Below are positions 1 through 64,000 of a stretch of 64,000 bases of DNA, piece by piece. The notes beneath the pieces were generated by a model, which saw only the letters and a list, made by a program, of their open reading frames with translations, was not told the DNA's origin and did not search any database. The translations under genes were made by a program, and so were the position numbers. Position 1 is the first letter of the stretch. Each line of letters starts with the position of its first letter. The DNA is from Winogradskyella undariae (GTDB lineage: Bacteria > Bacteroidota > Bacteroidia > Flavobacteriales > Flavobacteriaceae), in NCBI RefSeq assembly GCF_013285155.1, contig NZ_JABTEL010000001.1, forward strand, positions 186,001-250,000. Direction: 5' to 3'.

Positions 1-178
1 AACGTTTCATAGAAATTTAATTCATTTTAGAAAATACCATTAATCTATGTAATGTGGTCAGTCAACGTGCTAAGACTTAGGCTTAACGAAATAAAATATA
101 TAGAATTAAACTATCTCTTACTTTTGACCCATGATCGTTTGGTTGATGATTAAGTATAGTTAGTTAATTGAGTTTTGA

Positions 179-207
179 GGCAAAAGAGAAATCTTTTGCC
201 TTTTTTT
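179..207 (+). terminator. Rho-independent terminator
   Basis: Nine-bp stem GGCAAAAGA/TCTTTTGCC closed by a GAAA tetraloop and followed by seven T. It faces plus, so it probably ends a gene that starts before the window. The same hairpin with one compensated base pair recurs at 2994. Confidence 0.85.
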
Positions 208-243
208 ATTCCCTTATTTTTCAATATGCAAAGGGTACGAAAA

Positions 244-334
244 ACCATTCGTCGACAGTAAATAGTGTTTTGGCGTTCAATCGATTGTGTCAATCGAATA
301 TTAAAAGAAAACACGTGTTAAGAGGTTAATTTTG
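244..334 (+). promoter_or_regulatory. Candidate LytTR-type activator sites and -7 box for the T9SS protein
   Basis: Half-site CATTCGTCGACAG starts at 246. Related but weaker copies follow at 267 and 288 (TGTCAATCGAATA), which is 21-bp periodicity. The -7 box TAATTTTG is at 327-334. The last copy lies 43 bp from the TTTG, matching the proximal copy at the other four sites (43-44 bp), so 246 looks like an extra upstream repeat. Assignment to LytTR is inference; the repeats and spacing are seen directly. Confidence 0.55.
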
Positions 335-360
335 CGTCATAATCTAATAATGCCCAGACT

Positions 361-2961
361 ATGAAACCAATTTACACTTTTAAAAATCAATTACTTGCTA
401 TTGGAATAGCTTTAATGAGCTTCGCTGTAAAAGCACAAGATGTGCCTTTTAATTGTGATTTTAACGCATATTTATTTCAATACAATGATGTTTATGCGAT
501 TGATTTAGCTTCAGGTAATTCTTATCAAGTGGCAGAAGATGTTACACCTGGTAATATTAATGCAACAGCATACAATCCTGCTGATGGATTTATTTGGGGA
601 TCATTATCGTCACCAACTAAATCTATTGTTAAAATAGGTAAAGATTTTAGTACAACAACATATTATATAGATGAGTTACCTTCAAGCAATCGTTATGTTG
701 GTGATATTAGTTCGGCGGGTGTCTATTATTTAAAAGGTGGTGGAACTTCATATTATAAAATAGATCTCAACCCAGAGTCAGAGAATTATACACAATATCA
801 GTCAACAGAAACATTGTCTCAAAATATAAGTATTCATGATTGGGCTTTTAATTCAGTAGATGGTCAATTATATGCTGTAGAGAAAAATACAAATATCTTA
901 TATCGTATTAATCCAGAGACAGGTGTAGTAAGTGCTTTAGGTGTTGTGCCAATTATATCTGGTTTAACTTATACTTATGGTGCAGTTTATTTTGATAATG
1001 AAGGACGTTTTTATATTTCAGCAAATCAAACAGGAACTATATATGCTATTCAGGCAGTACAAGATTTAAATGGTATTAATGTTATAGAGTCTAACTTATT
1101 TGCTTTTGGGCCATCTAGCTCAAGTAATGATGGTGCACGTTGCCCAACAGCACCAGTTTTACAAGAAATTTGTGATAATGGTATTGATGATGATGGTGAT
1201 GGACTTATTGATTGTGAAGATCCTTCTTGTTCTGGTTTTGGATTATGCGATGTCATTGAAACATCAATTTCTAGTTCTAATTCAGGCGGATTAGAGAGTA
1301 ATAGTAGGTTATCTGAGCAAATTAATGCACGTAACTTTAAAAGAGCAAAAACAGGATATAAATTTAATGCAGCGAGAGCTAAACGTGTTTCTAAAACAAC
1401 AAGTTATGCTAAGAGTAATTTAGATTCTGGTTTTACATTGCAAGATTTTGTGCCATTAACAAGCATTAATGAAGATGAAGCTATAGAAGCATCACCATCA
1501 GACTTAATAGGTATTACAAATGCAACGGAAATCTATGCCGTAGATTATATGAAGAATAATAGTTCTGTAGCTTCAGTTTTAGCTTTAAAAACAGAAAATG
1601 GTGTTTATGAGCATACCAAATATATCTGTGATCGTTTATTAGGGGGGGAGTTAATAACCGTAAATACTATAGAGATAAATGAGCAACAATTTATAAAATC
1701 TATCATTAAAAATGAAGATGGTACTTATGAGTTTGTATTAAGTTTGTCTGCCAAAGTAGTAAATGATGAAGCAAATTTTGCTATAGAAAGCCATTGGAAT
1801 TTAGGTCAATATGAAGAAAACGTAACATTCTATAATTTTCAAATATGGTCTAATACAATTGATGATTTGTACATCTTAGGGCAAGAGGTTCTAAATTTAT
1901 TAGATATAGAAAAACCAATTACAAGTTATAATAATTCTACACCACCAACTGTGTTTGTTAGAAAAGGAAGTTATACTAATGGGGCATTAGATTTACAAAT
2001 TGTGAATACTAATGGTACAGAGAGTGTAACTTTAGATGCGGGCTATAGAGTTACAGAAACAGAAGACTTCGGAAACCTTAATTCTACAATAAATCTTAAT
2101 GGTAATTATATTACTAATGTATCTGTAGATACAGGGAATCTTTTTGATATAGGGTTTAGAATCGGTGACGGTATTGCTACACCAGACGATTTATTTATGT
2201 CTGATGGTCCTTGGGGAATTGATGCCTCACAAGAAGGAACAGTAGTGGGGCTTTATAACGTAACAACTAATGATTATAGCTTTGATTCTACAAGTTTTCC
2301 AATAGAACGTAATGTAGAGTTAAATGCAACGATCAGTACATACGTTGCCGCTTATAGAGCATTAACTCCACGATTTAAAGCTGTAGATGTTACGGATTAC
2401 AGTAGTTTTCAATTAAGTGCAAAAGGTACTGGTAATTTAGAAATCACTTTTGTAAAAGAAAGTATTACCAATTGGGAAGAACAATATAAAGCAACAATAG
2501 TATTAACAAACGAGTTTCAAGAATATACAATTAATATAGAAGACCTACAAAATAATAGTGATAATGAAGTAGAATTAAATGATGTTGTAACCATCGTGTT
2601 TACAATGGTTGCAGAGAATGGAATAACAGTATCTAAAGAGATGCACTTGAGTAACCTACGATTCTCAGAAACTAGTGCCTTATCTGTAATAGATTATAGT
2701 ACAGATAAAAATTTATTAAAAGTGTCCCCAAACCCTATGACAACCCATGCAACAGTTACTTTCTCTGCTAATTATAGCGAATTAGTGCAGTTTGTAATCT
2801 ATGACCAAACTGGTAAAGTAGTTTACACAGCAGAGCATAAAGTGACATCAGGAGCAAACAGTATTAATGTTAACAGAGATAACTTAAGTTCAGGCTTATA
2901 TTTCTGTAAAATTATTAGTAATCAGTTTGATTTTGAAACCTTTAAATTAATAGTGAAATAA
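361..2961 (+). CDS. T9SS-secreted surface protein with beta-propeller-like N-terminus
   Basis: A signal peptide ends at about residue 25 (hydrophobic run then VKAQ). Residues about 30-260 look like a propeller domain of the DUF6923 type, with recurring Y-A-I/W-G segments and text such as YRINPETG. Around 268-290 is a MopE-like acidic loop, DNGIDDDGDGLIDCEDPSC, which probably binds calcium. The middle is repetitive and Asn/Thr-rich without a domain I can name. The last ~80 residues are a type A T9SS sorting domain (SPNP, a YDQTGKVV segment, SGLYFCKI, final LIVK). The protein is therefore exported and either anchored on the cell surface or released. It stands alone between two matching terminators. 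Its promoter carries the repeated activator motif shared with the exopolysaccharide genes, which suggests a role in the matrix or in adhesion. Exact function unknown. Confidence 0.85.
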   Translation: MKPIYTFKNQLLAIGIALMSFAVKAQDVPFNCDFNAYLFQYNDVYAIDLASGNSYQVAEDVTPGNINATAYNPADGFIWGSLSSPTKSIVKIGKDFSTTTYYIDELPSSNRYVGDISSAGVYYLKGGGTSYYKIDLNPESENYTQYQSTETLSQNISIHDWAFNSVDGQLYAVEKNTNILYRINPETGVVSALGVVPIISGLTYTYGAVYFDNEGRFYISANQTGTIYAIQAVQDLNGINVIESNLFAFGPSSSSNDGARCPTAPVLQEICDNGIDDDGDGLIDCEDPSCSGFGLCDVIETSISSSNSGGLESNSRLSEQINARNFKRAKTGYKFNAARAKRVSKTTSYAKSNLDSGFTLQDFVPLTSINEDEAIEASPSDLIGITNATEIYAVDYMKNNSSVASVLALKTENGVYEHTKYICDRLLGGELITVNTIEINEQQFIKSIIKNEDGTYEFVLSLSAKVVNDEANFAIESHWNLGQYEENVTFYNFQIWSNTIDDLYILGQEVLNLLDIEKPITSYNNSTPPTVFVRKGSYTNGALDLQIVNTNGTESVTLDAGYRVTETEDFGNLNSTINLNGNYITNVSVDTGNLFDIGFRIGDGIATPDDLFMSDGPWGIDASQEGTVVGLYNVTTNDYSFDSTSFPIERNVELNATISTYVAAYRALTPRFKAVDVTDYSSFQLSAKGTGNLEITFVKESITNWEEQYKATIVLTNEFQEYTINIEDLQNNSDNEVELNDVVTIVFTMVAENGITVSKEMHLSNLRFSETSALSVIDYSTDKNLLKVSPNPMTTHATVTFSANYSELVQFVIYDQTGKVVYTAEHKVTSGANSINVNRDNLSSGLYFCKIISNQFDFETFKLIVK

Positions 2962-2993
2962 CCCTAAACTAATTTTAATTTCCCCCTATGTAA

Positions 2994-3020
2994 GGCAAAA
3001 GCGAAAGCTTTTGCCTTTTT
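2994..3020 (+). terminator. Rho-independent terminator
   Basis: Stem GGCAAAAGC/GCTTTTGCC with a GAAA loop and a T5 tract, 33 bp after the stop of the secreted protein. It is identical to the hairpin at 179 except for the loop-closing pair, which is C-G here and A-T there. Confidence 0.9.
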
Positions 3021-3190
3021 TATTGGTTAGGATTTTAATCATATTTTCATGAGGTGTTTGCTTTGATGTTAAAAATATAATTAGATAAACTAAGTAAATA
3101 ATATGGGTATTATTAATATTTGCATTCAGATGTTATATATGATTTTTGATATTACACCAACTAAATTAAAATTATTGAATAAATTGATTT

Positions 3191-3766
3191 ATGAAAACTG
3201 AAAAATAGAAAATGCTTTCAGGAGAATTATATGATGCTTCAGATAAAAAATTAACCAAAAGAAAGGTTAAATGCAAGGTTGTTATTAAAAAAAATGATCT
3301 TGTAGAAAACCAAGAAGAAAAAAATAGCTATCTTTTAGAAGAATTATTGCCTCATAAAGGAAAGAATTTATTTATATAAACGCCTTTTTATTGTGATTAC
3401 GGAACTAACATTGAGCTAGGAGAAGATGTCTATTTTAATTGTGTTGTTCTCGATGTAATGAAAGTTGTTATAGGTTCAAGAACATTAATTGGCCCTAATG
3501 TTCAAATATATACAGCAACGCATCCAATGAATTATAAAGAACGTTCTTCTGGGCTTGAATTTGGAAAAGCTATTAGTATTGGAGAAGATGTTTGGATTGG
3601 TGGTGCTGTTGTAATTTGTCCAGGAGTTACAATTGAAAATAGAACAATTATAGGAGCCGGAAGTGTGGTGACTAAAGATATTCCTTCAAGTGTTTTTGCA
3701 GCAGGAAATCCTTGTAAGGTTTTAAGAAAATCAGAGCAGAATACATGTGAAAACATATATAATTAA
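3191..3766 (+). pseudogene. maa: Maltose O-acetyltransferase, interrupted by two stop codons
   Basis: One reading frame from ATG 3191 encodes a recognisable maltose/galactoside acetyltransferase of the left-handed beta-helix (hexapeptide) family: MKTEK-stop-KMLSGELYDASD, then FYCDYG, GPNVQIYTATHPM, WIGG, GAGSVVTKDIP and AGNPCKVLR. TAG at 3206-3208 and TAA at 3377-3379 interrupt it, and there is no frameshift. Family members usually have Glu or similar residues at both places. About two residues also seem to be missing before NCVVLD. The catalytic His (THP) is intact. Translation could restart at ATG 3212 or, after the second stop, at 3458 (102 residues), but neither product would be a full enzyme. 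Looks like recent decay by point mutation; a sequencing error at two separate stops is less likely. Confidence 0.8.
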
Positions 3767-3873
3767 TTGCTTATAAGTTAATTATGAGGTTTTTTTTGGA
3801 ATTTTATGTTCAATATTATTCTGCTAAATAAGTTGTTCTAAAACCTAATCTAGCCTAATATAAATAGAAAGTT

Positions 3874-5937
3874 TTAGTTTCTCTTAAAAACCGCCTTCTT
3901 CAAAAATAACCATTTAAAACGTAAACCAATTTCAGTAAATGTAAAACCAGCAGCAGTTGCAGAAGCAATGTTACTTCGGGTTCCGTATAGATTTAATAAA
4001 CTACGCTCAGAGAATTTATAACCAAAAGCACCTTGTATTCTGTAAGCCGTTATTTTAGCATCATCTTCAATATATTGGTAACCAAAAGCTGCCGTTGCAT
4101 TGTAAAACCATTCTTTAGGTTTTGCAGCTGCTTCATCTTTAATGAGGTTTATAAATATTTCGTAATTATGAAATTTCTCAGGACTAAAATATACGGTTGG
4201 TAACTGATCTTTAAACGTAATATATTGGTAGTTAAAGCCAACTTTAAGAGAGGGTTTTGGTAATAAATTATAATATAATGAAGTAAATAACAAGTTTCTT
4301 TTGTTGCCATCATTTTGAGAGGTGTACATTAATTGTGTAAACCAACCTAAGTTAAAATTAGTACCTAAATTATAGTTAGCATAATAATTATTTTGCACCA
4401 ATTCACGGTCTAATAAGTCGGCATTAAAACTTTCAATTTGTCTTTTGTAACCAACATCTAAGGTTTGTAGTTTAAAGGATTTAATATTAAAAGAAAGATC
4501 TGTTAAAAGCTGTGTGTAATCATCAGATTCTGTGTTTGCAGAAGTCATACCTGCTGTACCTTTAAATGTGATGCTTGGTATAAATTTATAAGATAATCCT
4601 AAAGAAATATTATTAGAGGTTGCGCTATTGTCTGTAATGGTGTTATTGGTAGTTCTGTAGTTATAATTACCGAGTATAGCTACTTTTGTAGATAAAGGAA
4701 AGACCACGTTACTATTAAATGAATAAGCTTTGTTGTCTCCATTATCAAAAGTATGTGCTGCTTTAGATTCTAAAGTAGGAGCAAAGCTATTGTTTAATTT
4801 ATTTATAAAGTTTGTAGCATCTTTTTGGTTGTCGTAAAATTTTAAGGTGTTCTCTGCTGAGGTATAAGCTTCATCTATGTAGCCTAATGCCTTTAGTACA
4901 TTGGCTTTTCCTAGGTTACCATCAAAAGACGTACTGTCGTTTTCTAATATTTGGTTGTAATCGGTTAAACTCTTTTTAAAATTACTCTTATATATATTTA
5001 AAGTCGCACGTAGGGCTAAAACCCAGTTTTTGTTTGGGTTCTCAATAATTAATGTGTCAATTAAATTTGTTGCTGCTTTAAACTTCTTGTTCCAGATTAA
5101 AGCCTGTCCATAACGCTCTGTGGTTTGTTTAATAATATTTTGATCTGTGTTGTCATTTAAACTATTAAAAGCTTCAGTACTAATACTAAGTGCTTTCTTT
5201 TCTTTGCCATTTAAATGTTCTACCAAAGCTAAACCATTTAATGCTATGATTTTGTGTTCTGGTTGTTCTGCTAATCGATTGTACATGATTTTTGCACTCT
5301 CTAGCTTATTCCATATTAAATAGAGATTAGCTAAGTTTAATAAGGTGTCTTTATCATCTCCATATAACTCAAGGTTTTTGGTTAAAAGAATTTCGGCTTT
5401 ATCATAATTTTGTGCTTGTTGGTTTTGGTAAGCATAACCTAAATAGATATACTTTTTAGAGACTAAAGCATTTGGGTTTCCTGGTGAAACGTCTAAGGCT
5501 TTATTTACCATAGTTAAAGCATCTTCATATTCCTTTAAGTTAGAAAGTGTATTTGCAAAACCTAATAGTGCAGCAAAACTCTTTGGATCTTCAGTAACTA
5601 AACCTTTATAGTAAACTTTAGCATCAGTAAAATTGCTATTCCATAATAAAGACTCTCCGTAATTTAGTTTTACTTCAAAATCATTTGGGTAATCTGCGAG
5701 TAACGCTGTAAATAATAAATTAGCCTCTGCTGCTTGTCCGTTAAGTCCAATAGCACGACCATAACATAAACGTGCCGTTTTATTGTTTGGAAAGTCTTCT
5801 AATATTGTACTAAAGAAAGATTCAGCTTTATTATATTTTCCTGTTTCTAGGTAAGTAAAACCTTCTTTCATATCTTGAGCAGTGGCGCTAAAAACGATGA
5901 AAAATAAGCTGATATTAATAAGTGATTTTAATGTCAT
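3874..5937 (-). CDS. TPR outer-membrane protein with C-terminal beta-barrel (YaiO-like)
   Basis: I chose the ATG at 5937 because it begins directly with a signal peptide (TLKSLINISLFFIVFSATA, then Q); an upstream ATG at 5964 would add nine residues. Residues about 20-380 are tandem TPR motifs (YLETGKYNKAESFF, YGESLLWNSNF, LANTLSNLKEYEDAL, LANLYLIWNKLESA). The last ~270 residues are alternating aromatic beta-strands resembling the YaiO/BcsC-type barrel (LGLSYKFIPSITFKG, FNYQYITFKDQ). This TPR-plus-barrel layout is that of polysaccharide export proteins such as PelB, AlgK/E and BcsC. The gene is divergent from a flippase and a GT4, which supports export of a polymer across the outer membrane. 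Export role is inferred from architecture and neighbours. Confidence 0.75.
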   Translation of the reverse strand: MTLKSLINISLFFIVFSATAQDMKEGFTYLETGKYNKAESFFSTILEDFPNNKTARLCYGRAIGLNGQAAEANLLFTALLADYPNDFEVKLNYGESLLWNSNFTDAKVYYKGLVTEDPKSFAALLGFANTLSNLKEYEDALTMVNKALDVSPGNPNALVSKKYIYLGYAYQNQQAQNYDKAEILLTKNLELYGDDKDTLLNLANLYLIWNKLESAKIMYNRLAEQPEHKIIALNGLALVEHLNGKEKKALSISTEAFNSLNDNTDQNIIKQTTERYGQALIWNKKFKAATNLIDTLIIENPNKNWVLALRATLNIYKSNFKKSLTDYNQILENDSTSFDGNLGKANVLKALGYIDEAYTSAENTLKFYDNQKDATNFINKLNNSFAPTLESKAAHTFDNGDNKAYSFNSNVVFPLSTKVAILGNYNYRTTNNTITDNSATSNNISLGLSYKFIPSITFKGTAGMTSANTESDDYTQLLTDLSFNIKSFKLQTLDVGYKRQIESFNADLLDRELVQNNYYANYNLGTNFNLGWFTQLMYTSQNDGNKRNLLFTSLYYNLLPKPSLKVGFNYQYITFKDQLPTVYFSPEKFHNYEIFINLIKDEAAAKPKEWFYNATAAFGYQYIEDDAKITAYRIQGAFGYKFSERSLLNLYGTRSNIASATAAGFTFTEIGLRFKWLFLKKAVFKRN

Positions 5938-5982
5938 AATCTCTGTGTAATTTTCTAATTGCAAGTTACGGTGTTATAGTTT

Positions 5983-6053
5983 GTCATTCACCTACAGCAA
6001 CTTGCCATCCGTCGAAATATACAGAACATACACGGAAATACGTGAGATATTTG
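5983..6053 (+). promoter_or_regulatory. Candidate LytTR-type direct repeat and -7 box for the flippase
   Basis: CATTCACCTACAG at 5985 and CATCCGTCGAAAT at 6006 form direct repeats exactly 21 bp apart. A -7-like GATATTTG follows at 6046-6053. The first half-site lies 65 bp and the second 44 bp upstream of the TTTG, the geometry seen at the four other sites. The region is shared with the divergent TPR gene, but the orientation fits the flippase. Confidence 0.6.
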
Positions 6054-6082
6054 TGTCAGATTTAAACGAATACTAGTTAAAA

Positions 6083-7348
6083 ATGAAGCAATTATTAGCA
6101 GCAATCAAATCAAGAAAGATAACACCAGAGCAACTGTTTATGGTAAGTGTTTTAGCTGTAAATGGAGGTAATTATTTATATAATCTTATATTAGGAAGGG
6201 TGCTTGGACCAACCGAATTTGCTGATGCTGCCGTATTAATAACTTTTTTATTGGTGCTGTCTTTTATGGCGATGACGTTTCAATTGGTTACCGCAAAATT
6301 CTCTGTGTTATTTGAAAATAATGTCTTTAAAAACTTCATTGCTAAAACTTATCAGCAAGCATTTTTAGTAGGAGTTATATTAGGAGTTTTAATCATTATT
6401 TTTTCGTCGCAGTTAAAAACAGTTTTTAACACATCTTCTTCTATGATGTTTGTTATTTTTGGTTGCGGTGTGCCTTTATATTTTTTAATGAGTGTTAATA
6501 GAGGAGCGTTTCAGGGTAAAAAAGCTTACAAGTCTTTATCTATAACCTATCAAAGTGAAATGTTAAGCCGATTGTTAATTACATTGGGTTTAATCTTTTT
6601 ATTCAATATACAATCATCAGCGGTCATTGCTATTGGCATTGTGTTGTCTTTTGTGTTCGGAATGTTTCCTTTCAAAACTAAAAATATCAATTTTAAAAAG
6701 TCGCAAGCTCTAGCTTTAGATGATAGCAAACAGATTAAAAACTTCTTTTTGTTAACGGCATTTTACGAGCTTACACAAATCATAATCAATAATAGTGATA
6801 TCTTACTGGTAAAACATTATTTTGAATCTTACGAAGCTGGTTTATACGCCTCATTAGCCTTAATAGGTAGAATTGTATATTTCATAGCTTGGATGTTTGT
6901 AATGTTATTGTTACCTGCAGTAGTAGAGTTGAAGAAAGAAGGTAAAGAAACGGCTTCTGTATTATTTAAATATGTAGGTTATATTGGTGTTATTTCAATT
7001 ATTATCGTTTTAACATGTTTAAGTTTTCCAGAGTTAATTATAAATATACTTTTTGGAGAACAATATATTTCTATGGCTCCTTTATTATGGAAATATGCCA
7101 TTGCTACCTCGATGTTTGCTATTTCTAACATCTTCGCTTATTACTATCTGTCTTTAGATAAATACGTGCCAGTAATCATTTCTGGAGTCTTTGGGATGCT
7201 CCAAATGCTATTAGTAGTCTTTTTTCATGATAGTTTAGAACAGGTAGTGCACATGCAAATTATAGCAATGATTTCATTGTTAATCATACAGTTAGTGTTT
7301 TTTAAGATTGAAATAGCAACACAGCAAAAGGTTTTGTCTAAAGAATAA
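6083..7348 (+). CDS. Polysaccharide flippase of the MOP superfamily (Wzx/PelG-like)
   Basis: A 421-residue polytopic protein with about 12 hydrophobic segments from residue ~20 to the end, and no other domain. The start (VLAVNGGNYLYNLILGRVLGPTEFADAAVLIT) is the typical first-helix signature of MOP flippases, with the LG.R.LGP.E.G-like pattern. Such proteins move lipid-linked sugars or polymer intermediates across the inner membrane. It is followed after ~110 bp by a GT4 and faces the TPR/beta-barrel gene, so it is likely the inner-membrane translocation step of this exopolysaccharide locus. It has its own promoter with the repeated activator motif. Substrate unknown. Confidence 0.8.
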   Translation: MKQLLAAIKSRKITPEQLFMVSVLAVNGGNYLYNLILGRVLGPTEFADAAVLITFLLVLSFMAMTFQLVTAKFSVLFENNVFKNFIAKTYQQAFLVGVILGVLIIIFSSQLKTVFNTSSSMMFVIFGCGVPLYFLMSVNRGAFQGKKAYKSLSITYQSEMLSRLLITLGLIFLFNIQSSAVIAIGIVLSFVFGMFPFKTKNINFKKSQALALDDSKQIKNFFLLTAFYELTQIIINNSDILLVKHYFESYEAGLYASLALIGRIVYFIAWMFVMLLLPAVVELKKEGKETASVLFKYVGYIGVISIIIVLTCLSFPELIINILFGEQYISMAPLLWKYAIATSMFAISNIFAYYYLSLDKYVPVIISGVFGMLQMLLVVFFHDSLEQVVHMQIIAMISLLIIQLVFFKIEIATQQKVLSKE

Positions 7349-7349
7349 T

Positions 7350-7419
7350 TCCATTCGTCTATAGTAAAAGTCGTCCCAACGAAAGTGATGATTTTTAGAG
7401 AAATAAAACATGAAATTTG
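7350..7419 (+). promoter_or_regulatory. Candidate LytTR-type direct repeat and -7 box for the GT4
   Basis: CATTCGTCTATAG starts at 7352 and a weaker second half-site GTCCCAACGAAAG is 21 bp further at 7373. The -7-like GAAATTTG is at 7412-7419. The distance from the first half-site to TTTG is 64 bp and from the second 43 bp. The site lies between the flippase stop and the glycosyltransferase start, so the GT4 has its own promoter of the same class. Confidence 0.6.
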
Positions 7420-7457
7420 CATTGTAATTAATCAAAACATTTAAAACTTACCTCATT

Positions 7458-8675
7458 ATGAAATTAGCTATTGTTACCGCATATCCACCTAGTAAAGTCA
7501 CTCTAAACGAGTATGCTTACCATTTAGTAAAGCAGTTTAGACAAAAGGAAGCGGTTACAGAACTAATTTTATTAACAGATAAAACTGAAGGTGCTAAGGA
7601 TATCGAATTTACTGAGCAAGGCTGTAAAATAACAGTCAAAGAATGTTGGTCTTTTAACAGTTATAAAAATATATTTTCAGTAACTAAAGCTATTAATGTT
7701 ACAAAACCAGATGCTGTATTATTCAACTTACAGTTTATGAAATTTGGCGATAAAAAAGTAGCAGCAGCTTTAGGATTAATGTTGCCATGGGTTTGTAAGT
7801 TAAAAAAGATTCCTAATATCGTTTTATTACATAATATTCTTGAAGAAGTAGATTTAGGAAGTGCTGGTTTTACATCAAATAAGTTAATGCAGAAAATTTA
7901 CGGATTTATCGGAACTAGTTTAACAAGGCTTATTTTACAAGCCGATACAGTAGCGGTAACAATGCAGAAATATGTAAATGTTTTAGAGATAAAATATTTA
8001 TCACCTAATATAAAATTGATACCTCATGGTACTTTTGAAATTGCGGAAGAACCAAGCTATAATTTACCAAAAGGGCCGATGCAAATTATGACCTTCGGGA
8101 AGTTTGGGACTTATAAAAAAGTGGAAGGAATGATCGAAGCAGTAGAATTAGTTAGAGCTAAAACAGGATTAGATTTAGAAGTTGTTATTGCAGGAACAGA
8201 TAATCCAAATGTTCCAGGATATTTAGCTAAAGTACAAGAGGTTTATAAACATGTTCCTCAGGTAAGATTTACAGGTTATGTTGAAGAACACGAGGTACCA
8301 ACCTTATTTAACGAAAGTGCGGTAGTTGTATTTCCTTACACATCGACTACAGGAAGCTCGGGTGTTTTACACCAAGCCGGAAGTTACGGAAAAGCTGTTG
8401 TAATGCCAGATTTAGGGGACTTAGCTTTGCTAGTACAAGATGAAGGTTATAGAGGTGAGTTTTTTGAACCAACGAGTATTGAAAGTTTAGCATCTGCCAT
8501 AGAGGCTATTGTAACCGATGAAGTTTATAGGTTACAACTTTCTAAAATTAATTATGAAGCTGCAACAGCACATCCAATGTCGCAAATAGCAGATATGTAT
8601 TTAGAAACTTTTTCAGACATTATTGCTAAAAAAGAGCATAGTTCAATGGCTGTTAACACAACTGTGATTAAGTAA
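7458..8675 (+). CDS. GT4-family glycosyltransferase
   Basis: A soluble 405-residue GT-B protein. The N-terminal Rossmann half begins KLAIVTAYPPSKVTLNEYAYH, as in glycogen-synthase-like GT4 enzymes. The C-terminal half (from about residue 210) carries the donor-site region: MTFGKFGTYKKVEGMIEAVE, VVIAGTDNPN, VRFTGYVEEHEVPTLFNES, then VVFPYTSTTGSSGVLHQAGSYGKAVVMPDLGDL. The usual E-x7-E donor motif is altered: TTGSSGVLHQAG stands where GxxE is common, which also occurs in some true GT4s. It acts in the cytoplasm, adding sugars to the growing exopolysaccharide, comparable in position to PelF. Donor and linkage cannot be told from sequence. Confidence 0.8.
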   Translation: MKLAIVTAYPPSKVTLNEYAYHLVKQFRQKEAVTELILLTDKTEGAKDIEFTEQGCKITVKECWSFNSYKNIFSVTKAINVTKPDAVLFNLQFMKFGDKKVAAALGLMLPWVCKLKKIPNIVLLHNILEEVDLGSAGFTSNKLMQKIYGFIGTSLTRLILQADTVAVTMQKYVNVLEIKYLSPNIKLIPHGTFEIAEEPSYNLPKGPMQIMTFGKFGTYKKVEGMIEAVELVRAKTGLDLEVVIAGTDNPNVPGYLAKVQEVYKHVPQVRFTGYVEEHEVPTLFNESAVVVFPYTSTTGSSGVLHQAGSYGKAVVMPDLGDLALLVQDEGYRGEFFEPTSIESLASAIEAIVTDEVYRLQLSKINYEAATAHPMSQIADMYLETFSDIIAKKEHSSMAVNTTVIK

Positions 8676-8720
8676 CTTATACTTCCTAAAATAGAAATAC
8701 TTCATGTTAAATGATAAATA

Positions 8721-10235
8721 TTAATTAGAAATATATTTAAACGATTCCTTTTTTGCCCCATTTTTATCAATAAACCCAAAATGCTTTTGAGCATTTTTAC
8801 GCCAAGGAAGCCTTCCTACAACTTCCTTTGGTATATATGTAAAGTCATATAAAGTCCAAGACATAAATTGTAAGTTATTTGCTGCAATAAGTTCTTGGAT
8901 TTTTTTGTGATAATTAGCTTGGTCTTCTTCTGAAGATCCATGCGGTTTCCAAAAGCCAGAATAGGAAGAGATTCCAAATTCTTGTAACACTAAGGGTTTG
9001 TTTGGGATTTCTGTTTTTAAGGTTTTTATAGCTGTGTCTAATTGCTCTAAATCTTCATAGTAATGAAAGGATACTATATCTACTTTGTCTTTTAAAATAG
9101 GTGCACTTTGTGTATTAGACCAACCTATAGTGACCGGATGATGGCTGTCTATAGATTTTACGATGTCTATCATGTGGTCTAGCCATGCAACCACATTTGC
9201 TTTACCTCGAGATTCAAAATCTAAATTGGGCTCATTTTTAATATCCCAAGCAATAATAGCGTTGTGGTCTTTAAATGTAGAGACAATGATTTCAGCATGA
9301 CGTTGGTTTAAGGTCCAGTCCATCACCGAATAATCCCCGTAAAAATCGAAAAGCGTTAACACCACTTTTAAGTGTACAGCTTCAGCTAAATCTAAAGTTT
9401 GTTTAAGTTTTTCTAGCTTTTCTGGTTTTACATTAGCTTTTCCGAAGTCTTCATATTGCACAAAAATACGAACGGAATTTAATCCAGCGTCTTTTATGAT
9501 TTTAAAGTCTTTAGCAATAGTTTTAGTAGAAAAATCATCGCCAAACATATCCCAAGGATTAGCTTGCGGATAATAGTTGATGCCTTTAATATTAATATTA
9601 TCGGTTGCAATGGTTTTAGCTTCAAAATGGTATGGCTTACTTTCTTCTTTTACCAAATGCCGAATCCGCCAAAATCCATCTTCCAGTAAAAACACCATTT
9701 TATAGGTGGAGGTTTCGGTAGTTTCAAGTATCAGTTTTTCAGCTTTAAAAATACGTTTGTATTCTACCACATTTCTATCGGTAACGACTGCTAATTGTCC
9801 ATCTTCACTAAAAAATTCTAAAGTAGGATTATGGTTTAAGGTTGTGGCTTCTATGCTAATGTTTTTAGATTTGTTTAGGCTAATAAAATCATACAGGTTT
9901 TTTCTCGCACTATCGGTGTAATAATCTTTTATACCGGCTGTTTTGTTGCTCTTGTAAGCTATTTGTTTTACATACCAAGCATCCAAATAATCATTTTGTA
10001 AGGCATTTAAATTTTCGTTATCCATTGGTCGCCCTTCGTTTTGTAAAGGTTCCCAAGTTAATTTTGGTGTGTATTGTTCTACTTTTTGTATTTCAGTATG
10101 TAACATACTACTTCGGTCTGCACCTGTATTTAAGTAACTAAATAAGGCACTAACACCAGAAATAATAAAGGCAATAACCATAATATATGAGATAATTAAT
10201 ATGGTACGTAGTATGTTCTTGTTAAGACCTACCAT
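8721..10235 (-). CDS. Membrane-anchored clan GH-A glycoside hydrolase (GH5/GH2-like)
   Basis: One N-terminal membrane segment (residues ~10-32, ILRTILIISYIMVIAFIISG) anchors the protein. Residues ~50-200 form an alpha/beta NTF2-like region. The rest is a TIM barrel starting at IKGINYYPQANPWDMFG. The putative acid/base Glu is in WDIKNEPN near 335 and the nucleophile in LVLQEFG near 419, the standard clan GH-A pair, so the enzyme should be active. It overlaps the next gene upstream by 7 bp and is the last gene of a three-gene minus-strand operon with an Ig-like protein and a PTPS-related membrane protein. A hydrolase inside an exopolysaccharide locus usually trims or releases the polymer (compare PelA, BcsZ). 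Substrate unknown. Confidence 0.75.
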   Translation of the reverse strand: MVGLNKNILRTILIISYIMVIAFIISGVSALFSYLNTGADRSSMLHTEIQKVEQYTPKLTWEPLQNEGRPMDNENLNALQNDYLDAWYVKQIAYKSNKTAGIKDYYTDSARKNLYDFISLNKSKNISIEATTLNHNPTLEFFSEDGQLAVVTDRNVVEYKRIFKAEKLILETTETSTYKMVFLLEDGFWRIRHLVKEESKPYHFEAKTIATDNINIKGINYYPQANPWDMFGDDFSTKTIAKDFKIIKDAGLNSVRIFVQYEDFGKANVKPEKLEKLKQTLDLAEAVHLKVVLTLFDFYGDYSVMDWTLNQRHAEIIVSTFKDHNAIIAWDIKNEPNLDFESRGKANVVAWLDHMIDIVKSIDSHHPVTIGWSNTQSAPILKDKVDIVSFHYYEDLEQLDTAIKTLKTEIPNKPLVLQEFGISSYSGFWKPHGSSEEDQANYHKKIQELIAANNLQFMSWTLYDFTYIPKEVVGRLPWRKNAQKHFGFIDKNGAKKESFKYISN

Positions 10236-11443
10236 AGTGTTTTGGTATTTATTTTTTTTGTTTTTCCCGCCGTTTTTATGCTGAAATTATAATCGCCATT
10301 TTGATACATTGCGTGTTTTAAATTGAAATTAACATAACCATTAAAAGATGTTTTTATAATGCTATCAATTAAAACTTGGTCTCTATAGATGTTTAATGTT
10401 ACATGTAAGCCATCAGGAATCATTTGCCCCATAAAACTATGTAAAGGACCAACGGTTATTGTTCTATTTTTATTTGAAAATAAGATGTCAAAATCTTCAA
10501 TAACTTGTTTATAAGTTAGTGTAATGTTATCGCTTTCAGACATGCCATCTACGTAAGCTTTAATACGCCAAGTGTCTTCGTAATCTGGATGGATTATTTT
10601 TGCTTGTGCAATACCATCTATAGTTGTCCCTGTAGTTTTTAAAATATTCTGATTCTTATTGGTAATGTAAAAGGTGACAAACGTCCCATCGCTTACTACA
10701 TTTTTTTGCTTGTCCGTAATAATGGACGTTGTAAAAGTGGTCACCTGATTGCCATCAGCATATTGATGAGGTCGCGTTGCTGAAATGTTGAAATCTGTAG
10801 GGATAGCAGAAGCTACATTTATGGTAAATTCTTTTGAGTTAATACCTAAGCTTTCTGAAGACACTAACATACGACCACTTTCTTTTTTTGAATAAATATT
10901 CCTAAAGGCGATTAAATTGTTGGTGTAAATAGCGTTTGTTTCTTCGGAATCTAAAAATTGATGCTTTTCTGTGACTAAAGTATTTGTAGGAACGGGATTG
11001 TCTAATGAATCCGTTGGAATAATGACTAGCATGGTGTAGTCTGTACCACCAGCTTCAATACTTGGCGGTCCAATATAGGTTTCCATAGTAGCAACTTCAG
11101 CTTTTGGTTTAATGTTGAAGCTTCCTTTTATAGAAGTTGTTTTGTCTGTTAATATCCAATTTACAACACCTGTTTTTTTAGTTATGTGTTCTGGAAATGT
11201 ATATTCTAAGGTTTTTGAATTTAAAACACCAGAAATTAACGTCGAACCAAAACTGTTAGAGCAATAAAGTAAAGGTTGCTCTCCATTTGAAGTAGAAAAT
11301 TTTAAAACAATAGGATTTCCAACCTCATATTGTGTTTGGGTTGTAATTAGTTTAATCCTACTGCCTTCGTTTTGTTGTTTCACAGCAAAAGAGGATAATA
11401 AAATTAATCCTAAAAGGAATAGATATGTGTGTTTGATTGGCAT
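10229..11443 (-). CDS. Secreted protein with Ig-like beta-sandwich repeats
   Basis: A signal peptide (HTYLFLLGLILLSSFAV) precedes ~380 residues rich in beta strands. These look like three or four Ig-like or macroglobulin-like domains, with phrases such as YEVGNPIVLKFST, PPSIEAGGTDYTMLVI and DGNQVTTFTTSIITDKQKNVVSDGTFVTF, the last resembling invasin/BIG-type modules. I cannot assign an enzyme function. The start codon shares one base with the stop of the large membrane protein upstream (TAATG), and the end overlaps the hydrolase gene by 7 bp, so the three are translationally coupled. Most likely a periplasmic partner of the exopolysaccharide machinery. Confidence 0.7.
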   Translation of the reverse strand: MPIKHTYLFLLGLILLSSFAVKQQNEGSRIKLITTQTQYEVGNPIVLKFSTSNGEQPLLYCSNSFGSTLISGVLNSKTLEYTFPEHITKKTGVVNWILTDKTTSIKGSFNIKPKAEVATMETYIGPPSIEAGGTDYTMLVIIPTDSLDNPVPTNTLVTEKHQFLDSEETNAIYTNNLIAFRNIYSKKESGRMLVSSESLGINSKEFTINVASAIPTDFNISATRPHQYADGNQVTTFTTSIITDKQKNVVSDGTFVTFYITNKNQNILKTTGTTIDGIAQAKIIHPDYEDTWRIKAYVDGMSESDNITLTYKQVIEDFDILFSNKNRTITVGPLHSFMGQMIPDGLHVTLNIYRDQVLIDSIIKTSFNGYVNFNLKHAMYQNGDYNFSIKTAGKTKKINTKTLW

Positions 11444-14400
11444 TAATTAGGGTTTCCTATATAGGTGTTTATTTCTATTTTAATATAACTAAAATCTGGA
11501 TGGTCAATTTTTTGTAATTGTGCTTCTGAATGGTTTTCAATTCTGTTAGGTACTATTTTACTAGCAATAGCATCGTTTGGTAGACCGTTAATAAAAATAT
11601 TTTTCATGTCATCACTAATGATTTTTACTTTTCCATTTTTTAAAATTTCATATTCAAAATCTTGTTTTCGTTGTTGTCTTACACCTGCTTTTACAAATAA
11701 ATGATCTACCCAAACCATGTTTTTATCTGCATCATAATACGTAATTAATAGTTGAGGTATTGTAATTTCTTGAATTCCACTATTAAATAAATTTCCAGTA
11801 ATGGTTTCGTCTTTAATATCAATAGCGCTTAAAACAACACTTTTATATAAGTCTGATCCAGAAACATTTCCTGCAGCTTGTAAATTGAATTTGGTGGGTT
11901 GTTCTTCAAATTCAACGGGTGTAAATTCATCAGGATTAAAGGTGTCAGGAATAGAGTCTTGCGTTTTAGACCAGGCAATACCTTCAAAATTAATTCTAAA
12001 ACTGCTCGATTCTTTAGGCATCAATTTATGCTTCATATGGTATTTGGCGTTGTACGTAGCAAGTTGTTTATTTGCATCGTTGTACAATGTTCCTTTTAAA
12101 ATAACATCTGCAGGGACATTATCGATGTTTTGTACTTCACCTATAATTGCATAATGACCATTGTATTGGACCAGTTTTGCAGATACAACTTCTAAAACGG
12201 GTTGTTTTAAAATGTCTTCATGATGGGTTTGTTCTGTGGTAATACGACGTCTACCTTGATTAAAATATTTGGTAGCATTGGCAGAATACAATTGGTCTGG
12301 TGGTAAATCGTTATTTAATTCGTCGGGTTGTAAATACCATTTTTGATTTCGTTTAGATAAGGTTTTGTAATCTACCTTTTCAATCTTTTCTAAAGGTGTA
12401 ATCCACTGACTCGTCACCTTTGCAGAGACAGTGCTGTCATTATAGGCTGTGATTTCAGTTTCAATTGCATCCATTTTGGCATAACTACTCAGTAAACCAT
12501 CAGTTACCGAAATTTCTAACATATACTGAGCAATAGGTAGTTTGCTTTGTGGGTCGATTAAGCTGTGAGCTTTTTCAAATTCTTTAAAATCTAAAGCATC
12601 ATAATAGGCTATTATGGCATTTTCTGGACTGCGTTGCGAGTCGTTTTTTAAATAGAATAAATAGATGCCATAAAATACTATGACAGCCAAAAACAATGAC
12701 CAAACATGAGTGATTCTTAATACATTTCTATTAAATTTAGAGTAAGAAGCCGAATACTTTAAAAAATCAGGAATAGGTTTTATGCGTGTTTTTAGCATAT
12801 TAACCCAAAGCATTTGTATGTTTAAAGCAAAGGCGATTAATACGGTTAGAAAAGGAATAACACCCCACATTATTTTTAACCAAGTAGCAACATCTTCTTT
12901 TGGTAAAATAGAAGATACAGGTGGAATATTAAGGCGTTCCCAAACCATAATGCCATTTTCTAACTGTCGTAAACGTTGCCAACCACAGAAATAAAGAATA
13001 GGGTCGTAAAATTTATCGTTAGAAAATATGTATTTGAGGTTGTATTTTTCTGGTGTAGTTAAAAATTGTTGTAACGATCCAATACCAGCAACGCCTTTAA
13101 ATTTAGAGTTTTCTAAGCGTTCTATTGGTCTTGTGGTTAATTCGGGTAAACGTCTTGCAGAGTGGTAGTTTCCATCTACGGTTAAAGCATTGGTTTGTGC
13201 ACTTAACCAAGCCATTTGGTCGCCAAAACCAAGGGTTAAAAACCGCCATTTATCATGATCGTCTTGATTTAAGAAATTCACAATGGGTAACATCTTTATT
13301 TTCTGTGGTTGCGAGGGTCTAAAATAGTTGAGACTCATGGTGAAAACGACCATAAAAACAGCAAGTCCTGCTAGTAATCCTCCAATAATACGATGGTAAA
13401 CGGCACCAAACTTTTCTTGAATTAATGTCTTTAAATCACCTTCAACTAAACGATAGGCAAATTCACCCATTAAAGGGATGGATAAAATAGAGGCCCAAAG
13501 TGTAAAGCGGTCTAAGGTTAAAATATTAAAAGCAGTTTCGCCTAACATTTTAAGAGGAATAGGGGTTGTGCCACCAGTTCCTAAAATAGTACAAATGGTT
13601 ACAGATAACCCAAAAAACAAATAGCGTTTGCTGTAATACCTGTAAAATATGTAAGGTAATAGGACTAACAAAATTCCCCAAGGAATTAGAAAGAAGACTA
13701 AACCAGAAGATGTGATTTCTAAAAAATTATCGCGAGAGCCATGCGGTATTGGTACTTGTGTAATTGGGTTGGCTTTAGAGTTTAACCAATACGGAAAAAT
13801 ACAACCAACAATTAATACTAAAGATAACATCCCAAAGCTTACAATACGTTTAAAGAGCTTTAAAAAGCTACTCCAAAATAACTTAAAAGTTACCTCTTTC
13901 ATTGTGTTGACTTGACCTCTAGAAACATCCATTATAACCATTCCTATTAACGGGAAAATAAAAAAGATCATTCCAAAAATAGGAGTCACATGATGAGAGG
14001 TAACGGTTACAGCAATAAGTGATAAACTAGTTGCTAAATACCATTTTTTACCTGTTTTTAACCATAAATAGATTTCTGGTAAGGCATGCATTAATACAGA
14101 AACACCTATAATGCTTGGTAATTGCCCAAATATGTGAAGCGTTTCTACAAAAGAGGATGAAAAGACAGCTAAGATAGAAGCATAACCAGCAACAGTTTTA
14201 TTACCTGTCATCATTAGAGAAAAACGATATGTACCTGTAATAAATAATACAATAGCTATTAATGCGACACTAAACATGCCAAATTTTAAGCCGCCAATTA
14301 GTGAGAGTAAACCTATAGATTGGTGAACTAATGGCGGATAGCTTTGTACTGTAAAACCAGTATACCATTCATAATTCCATGGTTCAAACCAACTATGTGC

Positions 14401-14532
14401 ATAATGATCTGCAAAAAACAGATGTATTAAAGCATCATAAGTTGTTTCCAAAGTAAAAAAAATGGCACTACCATGAAAAGCTAATCCTAAGAGAAGCGCA
14501 GATATTAAGTATTTATTTGAGGTTTCCTTCAT
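11443..14532 (-). CDS. Large PTPS-related polytopic membrane protein, putative GT-C-like enzyme
   Basis: 1029 residues. The first ~560 contain a dozen or so membrane helices and the PTPS-related membrane signature: an early Asp in TTYDALIHLFFADHYAHSW, then WNYEWYTGFTVQSYPPL and a TSHH motif near residue 180. The early loop Asp and helical layout resemble GT-C glycosyltransferases that use polyprenyl-phosphate sugars. Two more helices lie at about 560 and 630. The C-terminal ~380 residues are a periplasmic domain with an NTF2-like part (SPENAIIAYYDALDFKEFEKAHSLID) and beta-rich segments. It is first in the minus operon with the Ig-like protein and hydrolase, and divergent from the receiver-GT2 gene. 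An Alg5-like GT2 would make the kind of lipid-linked donor such an enzyme uses; that pairing is inference. Confidence 0.7.
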   Translation of the reverse strand: MKETSNKYLISALLLGLAFHGSAIFFTLETTYDALIHLFFADHYAHSWFEPWNYEWYTGFTVQSYPPLVHQSIGLLSLIGGLKFGMFSVALIAIVLFITGTYRFSLMMTGNKTVAGYASILAVFSSSFVETLHIFGQLPSIIGVSVLMHALPEIYLWLKTGKKWYLATSLSLIAVTVTSHHVTPIFGMIFFIFPLIGMVIMDVSRGQVNTMKEVTFKLFWSSFLKLFKRIVSFGMLSLVLIVGCIFPYWLNSKANPITQVPIPHGSRDNFLEITSSGLVFFLIPWGILLVLLPYIFYRYYSKRYLFFGLSVTICTILGTGGTTPIPLKMLGETAFNILTLDRFTLWASILSIPLMGEFAYRLVEGDLKTLIQEKFGAVYHRIIGGLLAGLAVFMVVFTMSLNYFRPSQPQKIKMLPIVNFLNQDDHDKWRFLTLGFGDQMAWLSAQTNALTVDGNYHSARRLPELTTRPIERLENSKFKGVAGIGSLQQFLTTPEKYNLKYIFSNDKFYDPILYFCGWQRLRQLENGIMVWERLNIPPVSSILPKEDVATWLKIMWGVIPFLTVLIAFALNIQMLWVNMLKTRIKPIPDFLKYSASYSKFNRNVLRITHVWSLFLAVIVFYGIYLFYLKNDSQRSPENAIIAYYDALDFKEFEKAHSLIDPQSKLPIAQYMLEISVTDGLLSSYAKMDAIETEITAYNDSTVSAKVTSQWITPLEKIEKVDYKTLSKRNQKWYLQPDELNNDLPPDQLYSANATKYFNQGRRRITTEQTHHEDILKQPVLEVVSAKLVQYNGHYAIIGEVQNIDNVPADVILKGTLYNDANKQLATYNAKYHMKHKLMPKESSSFRINFEGIAWSKTQDSIPDTFNPDEFTPVEFEEQPTKFNLQAAGNVSGSDLYKSVVLSAIDIKDETITGNLFNSGIQEITIPQLLITYYDADKNMVWVDHLFVKAGVRQQRKQDFEYEILKNGKVKIISDDMKNIFINGLPNDAIASKIVPNRIENHSEAQLQKIDHPDFSYIKIEINTYIGNPN

Positions 14533-14592
14533 TTAAAGCCTAAGCTGTAACAACATGGTAAAGATATATAATTTAAATAGGGGTTCTATTTT

Positions 14593-14682
14593 TAATTATC
14601 TATAGTAATCTACCATTCATCTACACTTGTCTATAAGTTAAACTAAATAAGAATTTTATAAACGTCTTCTAGACTACTTTTG
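14593..14682 (+). promoter_or_regulatory. Candidate LytTR-type repeats and -7 box for the receiver-GT2 gene
   Basis: CATTCATCTACAC starts at 14614 and a related copy, TAATTATCTATAG, starts 21 bp upstream at 14593 (8 of 13 positions identical). The -7 box TACTTTTG is at 14675-14682, with its TTTG 65 bp from 14614. The 21-bp downstream copy found at other sites is not evident here. The region also separates the divergent membrane-protein operon. Confidence 0.55.
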
Positions 14683-14713
14683 AATCATCAATAATATAAA
14701 AAACCAACTTATT

Positions 14714-15889
14714 ATGAAAGTTTTAGCTATAGATGATCAACAGCTAGTATTACTTCCTTTACAAAAAAGGTTAGTTGAATTAGGTTATGAGGTAAAAATA
14801 GAAACTGATGCTACTGAAGGATTAAAATTATATGAATCGTTTAATCCAGATTTAGTGATTGTAGATATTAACATGCCAGGTTTATCTGGGTTAGACTTTG
14901 TAAGATATATTAGAGAGACTAAGAATTCTCAAATACCAATCATGGTTTTGTCTGGAAACACGAAAGACGAAACTATTACAGAAGGATTTGAGTTAGGTAT
15001 TAATGATTACATGAAAAAACCTTTAAGCCTAAATGAAATCAGTGCACGTGTAAAGCGTTTAATTGGTGCTCCAGAAATGCGAAACTCTGTCGCAAATAGT
15101 GATGTAATGATCCAAGAGCGTTGTGTTGGTGTTGTCATACCTTGTTATAATGAAGAAGAACGTTTATTTAGAGATGAATTTATTAGTTATATAGATAAAA
15201 ATTCAGGCTATCATTTGTGTTTTGTAAACGATGGAAGTACGGATAAAACTCTAGAACTTTTAAAAGATTTACAAAAGGGAAGAGAAGATTTTATTACGGT
15301 TTATGATTGTGAAAAAAATGGAGGAAAAGCTGAAGCTGTACGTTTAGGTATGTTGCATATGTCTAAAAAAGCAGATTTAGATTATATAGGCTTTTTAGAT
15401 GCCGATTTATCTACAGATTTAGCAGATTTTGATGATTTAGTAAAGACGATTGAAACCTCTGATTTTAAAATTGTGAGTGGTTCTAGGATTTCTAGGATGG
15501 GAGCAGATATAACTAAAGAGTCTGCACGAAAAATTATAAGTCTTACAATTAATTTTATTATCAGAAAGATTTTAAAAATGGACTTTAAAGACACGCAATG
15601 TGGTGCCAAAATATTTAGTAAAGATGTTATTGAGATTGCATTTGGTGAAAAATTTGTAACACAATGGATTTTTGATGTAGAAATTTTTAAAAGAATGAGT
15701 ATCCATTTTGGTTTAAAAAAGGCTAAAGCTATGCTATGCGAACAACCTTTAAAACGCTGGATTCATGCCGATGGTTCAAAACTATCAATGAAAGATTCTG
15801 TAAAAATAGTTGGGCAATTAGCACAAATAGCTTGGGTTTATAGATCTAAAAAATCAGATGGAAAACCAGCTAAAATAGAAGTAGCATAA
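14714..15889 (+). CDS. Response-regulator receiver fused to Alg5-like GT2 glycosyltransferase
   Basis: Residues 1-120 are a complete CheY-like receiver: acidic pair Asp7/Asp8, phospho-acceptor Asp51 in VIVDINMPG, switch Ser80, Tyr99 and Lys102 in YMKKP. From ~136 a GT2 domain follows: VVIPCYNEEERLF, FVNDGSTDKT, donor/metal motif DAD at 229-231, SGSRISRMGA, DTQCGAKIF near 293-301, and WIFDVEIFKRM. The last blocks are characteristic of dolichyl/polyprenyl-phosphate glucosyltransferases. All catalytic motifs are present. There are no clear membrane helices beyond a short hydrophobic stretch near 275-288. The design suggests that phosphorylation controls synthesis of a lipid-linked sugar. No histidine kinase lies nearby. 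Begins the plus-strand group with a degenerate GT2 and manA. Confidence 0.9.
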   Translation: MKVLAIDDQQLVLLPLQKRLVELGYEVKIETDATEGLKLYESFNPDLVIVDINMPGLSGLDFVRYIRETKNSQIPIMVLSGNTKDETITEGFELGINDYMKKPLSLNEISARVKRLIGAPEMRNSVANSDVMIQERCVGVVIPCYNEEERLFRDEFISYIDKNSGYHLCFVNDGSTDKTLELLKDLQKGREDFITVYDCEKNGGKAEAVRLGMLHMSKKADLDYIGFLDADLSTDLADFDDLVKTIETSDFKIVSGSRISRMGADITKESARKIISLTINFIIRKILKMDFKDTQCGAKIFSKDVIEIAFGEKFVTQWIFDVEIFKRMSIHFGLKKAKAMLCEQPLKRWIHADGSKLSMKDSVKIVGQLAQIAWVYRSKKSDGKPAKIEVA

Positions 15890-15908
15890 TCTAGTTAACA
15901 GAGAACTA

Positions 15909-16391
15909 ATGAAGATTGGAATTATAATAATATTTCATAATAATGAAACAGATATAGATAAATCGTTCTTTATAGACCAGATTAAGAGCTCAGAACATAT
16001 TGAAATATGTTTTGTAGATAACGAAAGTAAAGATGAGACATTAAATCATTTAGACGATATAAAAGAAGTCTGCCCTGATAAGGTTTCTGTTATAGAAATT
16101 AAAAGAAATGTATCAGAGATTGCTGCAACCAAAGCAGGAGCTAGATATATGTTTAATGAGTTTAATTTAAAACATATAGGATATGTTAATGCGAATGCTT
16201 TAAAACGAAATGGACTTATTTTGAGTACATTAATTAAACGTTTTTGTACACATAAAGATGTCATTATTGACTTTAATTTAAAAATAATAAAAGATCAAGA
16301 GATCAAAAAAACATTATTTAAAAGTGTTTTTTCTGTTGTAGAATATTTGCAACATATTGAAAAATCTTCTCTAGTAATCCCAACTACTTAA
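15909..16391 (+). CDS. Short GT2-like protein lacking the DXD motif
   Basis: 160 residues with a GT2-type Rossmann start (KIGIIIIFHNNETDI, then CFVDNESKDETL, keeping Asp37 of the nucleotide-binding site). Where GT2 enzymes have the metal-binding DXD, this has Asn-Ala-Asn at 94-96 (GYVNANALKR). The protein ends shortly after, about half to two thirds of a usual GT2 domain. It lies 19 bp after the receiver-GT2 gene and 19 bp before manA, so it belongs to the operon. It is probably not a catalyst; it may be a regulatory or structural partner of the active GT2 before it, or a decayed duplicate. The frame is clean, so it is likely expressed. Confidence 0.65.
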   Translation: MKIGIIIIFHNNETDIDKSFFIDQIKSSEHIEICFVDNESKDETLNHLDDIKEVCPDKVSVIEIKRNVSEIAATKAGARYMFNEFNLKHIGYVNANALKRNGLILSTLIKRFCTHKDVIIDFNLKIIKDQEIKKTLFKSVFSVVEYLQHIEKSSLVIPTT

Positions 16392-16410
16392 TTTATAATC
16401 TTACTAAACC

Positions 16411-17379
16411 ATGCAAACTTATCCTATAAGATTTAAACCCATTTTAAAAGAAAAAATATGGGGAGGGCAAAAACTTTCTACACTTTTAAATAAATCTTCA
16501 AATTCTAAAAATGTCGGTGAGAGTTGGGAAATATCAGGGGTAGAAGGTGATATTTCTACTGTGTCTAATGGTGTTTATAAAGGGTTATCATTAAACGACT
16601 TAATAAAGAGATATAAAAATGAATTCTTAGGGAAGTCTAATATTGTTACTTTCGGAGAAAAATTTCCATTATTAATAAAGTTTTTAGATGCTAAAACTAA
16701 TTTATCAGTACAAGTACACCCAGATGATAAAATAGCAAAGGCACATCATAAATCTTTCGGTAAAACAGAAATGTGGTACATAATGGATAGTGATGATGAT
16801 GCTGAAATTGTTTTAGGTTTAAAGAATAATGATGTCGATAAAAGTGTGTTAGCAGATATTAATGCTTCTAATGTAAATACAATTTTTAATACCGAAAGAG
16901 TAAAACAAGGGGATAGCTATTTTATTCCAGCAGGAAAAATTCATGCTATTGGAGCAGGTATTTTGGCAGCCGAAATTCAGCAAACAAGCGATATTACATA
17001 CCGTGTTTACGATTGGGATCGTAAAGATGCTAACGGAGTACAAAGAGAATTACATACCGAATTAGCCCAAGAGGCTACCAAATCGTTTTCCTCAAACGGA
17101 AAAAGTGATTACCAATTAACCCAAAATGAAACTTGTAATTTAGTGAATTGTGATTTCTTTACAACTAATATTTTTGAAGTAAAAGGCACAGAATATAAAA
17201 GTTATAAAAACCTTGATAGTTTTGTGATTTTTATGTGTGTAGAAGGTGTTGTAGAAATTAAAGTAGAAGATAGTAATGAACTGATTAAAATGGGAGAAAC
17301 CATTTTAATTCCTGCTAATACAAAAGAGGTGGTTTTTAGTGCTCAACAATCTAAACTACTAGAGATCTTTATTGCTTAG
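16411..17379 (+). CDS. manA: Mannose-6-phosphate isomerase, class I
   Basis: Interconverts fructose-6-phosphate and mannose-6-phosphate, the entry to GDP-mannose for polysaccharide synthesis. The 322-residue length fits the short bacterial type. The cupin zinc-site motifs are visible: LSVQVHPDD near 110, KTEMWYIM, and FIPAGKIHAIGAGILAAEIQQTSD in the second half. The N-terminus FKPILKEKIWGGQKL is typical. It closely follows the two GT2 genes, so it probably supplies mannose-type precursors to the exopolysaccharide. The symbol follows family usage. Confidence 0.92.
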   Translation: MQTYPIRFKPILKEKIWGGQKLSTLLNKSSNSKNVGESWEISGVEGDISTVSNGVYKGLSLNDLIKRYKNEFLGKSNIVTFGEKFPLLIKFLDAKTNLSVQVHPDDKIAKAHHKSFGKTEMWYIMDSDDDAEIVLGLKNNDVDKSVLADINASNVNTIFNTERVKQGDSYFIPAGKIHAIGAGILAAEIQQTSDITYRVYDWDRKDANGVQRELHTELAQEATKSFSSNGKSDYQLTQNETCNLVNCDFFTTNIFEVKGTEYKSYKNLDSFVIFMCVEGVVEIKVEDSNELIKMGETILIPANTKEVVFSAQQSKLLEIFIA

Positions 17380-17451
17380 TCTTATGATATGGTTGTAAAA
17401 TTACGAGAAAGTCTTAATTAATGATACATTTGCAGAATAGAAGAATATATT

Positions 17452-18027
17452 ATGTCATTAGAAAGAGAACTACAACAACGAAGTGGCTCAAAGTGTGAGC
17501 TAAGTGGAAGCGAAGAAAACTTATCAGTTTTTATCGTTCCAGATGTAAAAGAGAACGGATTAAAAACAGCATTATACGTATCTAAAACCTGTATAGAGCA
17601 GATGAATGATGCAGATACTATTGATGCCAACCATTGGAGGTGTCTTAACGATAGTATGTGGAGCGAGCACGACGCTGTGAAAATTATGGCGTGGAGAATG
17701 CTTAATCGTATTAAAGCAGATTGGACTCAAGATTTATTGGGTATGATGTATATGGAAGAAGATTTGTTAGAATTAGCACAAGCTTCTGGTGATGGTGAGG
17801 ATGATGAAAATAAATTAGTACACAGAGATGTTAACGGTGTTATTTTAGAACACGGTGATTCTGTAGTATTAATTAAAGATTTAAAGGTAAAAGGCTCTAG
17901 TATGATTGCTAAGCAAGGTACAGCTGTTAGAAACATTAGGCTAGATCACGAAAACGAAACTTACATTGAAGGCCGTGTTGGTGCTCAGCAAATTGTAATC
18001 ATAACAGAATACGTTAAGAAAACTTAA
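17452..18027 (+). CDS. PhnA domain protein
   Basis: 191 residues ending in a PhnA/YjdM domain: HRDVNGVILEHGDSVVLIKDLKVKG, then GTAVRNIRL and EGRVGAQQIVIITEYVKK. The N-terminal part carries two Cys (SKCELSG, SKTCIEQM) and the HWRCLNDSMWSEHDAVKIMAWRML segment common in the longer Bacteroidota PhnA proteins. Despite the name, the family is not known to break phosphonates and its role is unclear. It stands 70 bp after manA with its own likely start, and its stop overlaps the end of a convergent 46-aa gene by 4 bp. No phosphonate genes are nearby. Confidence 0.85.
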   Translation: MSLERELQQRSGSKCELSGSEENLSVFIVPDVKENGLKTALYVSKTCIEQMNDADTIDANHWRCLNDSMWSEHDAVKIMAWRMLNRIKADWTQDLLGMMYMEEDLLELAQASGDGEDDENKLVHRDVNGVILEHGDSVVLIKDLKVKGSSMIAKQGTAVRNIRLDHENETYIEGRVGAQQIVIITEYVKKT

Positions 18028-18164
18028 TCGTTATTTTTTTTATTAAAAAAATCGAAACTAAGAGGTATTAAAAACACCATAAATAAGTATTTTTTGGTTA
18101 CTAAACCGTAAATAGTTAAAGCTGCTAGTAACACCATTAGTATTATTTTGTACTTATATTTCAT
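18024..18164 (-). CDS. 46-residue membrane protein
   Basis: A short open frame with start ATG at 18164 and stop at 18024-18026, so it overlaps the PhnA stop by 4 bp in convergent orientation. The product starts MKYKYKIILMVLLAALTIYG and continues LVTKKYLFMVFLIPLSFDFF, then NKKNND. It has one clear and one possible second hydrophobic helix, with Lys-rich ends as expected for a small inner-membrane protein. The A/T-rich palindrome directly upstream (18165-18190) may be part of its leader. I know no function. Confidence 0.55.
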   Translation of the reverse strand: MKYKYKIILMVLLAALTIYGLVTKKYLFMVFLIPLSFDFFNKKNND

Positions 18165-18360
18165 TTTGTAAAAATATGAATTTTTACAATTCCTTTTTTT
18201 ATTCCGAAATGAAATTGCACAGGTTTAAATGAAATAATATACAGGTTTTCATAATTTTATTTAGAGTTCTGATACCTCTTAGTATTGATATAAGATTATT
18301 AAATTAATCTCATTATTTATTGATTTAGTATTTGTTGATTGTAGCTTTTAAAGGGGAGTT

Positions 18361-18828
18361 TTAACAAGACATATCTGCAATTATCTTCCATTCACCATTT
18401 ATTTTTTTGAAGATGATCATAAAAACACCATTGGCATTTCCAACTTCACGTTTTAGATGGTATTCACCCATCACCCAATAATTATCACCTTCAATTTTTG
18501 AAATATCATTAATCAAAAATTTTAAGGTGCCGCTTTCTGCTTTTGTCGGATAGCCTTTCTTGTAATTCGCTAAGGTTTGATGCCAGCCTTTAGTAAGTCC
18601 ATTGCTACCATAAAACTTAAGCGAATCGCTTTTCCAGTAGCCTTGCATAAATCCTTCTAAATCGTGGTTGTTCCAAGCAATCTCTTGTGCTTCCATTACT
18701 AAGCGTATGCCTGCCTCAGCAAGTTCGTTAGATTCGCTTTTGTGCGTTGTTTCTGTGGTAACGTCTGCCTTAATACTAATACAGCTAAAACACGATAAGG
18801 CTATGGCAAAGACGAGAATATATTTCAT
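18361..18828 (-). CDS. NTF2-like (DUF4440/SnoaL) lipoprotein
   Basis: I place the start at 18828, where MKYILVFAIALSCFSC begins a lipoprotein signal with the lipid Cys at about residue 13 or 16; an in-frame ATG at 18864 would add 12 polar residues before it. The remaining ~135 residues match the NTF2-like fold used in DUF4440 proteins: AQEIAWNNHDLEGFMQGYWKSDSL, a W-H-Q-T-L-A-N-Y-KKGYP segment, and GVFMIIFKKINGEWKIIADMSC at the end. Such domains bind small ligands or form scaffolds; the ligand is unknown. It lies just downstream of the DUF4407 gene on the same strand (44 bp from that gene's stop to this start). Confidence 0.75.
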   Translation of the reverse strand: MKYILVFAIALSCFSCISIKADVTTETTHKSESNELAEAGIRLVMEAQEIAWNNHDLEGFMQGYWKSDSLKFYGSNGLTKGWHQTLANYKKGYPTKAESGTLKFLINDISKIEGDNYWVMGEYHLKREVGNANGVFMIIFKKINGEWKIIADMSC

Positions 18829-18872
18829 AAGAATTGGTTGTTGTTTATCATCTAAAAATAACAACTAATTTT

Positions 18873-19973
18873 CTAAAGAATACCCTTTTGTTGTTTTAAA
18901 AACGCATCGGCTTGATTTTGTATTAGAATCCTTGCCTGCTTTCGTTTGTAGTTCATCAGCGCTTCTTCATCTGCAATTTCTTTGTAGACTTTGTTATTAA
19001 TTTCATTATCGGTTTTTAAAAGGAGTTGGCGTTCAGCAACCTTTTGCATGGTCCAGGTTTGAATCGTGGTTTCTTGATCTTGTAATTTATAATCGAATTC
19101 ACCTTTTGAAGCTAATAGTTTGGCTATGATTGGAGAGGTTTCAATCGCTAAAAACAATAGAAAAATAAAGAAGGATGGTAACCAAAGTAATTCGCCTAAA
19201 GCGGTAATACGTGCCATTAAACCATCAAAATTATCAATAATAGGTTGTGATGTTTCAATATTAATAGTATAATCTGCTTCAAGCGTTGCTATTTGGGTTT
19301 CAAGCGCTTCGATTTTAGTTTTAGTATCAGATTTTAATTCTTGTAACTCGGCTAATCCAGCATCATGCTTGTCGCGCTTTTCCTTATACACAGGACCTTT
19401 GCCCAAAAGTTTAGAACCTGCTGTGCCTTCAGCTTCTGAAATATAAGTATTATATAAGCCATTGACTTCCGCTTCTTTGACATCAATTTGAGCATTTAAG
19501 CTTAAAATTTCACTTTCAAGCGTAGCAATTTTAGGACTAAACTGTTCCGCAATTTGATTCTGGTTCGCTAAGGTTAAATCATTTTTTTGTTCTAATAAAA
19601 CTTGATTAATTTCTTTTTCAAAAATCTTTAATTCTAATGGTTTTGAAATGACTACAGCAATAATAAGTGCTAAAAAAAGTCGTGGAGTCGCTTGAAGGAT
19701 TTCATCTAAAATATTGTCGCGCTTTTTAATCGTTGAAACAATATAGCGGTCTAAATTAAAAATGAGTAAACCCCAAATGAGTCCAAAGAAAATTGAAGTA
19801 TAGAGATTGTCAAATACGGTAAAAAGGGCATAACTAGCTGCAATGGTTGCCATAACAGCGGTAAAGAAAACGGTAGCTCCAATACCAGCATATTTGTTCT
19901 GTTCACCAATGGAGCAGTCGTTTAAAATGTCGGTGTCAGCGCCAGAGCAAAGGATAAAGAATTGCTTTAACAT
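18873..19973 (-). CDS. DUF4407 membrane protein with central coiled coil
   Basis: 366 residues. Three hydrophobic helices lie near 30-50, 58-78 and 95-115, with the family motif FGLIWGLLIFNLDRYIVSTI between the second and third. A long charged coiled coil (about 125-240) contains LESEILSLNAQIDVKEAEVNGLY. A fourth helix follows near 255-275 (LGELLWLPSFFIFLLFLAIETSPI), then a Lys/Gln-rich cytoplasmic tail. Length and motif order match DUF4407. Function unknown; the topology suggests a membrane protein with a large coiled-coil loop. It lies between the BlaR1-like gene's terminator and the NTF2-like lipoprotein. Confidence 0.85.
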   Translation of the reverse strand: MLKQFFILCSGADTDILNDCSIGEQNKYAGIGATVFFTAVMATIAASYALFTVFDNLYTSIFFGLIWGLLIFNLDRYIVSTIKKRDNILDEILQATPRLFLALIIAVVISKPLELKIFEKEINQVLLEQKNDLTLANQNQIAEQFSPKIATLESEILSLNAQIDVKEAEVNGLYNTYISEAEGTAGSKLLGKGPVYKEKRDKHDAGLAELQELKSDTKTKIEALETQIATLEADYTINIETSQPIIDNFDGLMARITALGELLWLPSFFIFLLFLAIETSPIIAKLLASKGEFDYKLQDQETTIQTWTMQKVAERQLLLKTDNEINNKVYKEIADEEALMNYKRKQARILIQNQADAFLKQQKGIL

Positions 19974-20061
19974 AAGTGTTTGTTTTTTGATTGACCTAAA
20001 AATTAGGCTGATTGATTGACTATTAGAACGCTAAAACATACTTTTTGTTACATGTTTAGAT

Positions 20062-20089
20062 GAAAAATGCCTCATAAATTGAGGCTTTA
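20062..20089 (-). terminator. Rho-independent terminator of the BlaI/BlaR1 operon
   Basis: On the minus strand, GCCTCAATTTATGAGGC forms a six-bp stem followed by ATTTTT, about 25 bp past the stop of the BlaR1-like gene. Confidence 0.75.
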
Positions 20090-20111
20090 GATAAAAAAGT
20101 AATCTGTATTT

Positions 20112-22784
20112 TTATAAAGTTAGATTTGTAATACCATACTTTTTAAATAATTTTGCTAGTTTAGAAACATGAGATTTTAATTTCTCTGAAGGTCTATTAT
20201 CTAAGGCTAACTGAAAAGATGGATGCTCTCTATATTTTCCATTATACTCAATTGTAGTATATCTAATATCGTTTTTAACAAGATATACCTCGATATCATC
20301 TTGATATTCTGGTGATTTGGCTGGCTTAGACCTAAATTTCTTTGAATCTTTATTTTTTGAGAAAACAAAAGTATTCTTAATTTCAATTGGTGATAGGTTT
20401 GCTATTACAGATTCTAAAGTTTTTAATGAAACAGCTTCAAAGTTTTTAAAAGTATTATCCTTACTTATGGAATAAGTACCATCTTCAGAAATAGTAATGT
20501 AAACCAAACGTTTTGTTGCTGTTTCTTTAATTGGTTTTTCTAATGTGTAGGTTTCGATTGGTATGATTATTGGATCATTCTTATCTAAAAGTTCTAAAGT
20601 TTTGATCATTTTAGGTGAAGATTTTAGTGTAAACATTTCGGTTTTTTCTTCTTCTGGTGTTAGTTGATTGTAAACTTTGTAATAGGATTTTCCATCTTTA
20701 TTTATTTTAACGTAAGGAGCAAAAGGAGTTATAGGCAATTCTACGGATTTTTGATCTTTTTCTGATAATTTATAGATATAGTGTTTTCTTAGCTCTAACC
20801 ATAAGTTGTTCATTTTACTCTTCTCAGCTTTTGTTTTATGAAGAAAATGGGGTTTTGTATGTCTAAAAGTTTCGTATTGCTTAAACTTCTTAAGATATTC
20901 TTTTTTGATTTCTGAATCATTAAAATAATAATCTTCTATGCTATTAGCATTTGGTCCACCATTAGATGTTTTTTGTTTTGCAGGAGGAGGTGGTGGTGGA
21001 AATTTTAAACCTGTATTTTTTAATTCATCATCTGCAATTGGTAATTCTACAGAATTTTCTTTCTGTGTTGAAGTCATACGTTTATAGATTCCAACATATT
21101 TAATTAAGTCTTTTTGTTTTACGATAGGATAATTCGCTGTTTTACCGTTGCGTTCGTCTTCTTGAGCAGCTAGCGTTTCTTTTTTTAGTTGTTTAGCCCA
21201 ATCATTGTATTCTGCCACTTCCTTTAGTGTTGGTTTTTCTTGGATTTCTTTGTCTTCGCCTACTTTTTTATCAGGTGATACATTATTTCTACGATTAGAT
21301 AGCTTTACAACATACTTTTCATTAACATCTAATTGTGTTAGGATATCTGTACGCTTACCTTTATTATTTGCTGCAATAGCTTTTGCTTCTTTAGCAGAAA
21401 TTTCTTCATCATTTAAATAGAAAGAAGCACCTTCGTTTTCCATCTCTATTATAAATTCTAAAAAGGAAGGATTGTATATACTTTGAGTGTCATTTGGGTT
21501 GGGGCCTCCTTTAGATGTTTTTTGTTTTGCAGGAGGTGGAGGAGGTGGAGGAAAAGTCGCTATTTCTTCTGCTGTTAACTCATTACGTTTTTTGTAATAT
21601 GTTTTACCATTAAGGGTAATTTGCACATAAGGTTTTATTGGTGAAATAGGTCTTTTTACTTTTGCTTTATTTTCTTTAGACATTCTAAAATATAGGCCTC
21701 CTAAATCTGAAAACATATCATCTAACCCTTCTTGTTGTTGCTTTGATTTGTTAATGTAATGTGGTTCAGTAGTTCTAAGCGCTTCATAGATATCGTATTT
21801 TTTTAAATAGATTTCAACAACGTTTTGGTCTACATAATTAATTTGCAACTCCTTCGCTTTTTTTAATTCATCTTTAATGTGTTCAACATGGTCAATAGTG
21901 GATGATTCTTCTTTTTCAACATATTCCTTTTCAGCAAAACTGTAAAAAAGAATCGCAATAATGGGAAGTACCAATAAAGTACTTAGCCAAATTCTGGTTT
22001 TTGAGGTTTGTGTTTTCATAACTGTAAATCGTTTTTTGATTGATGAATAATTGATGGCACTCGTTAATTGATAATCTTGAGTGTTTGATGAAAATTGTAA
22101 TAAAATATTTTGATACGTTTTTGTGTCGGCTCCTTGTTTTAAAACCGCTTGGTCTGCTAAAAACTCATGATTGAGTTTTATATGATGTTTCAATATGTAA
22201 ATTAGAGGGTGAAACCAAAATACAATCTGTAAGACTTCTAAGAATATAATATCAATACTGTGTAATTGTTTAGCATGCGTTTCTTCATGCAGTATAACTT
22301 CCTCTGGTATGTTAAGCGATTCATATCTAGTTTTATTAAAAAAGATATATCTAAAGAAGGAATGTGGAATTGTATTTTCTTGAAGCAAAACATAAATAAA
22401 TGAACGCTTTTTGATGTTTTCATTCTTAGAAATACGCCGCTGCATTTTTATAAGATTTATAATAAACCGTGATGTAAACACTAAAACTCCAAATCCATAA
22501 ATTAACCAAAGTGTGGTTTCTAAATTAAGGAAAGGAGCCGCTTCAATTGGTGCTTCAACAAAATCAGGTTCTATATTTATGAATGTAGGTACAGTTTCAA
22601 AAGTAGTTACAACGGGTTCTACATATTCTATTATAGTTAATGTTGGTATTACTATGGCCAAAACAAATACACTTAACAAATAAAAGCGTTTAAAGTGATG
22701 CATTTGTTGACGTTCTAAAAATAGAAAGTATACTATCCAAAACACGAATAAGCAAGCCGAAAATTTTAAGATATAGATTGCCAT
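20112..22784 (-). CDS. BlaR1/MecR1-like M56 membrane metallopeptidase with repeated C-terminal modules
   Basis: 890 residues. The first ~300 are the M56 sensor protease: membrane helices near 3-22, 33-52, 90-110 and 265-285, with the zinc motif HEETH (VILHEETHAKQLHSID) near 165 and NHEFLADQAVL further on. The C-terminal ~600 residues lack the penicillin-binding domain of true BlaR1. Instead they contain duplicated modules (EALRTTEPHYINKS... and ETFRHTKPHFLHKT...), each with IxPxxPYVxIxxxGKxYYK, and two Pro stretches each followed by AKQKTS(K/N)GGPN. The gene starts 1 bp after the BlaI stop, so the two form a signalling pair: the sensor is expected to cleave the repressor. Not necessarily linked to antibiotics; the ligand is unknown. 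Confidence 0.85.
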   Translation of the reverse strand: MAIYILKFSACLFVFWIVYFLFLERQQMHHFKRFYLLSVFVLAIVIPTLTIIEYVEPVVTTFETVPTFINIEPDFVEAPIEAAPFLNLETTLWLIYGFGVLVFTSRFIINLIKMQRRISKNENIKKRSFIYVLLQENTIPHSFFRYIFFNKTRYESLNIPEEVILHEETHAKQLHSIDIIFLEVLQIVFWFHPLIYILKHHIKLNHEFLADQAVLKQGADTKTYQNILLQFSSNTQDYQLTSAINYSSIKKRFTVMKTQTSKTRIWLSTLLVLPIIAILFYSFAEKEYVEKEESSTIDHVEHIKDELKKAKELQINYVDQNVVEIYLKKYDIYEALRTTEPHYINKSKQQQEGLDDMFSDLGGLYFRMSKENKAKVKRPISPIKPYVQITLNGKTYYKKRNELTAEEIATFPPPPPPPAKQKTSKGGPNPNDTQSIYNPSFLEFIIEMENEGASFYLNDEEISAKEAKAIAANNKGKRTDILTQLDVNEKYVVKLSNRRNNVSPDKKVGEDKEIQEKPTLKEVAEYNDWAKQLKKETLAAQEDERNGKTANYPIVKQKDLIKYVGIYKRMTSTQKENSVELPIADDELKNTGLKFPPPPPPAKQKTSNGGPNANSIEDYYFNDSEIKKEYLKKFKQYETFRHTKPHFLHKTKAEKSKMNNLWLELRKHYIYKLSEKDQKSVELPITPFAPYVKINKDGKSYYKVYNQLTPEEEKTEMFTLKSSPKMIKTLELLDKNDPIIIPIETYTLEKPIKETATKRLVYITISEDGTYSISKDNTFKNFEAVSLKTLESVIANLSPIEIKNTFVFSKNKDSKKFRSKPAKSPEYQDDIEVYLVKNDIRYTTIEYNGKYREHPSFQLALDNRPSEKLKSHVSKLAKLFKKYGITNLTL

Positions 22785-22785
22785 A

Positions 22786-23151
22786 TTACTTGTTTTTTAT
22801 TTCTGTATCAATAATCTTTTTAAGCGCTTCTAACTCTTCTTTTGTTAAATTTGTTTTACGTGTAAAGAAGGATGCAAACTGTGAAGCACTATCATTAAAG
22901 AAAGTTTTAATAAGCCCGTTAACATGCTTTGAAAAATAATCTTCTTTTTTAACGAGCGGAAAGTATTCTCTCGATTTACCAAAGGTTTTATAATCAATAA
23001 AACCTTTACCAATCATTCGTTTTAGTAAAGTGGCAACGGTTGTAGTGGCAGGTTTTGGTTCCGGGTAACTCTCTAGCAAATCTTTCATAAAAGCTTTATC
23101 GAGCTTCCAGAGGTGTTGCATTAGTTGTTCTTCGGTTTTTGATAGTTGCAT
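22786..23151 (-). CDS. BlaI/MecI/CopY-family repressor
   Basis: 121 residues, the normal length. The winged helix spans ~1-75: LSKTEEQLMQHLWKL, KPATTTVATLLKRMIGKGFI and DYKTFGKSREYFPLV. The C-terminal dimerisation helices follow to 121. It starts 20 bp from a palindrome with core TACAnnTGTA, the classical operator type of this family, so it should repress its own operon. The M56 protease gene follows after 1 bp and probably removes the repressor by cleavage. Confidence 0.93.
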   Translation of the reverse strand: MQLSKTEEQLMQHLWKLDKAFMKDLLESYPEPKPATTTVATLLKRMIGKGFIDYKTFGKSREYFPLVKKEDYFSKHVNGLIKTFFNDSASQFASFFTRKTNLTKEELEALKKIIDTEIKNK

Positions 23152-23170
23152 GCTCTACGTTTTTAGAATT

Positions 23171-23190
23171 AACTCTACAAGTGTAGAGTT
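23171..23190. promoter_or_regulatory. BlaI-type operator palindrome
   Basis: AACTCTACAAGTGTAGAGTT: nine-bp perfect arms around a two-base centre, containing TACAnnTGTA. It lies 20 bp upstream of the BlaI start codon on the minus strand, where it can block the promoter. Consistent with autoregulation. Confidence 0.85.
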
Positions 23191-23245
23191 GGAATTAAGT
23201 GTGTGAATAGTTTTATTAAGTGATTAGTATTGGATGTTTTAAAAT

Positions 23246-23286
23246 GAAAAAGCCCCATGATTAGTAATAATCACAGGGCTTTTTTA
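23246..23286 (-). terminator. Rho-independent terminator of the M20 peptidase gene
   Basis: Minus-strand hairpin with outer stem AAAAAGCCC/GGGCTTTTT and an inner TGATT/AATCA stem, ending in T5. It lies about 30 bp after the dipeptidase stop and separates it from the BlaI operon. Confidence 0.8.
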
Positions 23287-23316
23287 AATTGGATAAGCTG
23301 TTTTTAAGTCACTTAT

Positions 23317-24705
23317 TTATTTTGATAATTCGGTGAAATATTTGTAAAACCAAGGAATAGTTTGAATTCCTTTGAGGTAATTCCATACTCCAAAATGTTC
23401 GTTTGGTGAGTGAATCGCATCGCTATCTAAACCAAATCCCATTAAAATTGTTTTACTATTTAATTCTTTTTCAAAAAGCGAAACAATAGGAATACTTCCT
23501 CCGCTACGTTGTGGAATTGGTGTTTTTCCAAAAGTTTCTTCATAAGCTTTTGAAGCTGCTTTATAACCTAAACTGTCAATAGGAGTCACATAACCTTGTC
23601 CACCATGATGAGGCGTCACTTTTACGGTTACACCTTTTGGAGCTATATTTTCAAAATGTGTTTTAAACAATTCTGTAATCTCTTCCCATTCTTGGTTAGG
23701 CACTAAACGCATAGAAATTTTAGCATAAGCTTTACTTGCGATTACTGTTTTTGCACCTTCACCTGTATAACCTCCCCAAATTCCATTAACATCTAGTGTT
23801 GGACGGATAGAATTACGCTCGTTAGTAGTGTACCCTTCTTCCCCGTAAACAGCATCAATATCTAATGATTTTTTGTAAGCATCAAGAGAAAATGGCGCTT
23901 TTGCCATTTCAGCACGTTCTGCATCCGATAAGTTTTCAACCTTATCATAAAATCCAGGAACAGTAATATGATTATTTTCATCATGAAGTGAAGCAATCAT
24001 CTTTGTTAATACATTTATAGGGTTTGCAACTGCACCTCCATATAACCCTGAATGTAAATCTCTGTTTGGTCCCGTAACTTCAACTTCTACATAACTTAAA
24101 CCTCTAAGTCCTGTAGTAATAGAAGGCACTTCTTTAGAAATCATTCCGGTATCAGAAATAAGAATCACATCATTGGTTAACTTCTCTCTGTTTTCGGCAA
24201 CAAATTTTGCAAGATTAACGCTGCCAACTTCCTCTTCACCTTCAATCATAAATTTCACGTTACAAGGTAATTCGTTATTCGTAGTCATGTATTCCATGGC
24301 TTTCACATGCATATACATTTGTCCTTTATCATCACAAGCACCACGAGCAAAAATCGCACCTTCTGGATGTAATTCTGTAGCCTTAATTACAGGTTCAAAT
24401 GGTGGTGAATTCCATAAATCTAAAGGATCTGGTGGTTGCACATCGTAGTGACCATAAACCAAAATAGTTGGTAAATTTTTGTCTATAATTTTTTCACCGT
24501 AAACAATAGGGTAGCCTTCTGTTTCACAGATTTCAACATGGTCGCAACCTGCTTTTTCAAGACTAGCTTTTACTACATCTGCAGTTTTTAAAACATCTCC
24601 TTTATAAGCAGAGTCAGCACTGATTGACGGTATTTTTAATAAATCGATAAGTTCGCTTAGAAAACGATCTTTATTCTCTTCGATATAAGATTGAATGGTT
24701 TGCAT
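23317..24705 (-). CDS. M20 family dipeptidase (CNDP-like)
   Basis: A cytoplasmic zinc peptidase cleaving dipeptides. I prefer the ATG at 24705 (MQTIQSYIEENKDRF) because homologues begin near there; an ATG at 24729 would add eight residues. Metal and catalytic motifs appear in order: VYGHYDVQPPDP (His and following Asp), ARGACDDKGQMYMHV, EGEEEVGSVNL (catalytic Glu pair), DTGM and, near the end, GFGLDSDAIHSPNEHF. The lid domain contains GPNRDLHSGLYGGAVANP. 462 residues, normal for this family. Single gene with its own terminator. Confidence 0.92.
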   Translation of the reverse strand: MQTIQSYIEENKDRFLSELIDLLKIPSISADSAYKGDVLKTADVVKASLEKAGCDHVEICETEGYPIVYGEKIIDKNLPTILVYGHYDVQPPDPLDLWNSPPFEPVIKATELHPEGAIFARGACDDKGQMYMHVKAMEYMTTNNELPCNVKFMIEGEEEVGSVNLAKFVAENREKLTNDVILISDTGMISKEVPSITTGLRGLSYVEVEVTGPNRDLHSGLYGGAVANPINVLTKMIASLHDENNHITVPGFYDKVENLSDAERAEMAKAPFSLDAYKKSLDIDAVYGEEGYTTNERNSIRPTLDVNGIWGGYTGEGAKTVIASKAYAKISMRLVPNQEWEEITELFKTHFENIAPKGVTVKVTPHHGGQGYVTPIDSLGYKAASKAYEETFGKTPIPQRSGGSIPIVSLFEKELNSKTILMGFGLDSDAIHSPNEHFGVWNYLKGIQTIPWFYKYFTELSK

Positions 24706-24895
24706 AATTAAGAATTCGGTTTGTAACAAAAGTAAGAATTATAAGATGGATAAGGGTGACTGCTCTCAATTTTAAGTTTTATTTAAATGGAATTTATTTA
24801 AGTTTTTATTGTGTAAAATAGTTCTGGTAATCAATTGTTTATCTTTTATATGTGAAAAAAATCAAATTCATTGTTAAAACTTGAATATTTAATAT

Positions 24896-24924
24896 TTGTA
24901 TATTAAAACTATTGTTTATATTTG
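24896..24924 (+). promoter_or_regulatory. Promoter of tRNA-Leu
   Basis: TTG at 24896-24898 (-33) and TATATTTG at 24917-24924 (-7, TAnnTTTG), separated by 18 bp, match the Bacteroidota primary-sigma consensus. Transcription would start a few bases later, about 20 bp before the mature tRNA. Confidence 0.7.
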
Positions 24925-24949
24925 CATCCCAATAATAATTGGAGATCCT

Positions 24950-25031
24950 GCAGGCGTGGTGGAATTGGTAGACACGCTAGACTTAGGATCTAGTGCCGCG
25001 AGGTGTGGGAGTTCGAGTCTCCCCGCCTGTA
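24950..25031 (+). tRNA. tRNA-Leu (UAG)
   Basis: 82 bases plus an unencoded CCA end. Acceptor arms are GCAGGCG and CGCCTGT (first pair G-U wobble) with discriminator A. The anticodon stem CTAGA/TCTAG encloses CTTAGGA with anticodon TAG. A long variable arm and GGGAG-TTCGAGT-CTCCC T-arm identify a class II leucine tRNA, reading CUA and, by wobble, other CUN codons. Confidence 0.95.
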
Positions 25032-25041
25032 CAGAGTAAGA

Positions 25042-25072
25042 AAAGCTAACTTTAACGAGTTAGCTTTTTTTT
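25042..25072 (+). terminator. Rho-independent terminator after tRNA-Leu
   Basis: AAGCTAAC and GTTAGCTT form a stem of about eight bp around TTTAACGA, followed by a run of T. Confidence 0.9.
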
Positions 25073-25165
25073 GTGTTAATAAATCTTATTAGGTTGTTAT
25101 GCTGATCATTATAAGAGGTTAATAGTGTTTTTTAGTTTTAATAATCGACTTAGCTTACCAAAAAT

Positions 25166-25236
25166 ACCATTCGTCTACAGAGTGCTTTGGTCCATCGATT
25201 TTCTAACTTTCTTCCTTTGTCTTCCAACTACATTTG
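25166..25236 (+). promoter_or_regulatory. Candidate LytTR-type direct repeat and -7 box for the 135-aa protein
   Basis: CATTCGTCTACAG starts at 25168, the cleanest copy of the motif. A second half-site, GGTCCATCGATTT, is 21 bp downstream at 25189. The -7 box TACATTTG is at 25229-25236. First and second half-sites lie 65 and 44 bp before its TTTG, exactly as upstream of the flippase. Confidence 0.6.
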
Positions 25237-25289
25237 TAGCAAGAGAATTCCTGATAAGTGAATTTATTCTGTAATCTAAATGTAGCGTT

Positions 25290-25697
25290 ATGTTAATTTT
25301 AATATTTTTCTCAATACTTTTAATAAGTTGTATTCTTTCTTTATTAGAATATAAATATGCTAATTATTTATATTATTTTATGAATTTGTATCATGTTATT
25401 TCTAATCATAGTGATGTAGTCGTTAAGACTAGTAATCCAATAAGGGTTAGTTCTCAGAAAGATACTCTTTATATAGATAATAAAATAAAAGAGGCAAGTA
25501 AAGAACTTAAAAGGAATTTAAATCACTTAGATCTTATCACAGGAATTGAAGAGTCTTTTATGAAGGTCGCTTCTAACGATAGTTGTATAGAGCGATTACA
25601 GGAGTATTTGAAATTAAAAAAAGAAATTCAATTAAAAATTATTGAATTATCTAAACTTATGGCGGACTATCAGATTAATAAAATTGAGTCATATTAA
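25290..25697 (+). CDS. Unknown 135-residue single-pass membrane protein
   Basis: I do not recognise the family. The first ~18 residues are strongly hydrophobic (LILIFFSILLISCILSLLEY) and could be a membrane anchor or, less likely, a signal peptide. The rest is polar with a predicted helical, coiled-coil-like half (KIKEASKELKRNLNHLDL, then CIERLQEYLKLKKEIQLKIIELSKLM). It is a single gene with its own promoter bearing the repeated activator motif seen at the exopolysaccharide genes, which is the only clue to its role. No clear terminator follows; the next gene has its own start after ~140 bp. Confidence 0.65.
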   Translation: MLILIFFSILLISCILSLLEYKYANYLYYFMNLYHVISNHSDVVVKTSNPIRVSSQKDTLYIDNKIKEASKELKRNLNHLDLITGIEESFMKVASNDSCIERLQEYLKLKKEIQLKIIELSKLMADYQINKIESY

Positions 25698-25840
25698 ATT
25701 AAAATAAATGATTTTCTTTAAAAAAAGCTCCTAATTTTTACAGAATATTATATTTAATTAAAGTATATATGTAATAAGTAATTATATCAAATTTTTGTAC
25801 GGAAATTTGCATTCTAAATTTAGAAAGTAAAGAACGTATT

Positions 25841-27022
25841 ATGAAAGAGGGATTTTCTAATAAAAAAGCTTTGTTGTCTTTGGCAATTGGTGGTTTTGGA
25901 ATAGGTCTTACAGAGTTTGTAATTATGGGGATTTTACCCAATGTGGCAAATTCATTAGGAATTACGATTCCAGAAGCGGGTCATTTTATTTCGGCTTATG
26001 CTCTAGGAGTTGTTGTAGGGGCTCCTTTACTAACTAGTTTTAGTTATAAGTTTCCTGCCAATCGTATGCTTTTATTTCTTATGGTTTGGTTTACTGTTTT
26101 TAATACGCTTTCTGCTTTTTCTACAAGCTATAACATGTTACTTATAATGCGTTTTCTATCCGGTCTCCCTCATGGAGCGTTCTTTGGTGTTGGAGCTGTA
26201 ATTGCAGGCAAACTAGCCAAAAAAGGGAAGTCAGGTCAGGCTATTGCTATTATGTTTTCTGGACTAACAGTTGCTAATGTTATAGGTGTTCCTATTGGGA
26301 CTTATTTAGGGAATCAATACCATTGGAGTGCTTCTTTTTTAATGGTAGGTGTTGTTGGTGTTATTACTCTAGGAAGTATATTTTATTGGATGCCACATTT
26401 TGAAAAAGAAGGAAATCAGCCTAAAGATGAAGATCATAAAGGACTTAAAAATCCTGAATTATGGGGTGTAATTGCACTTACGACTATTGGTACAGGTGGA
26501 TTTTTTGCGTGGTACAGTTATATAGCTCCTTTATTAACTGATGTGGCTCATTTTTCTGAGAATGTAGTTAGTTATGTGATGATTCTTGCAGGATTAGGGA
26601 TGTTTTTTGGTAATTTTTTAGGAGCAAAAATGGCTGAAGCGTTTACGCCTTTACGCTCTGTTATGATTAGTCTTTTGGCAATGGCTGTTGTTTTAATAGC
26701 CAACTCATTTTTTGCTTCAAGTTCTGTTATGGCTCTAATATTTACGTTTTTAATTGGATTAATTTCTTTTAGTATATCGACTCCTATACAAATGGTTATT
26801 ATAAATACAGCTAAAGGTGCAGAAATGTTAGGTTCTTCAATGAATCAGAGTGCCTTTAATATGGGTAATGCTATGGGTGCGTATTTAGCTGGATTACCAA
26901 TTGCTTATGGTTATAGTGTTACGTCATCTTCATTGGTTGGTTCTTCCCTTGCGTTTTCTGGTGCTGTAATTGCAATTACAATATTGCTTTATCGACAACA
27001 AAAAATTAAGAAAAAAAAATAG
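25841..27022 (+). CDS. MFS transporter, AraJ/NepI-like (DHA1 family)
   Basis: 393 residues with 12 hydrophobic helices. The N-terminus GGFGIGLTEFVIMGILPNVA and the motif RFLSGLPHGAFFGVGAVIAGKLAKKGKSGQAIAIMF are hallmarks of the AraJ/NepI/YdhP group of sugar or nucleoside efflux-type MFS transporters. It is not of the FucP type, so despite lying beside the fucose genes it is probably not their importer. It is on the plus strand, separated from the fucose operon by the minus-strand AraC gene. Likely a small-molecule exporter; substrate unknown. Confidence 0.88.
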   Translation: MKEGFSNKKALLSLAIGGFGIGLTEFVIMGILPNVANSLGITIPEAGHFISAYALGVVVGAPLLTSFSYKFPANRMLLFLMVWFTVFNTLSAFSTSYNMLLIMRFLSGLPHGAFFGVGAVIAGKLAKKGKSGQAIAIMFSGLTVANVIGVPIGTYLGNQYHWSASFLMVGVVGVITLGSIFYWMPHFEKEGNQPKDEDHKGLKNPELWGVIALTTIGTGGFFAWYSYIAPLLTDVAHFSENVVSYVMILAGLGMFFGNFLGAKMAEAFTPLRSVMISLLAMAVVLIANSFFASSSVMALIFTFLIGLISFSISTPIQMVIINTAKGAEMLGSSMNQSAFNMGNAMGAYLAGLPIAYGYSVTSSSLVGSSLAFSGAVIAITILLYRQQKIKKKK

Positions 27023-27239
27023 ACAATTAGTTGTTCTAATCTATAGTCGAAAATTGTTTTTAAAATGCTTTTACCTGATTTATGCTTTTAAGAAAATAGT
27101 TAAACTTAAAGCACCATGAGCACCAATCACTAAAGATTGTTCTATGTCTTAGGTTTTTGAAGTGTCTATTATAAAAATATCATAATCAAATTACGACTGT
27201 GAAATCTTATTATAGGTATTGTGAATAGTAAAATCTCTA

Positions 27240-28139
27240 TTAAGTGTATTTGCCAGATTTATAGGCTGCTGGAGTTAAGCCTGTAGCAGATTTAAACACT
27301 CGAGAGAAGTGATAGCGGTCAGAAAAACCTAAATTAAAGGAGATATCTTCAATAGATTGATTGGTGTGTTCAAATAATTCACAAGACTTAGCAATCTTTC
27401 TGTTTTGAATAAACTTGTGAAGAGTTGTATTCATTTCATCTTTAAATAAACGAGCAAAAGAATTAGGCGCCATATTTATAAGAGATGACATTTCTGTATT
27501 GCTTAATTTATTAGCAATATTAACTTCGATGTAGCGGATAACTTTTAAAACACGCTCGTCTATGTTAATAGCTTTCCATAATTCTGGACCTATATTAGTA
27601 AGCGCTTCTTTAATAAAAGCTTGTAGTTTTAAATTGAAGGTAAGTTTAAAATCGCTATTTTCAATTTTTAACCGCATAGTTAAATATGCTAATCGATCTC
27701 TTAAATAATCGGTGAGTTCAATTTTTATAATTCCTGGGTAAACATTATCAAAAGGAACACCTAAATTAAAATGAGCAAAGAAATGAATGAGGAATTTATC
27801 TTCATAATCTATTTCATTATGATTGGTGTTTAAATGTTTTCCGGAGACATGGATGCCTTCGTTATAGATTTTGTGTTTAGTGTAATGTGTAGAAAATGAA
27901 GTAAAAGGCGGAATGATATAGATGTAATCCGGATCCATATCAAAAATATTGTCTTGATGAATTAATTGTCCACCAGCATTTTTATTCCAATAAATCCTCC
28001 AAAAAGGAAAGACCATCTCATGGCAATCCCATAAATCGAGGAGCCAATATCTACAACATAATAGTTTTAATTTAACATCAATAAAATTTTGATGATTCTG
28101 TGAAGGATCTCCTAATTGAATGTCTTTTACAAATTTCAT
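27240..28139 (-). CDS. AraC-family regulator of the fucose operon
   Basis: 299 residues. The N-terminal ~190 form a cupin-like sensor (IIPPFTSFSTHYTK, HFFAHFNLGVPFD). The C-terminal ~100 hold two helix-turn-helix motifs: NTEMSSLINMAPNSFARLFK and QSIEDISFNLGFSDRYHFSRVFK, then the conserved TGLTPAAYK. It is divergent from the aldolase-isomerase operon across a 101-bp intergenic region, the usual arrangement for a sugar-responsive activator. Ligand inferred as L-fucose or a derivative from the neighbours. Confidence 0.9.
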   Translation of the reverse strand: MKFVKDIQLGDPSQNHQNFIDVKLKLLCCRYWLLDLWDCHEMVFPFWRIYWNKNAGGQLIHQDNIFDMDPDYIYIIPPFTSFSTHYTKHKIYNEGIHVSGKHLNTNHNEIDYEDKFLIHFFAHFNLGVPFDNVYPGIIKIELTDYLRDRLAYLTMRLKIENSDFKLTFNLKLQAFIKEALTNIGPELWKAINIDERVLKVIRYIEVNIANKLSNTEMSSLINMAPNSFARLFKDEMNTTLHKFIQNRKIAKSCELFEHTNQSIEDISFNLGFSDRYHFSRVFKSATGLTPAAYKSGKYT

Positions 28140-28216
28140 AAATCTGTAATGTTTGAATTGGATACAAAAATACAGATTTTGAATATTTAATGAAGCCTAT
28201 TAGGTAGGTATTTTTG
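28140..28216. promoter_or_regulatory. Divergent control region of the fucose operon
   Basis: AAATCTGTA at 28140-28148 and TACAGATTT at 28171-28179 form a nine-bp inverted repeat, a candidate regulator site. A plus-strand -7 box TATTTTTG lies at 28209-28216, 25 bp before the aldolase start. I see no well-spaced -33 element, which would fit activator dependence. Confidence 0.4.
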
Positions 28217-28240
28217 TTACAACAATTTATTTGAATAGAT

Positions 28241-29035
28241 ATGAAAACAATAAAACTTCCATTAGAGGTAGAAACAGAACTAAAGAGTGTGTCAACCGTT
28301 GCCGGTTATTTATGGCAACGTGAATGGGCAGAAAGAAATGCAGGAAACATATCAATGAACTTAACTTCATTCTTTAAAAAAGAAGAAGTAGAAGGAATTG
28401 GTACAGAAGTTCCTTTCGATTTTCCTAAAGAATCAGCTGGTTTTGTACTTTATATTACTGGTACTGGTTGTTATTTAAGAGATTTAGTAGACATGTTAGA
28501 AGAAGTTTCTTGTATTCTTTACATTAACGAAACTGCAACAGCTTATTCTATTATTTGGGGTGGAAAAAGACCTAATTTTGGACCAACTTGTGAATTAATT
28601 TCTCATGCAAGTATCCATTTATTTAATTCTATTCATCACCCAGAAAACTTAGCGGTTGTGCATACACATCCACTTGAGTTAATCTGTATGAGTCATCATG
28701 AATTGTTTGATAATGAAGAAGAATTAAACAGACAAATCTGGATGATGTGTCCTGAGGTAAAAGTATTTGTACCTAAAGGAATTCACTGTACTCCTTATGC
28801 TTTATCTAGTACAGCTGCTTTGGCAGAAGTAACTATGGAAGCTTTTAAAACAAGAAATGTTTCTCTTTGGGAAAAGCACGGAGCAACTTCTACAGCACCA
28901 GATGTAATGAAAGCGTGGGACTTTTTAGACGTAGCAAATAAAGGTGCTAAAATGTTAATGATGTGTTGGGCTGCAGGATTTAAACCAGCTGGTTTATCTA
29001 ATGAGCAATTAACAGAATTAGAACAATTTACATAG
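28241..29035 (+). CDS. Class II aldolase, RhaD-type (fuculose/rhamnulose-1-phosphate aldolase)
   Basis: Splits a 6-deoxy-ketose-1-phosphate into DHAP and L-lactaldehyde. The 264 residues match RhaD (~274) rather than FucA (~215). Motifs: WQREWAERNAGNISMNL (phosphate site), ITGTG, GPTCELISHASIH (catalytic Glu), VVHTHPLELI (zinc His pair) and LWEKHGATS (third zinc His). The gene starts the fucose operon, 21 bp before fucI, so its substrate here is most likely L-fuculose-1-phosphate, although the subfamily would suggest rhamnulose-1-phosphate. No rhamnose isomerase is nearby. Confidence 0.85.
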   Translation: MKTIKLPLEVETELKSVSTVAGYLWQREWAERNAGNISMNLTSFFKKEEVEGIGTEVPFDFPKESAGFVLYITGTGCYLRDLVDMLEEVSCILYINETATAYSIIWGGKRPNFGPTCELISHASIHLFNSIHHPENLAVVHTHPLELICMSHHELFDNEEELNRQIWMMCPEVKVFVPKGIHCTPYALSSTAALAEVTMEAFKTRNVSLWEKHGATSTAPDVMKAWDFLDVANKGAKMLMMCWAAGFKPAGLSNEQLTELEQFT

Positions 29036-29056
29036 GACTTAAAAAATTTATATATA

Positions 29057-30844
29057 ATGAGTAGACTTATAGGTAGATTACCAAAAATAGGAATTCGCCC
29101 TGTTATAGACGGACGTGAATTAGGAGTAAGAGAATCTTTAGAGGTTCAAACGATGGATATGGCCAAAGCGGCTGCAAAATTAATTGAAGAAACATTACGT
29201 TTCCCTAGTGGAGAAAAAGTAGAATGTGTTATTGCAGATACTACAATTGGTGGTGTTGCTGATGCAGCAGCTTGTGCAGATAAATTTAAAAGAGAGGGGG
29301 TTGAGGTCTCATTAACAGTAACTCCTTGTTGGTGTTATGGAACAGAAGTTATGGATACAGACCCATTATTGCCTAAAGCAGTTTGGGGATTTAACGGAAC
29401 AGAAAGACCAGGAGCGGTATATTTAGCTGCTGCCTTAGCAGGATATTCTCAAAAAGGATTACCAGCTTTTGGTATCTATGGTAAAGAAGTTCAGGATGGT
29501 GGAGATCAAACCATTCCTCAAGATGTTTCTGAAAAAATTATACGTTTTGCAAAAGGTGCTTTAGCAGTGGCTCAAATGAAAGGAAAATCTTATTTATCTA
29601 TTGGATATAGTTCTATGGGTATTGCTGGTTCTATGGTTGATGTAAACTTTTTACAAGACTATTTAGGCGTAAGAGCAGAATTTGTAGAATCTGTTGAGTT
29701 GTTAAGACGTATAGATGAAGGTATTTTTGATCAAGAAGAATATGCAAAAGCATTAGCTTGGACAAAAGAAAACTGTAAAGAAGGAGAAGATAGAAACAAT
29801 CCTGAAGCACAAAAAACGCGTGAGCAAAAAGATGCTGAGTGGGAAAAAGTTGTGAAAATGACTTTAATCTGTAAAGATTTAATGAACGGAAATCCTAAAT
29901 TGAAAGAGATGGGATTTGGTGAAGAATCTAAGGGAAGAAATGCTATTATGGGTGGCTTCCAAGGACAACGTCAGTGGACAGATTACCAACCAAACGCAGA
30001 TTTTACAGAGTCTATCTTAAACTCTTCTTTCGACTGGAACGGAATTCGTCAGGCATATACATTTGCAACAGAAAACGATTGTTTAAATGCAATATCTATG
30101 CTATTTGGTCACTTATTGACAAATAAAGCACAGTTGTTCTCAGATGTACGTACCTATTGGAGCCCAGAATCTGTAGAACGTGTTACAGGTAAAAAATTAA
30201 CAGGTTTAGCAGAAAACGGAATTATTCACTTAATCAATTCTGGTTCTACAACTTTAGATGCTACTGCACAACAATTAGATGCAGACGGAAATCCAACTAT
30301 GAAACCTTTCTGGGATATTACAGAAGAGGATGTTACAAGATGTTTAGAAAACACAAATTGGCCACCAGCAACTACAGAATATTTTAGAGGTGGAGGATTC
30401 TCTTCTCAATTCTTAACAAAAGGAGAAATGCCTTTAACAATGTGTAGAATTAACCTAATTAAAGGAATTGGGCCAGTTTTACAGATTGCAGAAGGGTGGA
30501 GTGTAGTGTTACCAGACGACGTACATACCGTACTAAATGAAAGAACCGATCCAACTTGGCCAACAACTTGGTTTGTACCTAGAACAACTGGTACAGGATT
30601 CTTTAAAGATGTGTATACAGTAATGGCGAAATGGGGAGCAAACCATGGTGCTATTTCTCACGGACATATTGGTGCAGATTTAATTTCATTAGCGTCTATG
30701 TTACGTATCCCTGTAAACATGCACAATGTTTCTGAAGATGATGTATTTAGACCAAGCGCATGGTCTGCTTTCGGTGAAAACTTAGAAGGTGCAGATTATA
30801 GAGCATGTGATAATTACGGACCTTTATACGGTTTTAAGCATTAA
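29057..30844 (+). CDS. fucI: L-fucose isomerase
   Basis: Converts L-fucose to L-fuculose (also D-arabinose to D-ribulose) with Mn2+. 595 residues, close to the 591 of E. coli. The start [22 protein letters not shown] is diagnostic. Metal ligands match by position and context: Glu near 338 (ATENDCLN), Asp near 363 (DVRTYWSP) and His near 530 (NHGAISHGH). [15 protein letters not shown] and [12 protein letters not shown] are also conserved. Second gene of the operon; two stem-loops follow it, so the kinase may be transcribed at a lower level or separately. Confidence 0.97.
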
Positions 30845-30862
30845 AAATTCAAGCATAAAAAG

Positions 30863-30973
30863 AAATAGGAAGGATGCGTTTAGTTTGTTATTAGTTGTTT
30901 AGCCTTCCCTATTTAGATAATGAAGCTTACCCTTGTAATAGAAGAGAACTATTAAAAAGGGAAGCTTCGTTAT
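30863..30973 (+). terminator. Two stem-loops between fucI and the kinase
   Basis: First: AAATAGGAAGG (30863) pairs with CCTTCCCTATTT (30903-30914) with one bulge. Second: ATAATGAAGCTT (30917) pairs with AAGCTTCGTTAT (to 30973) with one G-U pair, followed by an imperfect T-rich stretch. They may be a terminator, an attenuator or an mRNA stabiliser for fucI. Confidence 0.45.
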
Positions 30974-31098
30974 CATTTTTAATTTTCCAAATCAAATCAC
31001 GATTCATAAGTTATTCTTGACACTAAATCAAGAAGCTTCATGTTAAATAATACTTGTTTCTATTACTATTAGAAGTGGGTACAGCAAATCTTTCACAC

Positions 31099-32416
31099 AT
31101 GAAAAAAGTTATAGCAGTTATAGATATAGGTAAAACCAATAAAAAAATATTTTTATTTGACAAAACTTTTAAAGTCGTATTTCAAAATGCCATTCAGTTT
31201 AAAGAGATAAAAGATGAGGATGGATTCTGTTGCGATAATATTGAAGCCATAGAAAATTGGATTCAGAGTGAAATAAAAAATATTCAAGATTTAGGAACTT
31301 ATCAAATAAAAGCCATTAATTTTTCAACTCATGGTGCTTCGTTAATATATTTAAATAAAGAGGGGAAACGTATTGCTCCTTTGTATAATTATTTAAAACC
31401 ATTAGATGTTAACGATTTTAGTGATTTTTATGAGTCACAAGGAGGTGTAGAAGAGTTTTCTAGAAAAACAGCATCACCAGCTTACGGGATGTTAAATACG
31501 GGGCTTCAGATGTTATGGGTTAAGAAAAGTAAGCCAGAAATGTGGAAGCAAGTCAATGCTATTTTACATTATCCACAATATTTAAGTTATCTATTTACTA
31601 AAAAAATTACAGCCGATTTTACATCGGTTGGTGCACATACGGCCACGTGGGATTTTGATACCATGCAATACCACAATTGGCTTAAAGATGAAAATATAAC
31701 ACTACCAAAACCTTGTAAAGGAAATGAAGCCGTAATTACAGATGTTAACGGCGAAAACATTGCTGTAGGTCGTGGTTTACACGATAGTTCTTCATCTATT
31801 ATTCCTATTTTAGAAAATGAAGAAGGAAAGGATTTTGTGCTTTTATCTACTGGGACTTGGATTATAACCATGAATCCATTCAGTAAAGAAAACCTAACAC
31901 AACACCAATTAAAAAATAATTGTTTGTGTTTTATGACCCCCGAAAAACAGCAGGTTAAATCTTCAATGCAGTTTTTAGGGCGTATCCATGAAGTTTACAT
32001 AAAAGCTTTAAGCGAATATTTTAAAGTAGATATTAATACGCATATGGATCTATCTCGTTTTAAATACCACACTTTGTAAAGAATTAATTGATCAGAATTC
32101 TCGTGTGTTTCTAGCCGAAGGAATAGATACTGATTTTGAAGCTCATTCAGAATATCTTCAAAAATTCTTGTCTTATGAAACCGCTTATTATCAATTAATT
32201 TATGAAATAAGTAAAAAGGTTATCTCTGGAATTGATTTAATTTCAGATGAAAACTCAAACATAAAAGATGTTTATATCTCTGGAGGATTTAATAAAAATG
32301 AAGTCTTTATTCAGTTTTTAAAATGCTTGAAAGATAACATTACCATTAAAATTTCCGATTGTAAAAATGAAAGTGCCTTAGGTGCAGCATTACTAATGAA
32401 AGATTATCTAAAATAA
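31099..32416 (+). pseudogene. FGGY-family kinase (fuculose/rhamnulose kinase), frameshifted
   Basis: Should phosphorylate L-fuculose between the isomerase and aldolase steps. The start is ATG 31099 (MKKVIAVIDIGKTNKKIFLFD, the FGGY nucleotide-binding start). The N-terminal frame runs through STHGASLIYL, SVGAHTATWDFD, VGRGLHDSSS and LSTGTWIITMNPF, then meets TAA at 32077-32079. The C-terminal part continues in the +1 frame (TTLCKELIDQNSRVFLAEGID... to VYISGGFNKNEVF and NESALGAALLMKDYL at 32416). One extra A in AAA 32062-32064, or an extra T in TTTT 32058-32061, explains it; without it the protein would be about 438 residues. Either a real null mutation, a phase-variable site or a sequencing error. 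Both halves keep clean coding sequence, so the change is recent. Confidence 0.85.
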
Positions 32417-32422
32417 AAAAGT

Positions 32423-33577
32423 ATGTTACAAAGTAGACGAATTTATTTACCGCCATTAAGTTTAATTGGGCCTGGGTCTTTAAAAGATTTAGGTGAAGAG
32501 TTAAAGGAATTACCTTACAAAAAGGCACTTTTTGTAACAGATAAAGTACTTGTAGATATAGGTATTGCGCAAAAAGTAATGGATGCTTTTAGTGAATCGG
32601 ATTTAGAAATGGTTGTTTTTGATAATGTGCAGCCTAATCCAACAGTTAAGAATGTAAATAACGGATTAAAGTTATTAAAAGAAAATGATTGCGATGTTAT
32701 AATTACACTCGGTGGTGGTTCGCCTCAAGATTGTGGTAAAGCCATCGGTATTTTAGCCACAAATGGTGGTGAAATTAATGATTATGATGGTATTAATAAA
32801 TCTAAAAAAGTTTCTTTACCAATCATAGCAATCAACACAACTGCAGGAACTGCAAGTGAAGTCACAATAAATTATGTGATAACAGATGTAGAACGCCATA
32901 TTAAAATGGTGATGGTAGATAAAAACTGTTTAGTCTCTATTGCTGTAAATGATCCTGAATTAATGTTGGGTAAACCAGCATCTCTAACAGCAGCAACAGG
33001 AATGGATGCTCTAACACATGCCATTGAATCTTATGTGTGTACAGGTGCTTTTCATTGGTCTGATGCTTTAGCTTTAGAAGCGATTAAATTAATAGCGTCT
33101 AGTTTAGAAGAAGCTGTAAATAATGGTGGAAACTTAGAAGCCCGTAGTAAAATGGCTTGGGGGCAGTTTATCGCTGGACAATCATTTTCTAATGCAGGTT
33201 TAGGTTTTGTTCACTCACTTGCCCATCAATTAGGTGGTATGTATGATATGCCACACGGAGTAGCAAATGCTATTTTATTACCACATGTAGAACGTTTTAA
33301 TTTACCAAATTGTACGCATAAACTTAAAAAAGTAGCGAGAGCAATGGGTGTAGAGGTAAATGATAAAAATGATTTAGAAGGTGCTAATGCAGCAATAAAA
33401 GCTATTGAAAAATTATCTAAAGCTGTAGGGATTCCTTCAGGGCTTAAAGAATTAGGTGTTAAAGAAGATGATTTTAAAATTATGGCAGAACATGCGCTTA
33501 ATGATGTGTGTACAGGTGGTAACCCTAGAACGGTAACTGTAGAAGATGCTATGGCGATTTATAAAGCTGCGATGTAA
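32423..33577 (+). CDS. fucO: Iron-dependent alcohol dehydrogenase, lactaldehyde reductase-like
   Basis: Group III Fe-ADH of 384 residues, reducing L-lactaldehyde from the aldolase to 1,2-propanediol (or the reverse). Motifs: GPGSLKDLG, LGGGSPQDCGKAIGIL (NAD site), NTTAGTASEVTINYVI, and the metal ligands Asp and three His in TAATGMDALTHAIESYV, GFVHSLAHQLGGMYDMPHGVANAILLPHV. The pattern is full and consistent with FucO. It starts 6 bp after the kinase stop, so it is in the same operon. Confidence 0.9.
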   Translation: MLQSRRIYLPPLSLIGPGSLKDLGEELKELPYKKALFVTDKVLVDIGIAQKVMDAFSESDLEMVVFDNVQPNPTVKNVNNGLKLLKENDCDVIITLGGGSPQDCGKAIGILATNGGEINDYDGINKSKKVSLPIIAINTTAGTASEVTINYVITDVERHIKMVMVDKNCLVSIAVNDPELMLGKPASLTAATGMDALTHAIESYVCTGAFHWSDALALEAIKLIASSLEEAVNNGGNLEARSKMAWGQFIAGQSFSNAGLGFVHSLAHQLGGMYDMPHGVANAILLPHVERFNLPNCTHKLKKVARAMGVEVNDKNDLEGANAAIKAIEKLSKAVGIPSGLKELGVKEDDFKIMAEHALNDVCTGGNPRTVTVEDAMAIYKAAM

Positions 33578-33658
33578 TTTATAAAAGAAGCAAAAATGTT
33601 TTACCTTGTTGGTCTTTCATTTTTTAAGTATAATTATTTCTGTTAAAAGTCAAAATAC

Positions 33659-34663
33659 ATGAATACTAGAAAACCAACATTAGGTGAATTTATAATTGAA
33701 AATCAAGCTTCGTTTTCATACTCAAGTGGGGAATTGTCCCGTTTGTTAAATGCAATTCGGCTTGCTGCTAAAGTTGTTAATCATGAGGTTAATAAAGCTG
33801 GTTTGGTTGATTTATTTGGGAGTTCTGGAGATGTAAATGTACAAGGAGAACAACAACAGAAGTTAGATGTTTTTGCTAATACAACCTTTATTCAAGCTTT
33901 AAAAAATAGAAATATTGTCTGCGGAATAGTTTCTGAAGAAGATGACGATTTTATAAAAGTAGATTGTATTGATAACAACAATAGCAGTAAATATGTTGTT
34001 TTAATGGATCCTTTAGATGGATCTTCAAATATAGATGTTAACGTATCTGTTGGAACTGTTTTTTCTATTTATAGAAGAATTACACCAATTGGTAGTCCTG
34101 TAGAAATGGAAGATTTTCTACAACCAGGTATCAATCAGGTGGCTGCAGGTTATGTGATTTACGGTACATCTACAATGATTGTTTTTACTACAGGAGATGG
34201 TGTAAATGGTTTTACATTAAATCCGGCCATAGGGTCATTTTACTTGTCGCATCCTGATATGAAATTTCCTGAAACAGGAAGCATCTACTCGGTTAACGAA
34301 GGTAATTATACCCATTTTCCTATAGGGGTTAAAAAATATATAAAATACTGCCAGATGGATGAAGGAGATCGTCCATATACTTCAAGGTATATTGGATCTT
34401 TAGTATCCGATTTTCATAGAAATATGATTAAAGGTGGTATTTATATTTATCCAAACAGTACTATACATCAAGATGGTAAATTAAGGTTGCTATACGAATG
34501 TAATCCTGTTGCTTTTATAGCTGAGCAAGCAGGTGCCAAAGCAAGTAATGGTTATCAAAGAATTTTAGAGTTAAAACCTAAAGAGATACATGAGCGTGTG
34601 CCATTTTATTGTGGTAATACAGCTATGGTTGAAAAATTAGAGAGTTTTTTATTGGATAAATAA
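33659..34663 (+). CDS. fbp: Fructose-1,6-bisphosphatase class I
   Basis: Hydrolyses fructose-1,6-bisphosphate to fructose-6-phosphate in gluconeogenesis. 334 residues, standard. Metal and substrate motifs: [54 protein letters not shown] and [17 protein letters not shown]. It follows fucO by 81 bp on the same strand. Fucose breakdown yields DHAP, which must flow through this enzyme to make hexose, so co-expression makes sense. Confidence 0.97.
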
Positions 34664-34834
34664 AAATTATTTTTTTTGAGTAAAAGATTATCTGCTATGA
34701 CGATTTAAATTTTTTAAATTGATTAGTTGATGAGCTTTTTTTTGTTTTAAATATAAATTAAGTAAAATATTAGCTTATTAAGATCTTATCTTAATTCTCG
34801 ACATTTAGAACAAATCATATTTAATTTTAAATAA

Positions 34835-34862
34835 GTAAAGGTGCTCAATTGAGCACCTTTAC
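34835..34862. terminator. Bidirectional terminator between fbp and the amylase
   Basis: GTAAAGGTGCTCAA and its exact reverse complement form a 28-bp perfect palindrome between two converging genes (stops at 34663 and 34896). T-runs are weak on both sides, but position and symmetry fit a shared terminator. Confidence 0.65.
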
Positions 34863-34895
34863 AGTATATAGGGATGTTGTTTATTGAGTTAGTAA

Positions 34896-37778
34896 TTAGA
34901 GTTTTACTAACTTTGTTGTTAATGTTTGATTTGTTTCATTTTCAATTCTAACAATATACATTCCTGAATTTAAAGATGAAATATCAAAGCTATCTGTATT
35001 GGTAAATTCACCTTTAAATGATTTTACTAATTTTCCTGTTAAATCATATACTTCAAGATTAGAAACATTAGCATTAATACTAAAAGATGTTTGCGTTGGA
35101 TTAGGATAAATACTAAAACTAGATAATGCTTCATCATCAACACTTAATGCTACTGAAGCTATATTTCCTAAGATTCTAAATTGCCCAGCAGGTATTGTTA
35201 TTGTACTTGTAGAATTACTTATAGTTGTACCGCCTGTAGCATCCATTAAATCAAACCATGTTGTTGTTACTTCACTAGGAAAATTAGTGTTTACCGTTTG
35301 AGAAACGACATCAAAATTCGCTAAAATAATAACGTTTCTAAGCTGAGAAGTCGGTATAGAATTATCATATACATCAATTCTAGGTGTTAAATCACCAGAA
35401 GTAATGGTGTAATCGCCTTCAAATACAGGTTCTTCAATTTTTAACCTATGTAACTTAGACCAATCGTTATAAATTTCACTTCTTAAAGCATCAGTGATCC
35501 AATTGTTTGTCCATTGTGGTTGTGGTTTAGTAGAAAGTTTACAACCATCGTTACTGTAACTTCCATCGCTACAAGTAAAAATTGAATTCTCCATTCCAAG
35601 TTCTCCAAAATGCCAAATCATTTTTGGACCAGGAATCATTACAGAAACCGCACCTAAAGCAGACATTCTAGATAAAGCCGTATTAAGATCTTGCACATTA
35701 TGAGATGAATTGCTAGTGTTACCATAAGCAATGTTTTTATACATTAAGCGCTCTTCATCATGGCTTTCAGCATAACCAACGACGCGTGGTCCATTAAAAC
35801 CAGTATGGGCATTATATCCCATTCGGCTAATGTTTTTATTACCAGTTTCTGCCATTGTTAGCTCACTGTAGGGTGAATTCATTATGCCCCACATCATAAT
35901 TCCTTTACCTTCATCTAGACGATAATTTGCCCATTCTTTTTCTTCGTTATCAGAACCTAAATGTTCAAAAATAACGTAGTGATCAGGGTCTGTATCCCAA
36001 GAATGATCTGCATACTCTTTTAAAACATCAACACGATCTTGTTGGTAACTACCCGTACAGCCTTCGTCTCCACCATCACTACCATTACCACAATTTTGAG
36101 TAAATCCTTTGGTTAAATCCCAACGGAATCCATCAATATTATACTCCTCAATCCAAAAATCTACAACTTGTTTTACATAGTTTTTAGTGTATGTAGAACT
36201 GTGGTTAAAATCATTACCAACACTATATGAGTGTGTAGGTAAAACATTAAAGTATGGGTTTTCTGTTGAAGGTCCTCCCCAACCATCACCATCAGGATCA
36301 TCCATCCACATTCTAACCATCGGATTTCTACCGTAAGCATGGTTAAATGCAATATCTAAAATCACTGCAATACCGTTTTGGTGGCAAATGTCTACGAGTT
36401 CTTTAAATTTTTCTTGACTACCATAAAATTTATCAATAGCCATATGAAATGCTGTGTTATAACCCCAACTTTCATTGCCTTCAAATTCCATAATTGGCAT
36501 CAACTCAATGGCATTGATGTTTAGATTTTTAAAATAATCGATGCGATCTATTAGGTCTTGAAAGTTTCTATCCGTGTCAAAATCTCTAATTAAAACTTCA
36601 TAAATCACTAAATCTTCCTTAGATGGTTTATCGAAATCTGAGACTTGCCAATCGTATGATGTTTGGCCGGTTTGTAAAACAGTTACTTCAAACTCTTGAC
36701 CTGCCGGATATATTGGCATATTAGGATATGAAGTTTCTGGGATGTATTGATCATCAAAAGGAGATAATACTAGCGGAGAATAAGGATCTGCTACTTTTAC
36801 CAATGCTGGTGAACCAGATATAGGACTTGCGTCTCCAACCCAATATTGATAAGTTTCAACTTGTTGAGAAGTTAAACCTGTTAACTCAAGCCAAAACTGA
36901 TCTGTAGCGTTATCTTTTTTCATAGCATATTCATTAGACGCTTCCCAATTATTAAAGCTTCCTAAGACATATACAAAATCTTTATTTGGTGCTGTTAATA
37001 CTAAAGTTGCCTTTGAATTGTCAGTAGAATTGTAATTAATACCATCTTTTAATCCTGTTGGTAATGTTTCAGATATAGTATTGTTTACAATAATTGAAAA
37101 TGGTTTTATGATGTTTACACCATCTTGAGTAATAACTAATTCACAAGATTTATTTTCAGTTAAATTTGTAAAGATATACCCATTATAAAAGGTTGTACTA
37201 TTTTGTGTGTGGACGCTAACGCCATCAACAAAGAGTTCATAATCAGCATTACCTCCTGTGTTTTGTGCTAAAATCTGAGTGCTAGCGCCATTATCTACAA
37301 CTATAATACCGTTTGAGCTAGAAGAAGGGTTAATCATATTAACTTGGAAAGCACCAATATTAAATATGAAATTTGAACAGTCAGTAGCCTTTAGTTCTTG
37401 GTCTCCATTAGGACTTCTAAAAACCATTCCCATTTTGGTAACAAGGCTTTCTTCTTCACTTGTTAGACTAAAATAAGTGTTAGGTGTAAAAGTAATGCTC
37501 CATGTACCATCATTATTGTTGGTCATTTCTCCAATACCATCATCTTCTCCCCAGTTTCCAACAACGCCAATGCCATATTCATCACTATCATTACCAACCC
37601 CTAAATGAGCATATACTTTTGAAGGGTTACTAATGCTGTTACAATTTGTATCACTACTATTAATATCTACAGTTATAGTTACAGACTCATCAATTAATAT
37701 TGGACTAGGATTTGTTGTTACTTGTGCTATTGCAATTAAGGGTAATAGCAATAATATATTAAGTAATATTTTTTTCAT
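34896..37778 (-). CDS. T9SS-secreted GH13 alpha-amylase
   Basis: Start at 37778, where KKILLNILLLLPLIAIAQ gives a clean signal peptide; an ATG at 37829 lies inside the hairpin upstream and is rejected. About 960 residues. The N-terminal ~240 form beta-rich accessory domains, then an E-set/CBM48-like module near 250-330 (VYVLGSFNNWEASNEYAM). The GH13 barrel starts near 385: VIYEVLIRDF, VILDIAFNHAYG, IDGFRWDLTKG (nucleophile Asp), IFEHLGSD (acid Glu) and AESHDEER. The C-terminal T9SS sorting domain contains FSIYPNPTQTSFSI and SGMYIVRIENE. Last gene of the susCDE arm, extracellular; degrades starch at the surface. Confidence 0.93.
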   Translation of the reverse strand: MKKILLNILLLLPLIAIAQVTTNPSPILIDESVTITVDINSSDTNCNSISNPSKVYAHLGVGNDSDEYGIGVVGNWGEDDGIGEMTNNNDGTWSITFTPNTYFSLTSEEESLVTKMGMVFRSPNGDQELKATDCSNFIFNIGAFQVNMINPSSSSNGIIVVDNGASTQILAQNTGGNADYELFVDGVSVHTQNSTTFYNGYIFTNLTENKSCELVITQDGVNIIKPFSIIVNNTISETLPTGLKDGINYNSTDNSKATLVLTAPNKDFVYVLGSFNNWEASNEYAMKKDNATDQFWLELTGLTSQQVETYQYWVGDASPISGSPALVKVADPYSPLVLSPFDDQYIPETSYPNMPIYPAGQEFEVTVLQTGQTSYDWQVSDFDKPSKEDLVIYEVLIRDFDTDRNFQDLIDRIDYFKNLNINAIELMPIMEFEGNESWGYNTAFHMAIDKFYGSQEKFKELVDICHQNGIAVILDIAFNHAYGRNPMVRMWMDDPDGDGWGGPSTENPYFNVLPTHSYSVGNDFNHSSTYTKNYVKQVVDFWIEEYNIDGFRWDLTKGFTQNCGNGSDGGDEGCTGSYQQDRVDVLKEYADHSWDTDPDHYVIFEHLGSDNEEKEWANYRLDEGKGIMMWGIMNSPYSELTMAETGNKNISRMGYNAHTGFNGPRVVGYAESHDEERLMYKNIAYGNTSNSSHNVQDLNTALSRMSALGAVSVMIPGPKMIWHFGELGMENSIFTCSDGSYSNDGCKLSTKPQPQWTNNWITDALRSEIYNDWSKLHRLKIEEPVFEGDYTITSGDLTPRIDVYDNSIPTSQLRNVIILANFDVVSQTVNTNFPSEVTTTWFDLMDATGGTTISNSTSTITIPAGQFRILGNIASVALSVDDEALSSFSIYPNPTQTSFSINANVSNLEVYDLTGKLVKSFKGEFTNTDSFDISSLNSGMYIVRIENETNQTLTTKLVKL

Positions 37779-37795
37779 AATATTTTTGATATCTA

Positions 37796-37826
37796 AAAAA
37801 AGGCTATGAGTTTTCATAGCCTTTTT
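37796..37826 (-). terminator. Hairpin between susE and the amylase gene
   Basis: GGCTATGA/TCATAGCC with a four-base loop, flanked by A and T runs, 17 bp after the susE stop and 18 bp before the amylase start. It has the form of an intrinsic terminator on the minus strand. The amylase probably depends on read-through or RNA processing here. Confidence 0.7.
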
Positions 37827-37842
37827 CATTGTTAAAATTATA

Positions 37843-38970
37843 TTATTCTACAGGGATAAGAATATACCCACCATCTAAGTCATTAAACCAGATGTTGTAA
37901 GTTCCTGCAGTTACAGGAATATTAGCTCCTCCTAATTCACCAAAACCACTAAGCGCATTTGCACTACCCCAACTTACATCCCATGCATCGTCAGCTCTAA
38001 ATTTTAGTTCACCATCAGCTAATTCTACACCGTTTATGTTCCATATATGTTGATCAAAAGTAGATTGAGTCATGTCTGCATCTGCATCCCAACCACCTGC
38101 GGTAGCATCTCCAAGGATACCTATAGTAGTATAAGTTGATGCAGCAGAAGCATCGTAATCTACTAGAGCATAAGTCATTTCTTCAGTGTTAATAGTAAAT
38201 TCATAATACCCATCTGCAGCTATAGTGAAAGCACTTGGATCTTCTCCCGAACCATCGTTAACTGCTGCTTCATTTTCACCTGCACCAGCACCCCATTGTG
38301 GTTGCCATTGTCCTAGTTGTTCTAATAATTTAAAACCTTCTCCTCCACTAACAAAGTAGCCTTTGTAGCTAAATAAGTTTTCGTTATCAGAATGTCTAAT
38401 TAAAGCGGGGTTATTATTGTTTTCGTTCCAACCTGGTGCTGTAGCATCTCCAACAAAAAACAGATTTTTAAAAGTTTCTTCTACTGTTTCTCCTCCATTG
38501 ATAAGTTTTAGGTTTAAGGCTTGAGTTTCAGAAATTATTTCTAAAGTCGCATCCGTTCCTAAAATGGCTCTCACTCTAAAATAAACATTACCAGTATCTG
38601 ACATTTCTGTAGCATCATCACTATCTAAACCAGCTTCTTCTGCATAGCTTAATAAGTCACCGATTGTTACTGCGTAAGAGTTGTCTGTAGTTGTGCCAAT
38701 AACTTCTGTATCTGTAAAATCACCAATTATAGATTTTTGTAATTCATAATTAATATTTGTCTGTATATCAAAATCAGCATCACTCCAAGTAAAACGCTCT
38801 CCTATGTTGCTAGAAGCAGAAGGTATGAGAATGTATTCTTCTAAGAAAGCATTCGTAAATGTTAATTCTCCCGTAGGTTGTGCTATATATGTTATGCTAT
38901 CGTCACTTTCACAAGCATTGAAGCTGATTACGGTGATAAGCAGTAGCGCTAGATATTTAATTGTTTTCAT
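37843..38970 (-). CDS. susE: SusE/SusF-family starch-binding outer-membrane lipoprotein
   Basis: 375 residues. The lipoprotein signal KYLALLLITVISFNAC has its lipid Cys at 20. An N-terminal SusE Ig-like domain (FTWSDADF, INYELQKS) is followed by two tandem starch-binding modules near 165-270 and 285-375: LFFVGDATAPGWNENNN...FKLLEQLGQWQPQWG and IGILGDATAGGWDADAD...LKFRADDAWDVSWG, with the aromatic residues that stack on glucose. Surface-exposed; holds starch for the SusCD importer. It lies between susD and the amylase on the minus strand. Confidence 0.9.
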   Translation of the reverse strand: MKTIKYLALLLITVISFNACESDDSITYIAQPTGELTFTNAFLEEYILIPSASSNIGERFTWSDADFDIQTNINYELQKSIIGDFTDTEVIGTTTDNSYAVTIGDLLSYAEEAGLDSDDATEMSDTGNVYFRVRAILGTDATLEIISETQALNLKLINGGETVEETFKNLFFVGDATAPGWNENNNNPALIRHSDNENLFSYKGYFVSGGEGFKLLEQLGQWQPQWGAGAGENEAAVNDGSGEDPSAFTIAADGYYEFTINTEEMTYALVDYDASAASTYTTIGILGDATAGGWDADADMTQSTFDQHIWNINGVELADGELKFRADDAWDVSWGSANALSGFGELGGANIPVTAGTYNIWFNDLDGGYILIPVE

Positions 38971-38994
38971 AGTGTTGTTGTTTATATTAGTTTA

Positions 38995-40887
38995 TTAATA
39001 CCCGTTGTTTTGAATTAAGTTAGGATTTGTTGAAATTGTATTTGTAGGGATAGGAAATATGTTTCTAAATGCACCTACAGAAGATCCATTAGCTTGGTTT
39101 CCTTTAAATGGCCATAAGTAAGAGTTTGTTGTAAAATAGTTGTAACGAATTAAATCGGTACGTCTTTGGCCTTCCCAATACAACTCTCTAGAGCGTTCGT
39201 CTAGTACAAAATCTAAATTTAAATCTCCCGAAGTAATATTTCCACTTTCGCTAGCATAACCTCTTGTTCTTAATTCGTTTATTTTTTCAACAGCTGTGCT
39301 TAAGCTTCCTCCTCCACCTCTTAAATGAGCTTCCGCGTAGTTTAAATAAATTTCAGCTAAACGTATAAGAGGTAAATCTGTATCAACAAAATCACCACTT
39401 GTATCGCTTCCTTGGGCACCGTTAGAATCAATGTTTTTAAATTTAGTTACAGCATAACCTTCTGCAAAAGGAGGAATACTTCCTATTTCTAAACTCTGTC
39501 CATCAGTATAAAACATACCTCTTTTATCACCTTCTGAAATAACAGGATCAAAACTATAAGTTAGATTAGCTAAATTAAAAGTCACTAAGTATGTGCCTGC
39601 TGTTACTGCGATGTTATCACCACCAAATTCTAATATACCATCAGCGCCAGTGTCACCATAATTATTACCCCAGTTTTCATCAAATCTGAATTTTAATTCT
39701 CCATCAGGTAATTCAACATATAATTTGTATAAGTCTGTAGAAGTTTCGTATAATTTTACATCTTCATCTCCCCATTCATTTAAATCACCTACAAGTCCCC
39801 AGTTAGAAAGTGTACCGCTAAGTTGACTATTTAATTGAGGGATATTAATGCCCCCTGATTCAAATTTTTCAACTAAAGCTTTGGTTGTTCTTAAGCCTCC
39901 CCAACCACCGTTGATACCTAAGCTTAAAGGATCCATACTTCCACCTGTTGCAGCGTGAACTAAAAATGTAGAGCCACCAAAGGTTTGAGATTGAATACCA
40001 TCAAAGTTGGCTACAAAAATAAATTCATTTTGAGCTCCGTTAGTGTTGTTATCTGCTAAGAATAATTCATCATAAGCATTCCCGTTTCCGTTGGCATCAG
40101 TTGTGTTAATAGTGTAAGAAGAGTTCAGTACGTTTTCAGAATATGTAATACAATCGGTATATCTAGGTGTTCCTGTCCATACTTCTGCATTTAAATATAA
40201 CTTAGAAAGTAATGCCCATGCAGCTACTTTATCAACTCTACCGTATTCATTTGAATCTAATAACAAATCTTGAATTTCTAATAATTCAGATTCAACAAAA
40301 TCAAAAAGTTCAGTTCTAGAGCTTTGAGAAGGTAAGTCTGTAGTAATTTGTGTTACTAAAGGAACATTAGCATAAAAATCTATAAGATTATAGTACGCAA
40401 ATGCTCTTAAAAAGCGAGCTTCAGCAATAAATGTTTGAGATTCTCCTTCTGGTAATTCAGATGCATTTTTAATAAACGCATTAGTAAAAGAAACTTCTTG
40501 TGCTAAACGCACGTACATCGCTCCTGTAAAATCGTTTCCAGCAGACCAATATAAACCATGTAAATCTGGTAAACCTGCGTCTCCCCAACCCACTACAGCG
40601 TGATCTGTTGTTAATTCATTTAAGTTGAATAACATACGTGTATATTGAGAAAATCCTTCGTCAATATCTGCAATATCAGCTTGTCCAGAAGGACCTTGTT
40701 GACCTGTTAAGGCTAAACTTGCATAAAGCTTAGCAAGGGCTCCTTTTGCTTCTGCTGTGTTTGCAAAAACATCTTGTTCTGTAAAACTATCTGGATCAAT
40801 AGGATTTTGATCTAAATCATCATGACATGCAGTCATAAAAAGTGAGATAGTTACTATAAATATAATTTGTTTCATTCTATTTTTCAT
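38995..40887 (-). CDS. susD: SusD/RagB-family outer-membrane lipoprotein with an inserted SusE-like module
   Basis: 630 residues, about 90 more than usual. The lipoprotein signal ends in MTAC (Cys at 21). The SusD alpha-helical TPR scaffold is clear: QEVSFTNAFIKNA, EARFLRAFAYYNLID, RLAEIYLNYAEAHLRGGG and ELYWEGQRRTDLIRYN. At about 355-448 a module interrupts the fold: WGLVGDLNEWGD, LPDGELKFRFDENWGNNYG and NIAVTAGTYLVTFNLANLTYSF. It closely resembles the second starch-binding module of the neighbouring SusE (ADGELKFRADDAWDVSWG, NIPVTAGTYNIWFND). So this SusD may carry an extra starch-binding site. Partner of the SusC gene 13 bp upstream. Confidence 0.93.
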   Translation of the reverse strand: MKNRMKQIIFIVTISLFMTACHDDLDQNPIDPDSFTEQDVFANTAEAKGALAKLYASLALTGQQGPSGQADIADIDEGFSQYTRMLFNLNELTTDHAVVGWGDAGLPDLHGLYWSAGNDFTGAMYVRLAQEVSFTNAFIKNASELPEGESQTFIAEARFLRAFAYYNLIDFYANVPLVTQITTDLPSQSSRTELFDFVESELLEIQDLLLDSNEYGRVDKVAAWALLSKLYLNAEVWTGTPRYTDCITYSENVLNSSYTINTTDANGNGNAYDELFLADNNTNGAQNEFIFVANFDGIQSQTFGGSTFLVHAATGGSMDPLSLGINGGWGGLRTTKALVEKFESGGINIPQLNSQLSGTLSNWGLVGDLNEWGDEDVKLYETSTDLYKLYVELPDGELKFRFDENWGNNYGDTGADGILEFGGDNIAVTAGTYLVTFNLANLTYSFDPVISEGDKRGMFYTDGQSLEIGSIPPFAEGYAVTKFKNIDSNGAQGSDTSGDFVDTDLPLIRLAEIYLNYAEAHLRGGGGSLSTAVEKINELRTRGYASESGNITSGDLNLDFVLDERSRELYWEGQRRTDLIRYNYFTTNSYLWPFKGNQANGSSVGAFRNIFPIPTNTISTNPNLIQNNGY

Positions 40888-40900
40888 AATTCAAACTTTT

Positions 40901-43831
40901 TTAAAAATCTACATTTACTCCAAAAACGTAAGATCTAGGTCTAGGGTAGAAGTTACTATCTATACCACCAGAGATTTCTGGATCTAAACCGTTGTAATCC
41001 GTTATTGTTGCCACATTTTGAACTGAGCCATAAAGTCTTAAAGTCATATTCTTAATTGCATTATCTAAGGTGTAACCTAAAGTAATGTTATCAATTTTAA
41101 AGAATGAAGCATCTTGAACATAATGGCTGCTTAAAAAAGTGTTTTCATTAGATTGATTTATAAATCCATTTTCTAAATAACTTGAGTGTAAGTTTGTTAA
41201 GAAATTATTTGTTGTTGGTATTACACCATCTAAGTAAGAGTTACTTGCAGATACATCATTGTATGCATAATTTCCAATATTTGCTCTGGTTACAACAGCT
41301 AAATCCCATTTTTTATAGCTTAGGTTCGTGTTTAATCCCATAATAATATCTGCATAAGGATCTTTGTATAAGTATTTATCCTCATCATTTATTACATTAT
41401 CTCCGTTTCTGTCTACAAAGGCACCTTCTATTGGTTTTCCATTAGTATCATAAACTTGTTGGTATACATTAAAACTGTATGGTGCTGCACCTTCAGTATG
41501 TATCTGAACGTTGTTACCTGTTCCTGCACTAATTCCTCCTGCGTCTTGATCAAAAGGTAAATTTGTGATCTCATTATCATTGAATGAAATATTGTAATTA
41601 ACAGACCATTCAAAATCATCAGTTCTTACAGGTATTAAATTTACGGCAAACTCAACACCACGGTTTTGCATATCACCAATGTTTTTCTGAATTTTAGAAC
41701 CGAAATTTGTAAACGGATCTACAGAAGCAAAAGCAATTAAGTCTTTAGTTTCTTTTTGGTATAAGTTGACCGAACCAGAAACTCTTCTATCAAAGAAACT
41801 ATAGTCTAAACCGACATTAAAAGTGTTACCTATTTCCCATCTTAAATCTTCATTTAAAGGTTCTGGTCTGTAGGTTTGGTAAAAAGAATTTCCAAATTGA
41901 TAATTAGCCGTAGATTGACTTCCTGTATATCGTGTTAAAAATAAATAGTCACCTAAACCATTTACGTTACCAACTTCACCATAACCAACACGTAATTTAA
42001 GTTCATTTACGTTATTGCTATCGTTTAAGAAATCTTCATTGTGTAAATTCCAAGCTAATGCAACAGAAGGGAAGTAACCCCAACGATCATCTGGGTTTAA
42101 TTTTGAAGATGCATCGGCTCTTAAAGTAGCCGTTAATAAATATTTACTATCATAATCATAATTTAAACGACCAAAATAAGATAGCAATACATTTTTAGAT
42201 TTGTCTATAAATTCAAAATCATTTCCATCTTCTTCTGCTTCACTATCATAACTAAAGTTATCATACTCAAAAGATTGGTAAGAATACCCAGCAACTGCTG
42301 TAATATTGTGAACATCTTGAAATGATTTTTTGTAGGTAAAATACGCGTCAAATAATTTATTTGTAGACTCATTAGTGTAAGTGCTTCTCGATCCATTCCA
42401 AGTAAGGTCTGATGTCGGAATTAACTCAGAGACAAGCGTTCTGCCATGACTGTTAGATTGGTCAATACCAGTACTTATTGTTGCTGTTATATCAGGAAAG
42501 AAGTGTAGTTTGTAATCTGCTTTTGCATTTAATACAAAACGTCTTACTTCAGAACTATCATCTTTTAAATTTTGTAATGCAACAGGATTTGTGCCTGCTA
42601 ATGTAGGTTGATTACCTGTTGAAGCATCAATCCATGAGAAATAACCTGCGTAAGGTGAGCTAGAATCATATATAGATTGTGTTGGATCAAAATTATTAGC
42701 ACTACCAATAGCGCCTCGATCTGCAAAGAAATTTTCTGTATAGTTTCCTCTTGCTGAAATATCAAGTTTTAAATGGTCATCAAATAATTTTGGTGATAAA
42801 TTTAAAGACGCTGTTGTTCTTTGAAAATTATCGCGTTTTAGATTCCCATCGTGATCAGAATGTCCTAAAGAAACCCTCATTGGTACACCAAATAAACTAC
42901 CTAATGCACTAAATGAATGATCTTGTCCAAAAGCTGTTTGGTAAATTTCATCTTGCCAATCGGTGTTAGAGTTGCCTAAAAGTGCGAGAGTAGCTGCATT
43001 TGCGTTAGGATGGCTGTTAACAATACTTCTAAATTGATCAGCGTTTAAAACATCAACTCTATCTACAGAAGTATGAATTGTTGTAGAACTTGATGCGCTA
43101 AATCTAAACTCAGAGTCTTTACCTTTTTTAGTGGTAATCATAATAACTCCATTCGCTGCTCTAGATCCATAAATTGATGTTGCAGAGGCATCTTTTAATA
43201 CCGTCATGCTTTCAATATCATTCGGGTTAATAAGGTTTAGAGGATTTCTAGATCCACCAATACCTCCTTGATCTAAAGGAATACCGTCTAATACAATAAG
43301 AGGATTACTAGATAGGCTTAAAGATCCATTACCTCTTATTACAATGTTTTGACCATCTCCAGGAGAACCACTTGCAGAAGTTACAGAGACACCCGCTACT
43401 TTTCCTGAAATTAATTGTTGTGCAGAAACTAGAGGGCCTTGATTAAAATCATCAGCCTTTAATAGATCTGCGGCACCGGTTAAATCATCCTTTTTTACAG
43501 AACCATAACCTATAAGAAGCACCTCGTCTAATTGAGCTGCATCTTCAGATAAGATAATGTCTATTGGAGATTGACCGTTAAACACAACTTCTTGTGTGGT
43601 GTAACCAACATAAGAAATTACTAAAGTTTCACCTTGACTTATTTCTATCATGTAGTTACCGTCGAAATCTGTCGATGTTCCTCGGGACGTACCTTTGATA
43701 ATGACATTAACACCAGGTAGAGGCATGGCGTTTGCTTTATCTGTAACTGTACCAGTGGCAGTAGATTGTGCCATCAAGGTTGCTGGTAATAATATCAGAC
43801 AGAATAGTAAAGCATTTAAGATTGTTTTCAT
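40901..43831 (-). CDS. susC: SusC/RagA-family TonB-dependent receptor
   Basis: Energised outer-membrane importer for malto-oligosaccharides. 976 residues: signal peptide (ILNALLFCLILLPATLMAQ), carboxypeptidase-like regulatory domain (GTVTDKANAMPLPGVNVIIKG ... ISYVGYTTQEV), TonB box region (LDEVLLIGYG), plug (LISGKVAGVSV, IRGNGSLSLSSNPLIVLDG, IESMTVLKDASATSIYGSRAANGVIMITTKKG), then a 22-strand barrel ending in RPRSYVFGVNVDF. First gene of the minus-strand susCDE-amylase operon. A LacI-type operator lies ~110 bp upstream. Confidence 0.95.
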   Translation of the reverse strand: MKTILNALLFCLILLPATLMAQSTATGTVTDKANAMPLPGVNVIIKGTSRGTSTDFDGNYMIEISQGETLVISYVGYTTQEVVFNGQSPIDIILSEDAAQLDEVLLIGYGSVKKDDLTGAADLLKADDFNQGPLVSAQQLISGKVAGVSVTSASGSPGDGQNIVIRGNGSLSLSSNPLIVLDGIPLDQGGIGGSRNPLNLINPNDIESMTVLKDASATSIYGSRAANGVIMITTKKGKDSEFRFSASSSTTIHTSVDRVDVLNADQFRSIVNSHPNANAATLALLGNSNTDWQDEIYQTAFGQDHSFSALGSLFGVPMRVSLGHSDHDGNLKRDNFQRTTASLNLSPKLFDDHLKLDISARGNYTENFFADRGAIGSANNFDPTQSIYDSSSPYAGYFSWIDASTGNQPTLAGTNPVALQNLKDDSSEVRRFVLNAKADYKLHFFPDITATISTGIDQSNSHGRTLVSELIPTSDLTWNGSRSTYTNESTNKLFDAYFTYKKSFQDVHNITAVAGYSYQSFEYDNFSYDSEAEEDGNDFEFIDKSKNVLLSYFGRLNYDYDSKYLLTATLRADASSKLNPDDRWGYFPSVALAWNLHNEDFLNDSNNVNELKLRVGYGEVGNVNGLGDYLFLTRYTGSQSTANYQFGNSFYQTYRPEPLNEDLRWEIGNTFNVGLDYSFFDRRVSGSVNLYQKETKDLIAFASVDPFTNFGSKIQKNIGDMQNRGVEFAVNLIPVRTDDFEWSVNYNISFNDNEITNLPFDQDAGGISAGTGNNVQIHTEGAAPYSFNVYQQVYDTNGKPIEGAFVDRNGDNVINDEDKYLYKDPYADIIMGLNTNLSYKKWDLAVVTRANIGNYAYNDVSASNSYLDGVIPTTNNFLTNLHSSYLENGFINQSNENTFLSSHYVQDASFFKIDNITLGYTLDNAIKNMTLRLYGSVQNVATITDYNGLDPEISGGIDSNFYPRPRSYVFGVNVDF

Positions 43832-43941
43832 ACAATATGTTTAAGTTAATTGCTTAGTTAATTAGTTTATATTTTCACTTCTCGGGTTAAAACTATGTAA
43901 ATTTAACGTGAATTGGCTATTAAAAAAGATGATAGAAGTCA

Positions 43942-43955
43942 CGAAAACGTTTGCG
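43942..43955. promoter_or_regulatory. LacI-type operator upstream of susC
   Basis: CGAAAACGTTTGCG is a near palindrome around a central CG, the operator form typical of LacI-family regulators. It lies in the 270-bp region between divergent susC and the lacI-type gene, 111 bp from the susC start and ~150 bp from the regulator start, so it could serve either or both. Confidence 0.6.
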
Positions 43956-44101
43956 TGTTAAAAACTTTTAAAATAAAATGATATTATTAAGAATATTATG
44001 TAAAAAATAAAGGATTTTTACTTTTTAGTACTAATATTGGGATATTAATAATATTCTGAATTTGGTTTTTAACTGAATTAATGACAAATTTATAGTGAGA
44101 A

Positions 44102-45148
44102 ATGAGAAAAAAAATCACCTTAAAACAAATAGCAAGAGAATTAGATGTTTCAATCTCTACAGTATCGAAAGCTCTAAAAAATAGTAAAGAAATTAGTGCA
44201 GATACGATTCAAAAAGTGCAAGCTTTTGCTAAATTGTATAATTACAGACCAAATAATATTGCCTTAAGTCTTAAAAATAGAAAAACTAATACTATCGGAA
44301 TTATTATTCCAGAAATTGTACATCACTTTTTCTCTAAAGTGATTAGAGGTGTGGAGTTGGTGGCTAACAAAAGAGGTTATAATGTAATCATTGGTTTATC
44401 TAATGAATCCTTTTCTAAGGAAGTTATAAATATGGAAATGCTTGCTAATGGCAGTATCGATGGGTTTATCCTTTCAATGTCTAAGGAAACGTTGCTGCAA
44501 CAAGATTATCACCATTACAATGAAACCATGAATCAAGGAATGCCTATTGTTATGTTTGATAGAGTAGTATCTGAAATTAAATGTGATAAAGTTATAGTTG
44601 ATGATTTTAATGGTGCGAAAAATGCAGTGCAAAAATTGATATCTAATAATTGTGAGCATATAGCTCTTATTACAACAAAAGATTATGTGAGTGTTGGTAG
44701 GTTAAGAACGCAAGGATATTTAGAAGCATTAGAAGAAAATAAAATTACACCTCAAGCAGAATTAATTCTAAAAATGGATGATACCTTAGATTATGAGGTT
44801 CATTTAGAAAAATTAGAAGATGAAATTGAGCAGCTTTTTAATGCTCATAAAGAGATAGATGGTGTGTTTGCAGTAAATGAATTATACGCATTATCTGCTA
44901 TGAAAGTAGCAAGAAGAATGGGATTAAATGTACCTAATGATATACAGGTTATAGGTTTTACAGATGGTGTGCTTTCAAAACATTCAACACCTAGTTTAAC
45001 TACTGTGAGTCAGCATGCGCAATTAATGGGAGAACGTGCTGCGGACCTTTTAATAGATAAAATAGAGAAAGAGTTTGAAGCGGAAGAAGAGCAGTTTCAG
45101 ACCATTGTAATTAATACCGAATTAGTAGAGCGAGAATCCACCAAATAG
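44102..45148 (+). CDS. LacI-family regulator of maltodextrin use
   Basis: 348 residues. The helix-turn-helix and hinge are at 1-60 (TLKQIARELDVSISTVSKALKNSKEISADT, YRPNNIALSLK). The periplasmic-binding-protein-like effector domain follows (IGIIIPEIVHHFFSKVIRGVE, DGFILSMSKET, MFDRVVSEIKCDKVIVDDFNGAK, DGVFAVNELYALSAM and a VIGFTDG...PSLTTVSQ end). It lies between the two arms of the starch locus, with an operator upstream. In flavobacterial maltodextrin loci a LacI-type regulator replaces the SusR of Bacteroides; ligand inferred as maltose or a related oligosaccharide. Confidence 0.93.
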   Translation: MRKKITLKQIARELDVSISTVSKALKNSKEISADTIQKVQAFAKLYNYRPNNIALSLKNRKTNTIGIIIPEIVHHFFSKVIRGVELVANKRGYNVIIGLSNESFSKEVINMEMLANGSIDGFILSMSKETLLQQDYHHYNETMNQGMPIVMFDRVVSEIKCDKVIVDDFNGAKNAVQKLISNNCEHIALITTKDYVSVGRLRTQGYLEALEENKITPQAELILKMDDTLDYEVHLEKLEDEIEQLFNAHKEIDGVFAVNELYALSAMKVARRMGLNVPNDIQVIGFTDGVLSKHSTPSLTTVSQHAQLMGERAADLLIDKIEKEFEAEEEQFQTIVINTELVERESTK

Positions 45149-45158
45149 AAATTTAACA

Positions 45159-45187
45159 TTGCCGTTTTAAAATCTTTTATATCTTTG
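45159..45187 (+). promoter_or_regulatory. Promoter of the maltose catabolic operon
   Basis: TTG at 45159-45161 and TATCTTTG at 45180-45187 with an 18-bp spacer match the -33/-7 consensus. It lies just downstream of the lacI-type stop, so the transporter operon need not depend on the regulator's promoter. Expected start about 45194. Confidence 0.6.
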
Positions 45188-45194
45188 TACCATA

Positions 45195-45237
45195 ATCAAA
45201 ACTTATATTTTCACTTCTCAATGAAAAAAGTTTTGAT
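45195..45237. repeat. Inverted repeat containing a 17-mer shared with the susC upstream region
   Basis: ATCAAAACTT (45195-45204) and AAGTTTTGAT (45228-45237) are exact ten-bp arms. The intervening DNA contributes TTATATTTTCACTTCTC (45203-45219), identical to 43866-43882 in front of susC. There it is also flanked by short arms, TAGTTT and AAACTA. The element is in the leader of the transporter operon. Confidence 0.5.
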
Positions 45238-45282
45238 AAGCTAAGCTTGTCAGAATAGTATTAATATTAATATACTATTTTA

Positions 45283-46641
45283 ATGGAAAAGCGTAGATTA
45301 AGTTTCTGGCAGATCTGGAACATGAGTTTTGGATTTCTAGGAATTCAGATGGGTTTTGCCCTTCAAAATGCCAACGCAAGTAGAATACTTCAAATTTTCG
45401 GAGCAGATATCCACGAACTGTCATGGTTTTGGATTATAGCACCCCTTATGGGATTAATCGTTCAGCCTATTGTAGGGCATTGTAGCGATAAAACCTGGGG
45501 AAAATTCGGTCGTAGAAAACCTTATTTTCTAGTCGGTGCTATTTTAGCATCTGTTGGTTTGGTACTTATGCCACAAGCAGATATGTTTATTGCATTTTTA
45601 CCAGCACTTTGGGTTGGAGCAGGAATGTTAATGATTATGGATGCTTCTTTCAATATTGCCATGGAACCTTTCCGTGCTTTAGTAGGAGATAATCTTAGAA
45701 CCGATCAACGTACTGCAGGTTTTAGTATCCAGACAGCTTTAATCGGTTTCGGAGCTGTAATTGGGTCTTGGTTACCTTATGCATTAACCAATTGGTTTGG
45801 TGTTTCAAATGAAACTGTAGCAGGTGTTGTACCAGGAAATTTAATTTGGTCTTTTATTATAGGAGCAGTAATGTTGATTATTTCAATTTTAGTAACTGTG
45901 GTTACGACTAAAGAATATTCACCAGAAGAATTACATGCTTTTGAAAACGAACACCAAGACACTGATAGTCTTAAAATTCCTGTAGAAGAAAAATCTAGTC
46001 TTTTAGATATTTTAGAAGATTTTAAAAAAATGCCAACAACCATGCGCCAATTAAGTTGGGTGCAGTTCTTTTCATGGTTTGGTCTTTTTGGTATGTGGGT
46101 ATTTGCCACACCAGCAATTGCACAACATATTTATGGATTGCCAATTACAGATAGCAGTAGTTCTGCGTATCAAGATGCTGGCGATTGGATAGGTATTTTG
46201 TTTGGTATTTATAATCTTGTATCTGCATTTTATGCTTTCGCATTGCCTTATATCGCTAAGAAAATAGGGAGAAAACGTACCCATTCTATTTCATTAATTA
46301 TTGGTGGACTCGGATTACTTTCCATTTATATTATGCCAGATAAAAATTGGCTTATTATTTCTATGATTGGTATCGGTATTGCTTGGGCAAGTATTTTGGC
46401 TATGCCTTACGCTATTTTAGCCGGTTCTATTTCACCTAAAAAGATGGGGGTTTATATGGGGATTTTTAATTTCTTCATAGTAATTCCACAAATAATTAAC
46501 GCATTAATTGGCGGACCTCTTATAAAATACGCTTATGGTGACCAAGCCATATTTGCATTAGTAATGAGTGGTGTCAGCTTTTTAATCGCTGCAGCTTTAG
46601 TATCAAAAGTAAAAGACGTTGATGACGTTATTCAAAAATAA
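45283..46641 (+). CDS. MFS maltose/oligosaccharide:H+ symporter (SLC45-like)
   Basis: 452 residues, 12 membrane helices. The start LSFWQIWNMSFGFLGIQMGFALQNANASRILQIFGADI and the motif GHCSDKTWGKFGRRKPYFLVGA are the signature of the SLC45/GPH-like maltose transporters found in flavobacterial maltodextrin loci. It brings maltose or short maltodextrins across the inner membrane. Seven bp later comes beta-phosphoglucomutase, then the GH65 phosphorylase, making a transport-and-phosphorolysis unit. Confidence 0.92.
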   Translation: MEKRRLSFWQIWNMSFGFLGIQMGFALQNANASRILQIFGADIHELSWFWIIAPLMGLIVQPIVGHCSDKTWGKFGRRKPYFLVGAILASVGLVLMPQADMFIAFLPALWVGAGMLMIMDASFNIAMEPFRALVGDNLRTDQRTAGFSIQTALIGFGAVIGSWLPYALTNWFGVSNETVAGVVPGNLIWSFIIGAVMLIISILVTVVTTKEYSPEELHAFENEHQDTDSLKIPVEEKSSLLDILEDFKKMPTTMRQLSWVQFFSWFGLFGMWVFATPAIAQHIYGLPITDSSSSAYQDAGDWIGILFGIYNLVSAFYAFALPYIAKKIGRKRTHSISLIIGGLGLLSIYIMPDKNWLIISMIGIGIAWASILAMPYAILAGSISPKKMGVYMGIFNFFIVIPQIINALIGGPLIKYAYGDQAIFALVMSGVSFLIAAALVSKVKDVDDVIQK

Positions 46642-46647
46642 AAGTAA

Positions 46648-47304
46648 ATGAACAAAAAAGGATTCATATTCGATTTAGATGGTGTCATCGTAGATACTGC
46701 AAAATATCACTTTTTAGCGTGGCAACAACTCGCTAAAGGTTTAGGTATAAATTTTACAGAGGAAGAAAATGAACAACTTAAAGGGGTTAGCCGTGTACGT
46801 TCTTTAGAAAAAATATTAGCATGGGGAAATAAAACCATTTCTCAAGAGCTGTTCAATGACCTTATGGGAAAAAAGAATGAAGAATATTTAGGTTACATCG
46901 CAGAAATGGATGAAAGCGAAATATTACCAGATGTACCAAAGGTTTTAAAGTTTCTAAAAGAAAATAAACAACCCATCTCATTAGGCTCGGCAAGTAAAAA
47001 TGCGAGAACAATTTTAGAACGTGTTCATATCATGTCTGATTTCGATGCTATTGTAGATGGAAATGATGTTACAAAAGCAAAACCAGATCCTGAGGTGTTT
47101 TTAATAGCAGCTAAGGAAATTAATATGAAGCCAGAAAATTGTATTGTTTTTGAAGATTCAGTGGCAGGAGTAGAAGCTGCGAACACAGCAAATATGATTT
47201 CTATCGGAATAGGAAGCAAAGCTATTTTAGGTCATGCGGATTATGTATTCAATGATTTTACAGAAATATCAGAAGATTTTTTAAAATCTCTAATAGAAAA
47301 ATAA
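46648..47304 (+). CDS. pgmB: Beta-phosphoglucomutase
   Basis: Converts beta-glucose-1-phosphate from the GH65 phosphorylase to glucose-6-phosphate. 218 residues of the HAD superfamily: FDLDGVIVDT (nucleophile Asp9? counting from Met and acid/base Asp two later), AWQQLAKGLG, KGVSRVRSLE (substrate-specificity loop), SLGSASKNA, KAKPDPEVFL and VFEDSVAGVEAA. The specificity loop with Arg-x-x-Ser-Leu is typical of true beta-PGM rather than generic HAD phosphatases. The order transporter-pgmB-GH65 supports the assignment. Confidence 0.95.
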   Translation: MNKKGFIFDLDGVIVDTAKYHFLAWQQLAKGLGINFTEEENEQLKGVSRVRSLEKILAWGNKTISQELFNDLMGKKNEEYLGYIAEMDESEILPDVPKVLKFLKENKQPISLGSASKNARTILERVHIMSDFDAIVDGNDVTKAKPDPEVFLIAAKEINMKPENCIVFEDSVAGVEAANTANMISIGIGSKAILGHADYVFNDFTEISEDFLKSLIEK

Positions 47305-47348
47305 ATTAAAAATAAGTATCTCGTAAAGAGGTTTAAAATATCATCATA

Positions 47349-49655
47349 ATGAATCTAGATTATATCATACCAAACAATTGGTCAATCTTAGAAGAAGGAT
47401 TCGATCCTCAACAAGTTAAGGCATCAGAAAGTTTGTTTAGTATCGGAAACGGAGCTATGGGACAACGTGCTAATTTTGAAGAACACTATTCAGGACCAAC
47501 ATTTCAAGGTAGTTATATCGCGGGTGTATACTATCCAGATAAAACTAGAGTAGGTTGGTGGAAAAACGGTTATCCAGAATATTTTGCAAAGGTATTAAAT
47601 GCACCAAGTTGGATTGGGATTAATGTTTCTATTAATGGAGAGGCTTTAGATCTTCATACGTGTAAAAATGTAGAAAATTTTAAGCGAGAATTAAACATGA
47701 AAGAAGGTTGGTTGTCAAGAAGTTTTACGGCAACACTTCCAAATGATATAGAAGTAGAAGTCAATGTAAAGCGTTTTTTAAGTTTAGATATAGACGAATT
47801 AGGTGCTATTGATTATTCTGTTAAGCCATTAAATGCAGATGCAACTATAACTTACCAACCTTATTTAGATAGTGGCATCACTAATGAAGATACTAACTGG
47901 GACGATAAGTTTTGGGATACCGTAAAAGTATCTCAAGAAGGTGAAAAAGCGTTTATAGAAGCTAAAACCATGAAAACTGAGTTTTATACCTGTACGTTTA
48001 TGGAATCGCAATTATTTCATAATGGAAATCAAGTAGAAATAGCTTCAGAAAAAGAAGAAACAGATACGACTATTGCATTTTCATATACACAAAAGGTAAC
48101 TAAAGGCGATACATTTTCTATCCATAAATTTGGTGGTTATACAGTAGATCGAAATCTTGATAAAACCGAAGTAATTACGGTAGCAAAATCAACTTTAGAT
48201 AAAGCGACCTTAATAGGATTCACTAAATTATTAGAAGATCAAAAACAAGCATGGGCTAATATTTGGGATACCGCAGATATCACAATAGAAGGCGATGTAA
48301 AAGCACAACAAGGTATTCGTTTTAATATATTTCACTTAAATCAAACCTATTTAGGCACTGATAAAACCTTAAATATTGGTCCAAAAGGGTTTACAGGTGA
48401 AAAATATGGTGGAAGTACGTATTGGGACACAGAAGCGTATTGTATACCATTTTACATGGCAACAAAAGACCAAAGTGTTGCAAGAAATTTATTAGCTTAC
48501 AGACATGATCATTTGCAAAAAGCTATTGAAAATGGTGAAAAATTAGGCTTTAAAAATGGTGCTGCATTGTATCCTATGGTAACGATGAATGGTGAAGAAT
48601 GCCATAATGAATGGGAAATTACATTCGAAGAAATCCATAGAAACGGAGCTATCGCTTTTGCTATTTTTAACTATTATAGATATACTGGAGATTATAGTTA
48701 TATCCCCGAAATGGGATTAGAAGTACTTATTGGTATTGCAAGATTCTGGCATCAACGCGCCACATTCTCTACGAATAAAAATAAGTATGTTATTCTAGGT
48801 GTAACGGGGCCAAACGAATATGAAAATAACGTAAATAATAACTTTTATACCAACTATATCGCGCAATGGTGTATTAAATATGCAGCTCAAAGTATAGAAA
48901 AAGTAGAAGCAGAGTACAGTGCGGACTACACACGTGTAATGGATAAAACCAAGCTATCTAAAGCAGAAGTTAGCGAATGGTTAAATGTTGCTGACAATAT
49001 GTATTTTCCTTATTCTGAAAAACATAATGTATACTTACAGCAAGATGGTTTCTTAGATAAAGAATTAATTACAGTTACAGATTTAGATAAGTCGCAACGT
49101 CCAATTAATCAAAAATGGTCTTGGGATAGAATTCTACGTTCACCATATATAAAACAAGCCGATACACTTCAGGGGATGTATTTCTTTGAAGATGAATTTA
49201 CAACGGAAGAATTAGAGCGTCATTTCGATTTTTATGAACCATTCACCGTTCACGAAAGTTCTTTGTCACCATGTGTACACAGTATTCAGGCGGCTAAGTT
49301 AGACCGAATGGACCAAGCATATACATTCTATTTAAGAACTTCGCGTTTAGATTTAGACGATTATAACCACGAAGTTCACGAAGGATTGCATATTACTTCA
49401 ATGGCAGGAACGTGGATGAGTATTGTAGAAGGTTTTGGAGGTATGCGTGTTAAAAATGACACCTTATCATTTGAACCAAAAATTCCAAAACAATGGGATG
49501 GTTACTCTTTTAAAGTAAATTTTAGACACCAAGTTGTTAAAGTAAGTGTCAATCAAAATGAAACGAAATTCGAATTAGAAGGCGATAAGGATTTACAGAT
49601 TTTTGTCAACGGAAAAGAAGTGACTATCAGTCCTAATAAGTTAATGACGGTGTAA
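47349..49655 (+). CDS. GH65 maltose phosphorylase
   Basis: Phosphorolyses maltose to beta-glucose-1-phosphate and glucose in the cytoplasm. 768 residues, standard for the family, with no signal peptide. Motifs: SLFSIGNGAMGQRANFEE, GFTGEKYGGSTYWDTEAYCIPFY, GEECHNEWEITFEEIHRNGA (general acid Glu, residues ~416-432), GVTGPNEYENNVNNN and YIKQADTLQGMYF. Kojibiose or trehalose specificity cannot be excluded by sequence alone, but pgmB and the maltose transporter upstream favour maltose. Confidence 0.93.
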   Translation: MNLDYIIPNNWSILEEGFDPQQVKASESLFSIGNGAMGQRANFEEHYSGPTFQGSYIAGVYYPDKTRVGWWKNGYPEYFAKVLNAPSWIGINVSINGEALDLHTCKNVENFKRELNMKEGWLSRSFTATLPNDIEVEVNVKRFLSLDIDELGAIDYSVKPLNADATITYQPYLDSGITNEDTNWDDKFWDTVKVSQEGEKAFIEAKTMKTEFYTCTFMESQLFHNGNQVEIASEKEETDTTIAFSYTQKVTKGDTFSIHKFGGYTVDRNLDKTEVITVAKSTLDKATLIGFTKLLEDQKQAWANIWDTADITIEGDVKAQQGIRFNIFHLNQTYLGTDKTLNIGPKGFTGEKYGGSTYWDTEAYCIPFYMATKDQSVARNLLAYRHDHLQKAIENGEKLGFKNGAALYPMVTMNGEECHNEWEITFEEIHRNGAIAFAIFNYYRYTGDYSYIPEMGLEVLIGIARFWHQRATFSTNKNKYVILGVTGPNEYENNVNNNFYTNYIAQWCIKYAAQSIEKVEAEYSADYTRVMDKTKLSKAEVSEWLNVADNMYFPYSEKHNVYLQQDGFLDKELITVTDLDKSQRPINQKWSWDRILRSPYIKQADTLQGMYFFEDEFTTEELERHFDFYEPFTVHESSLSPCVHSIQAAKLDRMDQAYTFYLRTSRLDLDDYNHEVHEGLHITSMAGTWMSIVEGFGGMRVKNDTLSFEPKIPKQWDGYSFKVNFRHQVVKVSVNQNETKFELEGDKDLQIFVNGKEVTISPNKLMTV

Positions 49656-49716
49656 TACTGTAGATTTAGTCGGTAGTTAAGTGCAAACGAAGTACAAAAC
49701 CAAATAAATTTAATAT

Positions 49717-49756
49717 CCTGCAAGGTTTCTAAAACCTTGTAGGTATTTTTTCATAA
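49717..49756 (+). terminator. Terminator-like palindrome after the GH65 gene
   Basis: CCTGCAAGGTTT and AAACCTTGTAGG form a 12-bp stem with one G-U pair, then TATTTTTT. From memory, palindromes of this AAGGTTT/AAACCTT type are dispersed between genes in many flavobacteria, so it may be a mobile-type repeat doubling as a terminator. It splits the operon before the GH31 gene. Confidence 0.75.
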
Positions 49757-49823
49757 TGAAATGAAATAGAATAAATTTTTCGTTGCGTTTGAAAAAATAA
49801 ACCTTGTAATTATAAGTTTTAAT

Positions 49824-52208
49824 ATGAAGCAAATAATTCTATTCTTAGCATGTATATTTTCCTCATTTTTAATTAATGCACAAAATACAGAACGCACATT
49901 TCAATCCTTCGCTTGGGTAAATAAAGGGGTTCCATCTATAAAAGTAAATGATGGTGTTTATATTTTTCAAGCTTATGCTTCAGAAGTGGTAGAAACTTCA
50001 TTTATTCCAAATGGTGAAACTATAAATTCAGATTCTCATGCCGTTATAGCAAAACCTAATTTTTTAATTTTTGAAGTTTTAGAAGGTGAAGAAATTATAG
50101 ATCTTAAAACAGATGGTATTGCTATCAAAATCACTAAAAATCCATTTCAAATTTCATATTACTACAAAGACAAACTCATAACATCTGAAAAAGGAGGTTA
50201 TGTTAAAAACGACAGTCTAGAAACCATAGAATTTAACCTTACTAAAGATGAGGTTTTATATGGAGGAGGCGCAAGAGCTTTAGGTATGAATCGTCGTGGA
50301 TATCGACTTCAGCTTTATAATAGAGCGCATTATGGTTACGAAACCCATAGTGAATTAATGAACTTTACTTTGCCAATTGTATTGTCTTCTAACCAATACA
50401 TGATTCACTTTGATAATGCACCAATTGGTTTCTTAGACTTAGATAGTAAAGGCGATAATACGTTGAAATATGAAACGATTTCAGGACGTAAAACCTATCA
50501 AGTCATCGTAGGGGAGTCTTGGTACGACATCACTAATAATTATACAAATCTAACAGGGAAACAGCCTATGTTGCCACGTTGGGCTTTGGGGAATTTCTCT
50601 AGTCGTTTTGGGTATCATTCGCAGGAAGAAGTAGAAATGACTATCAATAAATTTAAAGAAGAAGAAATTCCGGTTGATGCTATCATTCTAGATTTATATT
50701 GGTTCGGAAAAGACTTAAAAGGAACGATGGGGAATTTGGAAGTCTTCAGAGATTCTTTTCCTGATTTTGAAGGCATGGTAAAACGTCTTAATAATAAAGG
50801 TGTAAAAACCATAACTATTACAGAACCTTTTGTGCTTACTACGTCTAAAAAATGGGAAGAAGCTGTTGAAAAAGATGTTTTAGCTAAAGATTCTATAGGG
50901 AATCCTGCTAAATATGATTTCTATTTCGGAAATACGGGACTCATAGATATATATAAACCCGAAGGCGAAAAATGGTTTTGGAACATCTATAAAGATATCG
51001 CTAATATGGGTGTTGCAGGTATTTGGGGTGATTTAGGAGAGCCAGAAGTACATCCAAGTTGGGTACAACATCATACAGGTTCTGCAGATGAGGTTCATAA
51101 TATTTATGGACACGATTGGGCACGATTAATCCACGAAGGTTATCAACGTGATTTTCCAAATACAAGACCTTTCATTTTAATGCGAGCAGGTTATTCAGGC
51201 TCACAACGCTACGGTATGATTCCATGGTCTGGAGATGTTAACCGAACTTGGGGAGGTTTACAAAGTCAACCTGAAATTGCTCTACAAATGGGAATGCAAG
51301 GTTTGGCTTATATGCATAGTGATTTAGGCGGATTTGCAGGTGCTAATTTAGATGATGAATTATATGTGCGTTGGTTACAATACGGAGTTTTTAACCCTAT
51401 TTTTAGACCACACGCGCAAGAAGACGTACCAAGCGAACCCGTTTTTAGAAGTAAAAAAGCAAAAGCATTGGCCAAAGAAGCAATTACGTTGCGTTATAAA
51501 TTATTGCCATATAATTACAATTTGGTTTATGAAAATAACCAATCTGGTAAACCTTTAATGCGACCTTTGTTTTTTGAAGAAGCGGATAATGTAGCTCTAT
51601 TTAATTATTCAAAAACCTATTTATGGGGAGATGCTATTTTAGTGTCACCAGTTTTGGAAGCTGAGCTTACGGAACAAGAAATCTATTTTCCAAAGGATAA
51701 TGTATGGTTCGATTTTTATACCAATGAAAAAGTAGAAGGTGGACAAAGCAAAACCGTTCAACTAAAAGAAAATACGATTCCAACTTATGTAAGAGCAGGT
51801 GCTTTTATTCCGATGGCAAAACCGATGCAGTCGACAACGGATTTTAATAGTGATAATTTTGAGTTACATTATTATTTCGATTCAAGTACGCCAAAAACTA
51901 CATACAAATTATACAATGATAACGGACTTGAAGCCAATACAGAGAATTTTGAATTATTAGATTTTAAAGCTGCATTTAAAGGGTCTAATCTGCAATTTAA
52001 ATTCGAAACAAGTAAGGATTCTCAGTTTGAATCGAAAACTAAATCAATAGATTTAATTATTCATAATATTCTAGAGAGTCCAAAAAATGTAAAGATTATT
52101 GGTAGTAAAATTCCTTTCTTTTATAATGAAGAAACAAATACATTGATAGTTCCTGTAACTTGGAATACTTCCGAAGTAAAAGAAATTAAAATCAAACTAA
52201 AAAAATAA
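49824..52208 (+). CDS. GH31 alpha-glucosidase, exported
   Basis: 794 residues. A signal peptide (MKQIILFLACIFSSFLINAQ) sends it to the periplasm or beyond. The beta-sandwich N-terminal part (~25-230) includes a galactose-mutarotase-like fold with YGGGARALGMNRRGYRLQLYN. The barrel begins near 250: WALGNFSSRFGYHSQEEV, VDAIILDLYWFG, GIWGDLGEPEVHPS (nucleophile Asp near 402), ILMRAGYSGSQRYGMIPWSGDVNRTWGGL (acid/base Asp near 470). It releases glucose from malto-oligosaccharides. First of four hydrolase genes spaced 2-95 bp apart. Confidence 0.92.
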   Translation: MKQIILFLACIFSSFLINAQNTERTFQSFAWVNKGVPSIKVNDGVYIFQAYASEVVETSFIPNGETINSDSHAVIAKPNFLIFEVLEGEEIIDLKTDGIAIKITKNPFQISYYYKDKLITSEKGGYVKNDSLETIEFNLTKDEVLYGGGARALGMNRRGYRLQLYNRAHYGYETHSELMNFTLPIVLSSNQYMIHFDNAPIGFLDLDSKGDNTLKYETISGRKTYQVIVGESWYDITNNYTNLTGKQPMLPRWALGNFSSRFGYHSQEEVEMTINKFKEEEIPVDAIILDLYWFGKDLKGTMGNLEVFRDSFPDFEGMVKRLNNKGVKTITITEPFVLTTSKKWEEAVEKDVLAKDSIGNPAKYDFYFGNTGLIDIYKPEGEKWFWNIYKDIANMGVAGIWGDLGEPEVHPSWVQHHTGSADEVHNIYGHDWARLIHEGYQRDFPNTRPFILMRAGYSGSQRYGMIPWSGDVNRTWGGLQSQPEIALQMGMQGLAYMHSDLGGFAGANLDDELYVRWLQYGVFNPIFRPHAQEDVPSEPVFRSKKAKALAKEAITLRYKLLPYNYNLVYENNQSGKPLMRPLFFEEADNVALFNYSKTYLWGDAILVSPVLEAELTEQEIYFPKDNVWFDFYTNEKVEGGQSKTVQLKENTIPTYVRAGAFIPMAKPMQSTTDFNSDNFELHYYFDSSTPKTTYKLYNDNGLEANTENFELLDFKAAFKGSNLQFKFETSKDSQFESKTKSIDLIIHNILESPKNVKIIGSKIPFFYNEETNTLIVPVTWNTSEVKEIKIKLKK

Positions 52209-52212
52209 ACGA

Positions 52213-54093
52213 ATGCACATAAAAAATCTTATCTTAATTGCTCTTGTTTTTACGGTGTTTGTCGGTTGTAAAAATGAAGTAAAAGAATCGCCAAAATCAG
52301 AAGTAATTAAAACGGAAATGAAGAAAAAGGAAGTCGTTTATCAGGTTTTTACACGTTTGTTTGGAAACACAAATACCACCAATAAACCTTGGGGAACTTT
52401 GGAAGAGAATGGTGTTGGGAAGTTTAATGATTTTACAAATAAAGCTTTAGCTGAAATTAAAGATTTAGGAGTCACTCACATTTGGTACACAGGTGTTCCG
52501 CATCATGATGTGATTACAGATTACACTAAATATGGCATTTCAAATGACGATCCAGATATTGTAAAAGGAAGAGCAGGTTCACCATATGCGGTAAAGGATT
52601 ATTATAATGTAAATCCGGATTTAGCGATAAATATTGATCATAGATTACTAGAATTTGAAAACTTAATAAAGCGTTCTCATGAAGCAGGATTAAAAGTGAT
52701 TATTGATATAGTGCCTAATCACGTGGCTCGTAATTACCAAAGTTTATCCAACCCTGAGGGTGTTACCGATTTTGGAGCAGAAGATGATAAAACCAAAACT
52801 TACGACGTTAATAATAACTTTTATTACAATCCAGGTGAAGCTTTTAAAGTACCCAAATGGAAAAATGGTTACCAACCTTTAGGTGGTGAAAAAACAGTTT
52901 TAGCAGACAGTAAGTTTGAAGAGATTCCGGCAAAATGGACTGGAAATGGCTCAAGAGCATCGCAACCAGATATGAATGATTGGTACGAAACCGTAAAGGT
53001 TAATTACGGAATTAGTCCAGATGGGAGAAAAGACTTTGACGAATTGCCAGATGGTTTTGAGAATGAAAATTACAAAAAACATTATGAATTTTGGAGTGAT
53101 AAAATTGTTCCTAGTTCATGGATAAAATTTAAAGATATCGCTCTGTATTGGACAGAAAAAGGTATTGATGGTTTTCGTTATGATATGGCAGAAATGGTGC
53201 CTGTGGAGTTTTGGAGTTATATGAATTCTCATATAAAAATGAAAAATCCAGATGCCTTTTTATTAGCTGAGGTTTACAATCCAAGTTTATATAGAGATTA
53301 TATTAAAAGAGGTAAAATGGACTATCTCTACGATAAAGTTCAGTTGTACGATACATTAAAAAACGTGGTGCAAGGTCACGGAAGTACAAATAATATTCCA
53401 CCAATTTTAAATGAATTGCGTGATATTGAACACCACATGCTTCACTTTTTAGAAAACCATGATGAGCAACGTATTGCAAGTCCCGAATTTGCAGGCAGTG
53501 CAGTTAAAGGAAAACCTGCAATGGTGGTTTCTGCAACTTCGTCTACAGCACCAACGATGATTTATTTTGGACAAGAATTAGGAGAGCCAGGAGCAGAAGA
53601 TTTAGGTTTTGGAGATCCAAGCCGAACCTCTATTTTTGATTATGGATCTGTGCCAAGTCAAGTGCGTTGGGTAAATGATTATTGGTTTGATGGCGGACAA
53701 TCTACTGAAGCAGAAAAAGAACTTCGTGATTTTTATAAGCGTTTATTAAACTTCACCATTAATAGTTCTGCATTGATGGGAGATTATCAAGATATTCAAT
53801 GGTATAATCAAGAACATACGGAATGGTATAACGATAAAGTATTGTCTTTTGTGCGTTGGAGTGAAGATGAGAAGTTGATTATTATTTCAAATTTTAATGC
53901 AGATAATGCGTACGGATTTGAGTTGCAGTTACCTGAAGATTTAGTTCAGAAATTAAAGCTTCAAGATGGAGAATACGAAGTAAAAGATCAATTATACAAT
54001 ACCTATACTTCAACATTAAAAGTTGTAAATGGTAAGGCTGAAGTAAGAATTGATGTGAAACCTTTAGAGTCTTTCATCTTAAAAATCAAATAA
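52213..54093 (+). CDS. GH13 alpha-amylase-family lipoprotein
   Basis: 626 residues with a lipoprotein signal (LILIALVFTVFVGC, Cys at 19). The GH13 conserved regions are complete: VIIDIVPNHVARNY (I), GIDGFRYDMAEM with nucleophile Asp near 322 (II), FLLAEVYNPSL with acid Glu near 352 (III) and FLENHDEQR with Asp near 416 (IV). GQELGEPGAEDLGFG follows. The full motif set indicates an active enzyme, probably a periplasmic or surface amylase/neopullulanase on maltodextrins. It starts 4 bp after the GH31 stop. Confidence 0.9.
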   Translation: MHIKNLILIALVFTVFVGCKNEVKESPKSEVIKTEMKKKEVVYQVFTRLFGNTNTTNKPWGTLEENGVGKFNDFTNKALAEIKDLGVTHIWYTGVPHHDVITDYTKYGISNDDPDIVKGRAGSPYAVKDYYNVNPDLAINIDHRLLEFENLIKRSHEAGLKVIIDIVPNHVARNYQSLSNPEGVTDFGAEDDKTKTYDVNNNFYYNPGEAFKVPKWKNGYQPLGGEKTVLADSKFEEIPAKWTGNGSRASQPDMNDWYETVKVNYGISPDGRKDFDELPDGFENENYKKHYEFWSDKIVPSSWIKFKDIALYWTEKGIDGFRYDMAEMVPVEFWSYMNSHIKMKNPDAFLLAEVYNPSLYRDYIKRGKMDYLYDKVQLYDTLKNVVQGHGSTNNIPPILNELRDIEHHMLHFLENHDEQRIASPEFAGSAVKGKPAMVVSATSSTAPTMIYFGQELGEPGAEDLGFGDPSRTSIFDYGSVPSQVRWVNDYWFDGGQSTEAEKELRDFYKRLLNFTINSSALMGDYQDIQWYNQEHTEWYNDKVLSFVRWSEDEKLIIISNFNADNAYGFELQLPEDLVQKLKLQDGEYEVKDQLYNTYTSTLKVVNGKAEVRIDVKPLESFILKIK

Positions 54094-54124
54094 AGTCCTA
54101 GCCGGTCTTACAATAATAAACAAT

Positions 54125-54174
54125 CGTCACTTCGAGTGAATTTGAAAAGTATGAACAAATTTATATCGAGAAGT
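54125..54174 (+). repeat. Intergenic repeat element with CACTTCGAG/CGAGAAGT ends
   Basis: The stretch begins GTCACTTCGAGTG and ends TATCGAGAAGT; the termini ACTTC and GAAGT are complementary. From memory, elements of this form are widespread between flavobacterial genes. Shorter look-alikes (the CACTTCTC segments) lie at 43873 and 45213. Confidence 0.5.
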
Positions 54175-54188
54175 AATAATAAAAACAC

Positions 54189-55865
54189 ATGAAAAAACTA
54201 ATTTTATTCACCATAATCCTAATCACCTTGAGTTGTAAAAATAAGGATACAGAGAACAAGACAACTGCTGCAGAGGTATCAGATGTTGTAGAAACGCCAT
54301 TTGTTTGGGAAGGTGCAAATCTATATTTTTTATTGACAGACCGTTTTAATAACGGTGATACGTCTAATGATCTCAATTTTGATAGAACAAAAGAAACAGG
54401 AAAGCTGAGAGGTTTTGAAGGTGGAGATATTAAAGGGATTACACAAAAAGTAAAAGAAGGTTATTTTACCGATCTTGGAATTAATGCTATTTGGATGACG
54501 CCAATTGTAGAGCAAATTCATGGTGGAACTGATGAAGGAACAGGAACGACTTATGGTTATCATGGGTATTGGACTAAGGATTGGACTACTATTGATCCAA
54601 ATTTTGGAACCAAAGAAGATTTGCACCAGTTAGTAAAAGAAGCACATGCTAAAGGGATTAGAATAGTGTTAGATGCGGTAATAAATCATACAGGTCCAGT
54701 AACGGAAAAAGACCCAGTTTGGCCAGAAGAATGGGTGCGTACGGACAAACAATGTTCTTACGATAATTACAACAATACCATCAGTTGTACGTTGGTAGCA
54801 AATCTTCCAGATATTAGAACCGAAAGTAATGAAGCTGTTGCTTTACCACCACAATTAGTAGAAAAGTGGAAAGCAGAAGGACGTTACGATCAAGAAGTAA
54901 AAGAGCTCGACGAATTTTTTGAGCGTACAGGTCACCCAAGGGCACCGCGTTTTTATATTATGAAATGGTTAACGGATTACATTACAGAATTTGGTGTAGA
55001 TGGTTACAGAGCAGATACTGTAAAGCATACGGAAGAATATGTTTGGCAGGAATTTAAAGTAGAATGTGATTATGCGTTTGCAGAATTCAAGAAAAGCAAT
55101 CCAGATAAAGTTATAGATGATAACAATTTTTATTTAGTTGGAGAGATTTATAACTACGGAATTAGTAGCGGTCAATTTTATGATTTTGGAGATAAAAAAG
55201 TGAATTATTTTAATCCACCAAGTTTTCAAAGTTTGATTAATTTTGAGTTCAAATACAATTCAAAAGATAAAAGCTATGAAGATTTATTTTCTAATTATTC
55301 TCAGATTTTACAGAATGAATTAAAAGGCTTCGGAACCTTAAACTACTTAAGTTCTCATGATGATGGCAGTCCATTTGATGCTTTAAGAAAAAAGCCTTAT
55401 GTTACGGCTAATAAATTGTTATTGGCACCAGGAACAGCTCAAATTTATTATGGTGATGAATCGGCTAGGTCTTTAGTTATTGAAGGAACAGAAGGAGATG
55501 CAACATTACGCTCATTTATGAATTGGGATTCTATAGCTAATAATCCAACAACGAAAAAAGTATTAACGCATTGGCAAAAATTAGGACAATTTAGAGCTAA
55601 ACATCCAGCAGTTGGTGCGGGAACTCATCAGATGATTTTAGCTTCGCCTTATTATTTCTGTAGAAGTTACCAATCAGAGGATTATATAGATAAAGTGGTT
55701 GTTGGTTTAGATCTTGAAAAAGGTAAAAAAGTAATTGATGTCTCTAAAGTTTTTCAAGAAAGAGTAATGCTGCGTGATGCATATTCTGGAGAAACAGCAA
55801 CTGTAGAAAATGGAAAAATAACGATAGACTCAGGTTTTAATATAGTATTAATCGAAAAAAGATAA
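54189..55865 (+). CDS. GH13 alpha-amylase/cyclomaltodextrinase-like lipoprotein
   Basis: 558 residues with a lipoprotein signal (KKLILFTIILITLSC, Cys at 16). GH13 regions: LYFLLTDRFNNGDTSND start, IVLDAVINHTGP (I), GVDGYRADTVKHTEEYVW with nucleophile Asp near 275 (II), YLVGEIYNYG with Glu near 319 (III) and YLSSHDDGSP (IV). The calcium-site style and length are those of periplasmic alpha-amylases. Separate from the previous GH13 by ~95 bp including the repeat, and 2 bp before the GH97 gene. The two GH13 proteins differ enough to expect different chain-length or branch preference. Confidence 0.9.
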   Translation: MKKLILFTIILITLSCKNKDTENKTTAAEVSDVVETPFVWEGANLYFLLTDRFNNGDTSNDLNFDRTKETGKLRGFEGGDIKGITQKVKEGYFTDLGINAIWMTPIVEQIHGGTDEGTGTTYGYHGYWTKDWTTIDPNFGTKEDLHQLVKEAHAKGIRIVLDAVINHTGPVTEKDPVWPEEWVRTDKQCSYDNYNNTISCTLVANLPDIRTESNEAVALPPQLVEKWKAEGRYDQEVKELDEFFERTGHPRAPRFYIMKWLTDYITEFGVDGYRADTVKHTEEYVWQEFKVECDYAFAEFKKSNPDKVIDDNNFYLVGEIYNYGISSGQFYDFGDKKVNYFNPPSFQSLINFEFKYNSKDKSYEDLFSNYSQILQNELKGFGTLNYLSSHDDGSPFDALRKKPYVTANKLLLAPGTAQIYYGDESARSLVIEGTEGDATLRSFMNWDSIANNPTTKKVLTHWQKLGQFRAKHPAVGAGTHQMILASPYYFCRSYQSEDYIDKVVVGLDLEKGKKVIDVSKVFQERVMLRDAYSGETATVENGKITIDSGFNIVLIEKR

Positions 55866-55867
55866 AC

Positions 55868-57988
55868 ATGAAAATTAAATTCGCCATACTTCTAATAACT
55901 ATTGGTTTTTTCTCTTGTTCTAAAACAGAAAAAACAATTTTAGAAGCTAAGTCGCCAAACTCAGAAGTTGCCATTAGTTTCAATATTAATAATGAAGGAC
56001 GACCATTTTATACGGTTCAATTCAATAATAAAACGGTTGTTGATACCTCTTACTTAGGTTTCGAGTTTAAAGATGCTCCTGCTTTTAATAAGAATTTCAT
56101 AATTAAAAGCACGACAGCCTCAACGTTTAATGAAACATGGCAAATGCCTTGGGGAGAACAGTTAGATGTAGTTAACCATTATAACGAATTAAAGGTTGAG
56201 CTTCAAGAAAAAACAAGTCCAGAACGCTTTTTAAATATTGTATTTAAAGTCTATGATGATGGTATTGGTTTTAGATACGAATTCCCAAAGCAAGCACGAT
56301 TAAAAGGTGATATTTTTATAACTGAAGAGCATACTGAATTTAATCTTACTGAAGATTACAAAACCTTTTGGATTCCTGGAGATTGGGATATTTACGAGCA
56401 TTTATATAATACTACAAAGCTATCAGAAATAGATGCTTTAAAGCATGCTAATCATGCTAATTTAGCACAAACGTATATACCAGAAAATGCCGTAAATACA
56501 CCTGTTACAATGGTTGGGAATGACGGAACGCATTTAAGTTTTCATGAAGCTTCTTTAGTGGATTATTCAGGTATGACTTTAAAAGTAGATACAGAAAATT
56601 TAAACTTAGTAAGTAATTTAGTAGGTTCTGAAAACACGGATTATAAGGTGAAACGTACCATACCGTTTAATACGCCCTGGAGAACGATTCAAATTGCAGA
56701 TAATGCGCCAGATTTAATAGAATCGAAACTTATTGTAAATTTAAATGAACCTAATAAACTAGGTGACGTATCTTGGTTTAAGCCCATGAAATACACAGGT
56801 ATTTGGTGGGAAATGCACTTGGGTAAATCATCTTGGGATTATGGGATGACGCAAGATATGAGTACATGGACTGACGGAGGGAAATCTAATGGAACACACG
56901 GTGCTAATACTGAAAACGTAAAACGATTTATTGATTTTTCCGCTAAAAATAACATGGGAGGTGTTTTAGTAGAAGGTTGGAATACCGGTTGGGAGCATTG
57001 GATTGGTTTTGAAGACCGCGAAGGTGTTTTTGACTTTGTAACCCCTTATCCGGATTACGATATAGATGAAGTAGTGCGTTACGGAAAGGAAAAAGGTGTA
57101 GATATTATTATGCATCACGAAACTTCTGCAGCAACGGAAACCTATACTAAACAACAAGATACTGCTTATGCATTGATGCAGAAATACGGCATGCATACCG
57201 TAAAATCTGGTTATGTTGGTAAGATTTTACCAAAAGGTGAATATCATCATGGACAATATATGGTGAATCATTATAATAACGCAGCAATTAAGGCCGCAAA
57301 ATATGAGGTTGCTGTTAATGCGCACGAGCCTATAAAAGCAACAGGATTGCGTAGAACGTATCCAAATATTATATCGAGAGAAGGTTTAAGAGGGCAAGAA
57401 TTTAACGCTTGGGCTACAGATGGCGGAAATCCACCAGAGCACTTACCAATTGTTGCTTTTACAAGAATGTTATCGGGACCGATAGATTTTACACCTGGTA
57501 TTTTTAATATTAAATTTGATGAGTACAAAAAGGATAATCAAGTTAATACTACTATTGCTCAACAATTAGCATTGTATGTGGTGATTTATAGTCCGGTGCA
57601 AATGGCTGCCGATTTGGTAGAGCATTACGAAGCGAATCCAGAACCACTTCAGTTTATAAAAGATGTTGGAGTAGATTGGGAAACAACCAAAGTATTAAAC
57701 GGTGAGGTTGGTGATTATGTTACTATTGCTAGAAAAGAAAGAGGAACAGGAAACTGGTTTGTTGGAGGAATTACAGATGAAAAAGCTAGAACTGTAGATT
57801 TAACATTCGATTTTTTAGGCGAGAATCAAGAGTATGAGGTTGTTATTTATAAAGATGGTGAAAATGCGCATTGGGATAACAATCCTTTAGATATTTCTAT
57901 CGAAAAAATAGAGATTAAAAAAGATTCTAAATTAAGTGTGAAATTAGCTGAAGGAGGTGGTTTTGCTATCAGCTTAAAAAAGAAATAA
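55868..57988 (+). CDS. susB: GH97 alpha-glucosidase (SusB-like) lipoprotein
   Basis: 706 residues with a lipoprotein signal (ILLITIGFFSC, Cys at about 17). N-terminal super-beta-sandwich, then a barrel: WWEMHLGKSSWDYGM, VEGWNTGWEHW, IMHHETSAATETY, NAHEPIKATGLRRTYPNIISREGLRGQEFN and HLPIVAFTRMLSGPIDFTPGIF. The HEPIK and REGLRGQE Glu residues are those of the inverting, calcium-dependent SusB subgroup rather than retaining GH97s. Cleaves alpha-1,4, and likely alpha-1,6, glucosides from the non-reducing end. Last gene of the starch locus. Confidence 0.93.
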   Translation: MKIKFAILLITIGFFSCSKTEKTILEAKSPNSEVAISFNINNEGRPFYTVQFNNKTVVDTSYLGFEFKDAPAFNKNFIIKSTTASTFNETWQMPWGEQLDVVNHYNELKVELQEKTSPERFLNIVFKVYDDGIGFRYEFPKQARLKGDIFITEEHTEFNLTEDYKTFWIPGDWDIYEHLYNTTKLSEIDALKHANHANLAQTYIPENAVNTPVTMVGNDGTHLSFHEASLVDYSGMTLKVDTENLNLVSNLVGSENTDYKVKRTIPFNTPWRTIQIADNAPDLIESKLIVNLNEPNKLGDVSWFKPMKYTGIWWEMHLGKSSWDYGMTQDMSTWTDGGKSNGTHGANTENVKRFIDFSAKNNMGGVLVEGWNTGWEHWIGFEDREGVFDFVTPYPDYDIDEVVRYGKEKGVDIIMHHETSAATETYTKQQDTAYALMQKYGMHTVKSGYVGKILPKGEYHHGQYMVNHYNNAAIKAAKYEVAVNAHEPIKATGLRRTYPNIISREGLRGQEFNAWATDGGNPPEHLPIVAFTRMLSGPIDFTPGIFNIKFDEYKKDNQVNTTIAQQLALYVVIYSPVQMAADLVEHYEANPEPLQFIKDVGVDWETTKVLNGEVGDYVTIARKERGTGNWFVGGITDEKARTVDLTFDFLGENQEYEVVIYKDGENAHWDNNPLDISIEKIEIKKDSKLSVKLAEGGGFAISLKKK

Positions 57989-58049
57989 TAGCGGCTCTAT
58001 TTGAGTTTAAATATTTGTTTTTACGTTAATTTTGCAGTGTAATAAATAG

Positions 58050-58088
58050 ACCTAAGTTACGACTAAGATAATTATTCGTAACTTAGGT
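58050..58088. repeat. 13-bp perfect inverted repeat in the leader of the GAF gene
   Basis: ACCTAAGTTACGA (58050-58062) and TCGTAACTTAGGT (58076-58088), 13-base loop, 17 bp before the GAF-protein start. A -7 box TAATTTTG at 58027-58034 puts it in the 5' untranslated RNA. No T-run follows, so it is a stem-loop or operator rather than a terminator. Confidence 0.6.
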
Positions 58089-58104
58089 TAACATCAAAAA
58101 TTAA

Positions 58105-60486
58105 GTGTTGGACATTAATAACCATATAGAATCTCCTTTTAGCATTAAGGTTAGTTTTAATAAATTATTAGAAAAGTATGATGAATTAATTCATGCTGAT
58201 AATGACTTTATTGTTGCTAATGCACAGCGTGTGCTTAAAATTGCCGAAAACAACCCTATATTAAGAGAGGGTTTTAGCAAGTTTTCTGTATTTAAAACTT
58301 ATGAAAAGGAAATCGAAGGGATTCTTCAGGATACCTTTAATCCGTTACTAACTCAAAATGAAATTAAAACAGCAGCTTTGCCATTTTATAATTTCATATT
58401 TAATCCTTCCGAGCGTTTTAAATCCATTATAAAAGCAGCGGGGAATGATTATGAGTTAGAAATACAAAATATGCCTACAGAGCAGATGTATATTACGGCT
58501 TGTAGTATTGTATTAAACTTCTGTTATGGATACTCATTAAATTTTAAGCGTCCATTTTTTTATGAAATTCCTGATGAAAACGGTGTTATGCATTATTATA
58601 AAATTTTATATAATGCAGATTTTACAGAAATAAAACCAAAACCTGGTACGCCAAAAATAACTCAAGAAGATTACGATGAGTTATTAGATAACTTTGATAA
58701 TATAGATCTTTGGAAGGAAAAGTTTCCACCAAATAGTTATGAATTTGATGGTTTTATAATATCAAATATGTTTGATGTTACAGATGACCAATCGATCTCA
58801 AATATTAAATCGGGTTTAATTAAAGAAGTTAAAGGAGACGATAAAAATTTTTTCAATAATTTCCATGAAATATTTCGCTCACTTTTAGGCTTGAAATCTA
58901 TTAAGGTCGGTTTTTCAATGTATAATAAAGAAACGGATACTTTTGAACGTCTTTATGGAGTAGGAGTAAATAGTTTTTTACTTAATGAATTAGATACAGC
59001 ACAGTGTTCGGATACGCTTTGTGATTGGTCTTACAATAGACTACTTAATGAGAAGAAATATTTTTCTGTTTCAGATGTAAAAAAAGCATTGAAAAACACG
59101 GATTGTAACCCTCCTCATATTAAAGTTTTAGATAATCAAAATATACAAAGTGCCATTTTTGCACCCATAGCAAATGATGAGGGCTTAATGGGGATTTTAG
59201 AAATTGTTTCTAAAAAACCAAAAGTTTTAAATAGCATTAATGCAAATAAATTAGAGGACGTTATGCCGTTTATTGAGTCGGCTATTCAGCGTTCTAAAAA
59301 TGAAGAGTCTAACTTAATTGAGGCGCTTATACAAAAGGAATGTACTTCTATTCATTCTAGTGTTCATTGGAAATTTGTTGAAGAAGCTAAACATTATATA
59401 AAATCAGAAAGGCTTTCAGATAAATCTCCTTCTTTTAGAAAAATTGCATTTAAAAATGTGTACCCGTTATACGGTCAGATTGATGTCAAAGGTTCTTCAA
59501 CAGCTAGAAATACAGCGACACAGAAAGATTTGTTATTGCAATTAAAATTAGCTGATAAAGTTTTAGATAAGAGTATTGAGGTCAGTGATTTGCCTATTTA
59601 TGAACAGATGAAATTTCAAATTGGTGAATTTGAAAATGGATTAAAAACAACTTTTAAAGTTTATAGTGAACATGAGGTTTCTGTTTTTTTAAGTGAGAAA
59701 TTAAAACCTGTTTTTGAATTAATTAAGAAAACACAACCGTCACTGAAAGCTGATGTTGAATCTTATTTTAGTAAGATAGATAAGAATCTAAATGTCGTCT
59801 ATTTTAACCGAAAACATTATGATGATACTGTAAAGTATATTAACAGAAATATGTCTTCATTGTTAGATCAGAAACAAATAGAGGCACAGAAGATGTATCC
59901 TCACTTTTTTGAACGTTTTAAAACGGATGGTGTAGAACATAATATGTATATAGGTGAGTCTATTACCAAGGAGGATAGTTTTGATATGATTTATCTCTAC
60001 AATTTAAGACTGTGGCAATTGCAGGTTATGTGTGAGATGGAAAATGATTATTACCATAATCAAGATAAATATCCAATAGCTTTAGATGTTGCCTCAATGA
60101 TTTTGGTGTTTAATCAGCCGTTATCGATTCGTTTTAGAATGGATGAAAAACGATTTGATGTTGATGGGACTTATAATGCGCGTTACGAAGTGGTTAAAAA
60201 GCGTGTAGATAAAGCTTTTGTTAAAGGAACACAAGAACGTATTACTCAAAAAGGGAAAATTACAATTTTCTATTCTCAAAAAGAAGATGAAGAAGAATAT
60301 GTAAGATATATTAATTTCTTACAATCTAAACAGATATTGTCTGATGATTTAGAGTATATAGAAGTTGAAGATTTACAGGGTGTTACTGGTTTAAAAGCCT
60401 TGCGTGTTAGTTTGTTGTATAGTGGTTTAAATAATGATAAAGAGCATTACACTTATGATGATTTAATGGCTACGATAGAGTCTTAA
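58105..60486 (+). CDS. Large cytoplasmic protein with a GAF domain
   Basis: 793 residues with no signal or membrane helix. The likely start is GTG 58105 (an adjacent TTG would also serve); I am not sure of it. A GAF-like domain spans about 255-410 (FHEIFRSLLGLKSIKVGFSMYN, SAIFAPIANDEGLMGILEIVS). The rest is mainly helical, with a ~200-residue stretch before and a ~380-residue C-terminal part that I do not recognise, including SSTARNTATQKDLLLQLKLADK. Probably a sensor for a small ligand or cyclic nucleotide. It converges with the HD-Pycsar gene and overlaps it by 4 bp. A functional link is possible but unproved. Confidence 0.7.
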   Translation: MLDINNHIESPFSIKVSFNKLLEKYDELIHADNDFIVANAQRVLKIAENNPILREGFSKFSVFKTYEKEIEGILQDTFNPLLTQNEIKTAALPFYNFIFNPSERFKSIIKAAGNDYELEIQNMPTEQMYITACSIVLNFCYGYSLNFKRPFFYEIPDENGVMHYYKILYNADFTEIKPKPGTPKITQEDYDELLDNFDNIDLWKEKFPPNSYEFDGFIISNMFDVTDDQSISNIKSGLIKEVKGDDKNFFNNFHEIFRSLLGLKSIKVGFSMYNKETDTFERLYGVGVNSFLLNELDTAQCSDTLCDWSYNRLLNEKKYFSVSDVKKALKNTDCNPPHIKVLDNQNIQSAIFAPIANDEGLMGILEIVSKKPKVLNSINANKLEDVMPFIESAIQRSKNEESNLIEALIQKECTSIHSSVHWKFVEEAKHYIKSERLSDKSPSFRKIAFKNVYPLYGQIDVKGSSTARNTATQKDLLLQLKLADKVLDKSIEVSDLPIYEQMKFQIGEFENGLKTTFKVYSEHEVSVFLSEKLKPVFELIKKTQPSLKADVESYFSKIDKNLNVVYFNRKHYDDTVKYINRNMSSLLDQKQIEAQKMYPHFFERFKTDGVEHNMYIGESITKEDSFDMIYLYNLRLWQLQVMCEMENDYYHNQDKYPIALDVASMILVFNQPLSIRFRMDEKRFDVDGTYNARYEVVKKRVDKAFVKGTQERITQKGKITIFYSQKEDEEEYVRYINFLQSKQILSDDLEYIEVEDLQGVTGLKALRVSLLYSGLNNDKEHYTYDDLMATIES

Positions 60487-61745
60487 AGGTGGGGGGTAAT
60501 TTGAAAACTGTTAATATAAGTAGTTGATGAGGATTCTGGAATAATATCAACGATATCTAATGCAGGATTATTTTTTATAGCCACAGCAAACGAAATTAAG
60601 GACACAATAATGCCAATCATAAATACGGTATATGTCATTCTAAGTAATCTGTATTTTCGTTCTAAAACAATACCTAAAAAGTATAAATCTTTGGTTAGAG
60701 CTTTATAAATGTAGTCTTTGTCTTTTACCATTTCTCCAATAGCCCACTCAAATTCTTCTAATTTCATCTTATGAAAATTACCAAAGAAACTTAAGTTTAC
60801 TTTCTGATCTATAACGTCTTGTTTTGTAAATTGTCCACTAGTAACGTTTGGTCGTGTAGCAATGACAGATAAAATCATAGAAACAACACAGAACAAAGTA
60901 AATATTACCGTTGGCCATGTTAAATATGGGTTGTTATCTAATTTAGAAATAAGATTGGCTAAGACTACAGAAATAATAATAGCATTTACAGATAATAAGA
61001 TGTTAGCTTTTGTATCTGCTATATCACTTAACTTAATGTGGTTTCTCAATGCTGTTCTATAGAACGTTTGTACACCACGCTCTGGACTTTCGTTTTTGTA
61101 TTGCGTTTTGTACTTCGCTTTTAGCTTCTCTACGTTAAGTTTCTTTTTATGTTTTTTCTTCTTTTTAAGAAGTTTGGCTAAGTTTTCTTCCTTAACTGCT
61201 TGCCAGTTTTTTAAAGCATAATCGGTATAGTAATGATGTTTCTCAGTTAAAACTTTAATGTTTTCCTTTCTCCATTCAGATGGTGAAAAGTTTTTCTTTC
61301 CTTGTAATTCGAGTTCTTTTCTTAAAAACTCACTGGCTTCGTTGAAGTATGTTTTTCCAAAATGAGAGCCATCTGCATCTCTTAAAATCTTTTCAAGCTC
61401 GTTTTGGGGCTCAACGTTAACATTTGTTGCCATAATACAACTTGAGATTGCATTAATAATAGTTTCATCAACTTTTTTATCTTTTAAGAACGTCTTAGCA
61501 ATCTTAACGCTTTCCTTTTCATGTTCTTCGCAACTTTTTACATAGCCAGTATCATGAAGCAAAGCGCTTAATTCTAAAATTAAGATTTCTTCTTCACTCA
61601 AAGAAGAATGCTCAATAATCTCTTTCGTACTTTTCAATACACGTTGTGTATGCGTATAATTATGATACAAAAAGGTATTAGGGAGCTCGTCTTTAAGTAA
61701 GTTAAAAACAAATTCTTGAGTTTCTTCAATTAGAGATTGTGACAT
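60483..61745 (-). CDS. HD phosphodiesterase fused to a Pycsar-type transmembrane effector domain
   Basis: 420 residues. Residues ~1-175 form an HD domain with the metal ligands His32, His64-Asp65 (ALLHDTGY) and Asp123 (LRDADGSHFG) and a helical cap. A lysine-rich linker (~193-215) leads to a C-terminal module at ~225-400 with the Pycsar effector (PycTM, DUF5706) signature: RNHIKLSDIADTKANILLSVNAIIISVVLA. Three to four membrane helices follow (TVIFTLFCVVSMILSVIA, YTVFMIGIIVSLISFAVAI). In Pycsar defence the effector responds to cyclic pyrimidines; here a putative nucleotide-degrading HD domain is built in. No cyclase lies nearby. Such fusions appear widely in Bacteroidota, so a housekeeping role is also possible. 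Confidence 0.85.
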   Translation of the reverse strand: MSQSLIEETQEFVFNLLKDELPNTFLYHNYTHTQRVLKSTKEIIEHSSLSEEEILILELSALLHDTGYVKSCEEHEKESVKIAKTFLKDKKVDETIINAISSCIMATNVNVEPQNELEKILRDADGSHFGKTYFNEASEFLRKELELQGKKNFSPSEWRKENIKVLTEKHHYYTDYALKNWQAVKEENLAKLLKKKKKHKKKLNVEKLKAKYKTQYKNESPERGVQTFYRTALRNHIKLSDIADTKANILLSVNAIIISVVLANLISKLDNNPYLTWPTVIFTLFCVVSMILSVIATRPNVTSGQFTKQDVIDQKVNLSFFGNFHKMKLEEFEWAIGEMVKDKDYIYKALTKDLYFLGIVLERKYRLLRMTYTVFMIGIIVSLISFAVAIKNNPALDIVDIIPESSSTTYINSFQITPHL

Positions 61746-61946
61746 TGGGTTAAATAATTTTTAAGAATCATGTGAAATTACAAAAAAGTTCTAAGACTTA
61801 ACATTTTGTTTGCTATATGAGTTACAATCAAATCGTATTTTTATAAAAATTCAAATTTTGAAATGATCTGAGTCAATAGTCGACTTATATGCAGTAACAT
61901 TTCAATGTTATTTTACTGAATTTTACAAAGCGCAATATTTCCATAC

Positions 61947-63509
61947 ATGAAATTAAATATAAAAGATTCTTTTAATAGAGAATTACCTTCAGATCCTAGT
62001 GCTCGAAACTCTAGACGTCAGGTTTCTGAAGCTACACATTCTTTTGTAACACCAAAGATTCCGTCGCAACCAAAATTACTTCATGTTTCAAAAGAGATGT
62101 TAGAAGCAATTGGTTTAGATGAACTTGATGCAAAATCAAATGATTTTTTAGAAACCTTTTCAGGGGCGAAAGTTTATCCTGACACAAAACCTTATGCTAT
62201 GGCTTATGCCGGACATCAGTTTGGTAATTGGGCAGGGCAATTAGGAGATGGAAGAGCAATAAATTTATTTGAAGTAGAACATCATCATAAACGTTGGGCA
62301 GTACAACTAAAAGGATCTGGTGAAACACCATATTCCCGACAAGGAGATGGTTTTGCGGTTTTAAGATCTTCTATTCGTGAATATCTTTGTAGCGAAGCCA
62401 TGCATTATTTAGGCGTGCCAACCACAAGAGCGTTAAGTTTAATGACCTCTGGTGATGCAGTTTTAAGAGATATGCTTTATAATGGAAATGCAGATTATGA
62501 AAAAGGCGCCATTGTTTCTAGGTTGGCACCAAGTTTTATTCGATTTGGGAATTTTGAATTATTCGCGGCAAGAAATGATATTAAAAACTTAAAAAAACTA
62601 ACAGATTATACTATAAAATACTTTTATCCCGAATTAGGAGAACCTTCAAAAGAAACCTATATCAAATTTTTTGAAGCTGTTACCAAAAAGACTTTAGAGA
62701 TGATTATCCATTGGCAACGTGTCGGTTTTGTACATGGAGTTATGAATACAGATAATATGTCTATTTTAGGTTTAACGATAGATTATGGACCTTACGGCTG
62801 GTTAGAAGATTTTGATTTTGGATGGACGCCAAATACTACAGATAAGCAAAATAAGCGTTACCGTTACGGAAATCAACCAAACATTGGGCTTTGGAATCTA
62901 CTACAACTCGCCAATGCACTTTACCCACTTGTAGAAGAAGCAGAACCGATAGAGGCTATTTTAAATCAATACCAAACTGATTTTGAAAAGCAATCGCTTC
63001 AAATGATGCGTTCTAAGTTAGGATTAAAATTTGAAGCTGAAGCTGATGCAAAATTAATGACGGATCTTGAAGATTGTTTGCTTTTAACGGAAACGGACAT
63101 GACTATTTTCTTTAGACAATTAGCTTATTACAAAAAAGGAGATGTCGAAAAAGGCATAGAAATTATAAGTAATGCATTTTATAAATCAGAAGAAATAAAA
63201 AATAAAGTTTTAGACCAATGGAAAGTTTGGTTCAAAGCTTACGACATAAAATTACAGAGTGAAGAAGCTACAGATAGCGAAAGACAACAAAGCATGAATG
63301 TTGTAAATCCTAAATATGTACTTCGTAATTATATGGCGCAATTAGCTATTGATAAAGCTGATGAAGGTGATTATAGTTTAATAGATGAATTATTTCAACT
63401 ACTTAAAAAGCCTTATGATGAGCAACCCAAAAACGAAAAATGGTTTGCCAAACGACCAGAATGGGCAAGACATAAAGTGGGTTGCTCAATGCTTTCATGT
63501 AGTTCTTAA
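61947..63509 (+). CDS. selO: Protein adenylyltransferase SelO
   Basis: 520 residues of the SelO/YdiU pseudokinase-like family, which AMPylates proteins using ATP in a flipped orientation. Motifs: AYAGHQFGNWAGQLGDGRA, LKGSGETPYSRQGDGFAVLRSSIREYL, FVHGVMNTDNMSILGLTIDYGPYGWLEDF. The C-terminus ends in Cys-Ser-Ser, where animal SelO has selenocysteine, so this is a cysteine form. Role: redox-linked stress response. Standalone gene upstream of a flavodoxin-like gene (27 bp apart). Confidence 0.95.
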   Translation: MKLNIKDSFNRELPSDPSARNSRRQVSEATHSFVTPKIPSQPKLLHVSKEMLEAIGLDELDAKSNDFLETFSGAKVYPDTKPYAMAYAGHQFGNWAGQLGDGRAINLFEVEHHHKRWAVQLKGSGETPYSRQGDGFAVLRSSIREYLCSEAMHYLGVPTTRALSLMTSGDAVLRDMLYNGNADYEKGAIVSRLAPSFIRFGNFELFAARNDIKNLKKLTDYTIKYFYPELGEPSKETYIKFFEAVTKKTLEMIIHWQRVGFVHGVMNTDNMSILGLTIDYGPYGWLEDFDFGWTPNTTDKQNKRYRYGNQPNIGLWNLLQLANALYPLVEEAEPIEAILNQYQTDFEKQSLQMMRSKLGLKFEAEADAKLMTDLEDCLLLTETDMTIFFRQLAYYKKGDVEKGIEIISNAFYKSEEIKNKVLDQWKVWFKAYDIKLQSEEATDSERQQSMNVVNPKYVLRNYMAQLAIDKADEGDYSLIDELFQLLKKPYDEQPKNEKWFAKRPEWARHKVGCSMLSCSS

Positions 63510-63536
63510 AAAAATTAATAATTAAAAAACAAAATA

Positions 63537-64000
63537 ATGGATTTCTCGAAACTCAAAGTATTGTATATTAATTGCACGTTAAAAAAATCACCAGCTGTAA
63601 GCCACACAGAAAAGCTTATGCAAGTGTCACAGAACATTCTGAAAAAGGAAAAAGTTTCGTTTGAAACTATCCGATTTATAGATCGTGATGTTGCTGTTGG
63701 TGTTTATCCAGATATGACAGAGCATGGATGGGATAAAGATGAATGGCCAAGTATTTATAAAAAAGTAAGTGAGGCAGATGTTTTAATAGTGGGAACCCCA
63801 ATCTGGCTAGGTGAAAAATCTTCAGAGGCTCAAAAGTTAATAGAACGTTTGTATGCAATGAGTGGAGAAACCAACGAAAAGGGCCAATATGTTTTTTACG
63901 GTAAAGTTGGTGGATGTATGGTAACAGGTAATGAAGATGGGGTAAAACATTGTGCAATGGGTATATTGTATGCTTTACAACATGTTGGCTATTCTATTCC
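63537..64000 (+). CDS. Flavodoxin-like NAD(P)H reductase, cut by the window end
   Basis: The start ATG 63537 follows the SelO stop by 27 bp. The 154 residues present begin DFSKLKVLYINCTLKKSPAVSHTEKL, the FMN-phosphate loop of the NADPH-dependent FMN reductase/flavodoxin family, and include DVLIVGTPIWLGEKSSEAQKLIERL and GKVGGCMVTGNEDGVKHCAMG. Continues past 64000. Possibly cotranscribed with selO. Confidence 0.85.
   Translation, partial: MDFSKLKVLYINCTLKKSPAVSHTEKLMQVSQNILKKEKVSFETIRFIDRDVAVGVYPDMTEHGWDKDEWPSIYKKVSEADVLIVGTPIWLGEKSSEAQKLIERLYAMSGETNEKGQYVFYGKVGGCMVTGNEDGVKHCAMGILYALQHVGYSI

Follow-up and report, generated by a model that had tools for sequence, protein, structure and literature searches.

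Gene H of Winogradskyella undariae encodes a response regulator in which a receiver domain is joined, in one chain, to a GT2 glycosyltransferase whose closest folds are those of polyprenyl-phosphate-sugar synthases. It is part of a conserved locus, which we read as making exopolysaccharide (EPS), and a His-Asp phosphorelay that includes an H-NOX protein is encoded just upstream. On balance we favour the view that this relay, which is probably a sensor of nitric oxide (NO), controls the extracellular matrix twice, i.e. at the level of transcription and through phosphorylation of the H synthase. The domain architecture, residue conservation, folds, single origin, synteny and promoter box distribution described below were all obtained by computation. 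The window is the whole stretch of 64,000 nucleotides that was analysed; its features, with the genes lettered A to J, are collected in Table 1.

Table 1. Features in and directly upstream of the window, with coordinates in the window, strand and basis of assignment
Feature	Position	Strand	Basis
Relay operon: REC, H-NOX, PAS-HK, FIST, HK, Hpt, REC-LytTR	ends 29 bases before window base 1	same direction	Pfam on 20 kb upstream (L101)
Promoter box upstream of A, exact core	244..257	+	matrix scan
A, T9SS-sorted secreted protein (DUF6923)	361..2961	+	profile match, NCBIfam
B, TPR protein, weakly similar to PgaA export porin	3874..5964	-	profile match, NCBIfam
Two promoter boxes 21 bp apart upstream of C, scores 8.0 and 17.2	5983..6017	+	matrix scan
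C, Wzx/MATE-like polysaccharide transporter	6083..7348	+	profile match; synteny
Promoter box upstream of D, score 18.2	7350..7363	+	matrix scan
D, GT4 glycosyltransferase	7458..8675	+	profile match; synteny
E, glycoside hydrolase-like (GH2-type TIM barrel), N-terminal membrane anchor by eye	8721..10235	-	Pfam; synteny
F, probably exported protein, weak Ig-like (Big_1, Invasin_D3) matches	10229..11443	-	both matches below Pfam cut-off; synteny
G, membrane protein of 1029 aa, predicted to work with H; residues 1 to ~405 have a GT-C fold	11443..14532	-	fold comparison, co-occurrence
Promoter box ACCATTCATCTACA, exact core, 102 bp upstream of H	14612..14625	+	G/H intergenic alignment, matrix
H, receiver-GT2 fusion, 391 aa	14714..15889	+	single ORF, ATG to stop
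H, receiver (REC) domain, residues 3-113, phospho-acceptor D51	14720..15052	+	PF00072 (Response_reg) E 1e-24
H, GT2 domain core, residues 140-306	15131..15631	+	PF00535 (Glycos_transf_2) E 1e-21
I, truncated GT2-like protein, DAD replaced by NAN	15909..16391	+	Pfam; sequence
J, mannose-6-phosphate isomerase (ManA)	16411..17379	+	TIGR00218 over cut-off
Promoter box with the highest score, exact core, 124 bp before a 135-aa ORF (25290-25697)	25166..25179	+	matrix scan

The fusion, its locus and its origin

The two domains of H are connected by a linker of about 20 residues, which is variable and 19-24 residues long across the homologues, and the GT2 homology extends past the Pfam core to about residue 377. 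The translation contains the receiver residues D7, D8, D51, S80, Y99 and K102 as well as the GT2 motifs DAD (229-231) and DTQCGAK (293-299, with QCGAK at 295-299). An earlier note on this DNA had claimed a full phospho-acceptor set and a full GT2 set in one chain, and all the residues that it named are indeed where it placed them. H is not an artefact, since the one-chain fusion recurs in genomes of the same genus and in most loci of a scan of named genomes; a chance ORF, a frameshift join and a mis-assembly are ruled out by this conservation in many genomes. The one opposite-strand frame over H that was translated is riddled with stops.

The full fusion is present in 17 of the 37 same-genus genomes, including that of W. 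undariae itself. Both domains were matched in 65 loci (L021-L085) among the best 80 of the named-genome scan, and 62 of these are Flavobacteriaceae by title, their genera being ones that we take to belong to this family; the remaining three are from a Cytophagales MAG (L078), Cytophaga sp. FL35 (L080) and a Saprospiraceae MAG (L081). When the class was sampled evenly, 31 of 395 genomes matched H at E 1e-40 or better, and the match spanned the receiver in 6 of the 31. One of these six, G402, carries another family label, yet the region is present and its H is 84% identical. We note that the relatives compared throughout are related species and not independent samples.

The gene neighbourhood is conserved as well. 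Genes C, D, E, F, G and H occur together in 59 of the 65 named loci, and B in 49 of them, a count limited by the length of the flanks. G, which is divergent from H and separated from it by 181 bp, is found within the available flanks in 62 of the 65, the other three being a 3-kb contig, L080 and L081. The same gene occurs in only 7 of the 395 class genomes, i.e. in the six fusion genomes and in G200, which has the receiver-less form; it was found too in G070, G080, G081 and G354, where the linkage to the relay is doubtful. The locus was not named after a known EPS system, as NCBIfam gave weak PgaA and EpsE matches alone.

The class sample also contained 25 receiver-less GT2 matches (35-49% identity). 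Eleven of their neighbourhoods were read: the locus is shared in L121 only, a distant E-like hydrolase lies nearby in L123 and L124 (26% and 23% identity, respectively), and the other eight contain no locus gene. A second receiver-less case, L086, came from the named-genome scan. In a tree of GT domains comprising 49 fusions and 18 receiver-less rows (two of which are the same gene), a single branch with a support of 100/95 separates all the fusions from the rest, and the next sequences outward are L086 and then L121, both receiver-less GT2s located beside G. The genes D-E-F-G-H are together in L121, and F-G-H in L086, where G is split in two pieces. The order of these two branches is unsure because the tree program flags several long branches, L086 among them. 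In terms of the tree a single origin appears to suffice for the fusion, and the simplest reading would be that the receiver was joined onto a pre-existing GT2 of the locus; the alternative is that the receiver was lost in L121 and L086 instead of being gained in the fusions.

The relay operon upstream of the window

Fusions were searched for a conserved neighbourhood and for kinase partners, a check that the earlier note had proposed. The locus proved to be conserved across Flavobacteriaceae, and a candidate kinase/Hpt relay lies adjacent to it. The relay consists of a stand-alone REC protein (138 aa), an H-NOX protein, a PAS kinase (780 aa), a FIST protein, a shorter kinase (349 aa), an Hpt protein (105 aa) and a REC-LytTR regulator (238 aa). 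Pfam detected no receiver domain in either kinase, thus the seven-gene set would make up a complete His-Asp-His-Asp relay in pieces. The H-NOX protein is a clear match (PF07700, HNOB, E 2.5e-40, 138.5 bits vs a cut-off of 25.5). Its proximal histidine is kept in 34 of 34 sequences of the filtered set, and in the YxSxR motif the Y and the S are kept in 34/34, the last position being R in 29/34 and K in 5/34. The putative Hpt protein scores 22.3 bits against PF01627, which is below the cut-off of 24.6, and its H55, in the motif HKLKH, is kept in 45/45. The phospho-residues of three further components are likewise kept, i.e. the aspartate of REC in 31/31, that of the REC-LytTR regulator in 42/42 and the histidine of the shorter kinase in 33/33. 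These sets of 31 to 45 sequences were filtered by length and identity and include relays from H-less genomes. The FIST protein matches the NCBIfam NosP model with E 2.3e-16 and 59.8 bits, far below the cut-off of 450, and for this reason it is termed FIST/NosP-like here; the distance from the cut-off was counted against the explanation that we favour.

The H-NOX gene accompanies the fusion. Within the genus it is present in 17/17 fusion genomes vs 6/20 genomes without the fusion, although the species are not independent; in 16 of the 17 it lies upstream of H on the same contig and strand, and in G003 the two genes are on different contigs. The class sample gives H-NOX in 72 of 395 genomes overall and in all six fusion genomes, upstream on the same contig in five. 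The sixth is G354, in which H-NOX is on another contig with REC and a kinase only, and a close Hpt lies near a contig end. Among the named loci, 24 genomes were tested and all have H-NOX; it is upstream on the same strand, at 13.9-24.4 kb, in 21 of them, the shared contig being confirmed for 15 of the 21 while the other six rest on matching coordinates. Fifteen linked relays were read. REC, the PAS kinase and Hpt are present in every one and LytTR in 14 (none was detected in the linked relay of L148), and the FIST protein with its kinase is present in 10. There are three unlinked exceptions in the named set: the whole relay is elsewhere in the genome in Zunongwangia (L050), it is on another contig together with B-E and G in L080, and in L081 (Saprospiraceae) H stands alone, with no close Hpt in the genome. 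The unlinked cases L050, L081 and G354, and the absence of FIST and its kinase from 5 of the 15 linked relays, were also counted against the favoured explanation.

Cyclic di-GMP is the usual output of NO signalling. No GGDEF domain was found in the genome of W. undariae (0/1), and in the 45 further genomes with the fusion none reached the cut-off (0/45; one sub-threshold match, in G023); 8 of 14 control genomes were positive. From the lack of GGDEF in these 46 fusion genomes we infer that c-di-GMP is absent from them.

The ligand that we propose for the relay is NO. H-NOX proteins may also answer to non-NO signals such as oxidation, according to PMC8738867, and the system might accordingly sense oxygen or the redox state. 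We regard this as rather unlikely, as the FIST/NosP-like partner and the pairing with kinases resemble the NO pathways, even if the FIST pair is not always present.

A promoter box shared by the relay and the locus

An alignment of the G/H intergenic region from the window and 15 relatives revealed a conserved ACCATTCGTCkACA about 100 bp before H; two of 17 relatives were left out for their long intergenic regions. A matrix was built on the 15 relatives, with the window excluded, and run over 84 kb on both strands. The seven top-scoring matches fall without exception on the + strand, where they precede the relay operon (a pair spaced by 21 bp), A, C, D, H and the ORF at 25290. By comparison, 200 first-order Markov simulations gave a mean of 0.39 matches scoring at least 13.5, with a maximum of 2, vs the 7 observed. 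Box pairs with a spacing of 21 bp, about that of the direct repeats to which LytTR regulators bind, are found upstream of rec and C only, and the weaker member of the C pair ranks under three unrelated sites. The ORF at 25290 is a predicted extra member of the regulon.

The 4.2-Mb genome has three copies of the exact core, CCATTCRTCKACA, one each ahead of A, H and the ORF at 25290, and no copy of the reversed control. In 58 further genomes there are 121 exact copies vs 7 of the reversed control. As to their location, 89 of the 115 copies in 38 fusion genomes lie at most 30 kb upstream of H on the same strand, there are no copies on the opposite strand within that range, and 26 of the 115 are elsewhere, four of them in G063, which carries the region a second time. 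The exact box is 96-126 bp upstream of H in 22 of the 38 genomes, and in 6 of the 38 (G354, G066, G067, G068, G069 and G070) there is none on the contig of H. Only 3 exact copies in total were found in 14 same-genus genomes without H-NOX.

The box may resemble the LytTR consensus. A simple LytTR regular expression matched almost nothing, and a consensus scan with 3 mismatches gave 8 matches vs 4.7 expected, which is not significant; the significance of the box rests on the matrix scan and on the exact core across whole genomes. A search of intergenic regions for inverted and direct repeats turned up nothing remarkable, and generic scanning for promoters and terminators gave no more than chance would.

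The REC-LytTR protein is the obvious candidate for binding the box. As the relay contains this regulator and the box places H in the same predicted regulon, H is probably under control at both levels. The suggestion that sugar-lipid synthesis is controlled rather than transcription was therefore too narrow.

Relatives that have the relay but lack H

Six same-genus genomes contain H-NOX without the fusion, and the relay itself was seen without H in five of them; the sixth, G026, is too fragmentary to read. In both G016 and G027 the genes next to the relay encode a UDP-sugar dehydrogenase, an epimerase, a stand-alone REC and a fusion of a receiver-like domain to a phosphoglycosyl transferase (PF00072 E 5e-8 and PF02397 E 9e-53 in G016, the G027 counterpart being read by eye). 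The receiver of these receiver-phosphoglycosyl transferase proteins looks degenerate by eye. Matrix-scored boxes precede the dehydrogenase in both genomes, and the exact core was found nowhere in either. In G007 the neighbours are a GT2 synthase, a TackOD1 protein, a dehydrogenase and an HlyD-like protein, and matrix-scored boxes are again present. In other words, the relay has other EPS cassettes beside it in three of the six relatives, and matrix-scored boxes precede the genes of these cassettes. No cassette accompanies the relay in G024 and G028, where it is near the usual flanking genes of the locus. The relay and the box thus look like a controller onto which different matrix loci may attach. 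The swapped cassettes support control of the matrix by the relay, yet they also indicate that the relay can do without H. The relay without H in five genomes, two of them without an adjacent EPS cassette, was entered on the negative side of the favoured explanation, as were the absence of an exact box from the contig of H in 6 of 38 genomes and from G016 and G027.

These relatives bear on the question of which phosphodonor acts on H. The phosphate on its receiver might come from a different kinase or from acetyl phosphate, the relay acting on the locus via LytTR only. Synteny cannot reveal the pairing of kinase and response regulator, the relay would need no output other than REC-LytTR, it is maintained in the five genomes that lack H, and H occurs without a nearby relay in L050 and L081. 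Against this, the linkage of relay and H is held across many genera, H lies within the same predicted regulon, and a stand-alone Hpt could serve several receivers. We consider this alternative unlikely, and phosphorylation of H by the relay is retained as the preferred reading.

Conservation of the receiver

The alignment of H comprises 49 sequences, the homologues being 50-89% identical to the protein of the window. Within this set the receiver residues D7, D8, D51, S80 and K102 are invariant (49/49), and so are D229, A230, D231, D293, Q295, C296, G297, A298 and K299 of the GT domain. The same five receiver residues are conserved in 91/91 full-length rows of a second, bigger alignment with some redundancy, from whose 93 rows 2 partial ones were removed. 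The mean pairwise identity among the homologues is 0.62 for the receiver, 0.74 for the GT part and 0.28 for the linker.

The AlphaFold2 model of H has a pLDDT of 82.8 and a pTM of 0.79. Canonical receivers match its N-terminal part, with a Foldseek match to 2a9o at TMt 0.94. E108 and R112 are invariant (49/49) and D98 is kept in 48/49; by eye we take these residues to correspond to the alpha4-beta5-alpha5 dimer face of OmpR/PhoB receivers, a likeness which suggests that H dimerises on phosphorylation.

The receiver could instead be a conserved module for dimerisation or docking, with control by expression alone and phosphorylation of little effect. Receiver domains can serve as protein-protein modules, and E108 and R112 are invariant on the likely dimer face. 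However, a scaffold need not keep D7, D8, D51, S80 and K102, which are invariant in 49/49, and decay of the receiver is seen (by eye) in the receiver-phosphoglycosyl transferase proteins of the H-less relatives and not in H. This makes a mere docking role improbable, and we continue to regard the receiver of H as a phosphorylation-dependent switch.

The glycosyltransferase half and its predicted partner

A sequence search of solved structures with the GT part gave ArnC (E 7.4e-8), GtrB (7.9e-6) and DPM synthase (1.3e-5). Foldseek likewise placed ArnC (E 1.2e-12), GtrB and DPMS among the best matches of the GT half, i.e. H has a GT-A fold with a DXD-type motif and its closest folds are in the ArnC/GtrB/DPMS group. 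The label Alg5-like, given in the earlier note, holds at the level of the superfamily, the best solved matches being the three enzymes just named, and the idea of a GT2 resembling a polyprenyl-phosphate-sugar synthase joined to a receiver agrees with the modelled folds and with the putative exopolysaccharide locus. C-terminal transmembrane helices are a feature of the GtrB/ArnC subfamily. None of this type was found in the model of H, which after residue 345 has one 17-residue helix (359-375) followed by a low-confidence tail. Since these helices are missing, H was not assigned to GtrB or ArnC and it is probably peripheral. The GT half of H probably loads a sugar onto a lipid carrier for exopolysaccharide.

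The GT-C enzymes are the class that uses polyprenyl-phosphate sugar donors, and ArnC-ArnT is the textbook GT2/GT-C pair. G has no Pfam family. Residues 1 to about 405 of G align with STT3 (8agb) at Z 19.7 over 322 residues (rmsd 4.3) and with ArnT (5f15) at Z 15.4 over 315 residues (rmsd 4.9); AglB, AftA, PMT and PglB align as well, a list that leaves room for other GT-C families. The best Foldseek match reaches E 1e-3 only, and the model has a pLDDT of 64.8 with low confidence in 401-546. L124 encodes a fusion between a distant relative of H and a GT-C-like protein (PMT_2 E 2.5e-4, below the cut-off). The weakness of the G model in 401-546 and the lack of GtrB/ArnC helices in the GT half complete the points counted against the favoured explanation.

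It is improbable that the GT2 domain adds its sugar to another acceptor of the EPS pathway rather than to polyprenyl phosphate: the missing C-terminal membrane helices and the weak sequence matches to solved structures (best E 7.4e-8) would allow it, but polyprenyl-phosphate GTs are the top folds for the GT half, the pairing with the GT-C-fold protein G is constant, and a GT2/GT-C-like fusion exists in L124.

Proposed mechanism

In the mechanism that we favour, H-NOX, together with the FIST/NosP-like protein where it is present, would tune the cytoplasmic kinases, and the phosphate would pass through the stand-alone REC and Hpt to REC-LytTR and to the receiver of H. The split phosphorelay would thus end in two outputs, of which H is one. 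REC-LytTR would bind the copies of the box that precede the relay genes, A, C, D and H, and the receiver of H would switch donor-lipid synthesis, probably by alpha4-beta5-alpha5 dimerisation. As a response regulator with a GT2 output, H would move a sugar from a nucleotide sugar to polyprenyl phosphate at the cytoplasmic face of the membrane. Outside the cytoplasm, the lipid-linked sugar would serve G as the donor for building or decorating the exopolysaccharide, which C (Wzx-like), D (GT4), E (hydrolase-like) and B (TPR porin-like) may help to make, trim and export. Five parts of this scheme are inferred: what phosphorylates H, which ligand is sensed, which sugar is transferred, in which direction phosphorylation acts, and that LytTR binds the box.

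A broader reading is possible, to which we give a little less than an even chance. Here an NO relay would, in bacteria that lack c-di-GMP, be wired straight into the synthesis of a lipid-linked sugar, one Hpt feeding both the LytTR regulator and REC-GT2, and the relay with its box would be a portable controller for exopolysaccharide cassettes. Two of these would have a receiver-fused sugar enzyme (REC-GT2 with GT-C; a stand-alone REC with the receiver-phosphoglycosyl transferase) and the third a TackOD1 protein with a GT2 synthase.

Comparison with known systems

In the ArnC-ArnT pathway a GT2 makes a polyprenyl-phosphate sugar and a GT-C enzyme consumes it, which is the likeness to H and G; the differences are that it has no receiver, that its acceptor is lipid A, and that ArnC has membrane helices. 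PorX, whose structures are among the Foldseek matches of the H model, is also a Bacteroidota response regulator with an enzyme-like output domain, but the domain is a different one and the pathway is type IX secretion.

The closest precedent for direct control is in Myxococcus xanthus, where EpsW~P activates the phosphoglycosyl transferase EpsZ at the protein level; the source also cites receiver domains in small phosphoglycosyl transferases (PMC12802240). A phosphorylated receiver acts directly on a polyprenyl-linked EPS enzyme there too, but the receiver (EpsW) and the enzyme (the phosphoglycosyl transferase EpsZ) are two proteins, and the input is the Dif chemosensory system (PMC12802240). 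H unites its receiver with a GT2 of the polyprenyl-phosphate-sugar type in one protein and has the H-NOX/Hpt relay as its candidate input. Receiver-GT fusions of the MTH_548 type and TackOD1 have been described as well (PMC5847659). The MTH_548 proteins, from Methanobacteriaceae, resemble H in that one or more receivers are fused to a GT2-family enzyme; they differ in being archaeal, in having a BcsA-like GT (PF13641) and in having one or two receivers (PMC5847659). The fusion is unusual, as the earlier note had said, but both MTH_548 and the control of EpsZ by EpsW were already in print.

On the input side, H-NOX and NosP pathways, including HahK-SypF-syp, are described in PMC8846402, PMC6769237 and PMC8738867. 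In Vibrio fischeri, HnoX-HahK-SypF-syp is similar in that exopolysaccharide is controlled through a kinase that is the target of H-NOX and probably the phosphate source of an Hpt; its output is the induction of the syp regulon, and the portion of the source that was available mentions no receiver-GT enzyme (PMC8738867). Shewanella HnoX-HnoK-HnoB and Legionella NosP-NahK-NarR likewise combine H-NOX or NosP, a kinase and a receiver-bearing enzyme and are biofilm-related; there the enzymes make or break c-di-GMP, according to PMC8846402, whereas the 46 fusion genomes are without GGDEF over the cut-off. Neither a Bacteroidota receiver-GT2 fusion nor a description of this locus was met in the literature searched, some of it available in part, and older censuses of response regulators lay outside the search.

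Direct control of polysaccharide enzymes by receivers is a young question (EpsW-EpsZ, 2025). H has the switch and the enzyme in one chain, without obvious membrane helices, and each step is testable with purified proteins, as there are natural receiver-less relatives beside G, a predicted partner, a candidate relay and a predicted regulon. If the mechanism is true, it would explain how NO could act on the matrix in marine Flavobacteriia in which no GGDEF was found, and the cell may turn the making of its coat on or off directly at the enzyme.

Relay neighbours and H-like fusions

In relatives that lack H, the receiver-GT2 fusion, the same H-NOX relay adjoins fusions of a receiver-like domain to a phosphoglycosyl transferase (L161, L163); their receiver appears degenerate by eye, and each fusion is adjoined by a complete stand-alone receiver protein. 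A thaumarchaeal output domain protein lies in an exopolysaccharide-like locus adjoining the relay in another genome (G007). In L124 a single H-like GT2 is fused to a GT-C-like membrane protein, whose PMT_2 match is below the cut-off.

Features of the window and of related loci
Feature	Position	Remarks
H-like GT2 + GT-C-like membrane protein	L124 8943-11219	one chain, 758 aa
Receiver-like + phosphoglycosyl transferase	L161 13805-14986	fusion
Receiver-like + phosphoglycosyl transferase	L163 2430-3617	fusion
TackOD1 protein	L156 4340-5734	G007
Truncated GT2-like protein	15909-16391	160 aa, immediately 3' of H
Promoter box, top-scoring	25166-25179	124 bp upstream of 135-aa ORF
135-aa ORF	25290-25697	downstream of top-scoring box

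The truncated GT2-like protein has NAN in place of DAD and lacks the C-terminal half; it is perhaps a pseudoenzyme subunit. It is found in 18 of the 65 named loci (the two-domain matches among the best 80 listed).

Copy number and distribution

Two H copies are present in several Maribacter and some same-genus genomes (L057, L066, L103, L136), in tandem in L136. Tamlana nanhaiensis (G063, L141) carries H-NOX together with the promoter boxes at two places on a single contig, separated by about 189 kb; this duplication is either genuine or an assembly product. In Lacinutrix neustonica (L051) the transporter C, the GT4 enzyme D and the GT-C-like G are in pieces and H is shortened, probably through sequencing errors.

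The relay and exopolysaccharide region is also carried by G402 (L132, L133), labelled as a different family, with H at 84% identity; horizontal transfer is possible, as is a labelling matter. In the window, the top-scoring promoter box and its ORF lie 9 kb away from the exopolysaccharide locus, and the ORF is predicted to be an additional regulon member.
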